Shown piece by piece: positions 1-64,000 of a DNA stretch of 64,000 nucleotides. The DNA is from Clytia hemisphaerica (Eukaryota > Cnidaria > Hydrozoa > Leptothecata > Clytiidae), in assembly GCA_902728285.1 (NCBI GenBank), contig CACVBU010000854.1:215954-279953 (forward strand), in the 5' to 3' direction. The stretch's first letter is position 1, and each line of letters opens with the position of its first letter. The notes below the pieces were generated by a model. That model was not told the DNA's origin and ran no database searches. It was given only the letters and a program-made list of their open reading frames with translations. Position numbers and translations under genes: made by a program.

Positions 1-523
1 ATTCAAGCTTGGGTAGGGGTTTGTGCAATAAAAAAACAAAAAATACTTTGAAAGCACGGTTTATTACTAACTATTTCAAGGCTGATTGTGAGAGAGAATG
101 TGATGTGGTTGGGGGGACTTGTAGCTCTTTGAGCTACCTTTGCCCAGTGAGGTTTGTGAGTGTGTGATTTTTGTTTATTTTTTATGTTTCTGTATCCAGC
201 CCACTTGAACGATCTAACATAAGAGCCTTTTTTATTTTTTTGTTGACGGAGAGGATAGGAGGAGAGGAGAGGGATTAGTAGGTGTGGTTAACGTTAACGT
301 TTAGCGATGATGAATCGTGTAGGATAGTAATAATAATAATGAATAATAAAATAATAATAAAATAATGAATAATGGATAGTGTATAACGAGTAATGAAAAA
401 TGAAAAAGGAAAAATGAAAAAATGAAAAAATGAAAGAAAGAAGAGAAGAGAAAAGAAGGATGGAAAATGAAAAAATGAAATATGAAAAATGAAAAATGAA
501 AAATGAGAAAATAAAAAAGATAA
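1..523. repeat. AT-rich low-complexity stretch
   Basis: No gene is seen. Positions 329-370 hold TAA/TAATAA runs and 390-515 hold degenerate GAAAAAT runs. The stretch lies just past the C-terminal end of the minus-strand retrotransposon, so it is probably the element's 3' UTR and simple-repeat tail, followed by host flank. No clean element end is visible. Confidence 0.6.
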
Positions 524-2340
524 TTAGATTGTTGCTAATATTTCATATAGTGTTTTTTTATCTGGGTTTTGTCTATTTATATAATTAAAGTTATTTAGAG
601 GGTGATGTTCTGTTAGGCGCGCCTTTTCAAACCAGTTTTTTGCTAGTTGTTTGAATCTATCTTCTAGTGATGTTATGTTTGCTTCTTTGTACATATTGGT
701 TATTCTGGTCCATCTAGGTTTGTCTAGAATTATACGTAGAACTTGGTTTTGAATTTTTTCCAATCTGTACAATTGAGCGTTTGAGAGAGATAGGAGACAA
801 ATATGTGAATACTCAAGTCTTGATCTTAATAGACTTTTATAGAGCATAAGGAGTTTATTTTTTTTCATGTTATATTGGTTTTTAAGGGTTCTGATGAAGT
901 TTAAGAATTGATAAGATTTATTGATCTTGTCTGTGGTGTGACTGATCAGATTGAGTTGTTTGTTGATCTTTAGACCGAGAAATTTGATTTCTGTGTCTTT
1001 TTTTAGCCTAACATTTCTTATCCAGATTGTAATTTACTGTTGCCAAATTTATGTGTTTGGTTTTTTCAAGATTAACCACCAGACCCCATTTTTCAACCAC
1101 TCGAACAGAACTTCCATATATTCATCCAGTGAGGATTCGTTGACTCGTTTATATCTTTCCCAAGCTGCAAGGTCGTCAGCGAATTGGGACATTTTTATTT
1201 TTTTCTTTGTGGGTTTTGGGATGTCGGAGACAAATAGGGAGAAGAGAATAGGAGAAAGACAGGATCCTTGGGGGACTCCTGCCTTTAGATCAAAGATACA
1301 TGACTCGAAGTCACAGTGTTTAATATATGCTTTCCTTTCTTTCAGATATGAGTGTAAGATAAAAGAAGGTATTGTGGAAGATCGAGTTTATATAATTTGA
1401 AGAGAAGAAGACTATGATTTACTTTATCAAAGGCCTTTTCGAAATCTACAAAAACTGCGTGCATACGTTCTCCTTTTATTTTAGATTCTTGGAAGTCGTT
1501 TATCAGTTGGAATAGGTTGTCTATAGTACTTCTTTTTGATCTAAATCCTGATTGCTCTTTGTTGAGTTTTTTGTTTTCCTCTGCCCAAAGGTAGATTCTG
1601 TCAGCTAAGATTCTCTCAAACATTTTGCCTATTGTTGGTAGTAGGCTGATTGGTCTGTGCTCTGATATTTTGTTTGTATTAGCTTTTTTTGGAATCATAG
1701 AGATTTTTGCTAGTTTTAGACAGGAAGGAAAGTAAGAGTTGTTTAACCAATCATTATAAAGAGAGGTAAGTGGTTGTATAAGAGAGGTTGATATAGTTGA
1801 AAGAAGTTTGTTCTGAATAGCGAAATGTCCTGGGGCTTTGTGAGGTTTTAGAGTTGTTAGAATTTTTTTGACTTCTTCTTCTGTTATTGGATTTTCTATT
1901 GTATGTTTTGTCAATCTAGGAATTAGATGACTAGTTTCTCTTCTATGAAATTTTGTGTTGTTAAACCAATGGTCAGCGACGTATTTATGCCTTCTATCTT
2001 TGGATTCATTTGGAGTGAAGATGTCTTTTTGTCGGTTTTTGAAAGAGTTTGTTATGTCCTGTTTGTCTTTAATCCTATTACCATTTGGTTCTATGTATGT
2101 TTTGTTGGTTGTATTTTGAGTAGGCTTTTCACCATCAAGTATGGTTTTTATGTTCTTCCATGCTTTTTTTGTTGTTTCTCTTTCGTTTAATCTCGATTTT
2201 ATAAGATTGAATCTTTTTTCTTCGGTCTTTTTTATTTCATTTTTTATTTCTTTGTTTAAGGCATTTTTCTTTGTTCTGAGGAGGTACTTGTTTTTGTGTT
2301 TTCTTTGAAGATTTATTATCGATCTTCTTTCTTTGATCAT
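524..2340 (-). pseudogene. Decayed non-LTR retrotransposon, reverse transcriptase part
   Basis: The minus strand encodes a LINE-type reverse transcriptase. Positions 2340-1342 hold one open frame with a basic N-terminal part, the HRPISLLP block, the GFRSKRST block and motif A (VDFEKAFDKVNH) with its catalytic Asp intact. The frame breaks near 1375. The next frame carries AGVPQGSCLSP (about 1285) and the catalytic FADD box (about 1170). After further breaks a third frame (868-524) carries the C-terminal thumb and connection region. No endonuclease domain is visible upstream of 2340, so the copy is 5'-truncated as well as frameshifted. The motifs fit the Jockey/I/CR1 assemblage; I cannot assign a clade by eye. 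It is almost certainly inactive. Confidence 0.9.
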
Positions 2341-5300
2341 TTCTCTACATTTTTTCGAAATACCAAGATTATCCTTCGGGATTAGTTTCCTTGGGATATG
2401 ATGATAATATTCGTATCTAAAAGGAGCAAATTTCTTTAATTAGGGACCTAAACAATTAGCTGACATTATATAATTAAACTCATAATTATATATATAATAT
2501 ACCGTAGTACCACTAATTTTGCAGAAAAGGACAATTAGAATTTCTAAAACCCTGGAAATTTATCTATTCAAATAACTGTGTTTAAAAACCTGCAATTTTA
2601 ATCACTAGATTAAGGGAAAGTTAAAATGTCCCTTTATCAGCAGGTATTAGTCCCAAAATTAATTTTAAGCATTTTCAAATAGTACTCAACAAATCTGTTG
2701 ATGAACATTCCATATTGTAAAAAATGTATTTATATGTATTATTTTGTAGGTGTGTATTACTCATATTGGCGTTTATAAGAAAATGATGGATACATTACAT
2801 AAGATATGATGAGTCACTTTCTTGGTTTTATTATGAGAGTTCTGACCTCAAATTGGAAATAGACAACAAGATAATTACAAAAATGGCCTCATGAGCCATT
2901 TCCATAAAAAGTCAACCACGATGACTTTTATGAGCCTTTGTTGCTACACTGTTTTTCTTTTTTAAGAACAATGAGGATCAAAATCGCCAAAAGATGAGAA
3001 CAATTTATTTAAAGTCCATTCGCTTTAAGCCTTGGAATTGCTCAATTTCAGGCAATTTAGGGGTCAAAGTAGTAAAAAATGGGTATAAATCCTAAAATAC
3101 CTCAATTTCAACCTATAAATCAGAACAGGGTAAGAACAATTTGAGGCTCAAAGTGCCAAAAAATAAGAACAGCCGAGTCTTATCAAAAATTGACTGGTTC
3201 TTATAAAAGAGGGAATTATTACAATTATACATACTATATAGATTGAACCACTTCTACACGTGTTATAAAAGAACAAAGTACTAACAACAAAAGGCTTTGA
3301 GCCCCAAAAGTCTTTACCGACCCTAAAACATGCAGTTTCTTAGGAAACTGGACCAATGCTTAAAAAAATGCTAAAAATAAGAAAAACTTTTTAAGAACGT
3401 TTTTAGATTTAAAACCTAAAAAGTTAAGAGCCCGAAAGCTTCAGAATCTTTGACGCTTGACGTGAAAGTTTTTTGACATGAAAAAAAACGTACATCTACC
3501 TAGGGTACCTACAGGTGGTATCAAGACAAAAACAAGCCTGATACAACGCACTCCTTCTCTTATAGTCTTTAAATATCATAGTCCATAAGCTGGAGCTCAA
3601 CTATTTTTTGCCTTTAATGATTCTGATGGGGGAAAAGTAGTCCTATCGCAACGCCATCATTCAAATCAGAAAGGGAAGAAAGTATACGTACACATAAGTA
3701 TACATTCTAACTGAATGTATCAAAGTTTTCTTTATAAGTAGAAATTTTGCGAGATCAAAATTTTGCCTTAGAAAGATTAAGATCAATCGTATGCTCGAAA
3801 TAACACGTCAAATAAGGCTTATAGTTCTATATTTGTTTTTTTTCTTTGCGAAAAGATAAAATTGTGGATCTTTGGAAGTTGCGAGACTTTCAATAGCAGA
3901 ATATCATTTCTATTAAGGCTATCACATGGCGCTCAGTTAAACTTCATACGCAAACCATGCGACAGATCTCTAGCAACTTTAATACTCAAAAAGTTAGATT
4001 TCAAATAGTCGATACATTCAGACATAATCTATTTTGATAGTTTAAAGCTCGAGTTAAAAACGGAGAAAATCATTTCTACTACGGCTATCACATGGTTAAA
4101 CTCAGTTAAACTTCATGCGCAAACCATGCGACAGATCTCTAGCAACTTCAATGATCGAAAATTTATTTCGTGAATGACATTTCAGTTAAACTAACTTCAT
4201 GTGCAAGCCATGTGACATATCTCTAAACGCTTCAATGATTGAAAATTGATTTCGAAAATTGCTTGCAGAAGAAGTGCTCAAAAACATTAAAAATCAACCC
4301 ATTCATCAAACACAGAAAATCTGATCTACACATATCAGGAGGAATAGAATTCCCACTTCAAATAATTTCAACAGATTATTATTGGTAAGATTTCTTTTCA
4401 AAAGTTAGGATAGTCCTAACTTGCCCTTTTTTATAAGAAATAGTAAAAATTTTGTTGACACTCAGCTGTTCTTATTTTCTTCTTCACATGGAAGCTTAAA
4501 CTATTCTTGTATCATAGGATGAAATTGAGGCACTTTGAACTATGACCCTTACTTTTTGCGAAGCGAATGTACATGAGCGAAGCAGTTTTGCTATCGTGTG
4601 TGCGTACCTTTAACTATCCATTCCTTTCAACTCTCTATAAGGCAGGAGATGGGAAAAACGTTTCGAATCTCCGAGTTGCGCGATACCAAAATATAAAGGA
4701 GATAAAATACAAAGGATATTCAGCGAAATGGTAACTCAAATTACCTCTGTCATATCAAATTTGACGTATACGTCAGAATGATACGAAGAACGAGTAAACC
4801 CTCCGTAACCCGTGACGCCAATATTTAGGAGATAACAAACATTAAGAACATCCCGGGAAATGATAAAACAAATTACCTCCGTTATAGTAATTTGATATTA
4901 TTTGAATTTATTGCAAAGCGAAAGTGATGCCATTATGCTTTTTCAAAAATCAAAACAAACATGGAAGGTTGTTGCTATTCTCTTTTACTTTGTTGTCTTT
5001 GGTGTTCTTGTTCTTAATGAGTTGAATTGGATCAAGATTTTTGTATGATTGTCACAAGAAAAATGGCTTATGTTGTAGTGTACTTATCATTCTTTCCTGA
5101 ATCGAATGTTTTGTTTCCATTTTGACGGTTGGAATGAGAGATGCCAATTTCTTGCAAAAAAAGGACAATTTTGTAATTTTCACTGACTTAGGTTAGTTTT
5201 CACTCAACCTTTGATCAAAATCTTCTTCTTCTGCAATATTGACTTAACTGAATTAGAAAAAGGTGAACCAGGAGAACCAAGAAGAACGGAGGTGAACTCA

Positions 5301-5613
5301 TCTGGTAAACTTGCTGAATCGCGCGAGGTGAACCCAGAACCCAGATTCTGCACAACTTCTTACAGTACTTTGAAATTTTCTTTGTGCATTTTGAACGTGG
5401 AAAACCTTTGTTGTCAACACACTTTTGACAAGCCTTTAAAACATGGAAAATTTTTTGTTGTCAACTATAAAAATTCTCCTCCACATTTATCTGTTTTAAT
5501 GTGAAAAACTTTTGTTGCTTATTATATGAGAGTTAATTCATTTAATCTTTACAGCTCACCCTAATAGAGACTTATACGCATACATAGTTTTGCGTTCTCA
5601 TAAACCACATGTA
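2341..5613. other. Gene-free stretch with local repeats
   Basis: I see no convincing coding exon. Two local duplications stand out. Positions 3890-4260 hold three degenerate copies of a unit of about 160 bp containing TTCATRYGCAAACCATGCGAC. Positions 4670-4760 and 4800-4890 are a diverged direct repeat containing AGGAGATAA and CAAATTACCTC. The rest is unremarkable AT-rich DNA. The open frame at 5211-5504 has no recognisable motif or splice context. Confidence 0.6.
3890..4260. repeat. Threefold degenerate tandem repeat
   Basis: Copies start near 3898, 4075 and 4180. Each carries a block with GGCTATCACATGG or a variant, CAGTTAAACTTCAT, a GCAAACCATGCGAC variant and AGATCTCTAGCAAC. The third copy is shorter and more diverged. 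No coding potential. Confidence 0.7.
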
Positions 5614-5843
5614 CCGTGAGATTGGGTAACTTGCATCAGTGGAGGCTTAACATGCATAGCCCTCAAATGAATGATCTGAACTGGTCTTTAAAATACAACT
5701 ACGCAGCTCCGCTCACGCATCTTTACTCTACAATTTTTGTTTTGATTTAACTTTGTATTTTAATGACCAGCCAGGTCTTTCATTTGAGGGCTATGCATGT
5801 TATCCTCCACTGATGCATGCAAGCAAGTTACCCAATCTAACGG
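5614..5843. mobile_element. MITE, TA-flanked (family A)
   Basis: A 230-bp element with long terminal inverted repeats beginning CCGTGAGATTGGGTAACTTG at the left and a matching CCGTTAGATTGGGTAACTTG on the complement at the right. Both ends are flanked by TA (5612-5613 and 5844-5845), the target duplication expected for Tc1/mariner-type elements. The inverted arms extend through the sequence around GCATAGCCCTCAAATGA. There is no internal gene, so it is non-autonomous. Confidence 0.8.
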
Positions 5844-5947
5844 TAGTTAATTCCCGTGATAAACAATGATGAATAATGAATCTGTGTGGTACAGTCACTT
5901 TCTGTTGGGGTTATGGATAGCGATGTGTGATATGTCGTTCTTTGATA

Positions 5948-6157
5948 CAGTAAGTTGGTCTAATGTCGAAATCCGTCTTCAGAGATAGGAACAATAGAAA
6001 CTGAGGAAGGTCAGAATCGCTGATTGACTTTGATTAGCGCGATGAGAGGAAAAATCTTTAGTCTATCAGTGATTTCGACCTTCTTATTATATATTCCTAT
6101 CCATAAAGAAGGATGTCGAAATTAGAAGACGGATGTCGACATTAGACCAACTTACGG
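5948..6157. mobile_element. MITE, TA-flanked (family B)
   Basis: A 210-bp non-autonomous element. The left end reads CAGTAAGTTGGTCTAATGTC and the right end, on the complement, reads CCGTAAGTTGGTCTAATGTC. TA flanks both ends (5946-5947 and 6158-6159). The CAGT-like start and TA duplication fit Tc1/mariner. A lone terminus of the same family lies at 10193-10217. Confidence 0.8.
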
Positions 6158-6159
6158 TA

Positions 6160-7757
6160 GTTAGGGTTTGTCGTTCTTCATTTTGTTGCTTTTTAATAGT
6201 TATTTTTCTTTCTTTTTTAGATGGTCTGGAAACATTAGATTAAAAAGTCTCTTTTCTCATTTTTGTTGGCATTCTTTTTCAAATGTGGAAACTTCTGTCT
6301 TGAACTTGGTATTTGTGTTTTAAATGTGGAAAGCTTTTTTTGTCAATTTGGAAATTTTCTTCCACGTTTGACGTCTAATATGGAAAACTTTCGTTGGCAA
6401 CTTGAAGTTTTCTTCAACTTTGGGCATTCTTTTAGATTACAAAAATGTTTCCCATAAGATATTCTTCCCTCCTTGCAATCTGTTGGAAATTATGAATTTG
6501 GAATTGCTTTGTCCTGTTTTGTTTCTTTTTTTTTAACATTATTAGTTATATTACTGTATGATAATGCAAAATGACTTTTTTGAAATTATGAAATTTTCCT
6601 TGGTTCATTTTATGATATCCTCCTTTTTGTAAAGGTGAAGTGTGATGCTACAGATCAAATCTGTGTTTTGACTGGACTCACCAACCTTTATAATTATAAG
6701 GGTACAGTTTGTTTTTATTTTCTAAGTTCAAAATGCCCTGAGTGTGTTTAGTGTTTTCATCTTCTTATATTGTTGTTTCTTTAAACTTTTTTGCTATTTA
6801 TTCTAGAAAATGAAAAATAGAACGGTTGAAGCTTCATTTTTCTCAACGAGAGATAATCTACAGATGTCATTTTTACAGAGAGGGACTATAAAAAATTTGC
6901 AAATGATAGGATATTCGGAAAGACTGCAGCAAATGTAGAGGAAAACTGCACAAATGCCGCGTCGTTGAAATGTTTTGCTTGCAACTTGCGAATCGAGGAG
7001 GCTCTGGAACGCTTCGCAACTTTTATACATATACGGCTTGTTTCAGTCATTCCAGACAAAGCTTGTTTTTTTTTATTGTATAATTAACAATAGCTTGAAA
7101 GGGCTCCTTCAGACTACACGATATAACAACATTAGTTTGCAAGCCGTAATGTACGAAATATAATACAATTTGTGTTCTATTTTAAACAGGAATTTTTTTT
7201 CAGTGAACAATCCCCCTATTATTGTTGGCATATTGCAAATGAAGCTAGCAATATATTGCGTCCACCTTCACAAAAATCTGTGAACAAAGCAAACTGGAAA
7301 TTCTTTAAGTGTAAACCATACCTTGATATGATCACCTTCTTTTGCCCAACCCATATAACATCAATGCAACCAATTCAAAAAATGCTGGTGTTGCACTGAA
7401 AATTAGATAAAATTCATTATATAATGGAAAACAAAATTATGAAACTCATAACTTAGTCTTACCCATGATATAGTAGTTTAAATATTGGGTCTTTGTGTGC
7501 AAGTGTTGGAAGTTTTATTTTGAAATTGAGCAAAAGCTTTTCAATAAAAGTGTTCTATACCCTTTAAATTTTTTGGAATGGCAAAACTCGAAAGGAAATT
7601 AATTCAAAGGTTGATTGAAGATGCCACTGATTGAGAAAGAATAAATCATGCAATTTATAGAGAGGAAAGTTGTCTATTTATTTTCTTAGATGACCAAAAA
7701 TTGTCCCCGTGTGTCACAAGCTTTATCATTTCTGTTGGACGCCAGTATCTGGCACCA
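6160..7757. other. Gene-free stretch
   Basis: No confident gene. A possible plus-strand exon at 6881-7040 follows an acceptor-like TTTTTACAG and has a Cys-containing open frame, but no donor, no homology I recognise and no linked exons, so I do not call it. The remainder is T-rich spacer. Confidence 0.5.
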
Positions 7758-8994
7758 TCATAAAGCTGATAATACACTTGGAGCGAGGCTAAGACAACCA
7801 GGACAAGTTAGTGCAATACCTGCAAAATCCAAAGATATACCAATAGCTTTGACATTCCCATGAATCCAATACAAACATTGCTAATAGTATGGAAGCCACT
7901 ACATGGGCAAGTGTAGCTAAATTCAAGGGTAAAAGTTAAGAGTTAAGAAAAATGTAGACGCAATAACTGTCTAAAGTACTTCTGGCATAATTTAATAACT
8001 GTAATAGCCCTAAATCTATATAGTTATGCTTTTTTTCTAAGCAATAACCTAGATATTATATCATTACAGGCTTATCTATTAGAGGTTTCTTTTTTAGGCA
8101 AAATTGAAACATAAGAATTAGAAATTTAAGAAAAGGATACATATGAGAGCAATGCTTGTAACAAACATTGATATTCCCAAAAGAAATCCAATCATTTCGA
8201 TTGCAATCAATGCTATAGCAAGCGAAAATCCAATGGTCAATCTATAATGAAGATAAATCAAAGAAATAAGTCTTACTCTAAAATTCTGTAAAAGATTCGT
8301 CTGCATTTTAATTGTGGTTAATGTGATTTTAAAAAAGATGATCATTTTAAAATTCAGAATCATAAAATTGAGCTCGAGATGTCAATATTAAATGAACTAG
8401 AACTAACACTAACCTAAAGTTTTAACCTCATTTTGGTGTAAAGTTTATCACATCACATGGCTCAAAAATCAAATTTATTGAAATCCAATCCACACTGTAT
8501 TGCACAAAATGTCAGTTAAACCCAAATATTTTCACTCAAATGAAACTGAGAACACATTAGAAAAGAGGGATATTCGAAAAGAAATTTTTGTCATTACAAG
8601 CGATTAGAAGTACAAAATGGAACGTTCCAGAGCGTCCTTGATCTTTCCCAAACGTTTCAGAACGTTCAGGAACGTTTCAGAACATTCAAAAACATTTAAA
8701 AACATTCAGGAACGCTTAAGAACGTTCAGGAACGCTCTCAAACAATCATATACGTCAATTGGAACGTTCTACAACGTCCTTAAAAAACGTTCTAAGACAT
8801 TCTTAAACTAGTAAATAAAAGGGGATAGTCAGGAACGTTCCGGAATGTTCAAGAACATTCGTTGTACTGGAACGTTCCATTTTACTTGTATTTAAAATTG
8901 AAAATGCAAATAAAAATTGAACAAACCTTTCTTTAAAAGTTTCAAAATCTGTTTGACTGTATCCTGTAGGAAGACAAGAATTCACTGTTGCATT
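7758..8994 (-). CDS. 3' exons of a membrane protein, possibly tetraspanin-like
   Basis: Three minus-strand exons join in consistent phase. Exon 8994-8927 encodes a short Cys-containing loop (NSCLPTG) and ends in phase 2. Exon 8241-8141 encodes a strongly hydrophobic segment (LTIGFSLAIALIAIEMIGF and on) and ends in phase 1. Exon 7819-7758 encodes a short Cys-bearing tail and a stop at 7760-7758. All junctions have GT/AG ends. One acidic residue inside the last membrane helix plus a short cytoplasmic tail resembles TM4 of tetraspanins, but the CCG motif and first three helices are not found, so the family call is weak. A possible upstream exon at 11610-11484 ends in the right phase (0) with a GTGAGT donor. 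If it belongs, the 541-bp MITE at 10787 sits in that intron. The N-terminal part was not found and may lie beyond the retrotransposon at 12-14 kb. Confidence 0.4.
8619..8880. repeat. Degenerate AACGTTCAGG minisatellite
   Basis: About twenty imperfect copies of a 10-12 bp unit (AACGTTC plus AGG/CAG/TAA variants) run through this stretch, which lies in an intron of the minus-strand membrane-protein gene. AACGTT is self-complementary, so the array reads much the same on both strands. Any reading frame here is a by-product. Confidence 0.75.
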
Positions 8995-9419
8995 CTATAA
9001 AGAGAAAGAAAATAATTTGAAAAATTAAATTTTGCTAATCTAAAGAGTTCTATATTGTGTTAAGTAGTAAAATAGCAAGAATTATAACCCTTGTTATTGA
9101 TTTTTTTTTCTACAGCTGGCATGGTATGTTGCCAGATTACTGAGTATCAGATGGCCTCTGAGATGTGGCAAAATCTCAAGTATTGCTTTTTAAATTTCTC
9201 TTTTTCTTTGTCAACTCAAGACCAAACATTTGCAATTTGCAAATTTTTAAAGCCAAATAAAAAGCCTACTGCTAATGTTGTGTTATAATTGATTTTATGA
9301 ATGTACCAGCATTTAGGGTGTCCATATCTCTTTTATTAGCTAAGACTATAAGGCTTCCTTCCTTTTTTATTTTGCCGATCGTAATTTGTATCTTCTTATT
9401 AAGTTAAATCATAGCTTCA

Positions 9420-9960
9420 GCCAGGTTTCTAGGTCCCCCAACAAAGTAAGGTCCCCCCAATAATTTAGCTCCCCCAAAAAAATTGCCTTGTGCTTGGTCC
9501 CCTTAAACAATTGGGGAAAAAACAAAAACCTTGTTCTCCCGCCCCTGTAGAGAAGTCAATAAAAAATATATGCGAGTACAGTACTGATAATATAAATGAA
9601 GACTCAATTTTACTTGTATTAATGATGAATGATTAATGCCATGCAAAGTAATGTTCGATAAAAATCAAGAAAACAAAAATTTGACGATAGTCGAAAAGCT
9701 TTTACAATAAATTGAACAAATTTTTGTTTTCTTGATTTTTATCGAACACTTGTATTAATATTTATGTTTACAAATCTTTTGCTTTTTATATTTGATTTAA
9801 TAGTAAGATAAGAGATCTTTTGAAATTAGCTGAACAGCCCCCAGAGTCTCAGTCAGATCATCTAGGTCCCCCCAAAAAATCTAGGTCCCCCCAAATATTT
9901 TGGTAATTTTAGCCCCCAGGCTCTTTAAAGGCCAAAATATTTCTTAGCCCCCCCCCCAAA
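9420..9960. repeat. AGGTCCCCCCAA-containing dispersed repeat
   Basis: C-rich clusters at 9430-9500 and 9840-9960 contain repeated GGTCCCCCCAA, TAGCCCCC and similar blocks. A related copy at 37510-37620 has the same order (GGTCACCCCAAATATTT, then TTTAGCCCCC, then a poly-C run), which marks a dispersed family. No coding potential. Confidence 0.65.
9653..9747. repeat. Perfect 31-bp inverted repeat (hairpin)
   Basis: Arms at 9653-9683 and 9717-9747 are exact reverse complements, beginning GTTCGATAAAAATCAAG, around a 33-bp loop. Such perfection suggests a recent small foldback element or selection on structure. No target duplication is obvious. Confidence 0.8.
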
Positions 9961-10063
9961 AAAAAAAATAAGGTGGGGCTGATGCTATGTAAATGGTAAA
10001 TAAATAGTTACACAAAAAACTTATGTATATTTCTAATTGGGAAATGAACAGAAACGCTTTAGC

Positions 10064-10217
10064 ATAGATACATAAAAATGTTAGAAGGGTTCACAAAAAA
10101 GGAATATTTGATTCTGTTTGGTTTGACGTCAACAAAAGTTGCTTGACTTTCTGTAGTCACTATTTAAAAAGCGTGTCAGAATTACATAAGGCATGTCGAC
10201 ATTAGACAAACTTACAG
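10064..10217. mobile_element. Dispersed repeat copy plus lone family-B MITE end
   Basis: Positions 10048-10160 match 16326-16440: both contain ACGCTTTAGCATA, GGGTTCA and TTTGGTTTGACGTCAAC, then AAAGTTGC and a GTCRCTAT tail. The copy here is followed by 10193-10217, which matches the right terminus of the MITE at 5948-6157, including the terminal TA. Only one end is present, so this is a truncated or solo terminus. Confidence 0.65.
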
Positions 10218-10786
10218 TAACACATTTTCGCATAATTTGCAAAACAGATGTGCACACATTATTTTGATGCTCTCCACTGTTTGGTCTCTTTAGGTTAACA
10301 AACCCGTTTTTGCCTGTGTTTCCTTAGGGAAAGTTGGTTTTTGAGCTTTTCTTAAAAGTTCTATCAATCAAAAAATTCCCTCAAATTTTGGTAATGTTCT
10401 TTCTATTCATGATAATATATTATACCGCCCTGAAATTCTTTTGCCCAAAAAAAAGATCCCTATCAAAGTTAGCAGCTTAAAACAGCTTAAAACCCAATTT
10501 CCCTAACACCTCGCAGGCATACACTTTTTAACACGTTTACTTCCCAAACAATTTTATACACAACAGTGGAGCGCACATTTTCCCAGGCCATTTCTGAGAA
10601 GTTTGAATACTGGCTAAGTGATTCAATAAATGGTTTAACTATTTGAGAATATACCACATTAATGATTTAATACCCTTTGTTTGCATATGCAATTTGCATA
10701 AGATTTCACTTCCTAGACTAAAAGATTCTCCTATGTGCTACAACTTTTCTGTTGTTTTTTTTCGGCTATTTTTCCCGAGCGAGGTA

Positions 10787-11327
10787 CCGTCAACTGCTCG
10801 AACTTGGGACGATTGGTCGAAACATGGGACTGTTGATTATCTGGCCTGTATTTTCACTTACTTTTAAATCTCTTTGACAACAAATTTGTTTTGATAACTT
10901 CACCAAGTTTATCAATCATAATCTCTTCATAACAATGTCACGATAACTTTGACTGATAGTGCGCCCTTTTTAACTTTTTTGTTTTCATTCAAAATGACAG
11001 ATGCCGGACACCGATCGGAGAATAAGAGAATGTCCGCTGCCTAACCGCCTAACACCCGATGGGATTAACAAATAGCGAGAGTGTAATTTGCTGCGCGAGT
11101 AACGTCAAACGCTCCATCGTCTTGCCACTAATTTGTTCCACTACAGATTTTTTTCATATTTGGATTTAAAAGCCTACTCGGCTGTACTCGGTGCGAAAGA
11201 GAAATTGTGTATTTTTTAATACACCGTTTATTAACTCAAATTAAATGACTTTGGAGGGTTGGTGAAATGGTGGCCCAATTGCCGTCCCATGTTTTGTCAG
11301 ATAGTCCCAATTTAGAGCAGTTGATGG
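10787..11327. mobile_element. 541-bp MITE, TA-flanked (family C)
   Basis: Terminal inverted repeats begin CCGTCAACTGCTCGAACTTG at the left and CCATCAACTGCTCTAAATTG on the complement at the right, with about 50 bp of imperfect arm. TA flanks both ends (10785-10786, 11328-11329). The interior is non-coding. Its CC(G/A)T start with TA duplication resembles families A and B. Confidence 0.8.
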
Positions 11328-12102
11328 TAAAACTTACATGCATAATATGCATTATATTTTAAAAAGTGTAATCTTGTAGAAGAAAGATTAAATTAGCTTT
11401 TTTTGAAAACTAGAAATAACCAAATTCGAAAACAAGCACTTCAAAAAACCATAACATTAGACATAAACTGAAAAACCACTCACGAAGGTACAAAAATAAT
11501 CCTTATTCGGCGAAGGTAAATTATTCTCCTGGGAATAGAACCGCCAAACGATCAAATCAAAACAATAATCTGCTGCTGAACCCGCTAAATGTGTGACATC
11601 ATAATTACAGCTCAATAGCGATTGCCATTTGAAAAATGGTGGTCAAGGTAGTCGGTGGTGCCACAAATTCCGAGTCGCCATTTTTTCACCTTTATGTCTA
11701 ATAAATGGTTTATCTTTTCATTGAAGGTAGGTAATGGGATGGGTTTTTTTTCTTTGTTTTCTCTGATAAATTCTGAGTATTTAAAAAATGAATGAACAAG
11801 TTTGGAGTTGTTAAGGATAAGTTATGATGGATGGAATGTTCTAATTTTGATTTTCGACTTGTTCTATCCACACAAAAAATCCCGACAAGTGCGCACCCTA
11901 TTACTGCTTTCAGTTTGCATGTTTTGAAAGTTTGATGTGTGTACTCCGTCTTGGTGGAATTCTTTAATGGCATGAAAACAGAATATGCTATGTCTAAAAG
12001 AACAAATTTCTAAAAGTCTTTTTTTTGTTGTTGTGTAAATATTTCTTTTTGGATTATAAAATTCCATCTTATTGTTCTAAACGATTATAACATTTCTTTA
12101 AA

Positions 12103-13830
12103 AGATGCTTTGTTGTCTTTTTAATCTGATGGTGTTGCCCCTCTAAATGATAAGGGTCACATCCACATTGATGACAAAAAGAAAGCAGACATACTGAACC
12201 ATCAATTCTCCAGTGTTTTTTCTAAACCAGGACGCATCCCTCCACTCGTTGGTCAACGTTGCATAACTATGCCAGACATAACTATCAATATAGCAGGAGT
12301 CTAGAAACTTTTGAAAAATCTCAACCCAAACAAAGCATCTGGTCCAGACAATGTCTCCTCTAAATTCCTAAAGGAGCTTGGCACCTGGACTAACATTGGT
12401 AATGCAGGCATCCATGCTGCAGTCAATGACTCCAAAGGACTGGCGTCATGCCTTGGTTGCCCCAGTCTTCAAACCAGGGAAAACAGACCCAGCCAAAGCT
12501 GAAAACTACAGGCCTATAAGCTTAACATCAGTATCATGGAAGATATTTGAGCATATTCTTCACAGTAATATCATCTCCCACCTTGATAAAAACAACATAC
12601 TAACTGATACGCAACATGGCTTTCGGAAAAATCGTTCATGTGAATCTCAGCTTTTACTCACCATTAATGACCTTGCAAAATCGCTTAATGAGGGAAGTCA
12701 AATCGATTCCATCTTGCTTGGTTTTTCCAAAGCATTTGACAAGGTAGACCATGACAAACTGTGCATTAAGCTTGATCACTACGGAATAAGAGGTAATACT
12801 CTCTTCTGGATTAGAAATTACCTTGCAAACAGAACGCAAACTGTAGTTGTTAACAGCAAGAGCTCAGACAAAGCCATGGTATTATCTGGTGTTCCCCAAG
12901 GGACAGTATTGGGACCACTACTATTTCTAGTATACATAAATGATCTACCATTGTGTGTGAACTCTCAAATTCGTCTTTTTGCAGATGATGCTCTATTATA
13001 CAGAAAAATTGAATCAGTCAATGACGCTTATCAACTTCAACAATATCTAAATAATCTGATTGAGTGGGAAAAGCATTGGTCCATGGAATTCAATCCAGAC
13101 AAATGCAAGGTCCTCAGAGTCACCAATAAGCGCAAGATCATCCTATCTGACTATTCCATGCATAACCAGATCCTTGAGCTTGTTGACTCAGCAAAATACC
13201 TCGGCGTATTTATACACAAAAAGTTATCTTGGAATACCCATGTCAACTACACCTTGAATAAAGCCAACCAAATCAGATGCTTCCTTCAGCGTAACCTACG
13301 TACATGTAACCAAGTAATCAAGCTCCAAGCTTATCGTACCTATTATGTGAGGCCGATTCTTGAATACGCATCAGTTGTCTGGGATCCTCATACTTCAGCA
13401 AACATCAACCAATTAGAAATATTCCAACGCAAGGCATCCAGATTTATATGTAATGATTGGAGATATTCCAGTAGTCCAACCACCATGATTCGTAATCTTA
13501 ACCTTAAGACCCTCCAGCAAAGACGGCTTGAAACTAAACTGAACTACATGCATAAGATTCTACACGGTCGAATTGCTTGTTTATCTTCTCTTGTATGTCG
13601 TGCTCGTACCGCTAACGTAAAAATGATGCCAATCAATAAATGCACGAATCCAGCCGTATGAATACAGCTATGTCCCCTCAACAATTAGGTTGTGGAATGC
13701 CTTACCATACAGTATCGTCAATGAAGAAGACCCTGATAAATTTAGCCTTGGCATTTCAAACTACGAATTTTAACTTGTGGAATTTTTTTATTTCTTTTAG
13801 ATTTTTACTTTTTTCTATCCTCTGAGCTAG
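12103..13830 (+). pseudogene. CR1/L2-type non-LTR retrotransposon, RT pseudogene
   Basis: This plus-strand LINE reverse transcriptase is broken in several places. The 5' part has stops near 12121 and 12302 and a frameshift near 12390 between the NPNKASGPD block and the main frame (to 13661). The main frame carries ENYRPISLTSV, QHGFRKNRSCESQL, SGVPQGTVLGPLLF with YINDLP, and FADDALLY, then the thumb and a C-terminal EYASVVWDPHT block. That block order is typical of the CR1/L2/Rex group. In motif A the first catalytic Asp is replaced by Gly (LLGFSKAFDKVDH), which would abolish activity even if the frames were intact. A further frameshift near 13660 separates the last conserved residues (IRLWNALPYSIV). 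The endonuclease region is missing. Confidence 0.93.
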
Positions 13831-14330
13831 TCCTTTTTGTCTCTTCCGATTTTACTCTTCGTGCCTTGTGTCCCCATGCTTTGTCTTCTGTTTGAACAAT
13901 TTTTGTGCCGTGTTTTCTTTTTTTACTTAGCACTGCTGGCCTCGTCACCATCGTGGAATCATCGACATGGATAATTTTAATATTTCAACTTAATATTTTT
14001 ATCTTAATATTTTATTATTTTGATATGAAAATATTTATTTTAATAGTTTTTAATTTCCAAATTAGAAATATTTTTCCTATAATTCCTACAATTTTCTACT
14101 TAGCTTGGCATGTCATCGTCTCGTCCCAGCTCACTCTTACACTTTGATATTTGAGTCTACACCTACTTTTGTGCTTTCCACATTTACCAGCGTCTTAGAA
14201 CATCTTGCGCTAATGTTTTTAACTTTTTATTTTATTTTATCCTTTATGTTTAAAATCACGAAAATGTACGTTATGTATTATGTGATAATTCAATAGAACT
14301 AGAACTAGAACTAAAACTAGAACTAATCTT
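13831..14330 (+). mobile_element. 3' UTR and hexamer tail of the retrotransposon
   Basis: AT-rich non-coding DNA follows the reverse transcriptase and ends in a short tandem tail of AGAACT/AAAACT units at 14294-14327. CR1- and L2-like elements commonly end in short tandem repeats rather than poly(A), so I take this as the element's 3' end. No target duplication is seen because the 5' end is truncated. Confidence 0.6.
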
Positions 14331-14368
14331 TGTGTAAACTTGCATATGTTTTGCATACTTTCCAACTA

Positions 14369-15040
14369 AAGTCTGTTCACGATAAGTGTGCACTCTTTTT
14401 TCTTTCACCTATAACTTTTGAAGGAATTCTTCAATCTTTATAAATTTGGTATCGTTGGAGAGATATTTGTGAGTGGAACAATTTGAAATAAAAAAGTGTT
14501 TAAAAAAATTCTAAAAATGAACATGAAAATGAAGAAGAAAAAAATGAAGATCTTGTAGAAAAGTGCTATAACTTTCATTTTCACTGGAGAGATTTTTTGA
14601 TCTTAGGAGATCATCACTGTGAAAAAATTTTACTAAAATATTTATTCAATAAAAAGTTATGATACAAAGTTGATAAGTGATTGACCCCAAAAAACAGCAA
14701 AAAACAGCAGAAAACACCGTTTTTAGACGTCAATCAGCTTATAACTTTGCTTTATATCTTTTGACTGAATGATTATTTTTGAGAAATTTTTTCACAGTGA
14801 TAATGTTCGATAATCAAGGAGCCACTTCAGTGAAAGTCATATCACCTTTCTACAAGATCTTCATTTTTTTCTTTCTTTATTTTCATCTTCATTTTTATAA
14901 TTTTTTTAAAGATTTTTTAATTTCAAATTGTTCCACTCACTAACATCTTTCCAATGATACCAAATTTATAAAAATTGAAGAATTCCTTCAAAAGTTATAG
15001 GTAAATGAAAAAAGAGTGCACACTTATCGTGAATAGACTT
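14369..15040. mobile_element. 672-bp palindromic (foldback) element
   Basis: Almost the whole element is one inverted repeat of two arms of about 330 bp. Ends read AAGTCTGTTCACGATAAGTG at the left and AAGTCTATTCACGATAAGTG on the complement at the right, flanked by TA (14367-14368, 15041-15042). The centre near 14700 has AAAACAGCAAAAAACAGCAG. There is no coding content. It lies about 40 bp downstream of the retrotransposon tail. Confidence 0.85.
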
Positions 15041-15960
15041 TAAACCCAACCACAGCTTTTTCGTTCCTCTATTTTTGCATACAATTCAAGACAAGATGGT
15101 TAGCAACTCCAGAAGATTTTTCAAGTTGTAATTTTTTTTTCAAAATCTATCCTATCTTGTAGAGCTTTGAAAAAGAAAGAAAATGAGGGGTCATAGGCCT
15201 CCAGAGGATTAGTGGTTGTAAAGATATTCAAATTTTAGTGTCAAAAATTTGACTAAAAATGTCCAAAAAAAGGTTAGGAAAATAGCTTGGAAAAATTTGA
15301 AAAATGTGTCAAAAAAGAAAAAAAAGAAATTTTCCAGTCATGCTTCTTAAATTTTGCATATCTCTTTTTCTAGTGTAGCTAGAGACCTCAAATTTGGAGG
15401 GAGAATTCTTTGATGGTGTTAAAATATTATTATATAAAAATATTTGTAAAATATTTAGTATATTTATCAAAATAACGAAAGATATATCTTTTTTGAAAAA
15501 AGAAGACTTTGCATTGTTTTATTTTTGTTTTTGAAGAAAATAGCTTGGAAAAGGTTGAAATGAGTCAAAAAAGGTGGTAGGACCCATTTTCAAGGGGCCT
15601 CTGGAAATGGAGGAACAAAAACTTATGAGTAAAGAATAAGTTTTTCGAAAGGAGAAACCCCCAAATGAAAAGAAAAATCCATTTCGGCAGAAATAAAAAC
15701 TTTTTTTTGGGACATTCCCATGCTAAAAAAGCAAAAAAGTTAAAAAAACTACATGAAAATGAAAGAACTAGAATTAGCGATTGTGATTTTTGAATTCCTC
15801 ACCCTTTTTCTGATAAACATATAAAGTTTCAGCCTCCAAATACATTTTCCTCTGTTTCCAGACACATTTGTTCTTCGATCGTTGCAAATTTTTGTTCTCC
15901 CGTCGGCAAACAATTTTCAAAATGTTGCAAAACGTTCGGCATTTTACCAATTTGCCATCT
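15041..15960. other. Gene-free AT-rich spacer
   Basis: No gene or clear element. The sequence is A-rich with repeated short blocks such as AAAATAGCTTGGAAAA (15279 and 15538), suggesting old duplicated repeat DNA. Confidence 0.5.
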
Positions 15961-16310
15961 AGCCCGTGTCCACAGTGTTATATACCGCTGGAAAGCTAAG
16001 GCGGTCATCGAAAAATTGTTCTATTCGCGTCACCCGCCCGCATCAAATTTTCCGCTGATTTTCCGGTGCGGAGATGCGGAAAAAAATCTGGGAAAAGCAA
16101 TTTGTTCTTATAAAGTATAGCTTTTTTCTCAATTTCTCTGACGACCATTGAAAAATTGTTTTGCTCGCGTTACCACCCGCCCCTGAGTTACTGGCGTGAT
16201 TAAAAAAAACCCGGGAATGTTTTTGACCGCCCGTCCGCCCGCATGCATTTTTAACACCCGTTGCGACGCGAACAGAGCATTTTTTCGATGACCGCCTAAG
16301 ACCACGGGCT
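15961..16310. mobile_element. 350-bp MITE with AGCCCGTG ends
   Basis: The left end reads AGCCCGTGTCC and the right end is its complement. The inner arm shares GGCGGTCATCGAAAAA followed by a TTCGCGTC block. A third, shorter copy of the GACCATTGAAAAATTG block lies inside near 16140. The target duplication is not clear. The minus frame at 16043-16315 falls wholly within this element and is not a gene. Confidence 0.7.
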
Positions 16311-16325
16311 TTCATTTAGTAAAAA

Positions 16326-16440
16326 CCGGAACGCTTTAGCATACATAGAAAAAAAGTTCTAAGGGTTCAAAGTTCACGGAAAAATGAAACATTTGGTTTG
16401 ACGTCAACGAAAGTTGCATGACTTCTGGAGTCGCTATCAG
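16326..16440. repeat. Second copy of dispersed repeat seen at 10.05 kb
   Basis: Matches 10048-10160 in order and orientation (ACGCTTTAGCATA, GGTTTGACGTCAAC, AAAGTTGC). It abuts the MITE ending at 16310. No coding content. Confidence 0.7.
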
Positions 16441-17238
16441 ATGGTGGATGGAAAGGCGAAAAGGTCTATGCAAGTTACTTCACGGTATCACATAAAAACT
16501 AACTTTAATGAACTTACCACAGACCACAACACTGTCACAAGTATGACAAAGTGAGAAATCAGAGCCAAAAATCTGACTGGAACAAATCTACCAACATTCA
16601 ATGACATCTTCTTCCTTTTCGAAAAAAATTGCTGGGAGCTGAACTGATTTCCCGCGCAATTATTTTATTATTGATTCTACTTACCTAATAATTACATCCT
16701 TTTTTTCTTAACAGCAGAGACCGCGTGAAGAACGAGTTTAAGACAGAACAGAAAAGTTTTGAACGCGTTATGTGCCACTATTAAGCGTAACATTTGGCGT
16801 TAAATGTGGGCGGGACACGGTGGTATTCGAGAAGGCAACGTCATGAAAATGACGAAACAAACTGGCAATCTCCATTAAGCCGACCTCGACCTCGACCCTG
16901 ACCCTTGAAAGGCCGACCCTCGACCCTTGGAAAAAAGGCGACCCTCGACCAAAATACAATAATAAGCCGACCCTGGGTAAAAAAATGCTTTAGCGACTTT
17001 TATAAGATTTTTTTTGGATGAATATTCCAAAAACTGATCATTAGAACACTTAAAGAATACTTCAAGAATAGTCGTCGGTGGGGGGGGGAGGAGGATGAGA
17101 ATATTCTTCACAAGACCCCCCCCCGCCCAGGGGCATCATATTATTGACCAACACAACATGTATAATCAGCCTCGTATCCATATATCCCAGACTTAATATT
17201 TACGTTTTACGTTGATGCTAGCCAGGAAACCCTCAGCC

Positions 17239-17270
17239 CTCGCGAGCCAGCGAAGCTGGCGAGGGCCGGG
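17239..17270. repeat. GC-rich hairpin inside MULE arm
   Basis: CCTCGCGAGCCAGC-GAA-GCTGGCGAGG forms a stem-loop. It sits between GCCAGG and CCGGGTATCACCC, blocks that are adjacent in the opposite arm, so it looks like an insertion of about 35 bp in one arm. Confidence 0.55.
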
Positions 17271-18413
17271 TATCACCCAAAGTCGGTTGCTGGCAAAAAA
17301 GTGCTGCACAAGCTGATTGGTTAAAATAGAGACCGAGTTTGTACTAAAACAATAGCAAACTAAAAACAAGTTTTACAATCGGGATATCACGAAAGACCGA
17401 GTCGTGTTCTTTTTCTCTAAAGCCTTATTGATTGCTATCATATGTTTTTTCTTTTAAACAAGTGTGGCCATAATCATCGTATTGAATTGCAAAATAATAT
17501 ATGCAGCTTTTCTGTTTTCATCTGTAAAAGTTAAAAACCCATTGTTATTTGTTTTAAATAATACTTTTTCTTTAGAACACCCTGATTGATTTTATATACA
17601 AGAACATTCTGCTTATTTTGGATGTTTTTAATTTGTTTCTTAGGATTTAAGACATTAAGCGACTTGAACTTTTCAGAAATCAAACAAGTCTTCTCAATAC
17701 GTTTTTTTTAATTCTAAAGTGAAAGCGCCGTCGGTTTGAAAGTCACTAAAGGTATTACATGGTAAGAAAAAACTGCCACTTACATTTGCCTATAAAAAAA
17801 GTTAATAACTTCGCTATTCTTCATGCTTGAATAACTTCTAACTTAACTTCGTTCGCTTTTTAAATTTCTCTATCTCTGTCCCATGGTCCCATACACACTA
17901 CAATATTATATTTGTCTGATCATTTCACCTAAATAAGCTTGGTTCTTTAGTTCAGATATTTCGTTACAAGAAAAACAAGCCTTATTTCGATCAATGGTCA
18001 AACAAGCAAGTGATTTTTGTTCGAAAATGAATAAAACAAACCAATAAAGTGCCTCTAGTTTGGCTCTCGTAGATGTGAACAAGCAGCTGTAAACATAGAC
18101 GAGAAAGATGGTAGAGCTTGCAGTGAAGGAAAGAGAAGACTCACTGAAAGAGAAAGCGATTCGAAGATTACTCGCTGGTTACTAATTGCTTGTGAAATTT
18201 TTTTAATTGAATTGAATTTAGTTAAACACTGCTTATAGGTGAAAGTATTATGTTAAATGGAAATTGTTATAAAATGGTTTTATCTTATGGTCTATATTCA
18301 TCTTTAAAAACTTAGGTATTGTATGTTCTTTAAAACAGGCTGCTTTTGTGTAGTCTTTTTTATCTGAGGAAGTCTTTTTACGCTTTATAGCTCTGCCTAC
18401 CATTTTTTAAAAA

Positions 18414-19536
18414 TCTATATTATAATACGCTTAAATCGGAACTCTCCCATTCTCGCATGAGGCTTTTTCGCTAGCGATTTTTAAATACACGGCAATTTTT
18501 TTCGCGCTTTTTTGATTGTATATTCAATTCTATTCGCCAAGTGCACTTCCATTCAAGAGAGCACATTTCTCCTTGATGGAGAAACACAACTGACCGTGCA
18601 ATAGCACTATCAGCATAATTTATAGTTTTTTAAAAAAAAGTTTATGTCGGTTATGAAATAATTTTGATTCACATGGGAATACGTCGAAGATAAAATTTGA
18701 GTTTTCAAAAAGACATCATATTTATGATTACCCTTGAGATTAATAAAGCTCCGATGACATTTCCCTTCTATTTGATACTCTGATAAAAACATTTCAATTT
18801 AATGGACTTGACAATATGAGAAAAGTTGATGACTTATTCCCAATTCAATTATGAAATTTTTTAATCAATGTTTGCTATTTTTTGTTCTATTGAGATAGCA
18901 AAATGAAAACGCTTTTACTTACGCATTGAGTTTAATTGTTAAATAATTGTTGACTCTGTTAAGAGGTATTGAAAAAAGGCACTCTTTATATTCCACCGTA
19001 AAGCACTGTGGTCTTTGGAGTGATCGGTGTTGCCAAGTACCTCTAATACTGAATTTGAATTTCTATTTGTTTTTTATCTTCATCCTTGCGTGAGGAAAAT
19101 AATAGTCTTTCCTCTCCCAAAAACCCAAAAAGAAGCACGTTTAAAGTATGACCGATTTCTCGCGAGAAATTTTTAACTCAATTTTCACCAATATTTGCAT
19201 GAGCATTATTTTTAGCGAGTCAAGAACATTATTGTTTGAAGGTTTTCAACAAAAGAAATTATGACAAATTTATACAATTTAATAAGGAGAAGAAAAATCA
19301 AAATTCAACTAAAAATACTTTCACCATATTTTTTAATGTGCATTAATTTTAGTGTCCCCTTAAAAATTTTAAACATCAATTTTTACGAAAAAGGCCTAAA
19401 TTTAAGAACATTTCTTCTCGCAAAATAAGTACATTTGTATACAAATCCCTTCAAGTTTCCGAAAAATAGAAAAGCGAGCGAAGCGAGCGTATTAAAAGGA
19501 GTAAGAAGTCGTCTCGGACGACGCCGGGACGGCTAG
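18414..19536 (+). mobile_element. Probable non-autonomous Helitron nested in the MULE
   Basis: The 3' end has the classic layout: a GC hairpin (GTCGTC-TCG-GACGAC, 19508-19522), ten bases, then CTAG (19533-19536), followed by host T. A matching 5' end, TCTATATTATAATACGC, starts at 18414 directly after A, so the insertion would be between A and T as Helitrons require. There are no inverted repeats or target duplication. The 1.1-kb body has no Rep/helicase gene. The 3' end is well supported; the 5' end is inferred from the TC start and flanking A only. Confidence 0.55.
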
Positions 19537-19999
19537 TAAATTATAATACTAAATATGTTAAATTATGCAACCAACCGCGAATTTTTAAAACACGAGAAGT
19601 AAAAAAAAACGTTTCAAGAGTCTCGACAATTCTCGGCATATTTGGGTGATACCCGGCCTGGCTACGTTGATGCACGAGAGATATTATATTATCTTCCACT
19701 CACAGTAAAACATCAAAAAGCAGATAATACGACCCGCCGGGCGGGGGGGGGGCGACGAGGTTGACATATTCATTATTCTTATAAAAAAGCGTGTGTATCC
19801 CACCCCACCCCCTGCTTGTCTGCTCAACTTTTATATTAAAAAAAACACCCAAAAAAACTGTTTTTTTACCCAGGGTCGGCTTTTTATTGTATTTTGGTCG
19901 AGGGTCGGCTTTTTTCCAGGGGTCGAGGGTCGGCCTTTTTCAAGGGTCAGCTCAGGGTCGAGGTCGAGGTCGGGTTAATGGAGATTGCCAAACAAACTG

Positions 20000-21698
20000 A
20001 AAGAACAGAATGACACCCTTTCCCAAACCGTTATGATGTCACATATAAATAATTTTCATTCTTTTTTATCTCTGAAAATTGCGCTATATTAGCCCCTTTT
20101 GTTTTTGCGAAAATATTTGGCTTGTTGTCCATCGAGTTCATCACTATACACTAATTAAATTTTTGAGCAGAGATCAAAAGCAACCAACGGCTAGAAAACA
20201 CAAACTGCTTAAGAAGCGTGCGGAGGAAATTCGGGCTCCTGGAAAAAAAATGCATGTGTTTTATACACATAGATCGTGAAAAAAAAATTATTTTGTTCTG
20301 TTTTTGTTTCCGAAAATGTTCTTACTGGAAAAATATACGTGTTCTTTTTCATGATTGCTCCTGGATTTTGCTAACACAACAGAGTTTTCTTGGAAAGTTT
20401 GATGTGTTCTTTTCTCAAACGCTCCTGGATTTTCCGAACAGATATTTTACAGAAATTGATGCCTGCCCTTTTGATAAAATTAACATCCTCCTAGATTTTC
20501 ATGTCTGTTTGCTAAGAAAAATGTTCATGGATTTTCTCTCTAAAATTCTTTCTCCGGGAAAATAGTACATACATTTGAGAAATATCCTTCGTTGGCTGCT
20601 CTTGAGAGATAGAGGATTCACTCAAAGTTAAAGAGAACAAAAGGTTTCAACGCAATCGTGCAATTGATACTCCAAGATACTCACGATTCGGTTTCCAGGC
20701 TAACCGACAAGCAAGCTCTTCTTTTTTTCTTTTCAAACAATTTTCTCTTCTCAGCAGTTACAAAGTTTACACCGTTGGAAAGAAATTACCAAGGAGAATT
20801 ATCTAATAGTTTTGAAACTTTTATAAAATGGAAAGTTGAAGATGTATCACTCTTTGATTTTACTGATGGACGTGATAACAACATTACAACGTAAATTAAA
20901 AGAAAACAGAGAATGTCCTGTTTTTCATAGGCGGATCCCAGTGCCTTTGGTGTGGGCTAGTTTGGATACGAGTTTGAAAGACTTTTTTAGACTGGCGTAA
21001 AAATCATGATATTACATTTTTTGCCCCCGCAACGAGCGTAGCGAGTGAGGAGGCCTTCATAGCTTCACGCAAGGATATTGGACAGGAATCTCGCATCTTT
21101 GCGCGCGCGCGTTTGTTCGTATTTCTGTTCCGGCCAATTAAGTGTTCCGCAAAAATATGGCGGTAAATTATACAGCGGTAAATGTTATACACATTTTCAT
21201 ATTACGTTATATGCTATTACCATTATCATATATTGCATTTCATTAGTTTTGATTTAGGATTGAAAAGCTGAAGCGAGTGTTATAAATGCAAATTATAGAA
21301 AAAGTATATAACATCACCATAACAAGGATTACAATATTACTTTTGCAAATCAAAACAAACAAAATGGCAGACTGGTTATGATGATGAGCTGATTCGATTC
21401 ATTGAATGGAAAAAGTGTTTTGTATGTCTAATTTTGTTTCTTGTCTTTAAAACTGAATAAATACTGTAATTTAGTCAGAAGTTCATTTCAGCAATGATTT
21501 CAATTCTTTTTCGGGAATCTTTAAAGAAATTTGCTCAAGTTTTCAAATGTACATTTTGTTGATATTTTTGTTCAAACTTATCAAACTGTAATTTATATTG
21601 TCTGTTATTTTATTAATAACTACCTTTATTGTTTATAGAGCTTCTTAAGCTTTAAAGACCATTATATGGTCGTAACTCGGGAATATCTTTCTTAACTC
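20000..21698. other. Gene-poor spacer with weak exon-like frames
   Basis: Positions 20235-20530 hold four or five degenerate copies of a unit with GCTCCTGGATTTTSC and TGTTCTTTT, which alone create the long frame there. Positions 20756-20894 follow a good acceptor (TTCTCTTCTCAG) and read as a 45-residue open frame ending at a stop, but no partner exon or homology is visible. Positions 21030-21060 carry a GAGCGTAGCGAGTGAGG block like the one at 19473 in the Helitron. Confidence 0.4.
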
Positions 21699-21699
21699 G

Positions 21700-22395
21700 G
21701 TAAAAACAAGATACCGGCAAAGTACAAAAAAGTAGAATGTAGCATATGAATCCAAAATTGAATGTGAATCGATCTAAACAAACTTTTTTTTTTGGTCTTC
21801 AAAATAGATTTACCTCACTTAGAGTGTTTTCACTGTTTGTTCAGTGTGGTAAATCTATTTGGAAAACCTGAAAAAAGTTTGTATAGGCGCATACATTCAA
21901 CTTTTTCAGTTGTGATAGCCTACGTAATAACTTGCGCTCCAGTAGTTTGGTGAAATAGCTCCAATTCTGGCTTTCCAAGTTAGGAGGGACCTTCCCGAAG
22001 ACATTTAACGGTGGTTAGACTAGGCACACAGACAGTCATACAGAAACGGTAAAACAAGATACCGGCAAAGTACAAAAAAGTAGAATGTAGCATATGAATC
22101 CAAAATTGAATGTGAATCGATCTAAACAAACTTTTTTTTTTGGTCTTCAAAATAGATTTACCTCACTTAGAGTGTTTTCACTGTTTGTTCAGTGTGGTAA
22201 ATCTATTTGGAAAACCTGAAAAAAGTTTGTATAGGCGCATACATTCAACTTTTTCAGTTGTGATAGCCTACGTAATAACTTGCGCTCCAGTAGTTTGGTG
22301 AAATAGCTCCAATTCTGGCTTTCCAAGTTAGGAGGGACCTTCCCGAAGACATTTAACGGTGGTTAGACTAGGCACACAGACAGTCATACAGAAAC
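21700..22395 (+). repeat. Near-perfect 348-bp tandem duplication
   Basis: Copy 1 is about 21700-22047 and copy 2 is 22048-22395, offset by exactly 348 bp. I see only a one-base difference at the start junction. Each copy carries an internal inverted repeat (AATAGATTTACC and its complement) and ends with CACACAGACAGTCATACAG. The identity points to a very recent duplication or an assembly artefact. Confidence 0.9.
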
Positions 22396-22615
22396 ACCAT
22401 AAAGTGAAAGTATATAGCTATAAACTCAAAAAGTCTAGCTTCCTGAAGGCACATCTCTTCATTGTCTGCGCTGCGATCATCTTAATGGATTCAATCAGCT
22501 TTTAGTTTGGAGAAAAGATTGCATCATGAAAAAGTACTATGCACTTTAAAAAAAATTAGGCGCATTTCAACTTTTCTCGACTGTACGTCTGAATGGACCA
22601 CAATGGCATACCTTA

Positions 22616-22970
22616 TTGGTATATATTTTCGCGTGTTACAAATTTTCGCGAATCGCGAAATTTTTTCGAAAAAACGTGTTTCGCGTGTATTAAATTTCGC
22701 GATTACCGACTTCTGGAAAATTTTCGCGTGTATTAAATTTCGCGATTGGTGGGAATATAAAACAAGAAAAAGACTGATTTTTCTTGAAACACAACGTTTT
22801 TGATGTAAAAATACTAACAAAATACTAAGAAAATTTTTTTCGCGTGTATTTAATTTCGCGATTTTGCAATTTTGAAAAATTTAAACAGTATTAAATTTCG
22901 CGAAAATTGACCAAAAAACTCGCGAAATTAAGTACCCGCGAAAATTTGTAACACGCGAAAATATATACCA
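22616..22970. mobile_element. 355-bp MITE with TTCGCG-rich arms
   Basis: Left arm TTGGTATATATTTTCGCGTG continuing to GTTACAAATTTTCGCG; the right arm is its complement. TTA flanks both ends (22613-22615, 22971-22973). Internal TTCGCGTGTATTAAATTTCGCG units recur three times. The element lies 80 bp upstream of the helicase-gene TATA box. Two opposing frames over it (22507-22820) are by-products of the palindromic arms. Confidence 0.75.
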
Positions 22971-23049
22971 TTAAGCCATTTGATTGTTTTCTATTCCCTG
23001 CGCGAATAACACAATATATTATAAAAGGAACCATTTTTTGTTGAAACGA

Positions 23050-23057
23050 TATAAAAG
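23050..23057 (+). promoter_or_regulatory. TATA box of the SF3 helicase gene
   Basis: TATAAAAG, 81 bp upstream of the ATG at 23138. A start site about 30 bp downstream would leave a 5' leader of about 55 bases containing a short GAGAGA/GTGTGT run. Confidence 0.6.
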
Positions 23058-23137
23058 GATGCGAAAGTTTTGTGTTCTCATTCCTAAACACACATTAAGA
23101 GAGAGAAAGAGTGTGTGTGTATGCGATATTCTACAAC

Positions 23138-26100
23138 ATGACTGGAAAACCTGGCCATGCCCTGCAGAACAAAAAGGTGATTGCTGCTCTGGAAAGCAAC
23201 ATTATTTTGAACGTAAGTGAAATTATGTTCCTGATAGTTTTTTGTCAGTTTGCAAGTTTGCAAACATTCTCTTTTTTCTTCATACTACTATCTACTATTT
23301 ACACCAAAGACAATTTTATATTTCAATTTAGTTTGTAAAATATTTAATTTTTGATCCACCAAGTTAGTTTTGCTAATTTTGCAAAAATTCAAAAGGAAAG
23401 CCATTCATAATATTTCTTTCGCTGTTTTGACTCGTAGTTTATTCAGTTGAAAATGTTTTTTAATATAAACCAAATATTATATGTTTCAGATTCCAAGAAC
23501 ATGCCCAACAATCAGTTTGCGCGTTTTGTCAAAGGAGGGGGAAGCACTGGCACTACGTCAAGAAATGGACGTGAAGATTGCACAAATCGCTGGTGTCGAA
23601 TTTGTAATTTCATGCCTGACAGGCACGGAAAACAATAAAAAGTCAAAGAAAAATTTCGATAAACAACAAGAGAAAGATGAGGAACAAAGCACAAAGAAAG
23701 GAGTGGCTTATTTTGTTGTGGTGGCGACCGGCGGTGTTGAAGATGGAATCAGACAGGTGATTGCGTCCGCTGGTTTCCAGTCTCAAATTTCTTTTATATG
23801 TCCACGTGGTGACAAACGGGAATCAACATCAAACTTAAGCAAAATAACTAAAATCCCCAATGGGTAAAGGTAGTTAAAGGAACTACAACACCCCTAAACA
23901 CCAACATCACAGATCGTGGTGACAAACGGGAATCAACAGACCGTTCTTTGAAAATGTTGGCTTCAGTAATGAAGGTATGTTTATTTGCAAAATTAATTTC
24001 ACACAGAACGTAAAACAGGTGATATTTCCAAAACTAAAACAAAAGTAGCCATAAATCCTGAGATGACAGACTACGAAACTTTGAAACATTGATAATTTCG
24101 TTCAAACTAGATTGAACTTGGTAGCCCTGTGTAGCCCTGATGTAGCCATGATGTAGCCCTGGACTTTTAGCTTGGAAAAGGTTGCGTAGCCCTGTAGCCC
24201 TGGATATTTAGATATGTTTTGGCTTTTTTTCACTGAACTTGGTAGCCCTGTGTAGCCCTAATATAGCCCTGATGTAGCCCTGGACTTTTAGCTTGGAAAA
24301 GGTTGGGTAGCCCTGTAGCCCTGGACTTTTAGCTTGGAAAAGGTTGGGTAGCCCTGTAGCCCTGGATATTTAGATATATTTTGGCTTTTTTTCACTGAAC
24401 TTGGTAGCCCTGTGTAGCCCTAATATAGCCCTGATGTAGCCCTGGACTTTTAGCTTGGAAAAGGTTGGGTAGCCCTGTAGCCTTGGATATTTAGATATGT
24501 TTTGGCTTATTTTCTACTGGGACGATAACGAAAGTACTCGATATTTTCAACTGAAAGACTTTGAAACATTGATAATTTCGTTCAAACTAGATTGAACTTG
24601 GTAGCCCTGTGTAGCCCTGATGTAGCCATGATGTAGCCCTGGACTTTTTGCTTGGAAAAGGTTGGGTAGCCCTGTAGCCCTGGATATTTAGATATGTTTT
24701 GACTTTTTTTCACTGAACTTGGTAGCCCTGTGTAGCCCTGATGTAGCCTTGATGTAGCCCTGGACTTTTAGCTTGGAAAAGGTTTGGGAGCCCTGTAGCC
24801 CTGGAAATTTCGATATGTATAGACTTTTTTTCTACTGGGACGATAACGAAAGTACTCGATATTTTCAACTGAAAGACTTTGAAACATTGATAATTTCGTT
24901 CAAACTAGATTGAACTTGGTAGCCCTGTGTAGCCCTGATGTAGCCATGATGTAGCCCTGGACTTTTAGCTTGGAAAAGGTTGGGTAGCCCTGTAGCCCTG
25001 GATATTTAGATATGTTTTGGCTTATTTTCTACTGGGACGATAACGAAAGTACTCGATATTTTTAACTGGAAGACTTTGAAACATTGATAATTTCGTTCAA
25101 ACTAGATTGAACTTGGTAGCCCTGTGTAGCCCTGATGTAGCCATGAAGTAGCCCTGGACTTTTTGCTTGAAAAAGGTTGAGTAGCCCTGTAGCCCTGGAT
25201 ATTTAGATATGTTTTGACTTTTTTTCATTGAACTTGGTAGCCCTGTGTAGCCCTGATGTAGCCATGATGTAGCCCTGGACTTTTAGCTTGGAAAAGGTTG
25301 GGTAGCCCTGTAGCCCTGGAAATTTCGATATGTATAGAATTTTTTTCTACTGGGACGATAACGAAAGTACTCGATATTTTCAACTGAAAGACTTTAAAAC
25401 ATTGATATAACTGTTCAAACTAGATTGAACTTGGTAGCCCTGTGAAGCCCTGGTGTAGCCATGATGTAGCCCTGGACTTTTAGCTTGGATAAGGTTAGGT
25501 AGCCCTGTAGCCCTGGATATTTAGATATGTTTTGAATTTTTTTCACTGAACTTGGTAGCCCTGTGTAGCCCTGATGTAGCCATGATGTAGCCCTGGACTT
25601 TTAGCTTGGATAAGGTTGGGGAGCCCTGTAGCCCTGGATATTTAGATATGTTTTCACTTATTTTCTACTGGGGCAAAAACGGAAGTAGTTTTGAATATTG
25701 TGACGTAATATTAAATATTGTTGAAGATGTGAAAATCCAAGGCTACAGGGCTACATAAGCTCCTACAACCTAAAATGCCAAGGCTACGACAGGGCTATGA
25801 CAGGGCTACCCAAGGCTACCTGTTTATTTCATTATCTTTATATTTTTTTCAAAGTCAAGACAGCCTTTGCTCTGAAAATTTAGGATTTTAGCATTTGGGG
25901 AACTTTTGGATTTGTGTTACTTCCACTGGAAATAAACATTAAGTTAGATTAAGTTTTTAACAGAAAGACCTTGAAACATAGATAATATCTTATTTAAACT
26001 GAATTAAACTTAGTAGCCCTGTGTAGCCCTAATATACCCCTGATGTAGCCCTGGACTTTTAGCTTGGAAAAGGTTAGGTAGCCCTGTAGCCCTGGAAATT

Positions 26101-29100
26101 TAGATATGTTTGACCTTTTTCTAGTGGGTCGAAAACGAAAGTAGTCTTGAATATTGTGACGTAATACTAAATATTGTTGAAGATGTGAAAATCCAAGGCT
26201 ACAGGGCTACATAAGCTCCATCGACCTAAAAAGCCAAGGCTACGACAGGGCTATGACAGGGCTACCCAAGGCTACCCGTTAATTTGACTAGTCTCATGTT
26301 TTTCTGAGCTCAATGGAACTATACAACTTTTGGCACTTTTCTAGTGGGGCGAAAACGAAAATAGTCTTAAAAATTGTGACGTAATACTAAATAATGTTGA
26401 AGATGTGAAAATCCAAGGCTACAGGGCTACATAAGCTCCTTTGACCTAAAAAGCCAAGGCTACGATTGGGCTATGACAGGGCTACACAAGGCTACCCGTT
26501 AATTTCATTAGTCTCATGTTTTTCTGAGTTCAATGGCGAACTATACAACTTTTGGCACTTTTCTACTAGGGTGAAAACGGAAGTAGTCTTGAATATTGTG
26601 ACGTAATACTAAATATTGTTGAAGATGTGAAAATCCAAGGCGACAGGGCTACATAAGCTCCTTCAACCTAAAATGCCAAGGCTACGACAGGGCTATGACA
26701 GGGCTACCCAAGGCTACCTGTTTATTTCATTATCCTTATATTTTTTCAAAGTCAAGACAGCCTTTGCTCTGAAAATTTAGGATTTTAGCATTTGGGGAAA
26801 TTTTGGATTTGTGTTACTTCCCCTGGAAATAAACATTAAGTAACCTTAAGTTTTTAACAGAAAGACCTTGAAACATTGATAATATCTTATTTAAACTGAA
26901 TTAAACTTAGTAGCCCTGTGTAGCCCTAATATAGCCCTGATGTAGCCCTGGACTTTTAGCTTGGAAAAGGTTAGGTAGCCCTGTAGCCCTGGAAATTTAG
27001 ATATGTTTGACCTTTTTCTAGTGGGTCGAAAACAAAAGTAGTCTTGAATATTGTGACGTAATACTAAATATTGTTGAAGATGTGAAAATCCAAGGCTACA
27101 GGGCTACATAAGCTCCATCGACCTAAAAAGCCAAGGCTACGACAAGGCTATGACAGGGCTACCCAAGGCTACCCGTTAATTTCATTAGTCTTATGTTTTT
27201 CTGAGTTCAATGGAACTATACAACTTTTGGCACTTTTCTAGTGGGTCGAAAACGAAAATAGTCTTAAAAATTGTGACGTAATACTAAATATTGTTGAAGA
27301 TGTGAAAATCCAAGGCTACAGGGCTACATAAGCTCCTTTGACCTAAAAAGCCAAGGCTACGATTGGGCTATGACAGGGCTACACAAGGCTACCCGTTAAT
27401 TTCATTAGTCTTATGTTTTTCTGAGTTCAATGGAGCTATACAACTTTTGACACTTTTTTACTGGGGCGAAAACGAAAGTAGTCTTAAATATTGTGACGTA
27501 ATACTAAATATTGTTGAAGATGTGAAAATCCAAGGCTACAGGGCTACATAACCTCCTTCGACCTAAAAAGCCAAGGCTACGATTGGGCTATGACAGGGCT
27601 ACACAAGGCTACCCTGTTATGTTGATAGTCTCAAGACTTATTTTTTCTTACGTCTGTTTTTTTACCATTTGCATTTGTCTTTAGGATCACAAAACAACTT
27701 TTGGCACATCGCTTGCGAGCGAGTTGGGCCAGCGGACGGCTAACATTATCACTTACTGCCAAAAGTATTTTGTGTTAGTACGAAATTGGGCAGAAAGATT
27801 ACGGACTGCTGGTGTCCATTTTGACGTCATTTGTGGAGCACCAAACTCCTGGGAAGAAATCGTCGACAATTGGGTGCCAGGAACACAAATTGGCCGTGCA
27901 TTGGAGTCGTTGAGAGAAGCTATGAAGTCTGGTGATCATGCAGCTTTCCGAGGAAGAGTGTACCGGAAGTATGAAAAGGGTAATTTCATACTTGACATTT
28001 TTATCAATGACCTTTCCAACGCTTTTCTATACACCTAAGTCATTATCTAGATATTAATACTCATTTCACTCCTTTTCTTTCAGCAAACTTTGCCTATCAC
28101 AAAATAGGTAGCGCAAAGACTTATCTTAATTCCATCATTGTCATTCCACAAATCCAAGATGCGATCATGCAACACAAGGCGGCATTACTAGGGATTCTGT
28201 CCGACCCTGGATGTAATGTAAGACATATTATTTCTATACACGTCGATACCGATTCTATATAGTCGATTTTTCTAGCTTTGCTAGCTAACAAACAAACAAA
28301 CTTGGCTTTGTTTTGGCTTCTTCAATAAACAGAAGAAAAGGAAAAAATCAAAACGTAATAGTCTGCATTAAAATACAAAGAACTCGATTTTCTTGGAATA
28401 GATTTTAATTGTTCAGGAAAATACTCCAAATTTACGATTCTCGTGAAAATGAGCTCTCACCAAACAATATGAATATGATGATATATGAAATATTTTATTT
28501 CTGAAATATTTTAATTGCATTAAACCGTGTTTTATTTTCAGGCAATCAGTCAAATTGTATTCGATCCCGATATAATCGAAATAAGCGGTGGACTGTATTA
28601 CAAGCTATCAAGCAGATCTCTCACGTCATGCCCCTACAAACCAACAGATAAAGGACGCATTTCGCCGCGTATATTTAAAGAAGTACCGGACAAAGTGGAT
28701 AAAACTGGTGGTGTTTTTGCCGACGCTGTGAAAAACAGTTTTCCAGATATTAAAGAACAAATGGAATTCATTGTCAAATTTTACCAGTGCTTGCTTGCAT
28801 TTCAGCTACCACAAAAGACAACAAAGCTGGCACTGGTTGGTCCAAAAAATTCAGGAAAAACCTCGTTCGTCAACGTTGTCAGAGGATTGACCCATCCTGA
28901 ATTTATCGCCTCTTTGTCAAAGGAAAAGATCTTTGGCATGTCTATGATCAACAGTGACACTCAATTCATCTTTATCGACGAGTTGAGTTCCGAAATCATG
29001 GCTGGTGATCAAGCCAAAATCCTTCTTCAAGGTGGTCCAATCACTGTGCCAAGAAAGCATGAAGAACCTGAAATCGTTGACAACCAAGCAGGTGAGCCAA

Positions 29101-31235
29101 GAAAGTTATTTTCAAGAAAAGCTTTATGTGCAGTAAACAGTGACAGTTCTAGTACATATTTTGCTTTTAACGCATCTGACTTTTTGTTTGTAAAAAGACT
29201 TGTCCTTTCTGTTTTAAGGAATTTTCGTCACATGCAACGCGAAACCAAATTATGGCGATGATCAGAGGAACGTGGAAGACAGACTCAATTACATGGACAC
29301 GGTACCATTGGCAGTGACGGACACAAGCGCTCCAGAGTGGATCTTGGATCACAGCTTCGAAATCTTGCTGTGGATGGTTGATCAGATGAAGAAATACAAT
29401 TGTTACGTGGCAAGAAAAGAACTGTTTTTCGTCCGTGATGTCACCGACTACGTTCAACCAAAGGTAAAATTCAAAGTTAACATTTGTGTTAGTTGGTAAC
29501 AGATACTCGGCGGATTTATATTCTAAGGCATAGAAACAAATTTTTCATTCGTAATTCTATTTTTTTAGATCACACTTTGTCTGCCACAAGGAGATTTGAT
29601 GAAACTGGCAGGGGTACGTTGTGAAGCTCAACAGCAAAACGCTCAAAATCATGGTAAATATATTATATTTCTAATTCCCAGTAGCAATAATCGAACAATG
29701 GTTTTTCAAGATTTCACCAAAAGGAACCGTCTCATAGTTGTGCTCAATTATTTTTCAGATTGTAATACAAGTTCTTCGACGAACTCGAGCAGCGAACGGG
29801 TGACAAATGATCGACCAGGATGTTCGAAGTGGCACAACGATTCACCTTCGAGTGGCTCTGAAGGTGCCATTAGTAAGTTTTTTCACTCATAATCTTTTGA
29901 AATCTAGTGTAATTTATTGGCACTGCATCCATGTGCTGACTAAGTATCAAATCCAACAATGAACCTTTTAATTCGAATTTAATACATTTTTTTCTTTTAT
30001 TCAGCTAAACGTTTTGAGAGAATCTCGAAAAGAAGGCTCACAAAGAAGAGACGTATAGAAGAGAGTAGCGAGGATGAATCGGAAGAAGGTAATTTACAAA
30101 ATATACTACAGATATACTTTATATCTAGATATATCATTATATATTTTTATATTATATCATTATAATGATATCATATATCAATTTACTCTCACAAACACCA
30201 CAATCATAACATGTGATTTGAGGCTTATGGATAATCTAAAACTACCTAAACTTGTGGCTAACATGGCCTGAACATAAAAAAATCATCTGAATCTAAAATG
30301 GATACCGAGACAAATTTCTGATGCTAAAGTGTGCCATTCTTTTTATTGATTTAGAACAACCACCAAAACGCCAAAAGCCGTTAGCAGAATCAATAGCGGA
30401 TAAAGAACGTAAAGGTAAATTATATTATATACATGGTGTTACAATCGGATTTTAGGTACATGAAAACAACAAAATATTTGAATTTCAATTAGTTGTGTCC
30501 AATACCTCATTTGGTCTGGCTGATTTTTTACTAACCTTTTTCCCTGCATTTTTAGATCATGAAAGTTTAATGAAAGATGTCAACGAGACGATGAACTACC
30601 TCTTGACACAATTGGACTATTTTTCTTCGTCTGGTGAGTCAAATATTGTCAACATAAACAACGTAGTTTAAAAAAAAAGAAACCAAGCTTCGCGCATCGG
30701 CTTGTATGCTTAGAAAACTGAATCTGAAAGGGAATTAGAAACAGGAAGGGAAGAATCTGTTTATTCTTCTTTCTTATATTTTTATCTTAATAATGACATA
30801 ATATACATATATAAAGAACTTTTTCAACATTTAGACGGTGAGCAATCGATCGATTTTGAGGCGACCTTCATAAAAACAAGCCGTGCTCATTTTGTTCATA
30901 AGGCCGAGAAGAATGATAAAACCATCTTCAGATACGTGGACATAAATACACCAAAATACTGGGCAGAGATGACTCGGCTCATCGTCAAGTGGTTTGACAG
31001 AGGAACAAGATTGTCATTTGCGCATTACAACACATTCGATGACAATTTCATGAGGCATGGTGGTTTGGCGAGGAGAGGGGCTGTTCCGACTATTGATGCT
31101 TGGTTTTTGGTGTCTGGAAGGGTTCGGAACGGCTTTGACATCCTTGGCTATTTGGACACATTCCCTTGGATCGAAAAGGAGTTAGAGTCGATCCGTCGAC
31201 ACCTCGACATCATTGTAAAGAGAAAATTGATTTAA
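23138..31235 (+). CDS. SF3 helicase gene of candidate mobile element (12 exons, exon 2 disrupted)
   Basis: Exons by splice sites and phase: 23138-23212, 23490-23974, 27685-27979, 28084-28217, 28542-29091, 29219-29463, 29569-29653, 29759-29872, 30005-30088, 30355-30414, 30556-30633, 30835-31235. The core is a superfamily-3 helicase: Walker A GPKNSGKTS (28839-28865), Walker B FIFIDEL (28965-28985), motif C GIFVTCN (split across the 29091/29219 junction) and a downstream Arg in EDRLNYMDTVPL as candidate arginine finger. SF3 enzymes unwind DNA for replication of parvoviruses, papillomaviruses, virophages and related elements. No HUH nickase motif is seen in the N-terminal half, which I do not recognise. 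Small exons 8-11, all joined in phase 1, encode a Ser-rich linker and basic KKRR clusters like nuclear signals. The C-terminal exon is unknown. About 830 codons if the 110-bp duplication in exon 2 is ignored; as written, exon 2 is frameshifted. It converges on the recombinase gene. Confidence 0.8.
23805..23938 (+). repeat. 24-bp direct repeat bounding a frame-breaking 110-bp duplication
   Basis: A 24-bp block starting CGTGGTGACAAACGGGAATC occurs at 23805-23828 and 23915-23938. Joining the flanks across the two copies keeps one open frame (RGDKREST then DRSLKMLASVMK) up to a GTATGT donor at 23975, in the phase exon 3 needs. With the extra 110 bp (not a multiple of 3) the frame meets a TAA at about 23863. 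No GT-AG pair I tested removes it cleanly. Confidence 0.75.
24105..27625. repeat. GTAGCCCTG satellite array in helicase intron 2
   Basis: The 3.7-kb intron 2 is filled by a compound satellite. In 24105-25670 the core GTAGCCCTG reads forward in units of about 110-290 bp with CTGGACTTTTAGCTTGG spacers. From 25735 most copies are inverted (CAAGGCTACAGGGCTACAT) in units of about 220 bp with GTGACGTAATACTAAATATT spacers. Forward blocks return at 26010-26100 and 26910-26995, and a superblock of about 890 bp is repeated (25.7 and 26.6 kb). The same unit recurs at 32.04-32.29 kb. Confidence 0.9.
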
Positions 31236-31238
31236 ATC

Positions 31239-31247
31239 TTAATAAAA
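31239..31247 (+). terminator. Poly(A) signal of helicase gene
   Basis: AATAAA at about 31240-31245, directly after the stop codon at 31233-31235. The very short 3' UTR fits a compact element. Confidence 0.5.
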
Positions 31248-31525
31248 CCTGTCTATTTTATTTTTTGGCATACCTTTCTTGAATAGTTGATCGAAAATAT
31301 TCTGAAAAAACTTCTCTCCTTTTATCAATATTCCTGAATTCCTGAAATTTTGTTTTAATTTACAAAACACAAAATTTATAACAAAACAGTAATTTGCTAC
31401 CTACGAAACAGAGATTTACATTACATAGTACAAATCAAAGTGAATAAAATTTAGGGTAAAAGTTAAAAAATTAAAACAACAACAGTTATGCATCCAACAT
31501 CCAACAAACAGCAAATATCCATATT

Positions 31526-31789
31526 TTAAGTGTTTTTAATTTTGGCCTTCTCTCCAGTCTTTTCATCACAACAGGAAGCTTTCTTTTTCTTCTTTTTTGA
31601 AACTTCTGCGTCGCTCCCGTCTGCGTCGCTCAGCAGCCAAGCTGGAGTGGTTCGTTTGAATCTGACCTTGTAGATTTTTTTTTTGCCCATGTGTTTGACA
31701 ATTTCGTCCACAGTCTTTAAATTTTCTGGTATCTCATTGTCTGTTTCGGACGTAACATAGTCTTCGGAAACCACCACAACGTCACTCAT
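31526..31789 (-). CDS. Small charged protein between helicase and recombinase genes
   Basis: An 87-residue single-exon frame. The N-terminal 25 residues are acidic (VVVVSEDYVTSETDNE), the middle is basic with an IYKVRFKRTTPAWLL stretch, and the C-terminus has a KKKKKK run, one CC pair and more Lys. A TATA box on the same strand (31843-31837) lies about 50 bp upstream of the ATG, supporting a real transcript. I do not recognise a family; the basic tail suggests nucleic-acid binding or nuclear location, which is inference. It is transcribed in the same direction as the recombinase and lies in the gap between two convergent genes. Confidence 0.5.
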   Translation of the reverse strand: MSDVVVVSEDYVTSETDNEIPENLKTVDEIVKHMGKKKIYKVRFKRTTPAWLLSDADGSDAEVSKKKKKKASCCDEKTGEKAKIKNT

Positions 31790-31836
31790 GATGTATGTGA
31801 CGAGAATGAACTGATTTTATATTCAAACGTTTCCCA

Positions 31837-31843
31837 TTTTATA
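31837..31843 (-). promoter_or_regulatory. TATA box of the small minus-strand gene
   Basis: CTATAAAATGGG on the minus strand, about 50 bp upstream of the ATG at 31789. Confidence 0.5.
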
Positions 31844-32041
31844 GATTTTTGGTAAGGTAGACCCCAGTCCTTTATTGTAATTGAACTTTGATCGACGACG
31901 TGTACAAATTTCAATGGTTTAAATCTGCTGACTATGCTGACACCTTTAACCCTAAGAAACAATCTTTCTTTCTTGAAAATAGAAGAACATGCTTACAATA
32001 AATATCATTTGTGCATGTTTTGAAAATTGATAGACAACAAA

Positions 32042-32290
32042 GCTCTTTGAAATTGGATAGCCCTGAGTAGCCCTGTTGTAGCCCTGTTGTAGCCCTGAAA
32101 TTTTAGCTTGGCAAATGTTGGGTAGCCCTGTAGCCCTGGTAATTTAGGATTTGTGACATTTTTGACGAAACCGAAAGTAGTCTTACATTTTCAACTGAAA
32201 GGCTTGGAAACATTGATAATCTCATTTAAACTAAATTGAACTTAGAAGCCCTATAATGTAGCCCTGATGTAGCCCTGGAGTTTTAGTTTT
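32042..32290 (+). repeat. GTAGCCCTG satellite copy outside the helicase gene
   Basis: One to two units of the intron-2 satellite, including TAGCCCTGTTGTAGCCCTG, the TTTTAGCTTGG spacer and the ACTGAAAGGCTTGGAAACAT block. It lies 100 bp past the 3' end of the recombinase gene. Confidence 0.85.
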
Positions 32291-32395
32291 AGTTTTTAAG
32301 GATTAATCGAATTTGTTCTTTTCTTTGACATATTTTTTTATAAATAAAAAATATTAGATTAAATTTGATCAAATTTTACAAATCTTACAAAAATA

Positions 32396-34480
32396 TCAAC
32401 TGTCATCATCAAATAGTTTTCTAAAACAGGCACTGTCAGATCTAACCCTTAACGAGTCTCTAGTTCTTGATGGATGAAATTGAAAACTTAAGTCCTTTAA
32501 AATCAGGGCCCAGGATTTACGTCCGTACTTTTGGATACCCTGTTTTAAATAACGATCCTCTTCGTTAGTAAATTTCACATTCTTTGTTTGTCTCTTAGTA
32601 ACTTGTTGTTCAGCAACTTCTCTTTTGACGACAACATTATCTTTTGGTACATCTAAAACATGACGAGAGCTGTTTGCTGACATTGCAATATCTTCACCCT
32701 CCACTGTGTGTGTGATTGTCAGGTCTGTAATTTCATCAAGTGATTCTCTTATTGGCTGATACGGATCTCTTTCGGTTTGATTTGTCGTCTGATTGATGTG
32801 AGAACTTGAACCACGAAAACTAGGTTCTCCTCCCTCTATTATACGCTGACTCTGGCTCAGAACCTCGTTGTCGAATGAGCAAGAGATGTTATTGAACATG
32901 CTTACCAGGTTTTTGTTAACGTCCGTTCGCGCTTCCTTTGTCATCTTGTCCATGCATTTCTTTCCTTCGACTGCAACGATTCTGGATTGCGTCTTCTTGT
33001 AATGTACCTTTGCAACTGTCGAACTGTGCTTTTGATCCTCAGTAATAAAATGTTGCTCTTCTAGATTGAGTCGTTCGCTGCTTTCCGTTTCGATTATTTG
33101 CCTGTACCGTGTTGGATTGATGTGTTTGCCAATTGCTTGATGAACGAGAATTGTCATAGCAGAAGTCAGTGACTGAAATTGAGTGCCGTTTGTTGAGAGC
33201 AGTAAGAAATCACATTGCGGATTTAAACGAGGTCTTATGTGTTCCAAATACAAGTCGATTATTTCAATTGTGTCGTCCGATAAGATTAAAGTGTCAAAAA
33301 TGTACCTGAAAATATAAAACAAAGAAAATGTTTTTTCTGTTTTTCATCATATTCAACACAAATACATATTTGCCAACTTTTACTTTCATGATGATGATAT
33401 GTAATGATCTATAATAGCTTTGATTAAGAAAAGTTTGATTCGGTGTATTAATTATAATGGATCTATTTTGATTAAATATTGATACCTTGATGCTGTTTTA
33501 AACTCTCTCTGGTCTACAAATCCACCATTCCCTCTTGCTTTGTTTACCATTCCGACGGTAAGAAATTGATAAGTCATAGGTCTTGAACATTTCACTCTCA
33601 GGAACAATAAAGTGGTAATGAATCGAATGCAAAATACCAGTTCGCCTTTTGTTAAAAGTCTAGCTTCTTCACTATTGGCAGACTTTTGGATGATCGTTTT
33701 GAACTGTCCCATGTGATGAGGTATGACTTGCTCCATGTCTTCTAACGTAGCCCAACTATTTCTAGCAATGAGAGTTTCCAAATCGAGGTTACGATTACAA
33801 TCAAGGTTCTTTCTTTTACGAAGGTTTTCAGTTGCTCTCCTTAGATACACCTCTACAACAGTAAAGCAACGTAGAGTATTATCAGATACACCGTTTGCCT
33901 TTCTAAAATCGATAAAGTCACTAAGAGCTTTCACGTAGTTCAATGCACCTGAAGGACCAACCTTCCAATTAGTCTCTAAAGTTTTCAAAAATGAAATAAA
34001 AATTGAAGCTGATGACAGACAGCAATCAACAAATTCGTTTGTCAGCTCAATGTCATTTTCATTGTTTCCCATGGCCTGCATAAAATATTTCATTGATCGT
34101 TTTCCAATTTGCCGGGACTCTCTGTTGCTTTTTCCTCCTCCACAGGGTGTTCCAAGCCAGAGCAAAAAATCGTATCCTATACCTTTATCGAGTGAAAAAG
34201 ACGGCTTACCGGCAGTCCAAGCTCGTTTTGTAACTCTAAATGTGTCAACCATGTCTTCACGTTTAACCTCGGGTTGTTCATCAAAATAGTAATACCATGG
34301 GTGCTTCACGTTTATGTGTTTTCTCAATCCGCGGCAACTTTTGAAATCTCCATGTAAACAAAGTTTTATTGGACAAGTGTAAAAGTTTTGCCCATTTGGA
34401 CGTAATTTTAGCGTTCGTTTTCCATGAGCGGCACCAACTAAAGTCTTCCAGTTGACCTGCAGTCGCCTTGAGCGACGCAT
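32396..34480 (-). CDS. Crypton-like tyrosine recombinase with C-terminal Myb/telobox-like domain
   Basis: Two exons, 34480-33486 and 33305-32396, join in phase (AG|G) to give about 634 residues. The N-terminus is basic with a C2H2-like motif (CPIKLC ... RGLRKHINVKHPWYYYF, about 34370-34290). The middle is helical, like a core-binding domain. The C-terminal catalytic signature fits tyrosine recombinases: Arg in SRPMTYQFL (33583-33581), Lys in REFKTAS at the exon end, Arg in TRYRQII (near 33105), His in KHSS (33028-33026) and the Tyr nucleophile in HYKK (33001-32999). These enzymes cut and rejoin DNA through a 3'-phosphotyrosine; in Cryptons they move circular intermediates. The last 60 residues are a SANT/Myb domain (FTNEEDRYLKQGIQKYGRKSW) followed by SLRVRSDSACFRKL, resembling telomere-repeat-binding Myb domains. 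All catalytic residues are present and the frame is intact. Order of Arg/Lys assignments is by eye. Confidence 0.75.
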
Positions 34481-34505
34481 CGTGAATGAAAGGAGCAAAG
34501 TTTTC

Positions 34506-34515
34506 CCTTTTTATG
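34506..34515 (-). promoter_or_regulatory. TATA-like box upstream of recombinase gene
   Basis: CATAAAAAGG on the minus strand, about 25-35 bp upstream of the ATG at 34480. It is non-consensus at the first base, and the short distance would give almost no leader, so an ATG further in is possible. Confidence 0.35.
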
Positions 34516-36905
34516 TAATTTACAAATTTAACTCTGTTAGGGGGTTTGAAATATAAAATTTCCATTGATTTAGAAAAGGGAGAAGCATCTCTCAAACCCC
34601 CTTTAAAAAAATGCCCAATGAGAAACGTGCGCGCGTAGCAGATACCACCAATGAGGTACGATTGGAAATTAAAATTCCCACGGTAGCGAACAATTTGAGT
34701 TAATGCAAAGATCAAATTGATCTTAATTAAAAGAAAATGATACTCGTTTTTGTAACCAACACACAAAAAGAACGAGAGAACACTAAATTCCTACACACTA
34801 TGAACACTTTATTCCCTAGACAAGGAACTATTCGTACAAGCACAAGAAAAGAACGATAAATTCATTTGCACTATGTACACATTTTATTCCCTAAACGGTG
34901 AACAATTTATTCAGTAAAAAAATCTGAACAGTTTGTTCGATATTAAAAGGAACAAAGGAACGTTTTCTATACCTTTGAAGTTATAAAGAATAAACTATTC
35001 TTTAGAGAACATTTTATTCTTTCAAAGAAAACTAAAAAGAACAGAAAGTTCCTTTGGGAACAAAAAGTTCATTGAATAGATGTTCCTTGGGAGTTCCCTA
35101 AATACAGTGTTTGACCAAAGATCAACTACATTAAGGTATCTTTATTTTTCTTTTGACCAACAACATAAAAGATTTTGCTTGAGAAGTACAATCAAAGCGT
35201 AGGCGAGTGGAGTCCGGGCCTTAGCTAGGATTGGTTTCTATTTCGCCCTATTTAAGATGGCGCAGAACTTTTTGATAAATTTTATCCGCAGTATCCTCTT
35301 GACTATTGTTTATTAGGCAAAGTAGCAATAGAGAATCAATCAATCAATCAATCAGTAATTAAATCAATCAATAATCAAATCAATTAATTATTCCTGATTA
35401 TTTTTTATGTTTCAATCTTTAAAGCATTAAAAGCTTTATCTCGTCAACCTGTTCCGACAAGCTCGTTTCTTGAACCCGTCTTACATTTAAAATCTATTTC
35501 ATGTAAATTGGAAGTTTGTTTTGCTACCATGTACAAACCACTCTCAAGGAAGATACTCTCGGGTATCTAATAAACGTACACAAACACATAAACATAAACA
35601 AACACCTACTTGAAAACTTCGATTCTAAAGATTGACGTCAATTTTTTTTATATGAAGACGCTGTATTGAATTTTTTTAAATAAACGTGGAATATTGTTTT
35701 GATAGTTATTTCTAATCATAGTCACAAGTCTCATAGTCTCTTCTTGTGACTATGTTCTAATCAACTGATGAATGCGAAAGCAAGAAACTTTAAGTATTGA
35801 AAAGAAATACAACGTTTCTTAATCTTTATGTAATAAACGTACACGTACGTTTATCAATTTTAACAAAAATTTTCCTCAATTTCAAGTGCCTACTTTTGTT
35901 TCTAATGATAAATATCCATCTTTGACTTTTTAGGTTTGTTCTACTCGTCAAAAGAAAGCAAATTACCCAATATTTACCCCCTAACCTCATTAAAAAGATC
36001 CTTCAATTAGGTTTGCATGCCTCCATTTTCGACCCTGTACGTTTATTCGCTACTGTACGTTTATTAGGTACTCGAGTAGTCTAATTACTCTGATATGGTT
36101 TCCACATGATAGCAAAAATGAATGCCAATTTAAGTGGAATAAACTTTAGCTTGCAAAACATAAGAGTCATTTCTTTTTAATTAGATTTTTTCATGTCTTC
36201 GTCGAAACCTTAATTATAACTAGGCCATCGTTTTTATTTATTTAGATGGAGTGTTATTGTTATTATTTTCAGGAAAAAAGAAAATCTTTTATTTCTTCGT
36301 TTAACCAAACGTGTAGTTACTTACTATTTTTTTGTCCCCATGCATTTCTTATAATCTTGCAATTGACATTGTTATGATTATACAATTTATTATAGAATTT
36401 TTTAAATATTATATTGCTGCGGTGGCATGTTAGTGTAAGCTATGTACTAGTTTAGAATATTTTATTTGAAAACAGAGGTTCAAATAATATTCTAGAAAAA
36501 TGTCATGCCTCATGAATTTTGAAAATTTTTGAGAGAAGAAAGAATTTTTTTTTATTCATCCTGAGGTTTAAGTCTGTGGGGTTCATCATTACTTTAGTTC
36601 ATGAAAGTTCATAATTTTAATAAACGTTGTCTTGTTCAAACCTTTACATATAATGGTAAAAAAGAATTAAAATTGCTTATATATATAGAGAGTTGAATGT
36701 TAGACAGTTTGTATTCCATTCTTTATTTAATTATTTCAATAATTTTAAATTAAAGAAGTAATGAAAATAATAACTACATCAAAAAATAAATTCACTTTTC
36801 TAACCAAACAAAAACAGTAATTCTGTTAGAGCAACATCATTCTCAGCAATTTTTTTGACTTTTGAGCGTTTATAAAGCGGGTCCTAGATGTTGTACTTTA
36901 GGCGT

Positions 36906-37285
36906 AGAAACTTTCGCGATTTTCGCGAATTTTGGCCCTTTTCGCGAAAGTAAATGTCTTCAAAAATTCTAGGAAGGGCCATTCGCGAAAGTTTATGCTC
37001 GCGAAATATTCTTGACAAAATAGAAAATCTGTAAAACTTCAAACTTTGAATAAAATGTAACTTTTATGACACTTTTTAGCCTGCTAAAAGACTAATAAGT
37101 CAAAGGACAAATGTTTCAAGCCAATCCAAGAAGTATTTGTCCCTCTAAGCCATTTTTTCATGTGAAAATTCTCAATTTTACGTCTTGATTCGCGAAAGTT
37201 TATGCTCGCGAAAAATATTTTTCTGTTAAATTCGCGAAAGTAAATGTTGTGAATTTCGCGATTTTTCGTCCTCGCGAAAGTTTCT
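36906..37285. mobile_element. 380-bp MITE with CTTTCGCG ends
   Basis: Ends read AGAAACTTTCGCGA at the left and the complement at the right. Internal TTCGCGAAAGTAAATGT and TTCGCGAAAGTTTATGCTCG units recur. The TTCGCG vocabulary resembles the element at 22616, but the ends differ. Confidence 0.65.
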
Positions 37286-37504
37286 GAAGGGTTTATATTA
37301 TATTGATTGGCTAGTTAATCATTTTAATAAAAAGGTTAACATTTTAGTGTACAGTTTAAAAGTTTGTTCCACAAGGTATTCAATGTTGGAAGATTAAGAT
37401 GAAATATTTTGCTCATTTTATATAAAAATATAATTTTTCAGCTTTGAATTTGAGTAATTGAACCAAACCATTAAGATGAAGTATTCAGCATCCAGTTTAA
37501 ATGA

Positions 37505-37620
37505 TGAGATTTCATCTCCCCAAGTACTTTAGGTCACCCCAAATATTTGAAACATCTTTAGCCCCCACCTTTTTTGGGCTTTTTGGAGGTTGTAACCCCC
37601 CCCCCCCAACTAGCAAGGGA
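37505..37620. repeat. Copy of the C-rich dispersed repeat at 9.4-9.96 kb
   Basis: GGTCACCCCAAATATTT, TTTAGCCCCC, a GGGCTTTTTGG block and a 13-base poly-C run in the same order as around 9880-9955. Confidence 0.6.
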
Positions 37621-38770
37621 GATTGACGCTATGTTTACATGAAAAGTTTTGAGAATTTTACTTTATATAAAAATGTCTCTGCTTTTTTGTGATACTGTAC
37701 ACTAAAATATTTACTTGGTTATTACAAATGCAACTAGCGTTAAGTATATTAATTAGCTAAATGGAACTAAAGATACCTTCATACGGCTTGGTACAAAAAC
37801 AAGGAGAAAACGCTATTTGTCTTGATCAAAGGCTTTGATAATACTCTTTTTTCCTAGTAACAAAATAATAGTAATAATTTTAGATACAAATATTTATGGA
37901 TGGCTAGAAAATAACATTTTGTAAGATATGAACAAAATAACAGGATTTTTAAGTTTAAAAGTACAATAATGATGCGCATATTTACCATCATTTAAATATG
38001 GCATTACGTCTGTTGAAAGTTAAATTCAAAACAAAACTTTTGTAATACCATGATAGTTTTGTTTTAGATTTAACTTTGTTAACTGGTATAACACCACATT
38101 AAAAGTGTAAATATGTTCAACCTATATAAACTCATTACACAATACCCTCTTTGAAAATTCGATACTGTGTCTGATCTTTCAAAGGATACCAAAGGAAGAA
38201 TTAGTTGAAAATTCATACTTTTTTCTCGACAAAGGCGTCAGTCATAAAAAGGAAAGTCCCCTTTAAATTAAATGCAAAAATACCTAAAATACTGGACAAG
38301 ATTGTAATTGAAAAGGTTTGGCTGGCATATTCAATGATTTCCTGCCTATAGAAATTCAGAAAAAAAATTAGAAAGATATTTAGTACTATTACCTTAAGGG
38401 ACTTAATTTTGGCCCTTTAGGTACTTAGGTCAATACACAGCATTTGAAGATCATTAATTTACTCTAATCTGCACGAGCTTCTTACATTCCAGTTTGGAAA
38501 ATATGAAGACGATCATAACACATTTTGTGCAAGGTTATATTTCAGGTCCTATGTGTATTTCAACTGGTATCTGTGTAGCTTTTCTATGAGAATATAATTC
38601 CAGTTATGATAATATGTCCAGCAATATACGGTAATTGCAGCATATCGAACTGCTGCCTGTCTCAGGCCGTCTATCTAGTTCTGTTCACGACATAGAGACC
38701 TGAATAGAATCTCTCATATTCCATACATTTTCCATTAAATTCCATATAAAAACAAAACATAGCTTATTCA

Positions 38771-41700
38771 CTATTTCTCCCCTTCGGCTGCCGTATCATT
38801 GGGCTTAGTTTGGTCAGTGGTTCCGAGACTAGCATAAGAGGGTGGTTGTTCTGTTATAACTGTACTCTCATCACCCAAAACAATAGGGTTCTTAGTAGGG
38901 GATGCTGCTACGGGCTCCCCTACTATAACTCCATCACCGTTCGTTGTAGAGGTTACATCCTCTGACGATTTTGTAATATCATTATAATCTGGGGTATCTT
39001 CCTCTTCCACGACATGTTTGTACTTCCCGCAACAAAAGTTACAACAAAAGCAAAAACAACAACAACAGAAGTAACAACCGGTTATTATTCCGCAAAATAT
39101 CATAAGTCCTTTACACCAGCCGCTACTCAGCATGAAATATGTCTTGACGTTCTGAAAAGAAAATGGAGGGAAATTGTTAAAATGCATGATTGGCAGAATT
39201 CTATATGCACAACTAAATTTTATGCATTCAAAGACAAATATTTTTCAATTAGTGTTTTTATTCAAATATTCTGAATAACTTAAAGGCACCAAATCTTGCT
39301 AATTTTTTTATTTTTCTAGGGTTTCAGCTGAACCATGGAAACTAAAGCCCAAAAAGCAAAACTTCATCAAATAAGCAATTTGTCTAAAATGACCAAAACT
39401 GCAAAAAACAGTGAGCATTTTATTTTTTAGTGTAAGTTCTTTCCATCACTTCAAGTGGACTAGTCCAATCCATGAATTTTTATAGGCAAACTTACCTCCT
39501 CGCCAAATTGTTCTGCAATATACAATCCCATAGATCCATAGCGATCATAAATTTCTTTTTTACTTGGGTCAGATAAAATAGTATGTGCATGGTTGATTTG
39601 TTTAAACTACAAAAAAAAAGATAGAAAATGCTGCTAGATGAAAAAGTCCAAAAATTTATTCTCATAGAGAGGAATAAAATCCATGATTTCTATCAGGCCC
39701 AATACAACAAGTGACACTTATGATAGACCTACCTGGTTATGCATTTAACACATTATAATTGATATCTATGTGTGCGTGACCATTAAACAATCATTCAGAA
39801 CACAAATAGTGACGATCTATTAAAATTAGTCGTTTGTTTCTTATAAAAAAAGCGTTTAGAAACCAAAATTTCATGCTCTTAAAATATTCTTTCAAATTCA
39901 AGACTTTATGAGCAAAAAAAAAACATCTATCTTATCAAAAAAATGAGTAATTTGGCTAAGAACATTGATGTATGCTTATTAATAGTGATTCTTATACGTA
40001 TAAACATGCGTTTTTTAGGCCAACAAATTTTTTTTGAAAAAATCTGCTTGAGCCATCTTTTACCTATGATGGTACCCTACTTTCATGCAAAAAATCAGAA
40101 AAAGTTAATGATCCAATTTTTCAAACAAAAAAAACCTGTTTTTTAGCCGTTTTTTGGCCCAAATTTGCTAAAAAAAATTTTTTTCGACAGTCGGGCTCCG
40201 TCACATTCGAGGGTTTACAGTTATGCATCTTTGTGCAAAAAATCATAAAGAATCAAAGAGCCAGTCTCGAGAAAAGCTAATATCTAAGTAATTGATACTG
40301 TGCTTATAAATAAATATCGATTGTTGCCAGTTTCTCTATAAAAACACGCCAAGTAACCAAAATTTCATGTCTAAACACACATATTCTTCAAAAGTAAGCC
40401 TTCATGAGCAAAAAAACATCTATCTTATAAAACAAGTGATACTTTGATGGACCTACCTGGATTATGCATTTAACACGTTTATAATTGATATCTACGTGAC
40501 GTGACCATTAAACAATCATTCAGAACACAAATAGTGACGATCTATTAAAATTAGTCGTTTGTTTCTTATAAAAAACGTTTAGAAACCAAAATTTCATGCT
40601 CTTGAAATGTTCTTTCATATTCAAGACTTCGTGAGCAAAAAAACATCTCCAAAAAATTGAGTAATTTGGCTGAGAACATTGATGTATGTTTATTAATAGT
40701 GATTCTTATTGATAAAGATGCTTTTTTGAGCTGAAAAATTCATTTTTTACAAAAGTCTGCTTGAGCCATCTACTTTCATACAAAAAATCAGAAAAAAACA
40801 ATGGTCCAATATTTCACTAAGTCCAAAAAACCCTTTTATGGCCGTTTTTTTAGCTGAAATATACCCCAAAATCTTTTTCTCCAAAAATCGGGCTCCGTCA
40901 CATTTGAGGGTTTATAATTTGCATCTTTATGCAAAAAATCGTAGAAAATGAAAGAGCCAATCAATCTAAACCTAGGTAATTGATAATGTGCTTATAAAAA
41001 AATATCGAATTTGGCCAGTTTTTCTATAAAACATGCCAAAAACCAAAATTTCATGTCTAAACACTCGTGAGAAAAGAAAAAACATCTATCTCATAAAAAA
41101 ATTGAGTATTTGACTAAGAACATTGATGTATGCTTATTAATAGTGATTCTTATAGATAAACATGCGTTTTTGAGCCAACAATTTTTTTTGCAAAAATCTG
41201 CTTAAGCCGTCTTTTACCTATGATGGTACCCTACTTTTATGCAGAAAATTAGAAAAATTAATGATCCAATTTTTCACAAAGTCCAAAAACCTGTTTTTAG
41301 CCGTTTTTGGCCCAAATTTGCCCAAAAACATTTTTTTCGAAAATAGGGTTCTGTCACATTCAAGGGTTTATAGTTATGCATCTTTGTGTAAAAAATCATA
41401 AAGAATGAAAGAGCCAATCTCGAGAAAAGCCAATACCTAAGTAATTGATAATGTGCTTATAAAAAAATATCGAATTTGGCCAGTTTTTCTATAAAAAAAC
41501 GCCAAGCAACCCAAATTCCTGTCTAAACAACACATACTCTTCAAAGTAAGCCCTCTTGAGCAGAAAAAACATCTATCTCATAAAAAAATTGAGTAATTTG
41601 ACTAAGAACATCGATGTATGCTTATTAATAGTGATTCTTATAGATAAACATGCTTTTTTGAGCCAACAAAATTTTTTACAAAAATCTGCTTGAGCCATCT

Positions 41701-43779
41701 TATACCTATGATGGTACCCTACTTTTATGCAGAAAATTAGAAAAAATTAATGATCCAATTTTCACAAAGTCCCAAAAAACCTGTTTTTTAGCCGTTTTTT
41801 GGCCCAAATTTGCCCAAAACATTTTTTTTCGAAAATAGGGTTCTGTCACATTCAAGGTTTATAGTTATGCATCTTTTGTAAAAAATCATAAAGAATGAAA
41901 GAGCCAATCTCGAGAAAAGCCAATACCTAAGTAATTGATAATGTGCTTATAAAAAAATATCGAATTTGGCCAGTTTTCTATAAAAAAACGCCAAGCAAAC
42001 CCAAATTTCCTGTCTAAACACACAACTCTTCAAAAGTAAGCCCTCTTGAGCAGAAAAAAACATCTATCTCATAAAAAAAATTGAGTAATTTGACTAAGAA
42101 CATCGATGTATGCTTATTAATAGTGATTCTTATAGATAAACATGCGTTTTTTGAGCCAACAAAATTTTTTTACAAAAATCTGCTTGAGCCATCTTATACC
42201 TATGATGGTACCCTACTTTCGTGCAAAAATCAGAAAAAATTAATGATCCAATTTTTCACAAAGTCCAAAAAACCTGTTTTTTAGCCGTTTTTTGGCCCAA
42301 ATTTGCACAAAAACATTTTTTTCGAAAATCGGGTTCTGTCACATTCAAGGGTTTATAGTTATGCATCTTTGTGTAAAAAATCATAAAGAATGAAAGAGTC
42401 AATTTCGAGAAAAGCCAATACCTAAGTAATTGATAATGTGCTTATAAAAAAATATCGAATTTGGCCAGTTTTTCTATAAAAACACGCCAAGCAACCCAAA
42501 TTTCCTGTCTAAACACACATATTCTTCAAAAGTAAGCCCTCTTGAGAAGAAAAAACATCTATCTCATAAAAAAAATTGAGTAATTTGACTAAGAACATCG
42601 ATGTATGCTTATTAATAGTGATTCTTATAGATAAACATGCGTTTTTTGAGCCAACAAAAATTTTTTTGCAAAAATCTGCTTGAGCCATCTTATACCTATG
42701 ATGGTACCCTACTTTCGTGCAAAAAATCAGAAAAAATTAATGATCCAATTTTTCACAAAGTCCAAAAAACCCGTTTTTTAGCCGTTTTTTGGCCCAAATT
42801 TGCCCCCAAAATTTTTTTTTCGAAAATCGGGCTCCGTCACATTTTGGGCATTGCCATTTTGCATCATTGTGCAAAAAATCAGAAAAAACTAATGAGCCAA
42901 TCTCGAGAAAAGCTGGTAACTAACGGACGGACGGACAAAGGTTTAAATTTATAGGACCTCCACCGGGGTAGGTCCAAAAATTGAGTAATTTGATTAAGAA
43001 CATTGATGTATGCTTATTAATAGTGATTCTTATAGATAAACATGCGTTTTTTGAGCCAAAAATTTTTTTTGCAAAAATCTGCTTGTGCCCATCTTTTACC
43101 TATGATGGTACCCTACTTTCATGAAAAAAATCAGAAAAAATTAATGATCCAATTTTTCACAAAGTCCAAAAAACCCGTTTTTTAGCCGTTTTTTGGCCCA
43201 AATTTGACCCAATATTTTTTTTTTTTGAGAATCGGGCTCCGTCACATTCGAGGGTTTATAGTTACACATCTTTGTGCAAAAAATCAGAAAAAACTAATGA
43301 GCCAATCTCGAGAAAAGCTGGTAACGAACGAACATACAGAGGTGAATTTATAGAACCTCCACCGGGGTAGGTCCAAAAACTGGTATATTACTAATAGAGT
43401 GGCTTTTAATGAAGATCTTTCCCTCTTGTAACCAAATATAATCGCTTCTGTCACGTCTGATTTCTTTCATAAATATAAGACCCTTCCTTTGGTATTGATC
43501 ATTATGCTTTGCTAAAATAAGGTGAAACAACAAATTGAACTTACTTTTTCTGTGGCTTCAGGGTTGTTTGGATTTTTGTCTGGATGATATTTTAGGGCCA
43601 TCTGAAAATAGTAGAAAAATGTAGGTTTAATAAGTAATTTCATGTCAAGTTTTGACATGAGATGCTGAATTCTATTAAAAAGATATATTTTCCTTTATGC
43701 AGTACTTACCTTACGATAAGCCTTTTTGATCTCTTCAGGGGTAGCATCTTTAGCAAGACCAAGGGTTTCATACAAATTT
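38771..43779 (-). CDS. DNAJC5: Cysteine-string protein / DNAJC5 orthologue (3' four exons)
   Basis: Exons 43779-43710, 43601-43545, 39606-39496 and 39151-38771 join in consistent phase. They encode most of a J domain ([20 protein letters not shown]), its HPD motif in YHPDKNPNN, the linker ending [11 protein letters not shown], and then the hallmark string [20 protein letters not shown], with a Pro/Thr-rich acidic tail to the stop. Cysteine-string proteins are palmitoylated vesicle co-chaperones that recruit Hsc70 to SNARE proteins. HPD stimulates the Hsc70 ATPase and the cysteine string anchors the protein to membrane. Length and domain order match animal DNAJC5. The first coding exon (start of the J domain; incoming phase 1) was not found between 43.8 and 50 kb. 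The 3.9-kb third intron is mostly satellite. The overlapping plus-strand frame at 39014-39274 is a shadow. Confidence 0.95.
39880..43375 (+). repeat. Satellite of about 490-bp units in a DNAJC5 intron
   Basis: Seven units beginning GAGTAATTTGRCTAAGAACAT start near 39943, 40658, 41103, 41590, 42083, 42577 and 42976. Central spacings are 487-494 bp; outer units are longer or shorter. Each holds GTATGCTTATTAATAGTGAT, a CCTATGATGGTACCCTAC block, TTTTTTAGCCGTTTTTTGGC and a GGGYTCYGTCACATT block. The last two units end in a CCTCCACCGGGGTAGGTCC motif, preceded in one by GGACGGACGGAC. Frames at 39943, 42081 and 42637 are satellite translations. Confidence 0.9.
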
Positions 43780-45002
43780 CTGTAAAAAGAATTGGAATAA
43801 TTTCATGGTTTTTGTTATGTTATTTCTGACAATTTTAGTATTTACTAACTCTTCTGAGAACTATTTCTAGCAATAGTGAGAAATTTCTGTCCCATTCCCA
43901 AAAACAGAAGTGCCAACTCTCATGCATTGGGTACGAGACTTACACATTTCCACATTGTCTCACGCAATTTTAGAAAAGTTTGATTTCTCAAGAATTTTGG
44001 AATTTTGAGAAAAATTTCCCTGATATTCCAATTTTTGGGAAACAGTTTTCCGGATTTTCAGAAAAGTTTCCCCAAAATTTTGATCTTTGAAAAAAATTTC
44101 CTAGTTTCAGATTTGAACACAGTTATTTGTGATTGTGGCCTAACAATCAAAATTTCATTTTCCTGATATATACCTCAAAAAAGGGGGCAAAATCATAATC
44201 CCCTTTATAATAAAGGGAAAGGACATATTTGACTGTAAGCTCATAGGATAAGCGTTGGATATCATCTCTGTTATATTTTGAAATAGAACTCTTGTGCAAT
44301 CAATAATTAATTGAAATAAAGATTGCCAACGACCAACGGCATTGCCCTAACAAGGCCTGAACACTGTTGGGCCATGTTCGGGCCATGTTCGGGCCCAAAA
44401 ACAATATTCTCTTGTTGAAGTTCAAATATGTTCAATGTACAGTTGTAGTTCAATTTAAGATTATTCCAATAGTAAGTAGTCCAATTCCAAGGCTGATTCA
44501 ATTCCAGTATAAAGCATTAAAAAGTGTAAATCAGATACAAAATAAAAGAAATTAGAAGAATTAAACTGAGGGTCAAAGTTCCGTGCTCTAACGCGTGTTG
44601 ACGGGAACAACTTGCAGAAGACAAATAAAATCAGGACCAACAAGTTGCAAAAATCAAAGAACTTTTATTTAAAAAGAAACACAGATATTGTCAATTATTG
44701 TCAATTCTCAATTTTATTTTGTGAAAAATAATTATTTTTGACCTCAATTTACTCAAAAACTTTTTAAGAATAAATTCATTAAAATGGGTCTGTACTTAAC
44801 ACAGAGCTTCGATGATCAGTCACAAAAAAGTTACCAGAACATGATTCTAACTTGTGTGGGTCAATGTGGGTCAATGTGGGTCATTTTCGACTGGCCAGCG
44901 AAAGTTCGGGCCATGCCCAAGTTCGTTTACGTAGGGTAAAATAGCAAAATGCGAAATCAATCTAGGCAAATTTTTTTGAAAAATGACCCTACAAGATTTG
45001 AA

Positions 45003-45139
45003 TACCTTATTGGAACTAATGTTCGGGGGAACTAATTTTTGCGGTTGAAAAAAAATATCCGAAAAATTACATTTCGCAAGTTTTAGTTTTCACGGTTTTT
45101 TTTCATTCTAGAATTTTGCCAGTTTGTTCCAATAAGGTA
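45003..45139. mobile_element. Short MITE with ATACCTTATTGG ends
   Basis: ATACCTTATTGGAAC at the left and its exact complement GTTCCAATAAGGTAT at the right, about 107 bp apart. The outer ATACCTTATTGG is shared with the left edge of the element at 22616, so the two may be related or share a target preference. Confidence 0.6.
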
Positions 45140-45889
45140 TATCTTTTTATTCCATGAAGCAATTACTTTCTTTCAAATAAAAATATATCGACAATCAAAA
45201 ATTTCAGGAGTCTTTGTTTTGATCTGAAATTTTCAGGAGAGGTGGCCAACATGATTCCCTTGCTCATGTCAAAGCGGCGTGGGACGGGGGTAACAGAATT
45301 AAAGTAAAATTCTAATTAAAATCACAGCAAATCATTACCCAAAAAAGTGCCTGAGAAGGGTTGAATATTTTGAGATCATTATTTGAAGGGGGTATAGGGG
45401 TTCAAAATTAAAACGTCCATTGATGTTTTCCTTGGCAAGTCTGAGTTGGGAAGGCTCCACCTTAAGCTTAAATATTCAACAAAAAATGGGAACAAGCCAA
45501 AATTAATTCTCACCAAATTTAGAAATTTTATTATAAAATCGCCAAAATTTCTTCCTGCCAGAATTTCCTTCAAGGTAGATGAATGAGTATTTCACTGATA
45601 GTAGAACTAATCAGGAACTTGGACTTTTTTAAAGAATTTCAAAAAATTTGTTAGTTCTGGAAATCTCAAAAGATTTGGAAATGTAAGAAAATTATTAAAT
45701 CAGTTGAACAACGTAAACACAAGTTGTGATCATCCCAGCCTTGAAAACAGAACACAGTTTTTCCCAAATTGTTTTATATACCACAGAAAAAGTTCACAGC
45801 ATTATTAACCTTTGAAGCTTAAAATAAAGTGAAGTCATAATACTTGAATCAAGAGAACAACACAAGTGTTTAAAAAACCAAGGCGGTGT

Positions 45890-46100
45890 CAATCGAACTG
45901 TTCGATTATCGAACTAATCGAACTTAATCGAACCCTATTGAACGCTAGCTGTTCGATTACCGAACCCAATTGAACACCTATCGAACCGGGAAAACTTTCG
46001 TAAAGTTTGATGACTGTTCGATTATATGATTATAGTTCGATCGCAGTTCGATCAGTTCGATTAAGATCGATTAGGTTCAATTGGTTCGATTAAATCGATT
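45890..46100. repeat. TTCGAT/ATCGAAC-rich palindromic repeat, copy 1
   Basis: Dense ATCGAAC units in the left half and TTCGAT units in the right half, so the stretch can fold on itself. TAAAGTTYGATRRCTGTTCGAT is shared with the copy at 48.5 kb. Confidence 0.65.
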
Positions 46101-48454
46101 TATACCTTGCCGCCCAATTTTTTATTTATATTCCGAGGGCGTAGTGGCGGCCGCCCACGGGCCATTCCCGCGGGCCATCCTATATCTATCCCATCGGATG
46201 GGACAAGCTGGAGCATTTACACAGTCAGGGCCTCCTTTCATTTATTTTATATTACGCAAACGGCAGTGTGTGCTAAATTATTTTGGTTTCGCTTTCGATT
46301 TCAAACAAACATCGTAGCAACAGGGCGCGCGTACATAGCAACAGGGCTGGGTAGAAAAATCTAAACATAGAATTAAAACAAAAATACCGATCATCGTATA
46401 GAGCACTAAAAAATACCCCCTTTCTATGTTTAGTTTGTTCTACCTTGGTTTATAACTGAAAATATCTTCAAAAAACCTTTGTCCGCTATCAGCCCGCGCG
46501 GTAATCTTTGTCCGCTTCAATTCTTAGATAATGAATAAGAGAGGTGCGCTTAGCTAAGCCGTGCTCGCAGGCGATAAATTTATGTTTACTTATCTTGTAT
46601 ATTTTAGTGGTATTTATCCAATGAAAAGGCACAAGTGTTACGCGTAAGCCAAATCGCGTATTACGAACAACCTCTAAATTGCCGAGTACAGGAGAAAAAA
46701 ATCAAAATTCAAAATGGCGGCCAAGCCCATGCTGATAACTATCAAAAATCTTCGTTTTTCAATCAGCCATTGCAGCTTAATAAATCAATGAAATAATTTG
46801 AAATAAAAAGTAAACAAACCTTGAACCTTTCATGAATCCAAATAAATAAAAGTATTCATCTAAAGTGAAGATTACATTTCAAAATAAAACGATTTCCAAA
46901 CCAACCTAAAGTCAGTGTCTGCCAACTAAAAATTTCTCTGCGGGGTCACTGGCAAGGAGTTACGACTTCAGACTTTAGATTCCAATTCTTGTATAGGCTG
47001 CAACTACACTGCCAAATGATCTGTATTACAAATACTTCCAAATGGGTCCATAAGTTAAGAAAATGAAATTATCATCTAGCACGGGAGTTTTGTTTTTAAA
47101 AAAAAACTTCAAAATAAAATTGTTAATGAACTTGTTACAGTACTTAAAATATCACTTACTTACATAATTTATTTATGATATGACATCCTTTTCTGATATA
47201 AAGTCTTTTATGTTTGCCGCAAGAAGAGAGAAAAATTTAATTTGACCCCCGTTTTCATTGGTCTAAAATCACGGATGGTCATGTGACCAGAATTTTTATC
47301 CAGGGAAATGCCGTGGCGGCAATGTTTTGCTTTAGTGAGATTGACCATTTTGTTGTTTTGATTTGAGCGGGCGAAATTTCTGTACAAACCAAAATATGGC
47401 TTTGTTGGAATACCGGTTGAAACACTTGTGAAGGATGTTGACAAAATATGCACGGCGCTGACAAAATATGCACGGCGCTGACAAAATATGCACGGCATTG
47501 ATTATGACATCATTAAATATGTAAATGTTGATTCAATGCCTGTTAAAGAAAATAATTTGTAAATAGTTCTTTTTAACGTGAAATTTAGAAATACCAACAA
47601 AAAAAGAATCAAATTTAATATTTGTTTCCTATCAGTGTTTTTTCCAAGCACCCAAATGCCAACTCAATTCAAATTGAGTTCATTGATAAATTCTATAAAT
47701 TCATTCGATTTTAACCGTTTTAAAGTGCTAGTTAAGAAAAAAATATGCTCAGCTTTCTGAACCCCCCACCAGGGCTAGCCCTGGACCCACAGGGGGGCTC
47801 AAGGCGCCCCCAGCCTCTGATATTGCGGCTTACGCCTTTGTTAAGAACTCAATTTGAAAGTAAAAACGGAGGCATTGCTTGGTGCTTGGAAAAATCCCTG
47901 CCTATCTAGATTATATATATTAGCGTTAGAATACGGTAAATTTTCACGAAAAATATTTCGCGATGGCGATGGCGGTACGCCCAATCACGCCCACGGGAAA
48001 GTTCCAATTTTTAATTATCGGGAAATCAGGGAAACCGGTTCACCACGTGGATAAAAAACGTACAGAATGAAACCTGACAGAAAGTTTTCAACAGATTTAT
48101 TCAGATAAGGCTATAAGAGGTTCATTACTTGTGGAGTGTAAAACCTACATAAGCAAAAACGAAAGTTGTTGGGAAGGAAAGAGTAAACGCAAGACAGAAG
48201 GTTTGGTTGTGTTGATCAGGTATGTTTTTATTTTATCCGAACTAATATTAAAAAAGACCAAGGAGGCCCTGACTGCTTTTACAAGCTCTTTGGTCGTTAA
48301 TTTGTAAAAAAGAAAGATTTTAATTTTTATTACTTTCTTTAAAGAAAGTGTCATCTCTATTATTTCAAATGAGCAATAATGAGTGAAGCATACGGTGCCT
48401 GTGTTTTGATTAAACAACCTCGTAATTTTTTGAAAGGTAAAGAAAAGTAGAATT

Positions 48455-48690
48455 GATCATCGAACCACATCGAACTTTCATCGAACCACGTCAAACTTAA
48501 ATCAAACTCTTCGAACATCAATCGAACTTCATCGAACAAAGAACACTAGTCAAACTAAATTGAACTTATCAAGAAATTTGCGTAAAGTTCGATAGCTGTT
48601 CGATCGGGTTCGGTAATCGACATCGAACAGCTATCGTTCGATTTTGTTCGATAAAGTTTGATGGTTCTATAACGAAAATCGGTTCGATAG
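48455..48690. repeat. TTCGAT/ATCGAAC-rich palindromic repeat, copy 2
   Basis: Same composition and polarity as 45890-46100: ATCGAAC units first, then TTCGAT units, with GTAAAGTTCGATAGCTGTTC in the middle. It abuts the SINE at 48700. Confidence 0.65.
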
Positions 48691-48699
48691 GGTTCGGTT

Positions 48700-48927
48700 G
48701 GTCGTGGCTTCTTCACAAAGACAAAAGACAGATCTGGACTTATTTCGTACTTTCCAGTCTCTTGTTCGTAGTTTTTCTGACTTTCTGGTTCTTTGTGAGT
48801 TATTTTCTATGTTATCTAACTTACTGAATGACTTACCGACAGATCGCCACCGGTGGGATTCGAACCCACTAAATGCAAAGTTCTGATGTTTTGAAACCCA
48901 TTGCCTTATCCACTGCGCCACGGACTC
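48700..48927 (-). mobile_element. tRNA-derived SINE
   Basis: On the minus strand a tRNA-like head (48927-48843) has an A box (TGGCGCAGTGG) and a B box (GGTTCGAATCC) within a perfect 5-bp T stem (GTGGG/CCCAC). The acceptor and anticodon stems do not pair, so this is not a working tRNA gene. A non-tRNA body of about 140 bp follows to 48700. The size and layout fit a SINE. The minus frame 48667-48921 is its translation. Confidence 0.6.
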
Positions 48928-49025
48928 ATGCCAAGATAGCGCTTCTGACAGCTATTTATATTGTACAAACTGCAGACCAGACTGTATTATAAGAAAATCA
49001 CAAAAGAGTGCTTGTTTCGAGCTCC

Positions 49026-49040
49026 AACCCTAACCCTAAC
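49026..49040. repeat. Short interstitial telomere-like repeat
   Basis: AACCCTAACCCTAAC, two and a half units of the animal telomere repeat. It is short enough to be chance or a SINE tail remnant. Confidence 0.4.
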
Positions 49041-49469
49041 TGATAATAACCCAATTCCTAGCCAATCTGCCTGATACGTAACCACACCATGGGCCCAAAC
49101 CACACCCATACCCAACCCTACCAGGTCGCCTGCAGGTCCTGACACTATTCCGGCATACCGGATCCGAAAAATTGATACATGTCTTTCGTCTTTATGAAGA
49201 AGCCTTCACCGGTTCAGTTGACACCGCCTGGAAAAAAATATACTCACTGTTCTTTCTCATCAGGATGTTCAGGAGGAGGGTTTTGTCCTGAAGACATACT
49301 TCACAAACTTTCATTCACACAAAAATTTAATTCCAACTAGATCACCTAACCATCTTTCCATTCATAAACGTTTCATTTCAATTTGTGAGAACAAATTTGA
49401 GGTTGTAAAACAGAAAGTTAGTATTGCAAAATTTCTTTGACGTTGATTTTCGTGCGAGCAAAACGAAGT

Positions 49470-49748
49470 AGGAAAAGGATAATTACAAGGTCTCAAAAGA
49501 AGGTTGTCTATTGCTCATTCCGACATTTTAAATTTTCCGGGGGTTTTGTTGTTAGGAATTGATTAACTAACAGTTAGGTAGGGTCAGGGTTGCTAGTAAC
49601 GGCTTGTCACTGTGCCGGGTGCATACTCGGCGCCTTGGGCCCCGCAGGGTTGCTAGTAAAGGCTCGAATTTCAGTCAGGTTATAAGTCGATGTCGGAATG
49701 AGCAATTGACAACCTTCTTTTGAGACCTTGTAATTATCCTCTCCCAAC
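49470..49748. repeat. Inverted repeat with arms of about 55 bp
   Basis: The block GGATAATTACAAGGTCTC...AAGAAGGTTGTC...TTGCTCATTCCGACAT at 49475-49530 is repeated as its complement at 49696-49745, around a 165-bp spacer that holds two direct copies of GCAGGGTTGCTAGTAA. It may be a foldback element. The minus frame at 49607-49957 crosses it and is not convincing as a gene. Confidence 0.6.
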
Positions 49749-50703
49749 GACGAAAGTATGAGATCATAACTTTCACCAGGCCTCTCTTTTTTGTCTCGAT
49801 TATTATTTCGAATGTTTTGATAGCGAGGCGAAGTTAACCTGTACCAAATTGTTCTATACATTTTCTTACAAATCACTACTGGGGAAGATTGGTTCATCAC
49901 AGGCTGAACTCGCGCGCGCAATAAACTGATATCGTAAACACTACAACCAAACCACATTAAATGTGTTTTGCGTGCCGAAGTTTACGCGCTTTTATGATTT
50001 TACGAGTGAAAAGTAACAAAATTTCTTAGAAAAGAAATAAATGAGAATTAATTTACCTTCCTTCTTCATCCGCTTCTTCAGCTCTTTCTTCGCCATTCTT
50101 TTCAGACGGGGGTATGGTCGAGTATTTGTAACTCATTTTGCTAAACTTTGTGTATGTTTCTTCTTCTTTGTTTTCAATTCAACTTTCGTTCAGTTCATCC
50201 TGGGTAGGAATATAAGACGCCGTTTCAGAGAATCATTCGACTCATTCCAAATGAGTCAGGGCTTTGATTTTCACTTTTATGTTTTTGCTAGAATTGAAAA
50301 ACGCAAAAATTCATAAAATCGTAAAAAAAAAAAGCAACGGAGGTTTAGTACCTTTGAGGGGACCGAAAAATACACTTAAATTCCCAGGCTGAACATCACA
50401 ATACAAAAGCAATGAAATATTATAAATAACCATTTTTAAAGAAATTAATCTTCCTTCATAATTCAATTCGATTTATTATTTTGATCAGTAGCAGGCAATC
50501 AATAGACAATTTATGACACAAAAATATTTCCTTTAAGAACGAAATTAAGCAAATGATAATAGCCACATACTGTGGTTTTAAAAGCTAACTTCCTTTGATT
50601 AGCAATATGCATTCAACTAAACAAGCTGCGTGTTAAAATATTTTTCTTACTCCATGCTAAACGAATACCATGCATTTTGACGTTTTCGTTTTCAATGCAA
50701 TTA

Positions 50704-50975
50704 TTATACACATGTTATATGTTTTTTTTACAAGAACATCCAACATTTTTGGATAGCCTTCAGATGTTCTTAATTTTTTCAATTTTAAGCCTCAAAATGT
50801 TCTTAATATTTTCTTATTTTCACCATTTTGTGAGTGTTTTTGTCCATTTTCCTAAGAAAATAGGTGTTTAATGGTCTGCAAAGCCTTAAAATTTACTTAA
50901 TATTTTGGCCATCGAAGCCTTTCGAAGCCATCGAAGTCCTTATATACTTTGTTCTTATAAAAAACTTGCATACGT
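50704..50975 (+). mobile_element. Dispersed MITE-like family, copy 1
   Basis: Shares ACAAGAACATCCAACATTTT, TTTTCACCATTTTGTGAGTG, TTTTTGTCCATTTTC, TTGGCCATCGAAGCC and a TATAAAAAA end with copies at 55165-55400 (minus) and 57600-57810 (plus). The ends are inverted versions of CACGTGTTTTTTATAAGAAC. Confidence 0.65.
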
Positions 50976-51198
50976 TTCTATGGGATTTTGTATACAGTTT
51001 CGATGCAATTTTAATAGAAGTGATATAAATGATTGATGCCCATTAGGACTGTATAAGCTTGAATAAGAATGGATAACGAAAGCATGATTCTGACAAGGGT
51101 TTCATATCGGGTTTCATATATTTGTAAGTAGAGCAAAGATTTAACCGAAAAACTCCTGAGATTTTATGGTAGTGCCATCCATACATCAGTAGTTATCA

Positions 51199-51372
51199 CC
51201 AATGAAGTACAAGCCCGAAGGGCTAGAATCTAATCTTTAACCTTTTTCAGACAAGAAAAAGTGAAGCCGTATTTTTGATAATTGCCACGCAACTTTGGTA
51301 TAGGATTTGGTAAGCTTCAAATCCTACGAAGGAGATTTAATTCTAGCCCTTCGGGCTTATACTTTATTGGTC
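51199..51372. mobile_element. Small hairpin element with AGCCCGAAGGGCT arms
   Basis: Left arm ACCAATGAAGTACAAGCCCG and on through AAGGGCTAGAATCTAATCT (51199-51236); right arm near-complement at 51330-51372. No coding content. Confidence 0.6.
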
Positions 51373-51932
51373 ATCATCAAAAATAATAATTTATTCCAAA
51401 ATTATCGAAACGTTTCGAGAAGACATAAAACATCCCAGGAAACGTTCATCTAATGTCTATAAAGCTTCATTGTATCATTGCCCAAAGCGTTAACGTTAGC
51501 GTTAAATGAAGAAGTTCGAACAACGTTCTATGCTAGATTGGTAAAACCGATAACGATTGGTCAAAGTTTAATTAAACGCTCCAAATGTTTTCTTCTCGAG
51601 AAGATGAGTGCAACAAAAACATCTACCTATAAATATATACGTAGATAAACAATCAGTAAGAAATTCAACCGTAGCAAACCCAGTAAGTCAGAAAATGCGA
51701 AATCAAATTCAAGAATCAAAACAACATAGATTATCCACCTCCTCACGTGGGTGTGTAGGTGTATTAATTGAAACCAATTGAAAGAATGCATTAATAATAA
51801 CTACTCATTTTTTAAGAATATATTCTAATTAAAGCTAATTATCAGAAAATTCCCTAAGCATCAACACCCAAATTACGTTTAATTTATTGACGATCTTGAC
51901 GAATGACACCAAGACAAACAATGACTTCAATA

Positions 51933-53524
51933 GTCAGTCAGTCAGTCAGTCAGTCAGTCAGTCAGTCAGTCAGTCAGTCAGTCAGTCAGTCAGTCAGTCA
52001 GTCAGTCAGTCAGTCAGTCAGTCAGTCAGTCAGTCAGTCAGTCAGTCAGTCAGTCAGTCAGTCAGTCAGTCAGTCAGTCAGTCAGTCAGTCAGTCAGTCA
52101 GTCAGTCAGTCAGTCAGTCAGTCAGTCAGTCAGTCAGTCAGTCAGTCAGTCAGTCAGTCAGTCAGTCAGTCAGTCAGTCAGTCAGTCAGTCAGTCAGTCA
52201 GTCAGTCAGTCAGTCAGTCAGTCAGTCAGTCAGTCAGTCAGTCAGTCAGTCAGTCAGTCAGTCAGTCAGTCAGTCAGTCAGTCAGTCAGTCAGTCAGTCA
52301 GTCAGTCAGTCAGTCAGTCAGTCAGTCAGTCAGTCAGTCAGTCAGTCAGTCAGTCAGTCAGTCAGTCAGTCAGTCAGTCAGTCAGTCAGTCAGTCAGTCA
52401 GTCAGTCAGTCAGTCAGTCAGTCAGTCAGTCAGTCAGTCAGTCAGTCAGTCAGTCAGTCAGTCAGTCAGTCAGTCAGTCAGTCAGTCAGTCAGTCAGTCA
52501 GTCAGTCAGTCAGTCAGTCAGTCAGTCAGTCAGTCAGTCAGTCAGTCAGTCAGTCAGTCAGTCAGTCAGTCAGTCAGTCAGTCAGTCAGTCAGTCAGTCA
52601 GTCAGTCAGTCAGTCAGTCAGTCAGTCAGTCAGTCAGTCAGTCAGTCAGTCAGTCAGTCAGTCAGTCAGTCAGTCAGTCAGTCAGTCAGTCAGTCAGTCA
52701 GTCAGTCAGTCAGTCAGTCAGTCAGTCAGTCAGTCAGTCAGTCAGTCAGTCAGTCAGTCAGTCAGTCAGTCAGTCAGTCAGTCAGTCAGTCAGTCAGTCA
52801 GTCAGTCAGTCAGTCAGTCAGTCAGTCAGTCAGTCAGTCAGTCAGTCAGTCAGTCAGTCAGTCAGTCAGTCAGTCAGTCAGTCAGTCAGTCAGTCAGTCA
52901 GTCAGTCAGTCAGTCAGTCAGTCAGTCAGTCAGTCAGTCAGTCAGTCAGTCAGTCAGTCAGTCAGTCAGTCAGTCAGTCAGTCAGTCAGTCAGTCAGTCA
53001 GTCAGTCAGTCAGTCAGTCAGTCAGTCAGTCAGTCAGTCAGTCAGTCAGTCAGTCAGTCAGTCAGTCAGTCAGTCAGTCAGTCAGTCAGTCAGTCAGTCA
53101 GTCAGTCAGTCAGTCAGTCAGTCAGTCAGTCAGTCAGTCAGTCAGTCAGTCAGTCAGTCAGTCAGTCAGTCAGTCAGTCAGTCAGTCAGTCAGTCAGTCA
53201 GTCAGTCAGTCAGTCAGTCAGTCAGTCAGTCAGTCAGTCAGTCAGTCAGTCAGTCAGTCAGTCAGTCAGTCAGTCAGTCAGTCAGTCAGTCAGTCAGTCA
53301 GTCAGTCAGTCAGTCAGTCAGTCAGTCAGTCAGTCAGTCAGTCAGTCAGTCAGTCAGTCAGTCAGTCAGTCAGTCAGTCAGTCAGTCAGTCAGTCAGTCA
53401 GTCAGTCAGTCAGTCAGTCAGTCAGTCAGTCAGTCAGTCAGTCAGTCAGTCAGTCAGTCAGTCAGTCAGTCAGTCAGTCAGTCAGTCAGTCAGTCAGTCA
53501 GTCAGTCAGTCAGTCAGTCAGTCA
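51933..53524 (+). repeat. Perfect 398-copy (GTCA)n microsatellite
   Basis: 1592 bp of GTCA with no interruption that I can see. The two long overlapping Ser-Val-Ser-Gln frames here exist only because the 4-bp unit has no stop in any forward frame. I see no gene. Confidence 0.97.
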
Positions 53525-54081
53525 TATTAAAATGAATTTCATTATAACAAATTCATTCGCCTCTTGCCTAGCAACTCCGATAATATCACACAAAATCAAC
53601 AAGTTGTAAAATTTAGCAACTCAGTGAAAAACCAGAATACTTTTAGTTCGTATTTGAATGAAGAAATGGGAGGTTTCTATAAAAAGCTCATAAAATTTAT
53701 AGAATACAAAACTACATGTTTATTATGAATGTCAAAAACTTAAAATAAAATCTCAAATTTAAATCCAAATCTGTTACTCGTTTTCAAGAGGTGTTAAAAC
53801 TCTTGTCAGCGTTTAAAAAGATTTTGACAAGTATAAATGTCATTCGGAGAAAGAAGAAACCTAAAAAGGGCAAGAAATACTAAAATATTAACAACCTCGA
53901 AACGAATATTCACAATGAATTTTCCAGCAATCTCAATTTTAGTCAAATATCCTAAATTCCTTTAATTTTAGAACCTAATTTTCTAGCCAAGAAGATAAAG
54001 AAAAGAAAAAGCAAAGAAATCTTCCTTCATTATTTTTTTCCAATATTTTATATTTATATTTTATTATTGTTTTCTTTTTTT

Positions 54082-54162
54082 TCATTCTGATATAGCAGAG
54101 AGAATTTCAAAAACTTCTTCATCTTCAAAGTTCTTCACCGCAACAATGTAGAGGTTCTCCTT
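54082..54162 (-). CDS. Possible terminal exon, gene unknown
   Basis: After an acceptor-like CCAACCCAG, a 26-residue frame (LYIVAVKNFEDEEVFEIL and on) ends at a TGA. It looks like real coding sequence, but I find no linked exon. It lies downstream of the armadillo-TIR gene on the same strand. That gene already has a better terminal exon at 56244, so this may be an alternative end or part of a neighbour. Confidence 0.3.
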   Translation of the reverse strand, partial: KENLYIVAVKNFEDEEVFEILSAISE

Positions 54163-54239
54163 CTGGGTTGGTTTTTGAATGAAAATGTGTGAAAATTAGT
54201 ACATATTCCAAGGAAAAATACGAAGGAGGGTATGCACCT

Positions 54240-56240
54240 GCCGTTCGCAGTAATTAAGGAAACTAAAAGATTCTGTTCACCCTTTTCCCTTTAAATATAT
54301 TATATTGACAAAATATTCCTAGAAACCTCCCTTCTTCAGTTATTGGATAAAATTCACGAAAAGAACTAATAGGGATCCAGCTTACAAGATTCCTCAACTG
54401 TATGTTCTCTGGATTGAAAGTAGAATCCGATCATATAGCTCGTTGCTGGTAGAGTTTTAGAGAAGGGAAGTTTGCTCTCGCCTTAGGATTTTTCATATCA
54501 ACATAGAAGAAAACTAAAATAATTTCTTGAAAGTGAAAATATGTGTTTCCTGTTCTTTAATGAGAGAGATAAATTCGAAGATTCTCTTCAAATCGCAGCA
54601 CTCAACTGTTTTTGTTCTGTAATTTTCAAGCAAATATAACATAAACAAATTTTCTAGTGATAAACTAGATCCCAGTAGTGACCTAATTTGTTCTTAATTC
54701 CAAAATCCAAAGCCACACGAAGATTTGGTTCGAGTTAATCTTGGTCGAATGACGTCAAATCGTTATAGCTGTGTGTACAGTAATAATGAAACAATTAACC
54801 TGACGTTTGAAGTTGTATTCAACCCTAAATAAACTCGAGTCCAGCCCCCTCTAAAAAGTATTTTGCACGAGATCGTCCGTTTCAATTTGATGTGTTAATC
54901 ATACAGATTTTAGATTCTCCATAAATGGAAATATCAGGCATCAAAAACCTTTCCAAAGGAGGGTAAAATGGATTCCTGCGGGGGAATATTGAACTGCAAG
55001 ATTGGATTGAAAGTATAATGTTCCATATCAGGAAATAAACATACAAAAATTTCTATGATACAAAAAATTATTGAATCAAAAATCATCCATGTTATTTATC
55101 TATTGCAATTCTAAAGTATAAAACTGTGTCAAGTATCCTTCTTTTGTTTGCATGCCTAAGAACAGATTACACGTTGTTTTTATAAGAACAAACTATATAA
55201 AAACATAAGGCTTCGATGGCCAAAATGTTATGAACAAGTTATAAGAATATTTTGAGGCTCTGTGGACTCAAAGACACCTTTTTTCTTAAGAAAAAGGTTC
55301 AAAAATGCTCATAAATTTATCAACATGTTAAGAATATCTTTAGGCTTAAAACTCAGAATATTTTGGATGTTCTTATAGAAAAAAACGTGTATGTAAATTA
55401 TTAAACATTTGACGAAAAACCCCAAAGAATGATTTACTATTGTATCTTTGACCTCGAGTATGATTGTTTATTCTTACAAATTTTAGGCGTGGCTAGGCAT
55501 TGAATTTGAGTGCTTCAAAGAAAAATAATTATCAACCATTAAAATAATTATACAAAAATAATATTACAATAAAGACATTTAAAACAAACAAATAAAATGT
55601 AAGATAGAGAATCAATTATATAAAAAGAATTAATCAAATTTATGTTGTGTGTAAAAAATATAAAATTTCTGATTTTTTTAAAACAAGATTTCGAGTTTTA
55701 TATACAAAAATTTTGTAAACAAATATCACTAATTACCGTTTTAATTCAATGCTAAACACCAATAAGTATAATGATAATTTCATTACATAAAATTTTAATT
55801 ACTAAGTTCTATAGCCTTAAATGATTGGCTCTTTAGAGCAGCCAAACAGGAAATGGAGGGATTGCCAGAGAAATCAATATGATCCAATGATCCACCAAGA
55901 TTGAAAAACATATGATTCTCTTCAAAGAATCGCTAATCTTTGGACATGAGCCTATCAGATTCGTGTATCCTTTGATATTAGCCAAACAGATACACCGTCC
56001 ATATCAACTAGGCGTTGAGGAAGATTTATGCCGCCCAATCAAATCGGTTGACCCACAGACATCATACAATCAGATTCACATGTACATTGACGGCAGCCAA
56101 TCAGATTGAGGAAGCTAGTAAGGACAGCCAATCAAATTACCACACTCACCATTGGTCTTGGTGACCAAGATTAGCCAATTTCATTGAGGCATTCACCAAG
56201 ATACCAGCCAATCAGAATCAAGTATTCATACAAAGTCAGC
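54240..56240. other. Gene-free stretch
   Basis: No supported exon. Contains the inverted copy of the dispersed family (55165-55400) and the CCAAT-type repeat (55845-56250). Confidence 0.45.
55165..55400 (-). mobile_element. Dispersed MITE-like family, copy 2
   Basis: Inverted relative to 50704-50975: starts TTTTTATAAGAACA, contains AAGGCTTCGATGGCCAAAAT, ends GATGTTCTTATAGAAAAAAACG and then TGTATG. Confidence 0.6.
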
Positions 56241-56250
56241 CAATCAGATG
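55845..56250. repeat. AGCCAATCAGA repeat cluster
   Basis: AGCCAATCA or close variants recur at about 56032, 56095, 56128, 56172, 56205 and 56238, mostly 33 bp or 44 bp apart (multiples of 11), with weaker copies from 55848. It has CCAAT-box cores on one strand. It overlaps the last bases of the armadillo-TIR terminal exon. Confidence 0.6.
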
Positions 56251-59200
56251 AGACGCTCATTTCCCAGTAATCTATCCATGGCATATGTGAATTCAAGTGT
56301 ATCCAAAACATCTTTGAATCCCAAATGCGAGTCGAGCACAGAATAATAATAGTCAGGGCTCTATAAAAGTGAAAATGAACGAAGCAATTAGTTTAAATTC
56401 CTCTTTGAGATTACTCAACTGCTGAAGCTATTAATGATTTTAAGTTCATTAACTGGGAGCTGGGAAATTTAAGTTGTCATTCTTTGTTTTTGCCTTTACA
56501 ACCACCCCTGTCTCAATCACTTGGTTATAACCCCCTTTCTCAGAGCCCCGGTGGAACTTCTTCGAAAAGTAGGGAGGAAAATTTCAATCAAAATCCTAAT
56601 TGGGATACAAACTCTATTTTTCCCAGGTCAAAACTCCAGTAGGAATGGTTTTGGAATTCAATTTTTTCAATTGAATTTCAAATTAGGATGAAATAAAATC
56701 TCCCAGTGAGGTTGAGATCGAAGGGTTTTTTTTTCCCACTGGAGACGAATTTTTCTGCAAAACTTTCCAGTTAAACAGAATTCCCACCATGTCATTGGGG
56801 TCCTAGTTTGTTTAGGCAGTTTAGGGCAAGGACATGTTTTAGATATCAGCATAAAGTTTGTCCTTCCGTTAAAAAAATAAGAAGAAGTTTTACCTCCCGT
56901 TTGAGATCGAAAAACATGAAGAGATGAAGACCAGTTAATTTGTTCAATCTTCCTGCATTACTGACCGATCTGGAGAAAGAAGAAGTAGAAAAAAATGGAT
57001 GTAAATCAGATCAATGTAAATACTCCTATTTGGACAGGCGTTATTTTACATTCATTCTGACATTTATGGAGTTCAGCCTCACGCGAGGTATACTCTCCAT
57101 CATAGCTCGGAGACTCGTGTCTGTAAAAAGCGCAATGTCTGTTTAACAATGTGATTCATAGTCCTGCTTCGGGGGACCAATTCCGAAAACTATCGTTGGA
57201 CTCACATCTCAATATTACTGTTAAACACTGATTGCGTTCTGACTAGGGTCAAATTACTTCGAATTGTTGAATTCGATATTGTTTTGCTAAAAATATAAGC
57301 TGTTGATGTCATTCGATACCAGTAGTCTAATCCGCCTGTGGTGCCAAAGTTCGAAGGCGTCAAAGAATTTCTGTCCAACTATATTCACTTAGAGCTGGTA
57401 CTCATCAACACTGCGTACTATACTCCGGCTGGCATCTCAAAACCAAAAATTACTTGTGGTTCAAACTGCGAGAAAAAGTGGACAGAAGGAAAATTCATTT
57501 TGGAATTCTATTTAAAAGGCACTTGAAGTGATGGTTGATCTAGCTATAAAGTCTGGAATCATTCAGTTTTCCTTTTTGGCGTCGCTTAACTTACTCACAA
57601 TCTTTTTCAAAAAATAACATTTTTTTATAAGAACATTCAAAACTTTTTGAAGGCTTGGGATATTACCATTTTGTGAGTATTTTTGTCCATTTTCTTTAAA
57701 AAACGGGTGTTTTAGTGGCCGAAAAGCCATAAAATGTTCTTAACTTGTTCTTCACATTTCGGCCATTAAAGCCTTATGCTCTTATCAAAAACACGTGTAT
57801 GGCTTATCTTATCACTTAAGAAGAAGAGAACTAATACCTTATCAGTTGGTTCTCTTTTAGCCAAGAGATGACGTCAGCATTTGACCATGTCAAAACATCT
57901 TCGTTTCGTTTTGCTTCACCGTCTATAAGAGAAATCTTTATTTAAAGGTTTTGTTTACTCGTTCACAAGCTTTTTCATATTGGGTTGACAAGGATGTGGA
58001 GCAAGATTAGTCAGAAAGAGGGAAAGAAAAATATGTTTTGCTTATATCAGCATAATATAACAATAGCAAGACATTGTCCTTATATGAAATATGTGTATAA
58101 TTTGAAACGGAAACATTTATGTAAAAATAAAACATTTTTAAGGAATTTTGTCTCGTCCCATATAGCCTCAAATTGTCAATTGTTAAGGGAAAAGCACATA
58201 GGAATTAAGTACTCCAATTACCAGATCAAAACGATCACATTCGAGGATTGCTTCGGTGCGCAATGGTTAATTATTTGACCGCTATTTATAGTGAAAATAG
58301 GAAAGGTCAAGTCAAGGATGCAGCATATTCAAGACTTTCCCTTAAAATGCTTAAGTTGCTCTACAGGTGTTTTATAAATATATTGAAAACAAACAATGCC
58401 AGACATCCTGGTGTGTGATGTCACTCATCCCGTTTTGCGCCTACGACGAGCTATATGCTCTCCCGCGTAGTTCGAGTCTCACCACTACGCATCATGGTAT
58501 CTCTGTCTCGCGTGCACAGAACCAGCGGTGTCTGGACAGCGCTATGCGTTCCAACTTGAAAAAGGAGGAATTCCTACTTCGTAAGGAGTAGGAACCATTC
58601 CCCAGTGGGGAGGGCTCATATCATCATAAAAGCAAACAGGGATCAAAGAGACTTACTTTCAATATTCAGTGTAACACCATTTAGTGAGCCTGGAGTGCAG
58701 ATGGAACTAACATGCTCTACAAGTGCGTCCAAGCTACCAGCAAACATTGAACGACGTGAGAAATCAAATGTTTGTTCATTTGAGACGAGTTCTTTAAGCC
58801 ATCCATCAGGAACAAAGTCGACATCAATGATGATTGGAATTATGGTTTTTCGTAGGGTGTGAGCATAGTCGATTTCTATAAAATGAAAAAAAATGTTCTC
58901 GTTTAGAGGACGTTCGTTTAACCCAAGCTCAGCATATTGAAATGAGATATACTTGATATGAGAAAGTCATTCTTCCAAAGGAAACACCCGAAAAAAGCCG
59001 GGATTTGACCCCTCTTTGTTACTAAAAATAGAAACACGGTGGTCGAAATCCAGCTATTTTTGGCGGCTTCCGTTGAAATAGACGACGTCGTCTTGTCTCA
59101 CGCGTATCAAGAACACTGTTATGAATTCTCCTGTCGTGAGGTTCTTAAGGATTAAACTTGCACAATCCAGGGAACTGGTTTGGCTAATGCTTATCCAAGG

Positions 59201-61542
59201 GATTAACAAAGGTAATGTCCAAGACCGAGGGTAAATCACTTATGGTAAATATACCATATTCTCGATCCACAGGAATAACTTTTATAGATGAGCCTTACAA
59301 CCGGAACAAAACAATACAATAATGGATTTTATTGAGATTAATTAGGATCAAGCAGACCTTTAAGTTAAGGTATTTATGAGAGACGAATAGTATTTTCCTC
59401 TCGACATTTTTAATTTCAAAGATTTCAGAAGCAAGAAAGTCTATCATGCCTGCAAAAGTATCAGGTTTCAATTTATATTGTCTTGTAACAGCCACAATCA
59501 CAATTGACGCCCTTTCAACACCCTTGGACATTACATCTTCAAGTGAACGCCCTTCGCCCTCAGTGTTCATCCAAACCTTGAAAACAAAGTAATAATAAGA
59601 AAGATTTGAACAATATATGGACTATATTTCGAGGATCTGAGTTTTAGCGAGTCGACTTGCCCTATAAAGAGATCGTAACACTCTTCTAATATAACAAATC
59701 TAAAACACTAGATAGAGCTCTGTCTTTCTTGAGCGACGGCTGTTGAAGCATATTAATGAGCCATTTTTACTGAGCAAACCACAGTTCAGTACCGGCAATA
59801 TAATCAATCAGAACAAACAACCTACATGGCGGAAAACAAGGAGGCGATTAGAATGGTTTCCATTGATCAAATTGCCGACACGTCAATGTTCTTATAAAGG
59901 ATTATCTTGCTTCAGCCAGGGACAGATAAGCTCTATTTTTATGACTCTTCTGAGCCTATACTGCTTACCTGTAATCCACTCCTGTTAAGCTCGTCGCGAA
60001 TTTTGATGACGAGCGGTTGCGCGTCACTTTCGTATGAAATCATCACGTGACCTGGGGATGCTGGACGAATTTCTCGTGTACCTGAAACACGAAATGAAGA
60101 TTATTCTTAAGGTTAGATGAGGAGAAACAAAATCGAAAATTAACATAACTCTTAACTGGAACTTGACTTTTTTCACTGTTTGGGGCGGGAGGGCTAATAC
60201 AAAAATTGGAGTACAGAAATTTCAATTCTCTGACCAGTGGGTAATAAGATTCAAAACTTAAATACCAATAAGGATTGAAAATCTCTTTTTGTGGAGATTT
60301 CAAATTATTTGCTACTCGAAATTCAATGGGGATTCTAAAAATTATGGTATCTTTCCAAGTTTGAGTGAGATGTTGTATCTAACAGACCTTAGCTTTTCCG
60401 ACGAGGATTTAAGACATAAAGAGGGTATTCAATCGGCGGTGCACATATCCCCTTCTTTTACCTTTAATATCATATTTATCTTCACATTCCCAGATGACAC
60501 CAGCAGCTGCCGTGTGTAAACGCATGTTCGATGACGCCTGGAAAATATAAATATGAAATATTAAAAAATATAAAAAAATATACTTTACTTACAGCCCTAT
60601 CTTATTGGGTGGCTTAAAACTTTGTGTCTTTTCCAGTGAGTGGGGATTAAAGTTAAGTGTAATTTTCAAAAATGGATGACATTTTTAGGAAATGCACCGT
60701 CGCCGAAGACGATATTTAGGAAGACTTTTTCCGGTAGGTAATAGGCTGCCGGTACCCACTAACGGGTTCGTGCTCTTTATACCTCCTGTGGTTTTGTAGA
60801 GATCTACCAATTAGACTAGGTATGTAAAGATCTACAGGAGCTTTGACAATAGGATGTCCATGTTTAATTTAGGAACACAATTTAACAGTGCGTGCAGTTT
60901 CAGCAACAATTATTTGAATGAAATCTGAAACGTTGAAAATTGGTTCCCAGACAAAATGAGAAAGAAGGATTCAAATTATACCGAGAGCTCTCTTAGCATA
61001 TTGATCAATTTGGACATTCCACGTAAAATATCTTTGGCTTCCCGACAGAATGACAGGTTCCACAATGCATTGCAAGCAGCAATCCTCTCCTCGTCATCAT
61101 ACGCATATTTCAAAAGTTTGTGAAGGATTTCTTGACCCGAATTCCGAGTAATCTAAAAAATTGATAAGAAATTAACATCACCCACTTTTAACTACTTTAG
61201 GAAGCTGCAATCTCAAACAAAATTCCTCTTACATCAAATTTGAGTGACCTAAGGTCTCGTTCATTGTTCAACAAAAAATATAATTGTAAATTTCAAGAAA
61301 TGCTGGACAACACTAGAGCCTAGATGATGGAATGAGGCACAAATTTAAGTAATTAAAGCAGAAAAAGATCAATAGCCAGTATGGAGCTCGATAACCCACA
61401 GCACTTACCAGCACTTTATTACTGTTATGACCAGCTAATCGAGACAAACAACCAGCTAGTTCAGCAGCATAAAAATCATGGTGAGTGTGTTCAGAATGCT
61501 CCAATGATTTGTCCAAGAATTGAAGAACACGAATGACCGAAC
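56244..61542 (-). CDS. Armadillo-TIR domain protein (5'-partial)
   Basis: Minus-strand exons in matching phase: 61542-61409, 61152-60982, 60537-60462, 60081-59969, 59576-59450, 58875-58657. Two probable terminal exons, 56969-56894 and 56360-56244 (stop), match each other in phase but at least one exon before them is missing. The first exons carry armadillo helices (ERIAACNALWNLSFC; GCLSRLAGHN). The next three form a full TIR domain: GHVMISYESD (strand A), GLQVWMNTEGEG (BB loop region), ASIVIVAVTRQYK, EIDYAHTLRKTIIPI and DGWLKELV. The conserved TIR Glu codon is split: G ends exon 59450 and AA opens exon 58875, across an intron with a GC donor. TIR domains act in innate signalling or cleave NAD (as in SARM1, which is ARM-SAM-TIR); no SAM domain is seen here. 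Upstream ARM exons lie outside or were not found. Confidence 0.8.
57600..57810 (+). mobile_element. Dispersed MITE-like family, copy 3
   Basis: TTTTTTTATAAGAACATTCA, ATTACCATTTTGTGAGTATT, TTTTTGTCCATTTTC and CATTTCGGCCATTAAAGCC in the order seen at 50704-50975, ending AAAACACGTGTATGG. It lies in an intron of the armadillo-TIR gene. Confidence 0.65.
58425..58620 (+). mobile_element. tRNA-like Pol III sequence, probable SINE remnant
   Basis: GC-rich island with a B-box match (AGTTCGAGTC, near 58468), preceded by a GAGC-TATAT-GCTC stem-loop like an anticodon arm, and followed by a hairpin (CCTACTTCGTAAGGAGTAGG, 58572-58591) and CCCCAGTGGGG. No full cloverleaf. It lies within an intron of the armadillo-TIR gene. 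Confidence 0.35.
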
Positions 61543-61669
61543 CTGAAATGAGAATAATAGAAAGTTTATGTGCTAAACTTTTGAAGACATCAGAGTGATT
61601 TGAAATAATCCACAGTTTTGACCCACAAAATCTTGGTAAAAGTGTTGATTTACCGTCGCATTGAATCAA

Positions 61670-63059
61670 TCAGGATCTAGATCTAGAGAAATCAGAAATT
61701 AACCATCTCCGTCGTTGAAAAACACAAATGCATAAATTTAGAGAGAATTTATGTAAAACACTAAACATATTTTTGTTTTAGATCAACAACTCCTATTTTC
61801 GGGTCAGCCCTGGGGTTGCTTAGCATTCTAGCTCATTTTCAGAAAGATTCTCTTTGACCACCCGTAATGTATACCATTTTTATACTTACTGGGCTATGGT
61901 TAGCAGGGGCGGTGCGACACCCCTGCAAAACATGCACTCGCAGGGTATGCTCCGGAGTCTTTTTTGTCGCAGCTTGTTTTTAGCCTACCCGGAGTTGTTT
62001 TTCCGAATCATTCGTTAGTGTCATTAGATTTATTTTACTGACTTAAAGTCCGCGGTAAAGATGAGAAAACTGTTTATCAAGTCGCGTTACAGGAAGCGTG
62101 AATTCGAGTCTGTATTTTAGATTTTGTGTACAAAACGTTTTGCAGGCTTGCATCCTGCAAAATTTTGCAGAAAGACCTGGATGAGGTCAAAATGCAGGGT
62201 TTGCCCGGGATTTGATGGCTGTTAGTGTCAAAACGTTAAAAGTCAAGACTCGTCAAATGGCTTTGGATGCTTGGAGAAGAAAAAACAGAATAGACAGTCC
62301 TGATTTTATCTAATTTGTCGCAAATTCTGAAGGGTTTTGAAGCCTGCACATTTTCGATCTTCTCCAAATTCGTCATCTGAGGGCTGCCATCAAGGTCATA
62401 TCAATGTTTGTTTTTCTTCTTATGGTTATCTTCTGAAATCCATTGCAACAAGGAAAGTCAAATCTGTAAGGTATGTGGTATTTTTTTCTTTTATTTACTG
62501 CCTGCATGTTATCAATTATAATCTGATAATCTGATAAGTGCAGGAAAAACTGCTTCCCTTCCCCCTCTTTTCTCTACTTATCTGCCTCTGGGCTATGACC
62601 TGTCATAATTTTTGGTAATCAACAAAACCACTTGTTGTGTGTGGTGAGTGAGTGATGATTGAGTGAGTGGCCAATCATGAAATATTTATAAGATATTTGA
62701 TCAATCGGGGTACGTAGTTACTGTTTGTTTGGCCAATCACTCTGCTCTGGCTAAGAAAAGGTTGACGACAGGAGATGAATTTGTGGCAATTTAAGAGGCA
62801 AAGGGACAACCAACCTATTGTGGTTTTATTTTGAAATAAGAGAAAAAATAACATTGAAAATTTTGTGATTCTGACCTTGACACCCTTATGTTTTTAATAT
62901 GTTTTGGCCGGTTAAAATATTTTTCTGGGGAGAGAAAGAGCTGTGTGGGTTTTTCGCACACTATTTTGAGGTACACAAACAGATTGTATTTGACTATGTT
63001 TAGTTTACGGGCCAGCACCTGCCAGTCAAGTACTGCTCATAAAAACTGCACGACAATCT
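61670..63059. other. Gene-free or decayed stretch
   Basis: No intact exon. Positions 62220-62475 contain plus-strand coding-like fragments (VKTLKVKTRQMALDAWRRK, stop, then KPAHFRSSPN... to a GTATGT donor at 62471), possibly the decayed upstream part of the OTU-like sequence. Repeated TGCAGG/CCTGCAAAA blocks lie at 61920-62210. Confidence 0.4.
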
Positions 63060-63470
63060 TAAAAATGATTTCTCTATTTTGTTTTAGTTCTCTTCCAAAT
63101 GGAAATTGCCTGTACAGTTCCATTTCTCTCCATCTTGTGGGCAACAATTCTTTGATGGATACACTTCGATGTCTTGCACGTGTGCAGAACTTTTCCTGAA
63201 TTGTAAGTATTATTCTCAGAACCAAAAAACCCATCCAAGAAGTTTAGTAGATTGGCGCATGAAGCATTGCGGTTGGCAGTTACCACAGTCAGCCAGATTA
63301 ATTTCATTGAATGTCCAGTTGTCTTAAACGTTAAGATGTAGCTTGCTAGTTGCCCATCCCTGAGTAGCCCCATACTGAATGGATTATTTTGCACCTTCAC
63401 ATGGTTGGTACGAAATCTTTGTAAACACTGAAAGTCTGCTAATAAGATGAGTGAAACCATATTTAAACTT
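63060..63470 (+). pseudogene. OTU-like cysteine-protease fragment, frameshifted
   Basis: After an acceptor (TTTTGTTTTAG) the plus strand reads LPNGNCLYSSISLHLVG and MDTLRCLA. This resembles the OTU protease start (P-D/N-G-NC-L-F/Y) followed by a conserved LR helix. OTU enzymes are cysteine proteases that cleave ubiquitin. Frame changes near 63180 and 63230 are needed to continue into ELFLNCKYYSQN and then FSRLAHEALRLAVTTVSQIN before stops. OTU domains of this type are common in invertebrate transposon-related proteins, so this is probably a transposon relic; that is inference. Confidence 0.5.
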
Positions 63471-64000
63471 AAAGGAAACAACAGAATGGAAGAATAATTC
63501 AATCAAATTGATGATGTGTACCTAACATTTAGTTTCTTGGAAGTTTTTGGATTCAAAATTTTCCCTGTAAACAACACATTAATCAATTTTCTAATGAAAT
63601 ACTCTTTTCTTGAGCAGTCTGAATGAAATAGTTTTGCTCTTTTTCTCTAAATTTTCATTTGAAATGGCAAAAGGCTATTATTATTAATCTGCTTGAAATT
63701 ATTTAAGTCACCTTTTGGCAGCAATAAGATAAATAAATTTGACATAATAAGAATCAAAATTATATCAAAAAATTTTAGACAGTTCAGTAAATATTATTAT
63801 TATTGTTATTGCTTTTATCACGATCAGATAAAGGTTTTTGTATAATTTATAATCTTTGGTGTTCTATTGTATTATTTTGCTATCATTTTTCATATTTTTG
63901 TGTAAAGTTCAAAAAGTTCTTATAAAAATTCATGATAGTTATGATTTTTGTCATTGATATAATGAATTGCCAATGTTTTACACCTCCTTTCTCTTTCCTT
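63471..64000. other. Gene-free AT-rich end of window
   Basis: Nothing supported. A short TTATTATTATTGTTATTG run lies at 63795-63812. Confidence 0.5.

Follow-up and report, generated by a model that had tools for sequence, protein, structure and literature searches.

The locus analyzed here raises the question of why, in a hydrozoan genome, an SF3 helicase gene runs toward a tyrosine recombinase (YR) gene on the other strand, and whether the two move as one element. It lies in a stretch of 64,000 nucleotides (the window; C585:215954-279953) of the 417-Mb Clytia hemisphaerica assembly. A sequence-only reading had proposed an undescribed composite mobile element at 23138..34480, with a small charged ORF between the two genes. 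We consider it likely that the locus belongs to an autonomous C. hemisphaerica DNA transposon family that combines site-specific recombination with a replication helicase of its own.

The helicase gene occupies 23138..31235 of the plus strand, with 13 exons in the gene model and core exons at 28542-29091 and 29219-29463. On the same strand, it encodes a Walker A motif (GPKNSGKT, 28839..28862), a Walker B motif (QFIFIDE, 28962..28982), and SF3 motif C (GIFVTCN, 29218..29238). The NCBI protein P0121 is identical to the window helicase over the 471 residues searched. Both P0121 (33.3 bits) and its paralogue P0122 (38.1 bits) scored above the Pfam cut-off of 27.6 bits for DUF5906, and a single exon ORF from the window scored 23.7 bits, under that cut-off. 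The three motifs and the family match argue for placing the protein among the SF3 helicases. The structure model was of low confidence (mean pLDDT of 31, from an alignment of two sequences only). It is worth noting that full-length helicase may not be produced from the window copy, whose exon 2 region (23490..23974, plus strand) contains 108 additional bp, including an in-frame stop, not found in either copy on contig C352.

Could this simply be a host gene? A single-copy host helicase is ruled out by at least 151 dispersed matches to the core exon in the genome (the best 150 of 261 candidates were scored, and 150 rows were used for the pairing analysis below). A DUF5906 profile search of the same genome gave 0 matches; the core exon as a query does find copies. 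Among the matches listed in the protein database, helicase relatives amounted to three proteins, all from Clytia and none from outside it.

The YR gene lies on the minus strand at 32396..34480 (exons 34480-33486 and 33305-32396; 634 amino acids [aa]). In 584 of the 634 aa, its product shows 100% identity to P0001, an NCBI protein from C. hemisphaerica. The facing arrangement of a spliced helicase gene and a recombinase gene, as originally described, is thus upheld by motifs, gene models, and identity to database proteins. Profile searches identified the helicase but not the recombinase; no YR family match was found in Pfam (including DUF3504), PHROGs, or NCBIfam, and the identification therefore rests on motifs and fold. 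The catalytic block (32999..33589, minus strand) comprises CSRPM (33575-33589), EFKTA (33491-33505), HINPTRYRQ (33098-33124), and QKHSSTVAKVHY (32999-33034), to which we assign catalytic roles on the assumption that general YR biology applies. The predicted structure resembles tyrosine recombinases, with a best Z of 11.7, which is below the warning level of about 13 for helical models. Together, the modeled fold and the R-K-R-H-Y residues point to membership in the tyrosine recombinase superfamily. Upstream of the block, a pattern search found an N-terminal C2H2 zinc-finger pattern (34301..34375, minus strand), also present in 115 of 120 YR homologues among the matches listed, and the C terminus carries a Myb/SANT domain like that of TRF1/TRF2 (32441..32581, minus strand; PF00249, 27.0 versus 24.4 bits). 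Relatives of the YR are numerous, with 1,019 in the protein database and at least 120 and at least 85 matches to two YR queries in the Clytia genome (the best 118 of 394 and the best 76 of 578 candidates were scored).

The small charged ORF is present between the two genes (31526..31789, minus strand; 87 aa) and is open also in the C352 and C261 copies. A relative of 57 aa with 74% identity occupies the equivalent position in the C38 element, and none was found in four other fetched regions. Between the element ends described below, we scanned all 12 stop-to-stop ORFs of at least 85 codons, two of them from the first start codon, against Pfam; apart from the small ORF, these are parts of the helicase and YR genes or frames with no match. 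In agreement with what had been read from the sequence, none matched a capsid, a polymerase, an HUH nickase, or a DDE integrase; matches to a reverse transcriptase, ATPase, protease, or PolB were likewise absent. This negative reaches ORFs of at least 85 codons, so that shorter or spliced genes could escape it, and about 290 N-terminal residues of the helicase are without an assigned fold.

The gene content bears on an alternative origin, in which the locus would be what is left of a Polinton-like virus or virophage, or a satellite of one, without a capsid and with a mobility that is, or used to be, viral. In the portions of the sources available, these viruses combine a YR integrase with a primase-helicase in one integrated element, as does the Clytia locus, but they have capsids (PMC12220804, PMC10120064). 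The DUF5906 match would fit such an origin, and there is a match to a P4-type primase that lies far under its cut-off and amounts to a weak similarity in the SF3 core. However, the element is about 12 kb long, carries no recognized capsid or packaging gene in its 12 scanned ORFs, and has introns in both the helicase and the YR genes. In five other regions, whose ORFs were scanned in part, no capsid, ATPase, protease, or PolB came to light, and two peptide patterns for each protein found no relatives in IMG/VR. We regard a viral remnant as unlikely.

Support for a transposon comes from the ends, which were mapped by comparing the window with the C352 and C261 copies. The start and stop of similarity to C352:707491-721369 delimit an element of 12,167 bp (22969..35135, no strand assigned), a length that counts the two direct repeats, and the C261 copy has the same right end. 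Both genes do lie inside one element, as proposed, but it is longer than the interval first given. The host/element junctions bear a short direct repeat, CATTAAG (22969..22975 on the left and 35129..35135 on the right, both plus strand), and no terminal inverted repeats were found at the mapped ends of the window element. Copies at other loci are 97.5 to 99.3% identical to the window: 99.2% across 8.1 kb for C352 and 98.6, 97.5, and 99.3% in three pieces for C261. Both sides were seen for six insertions (window, C261, C308, C348, C412, and the C553 array); each has a shared repeat of 4 to 7 bp that includes TAAG.

The element has a specific target, namely host-repeat ends. In the window, it is inserted in the right end of a palindromic CGCGAAAATT repeat (22604..22975, no strand assigned, with the left limit approximate and set by eye), whose inverted arms (22612-22650 and 22937-22975) are 97% identical. 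The repeat is palindromic at C348 as well, and a repeat of this type adjoins all nine left host junctions. Directly before each of these stands a GCGAAAAT-type word, exact in seven cases and with one mismatch in two; the left junction at C816 has one extra base. On the right, 11 of 13 host flanks begin with GTA (12 of 14 with C348). The window target reads ATACC-ATTAA-GGTAT, a near palindrome. A 20-base form of the repeat end has 175 exact matches in the genome, some of them as inverted pairs.

Not all ends abut host DNA. We found 22 right-end matches, and at the 16 loci examined, 3 ran into another left end and 13 into host DNA. The 15 left-end matches comprise 9 junctions with host DNA, 5 with another element, and 1 inner piece. 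On C352, two copies lie head to tail with one CATTAAG common to both, the right end of the first passing through it into the left end of the second. Directly upstream of this array, in the same order, is a diverged element that has a YR of its own. The head-to-tail junction on C473 was judged by coordinates. The sequence across a head-to-tail junction, ...CTACATTAAGCCATTTG..., contains ATCAA...TTGAT arms. By analogy with other YR systems, we infer that the single CATTAAG between the C352 copies is the arrangement expected from insertion of a circle.

Head-to-tail arrays are also what one might see if the helicase and recombinase were domesticated genes in an immobile tandem host cluster. The orientation of helicase pairs within 30 kb (14 on the same strand, 0 on opposite strands, some possibly fragments of one gene) would agree with that explanation. 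Nevertheless, the copies are near-identical on different contigs, with exact ends and unrelated right flanks, and many helicase and YR loci carry stops. A host cluster is therefore highly improbable, the least probable of the explanations considered here.

If the element is a transposon with two genes, the pair should recur, and this was addressed across the genome of the one species from which the pairing is known, C. hemisphaerica. After merging, there were 135 helicase loci and 173 YR loci among the matches listed, fragments included. A convergent, opposite-strand YR lies within 12 kb downstream at 77 of the 135 listed helicase loci (median distance, 4.9 kb), compared with a chance expectation of 0.34; a same-strand YR lies downstream at one. 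Upstream of the helicase, there were 14 opposite-strand YRs and 1 same-strand YR, the former being compatible with neighbors in arrays. Among the matches listed, the partner was missing from 58 of 135 helicase loci and 96 of 173 YR loci. Regions picked by the helicase alone (C38, C339, C292, C385, and C455; helicase identity, 39 to 68%) had a convergent YR in five of five cases. The two genes occur together at many unrelated loci, and the helicase belongs to a dispersed multicopy family; opposite results would have refuted the sequence-only reading, which both findings instead favor.

The recurrence of the pair might instead reflect a YR transposon and a separate one, a helicase-bearing repeat, that came to lie side by side once and were spread by segmental duplication. 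Some copies do share a contig, and the relatedness of the YRs is discordant with that of the helicases. Among 68 typed loci, chosen for having a partner, helicases of at least 50% identity were accompanied by 10 YRs of clade A and 5 of clade B, and helicases of at most 43% identity by 21 and 32, respectively; these are identity classes rather than trees, and fragments and stop-bearing loci are included. Yet the convergent order is kept across helicase identities of 34 to 100% and with YRs of two deep clades, and a duplication would carry its flanks along, whereas the 14 right host flanks differ from one another past the first few bases. We find this explanation very improbable. Within a transposon family, identities that are out of step suggest that elements may have exchanged halves. 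The composite mobile element envisaged at the outset gains support from the exact ends with their direct repeat, the dispersed and head-to-tail near-identical copies, and the recurrent gene pair.

Substitutions were counted in the helicase exons from 27685 on, the YR, the small ORF, and introns plus intergenic DNA. Compared with C352, the changes numbered 2/2,046, 0/1,905, 3/264, and 9/3,269, respectively, too few to prove selection. Compared with C261, they numbered 6/2,046, 3/1,904, 5/264, and 41/3,269; the coding sites of helicase and YR are about fivefold less changed than noncoding sites, and the small ORF is conserved no better than noncoding DNA. For YR exon 1 compared with the C348 family, dN/dS was 0.056, with a dS of 1.8 that is near saturation; for the helicase compared with C38, dS was saturated. 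These patterns indicate that both proteins have evolved under purifying selection.

That leaves the relation to known elements. In the portions of PMC3212892 available, Cryptons are DNA transposons with a YR, a proposed circular intermediate, and no terminal inverted repeats; the first-described, fungal Cryptons have short direct repeats of 4 or 6 bp, and those of animals are reported to have neither a C-terminal domain nor terminal repeats. The Clytia element is similar to Cryptons, including CryptonA of animals, in being a YR DNA transposon with short direct repeats, no terminal inverted repeats, and no reverse transcriptase by Pfam in its 12 ORFs. It differs in its SF3 helicase, in a third ORF that some elements have, and in a YR with a zinc-finger pattern, a TRF-like Myb domain, and no DUF3504 match. 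The YR is not its only enzyme, given the convergent helicase pairing, and our tree of 58 YR proteins had no Crypton outgroup; for these two reasons, we do not file the element as a Crypton. DIRS and Ngaro retrotransposons share with it a YR in animals, but the 12 ORFs between its ends lack a reverse transcriptase by Pfam.

P4-like satellites and integrative prokaryotic plasmids have a YR integrase and an SF3 replication protein in which a primase is fused to the helicase. They work alike but differ in having a prokaryotic host, and the weak SF3-core match is the only sign of kinship. The yeast 2-micron plasmid is not known to carry a helicase gene and is a plasmid, not a transposon. Its likeness to the Clytia element, for which a circle is predicted, is that of a eukaryotic circle with a YR, FLP (PMC3212892, in the portion available). 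No animal transposon with YR and SF3 helicase was found in the open-access literature by titles and the starts of abstracts, Repbase and subscription papers being outside this scope. As far as the available portions of the cited papers go, animal Cryptons have a YR only and Polinton-like viruses and virophages have capsids; a YR plus SF3 helicase without a capsid differs from both.

We imagine that the YR, with its zinc finger, recombinase core, and TRF-like Myb domain, would pair both ends across the CATTAAG core and excise a circle with the joined site ATCAACTA-CATTAAG-CCATTTGAT. The SF3 helicase, papillomavirus E1-like and possibly with an origin-binding N terminus, would unwind the circle for copying by host polymerases. 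The YR would then insert circles at TACC-ATTAA-GGTA-like sites at host-repeat ends, and insertion at one end of an element already in place would produce arrays. Circular excision and helicase-driven replication are suggested by the head-to-tail junctions and the domain content; for the excision and insertion steps, the junctions are read by comparison with other YR systems. The replication step comes from SF3 biology and is the least proven. One can envision that the element works like an integrative plasmid. More tentatively, and with slightly less than even confidence, we propose a superfamily of animal transposons, not described before, that replicate themselves and have no capsid: plasmid-like circles integrated in the chromosome, with a helicase of their own, a TRF-like-Myb recombinase, modular halves, and a target at palindromic host-repeat ends.

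Animal Cryptons have been described as recombinase only, and how they multiply is an open question. An SF3 helicase encoded by the YR element itself would offer a direct answer, copy number increasing by replication of the excised circle, and would connect transposons to plasmids and to small DNA viruses. Given the exact ends, the defined joined site and target, and the near-identical copies in a jellyfish kept in the laboratory, excision, replication, and targeting can all be tested.

Candidate recombinase or origin sites may lie in the right subterminal region (34481..35135, no strand assigned), which is rich in GAACA/GTTCC; these words occur 18 times, compared with a mean of 1.9, and never more than 7, in 300 single-base shuffles. 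The element also contains a GTAGCCCTG-type minisatellite in a helicase intron (24113..27619, no strand assigned), the later part of which is largely inverted, and a second block of this type between the small ORF and the YR gene (32047..32286, plus strand).

The two gene modules of these elements appear to have been exchanged among element families. On contig C38, the related element at locus L037 encodes a helicase with 68% identity to that of the window, and its tyrosine recombinase falls in the other of the two deep recombinase clades; judged from these sequences, helicase and recombinase would have been swapped between families. Among the other copies, the one on C261 appears to have its left end interrupted by roughly 15 kb of inserted DNA (C261:244563-259727). 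On C339 (locus L038), a rhodopsin-family receptor gene lies beyond the recombinase side of the element (L038:81-1400, minus strand; 7tm_1, 61.2 bits vs 30.5).

Element copies also differ in length on the helicase side, with the distance from the left end to the helicase core being 5.6, 7.3, and 11.8 kb in three of them. This variation probably reflects the length of an internal minisatellite (GTAGCCCTG), which in the window forms two blocks, part of it inverted, at 24113-27619 and 32047-32286.

At the insertion target lies a CGCGAAAATT-type host repeat (window 22604-22975), found likewise at the further loci L070 to L077; it is a palindrome in the window and at L070. In the window, the near-palindromic dyad site stands at both ends of this repeat, in inverted orientation.

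Immediately outside the element, a 348-bp unit is tandemly duplicated at >99% identity (21698-22395). Elsewhere in the window, units of ~495 and ~405 bp form a tandem array at 41074-43379, and a perfect AGTC tetranucleotide array runs for 398 copies at 51932-53524. Judged by eye, other ORFs include candidate pieces of LINE reverse transcriptase (527-2439, minus strand; 12372-13658, plus strand) and candidate TIR-domain exons (58646-58966 and 59298-59621, minus strand).
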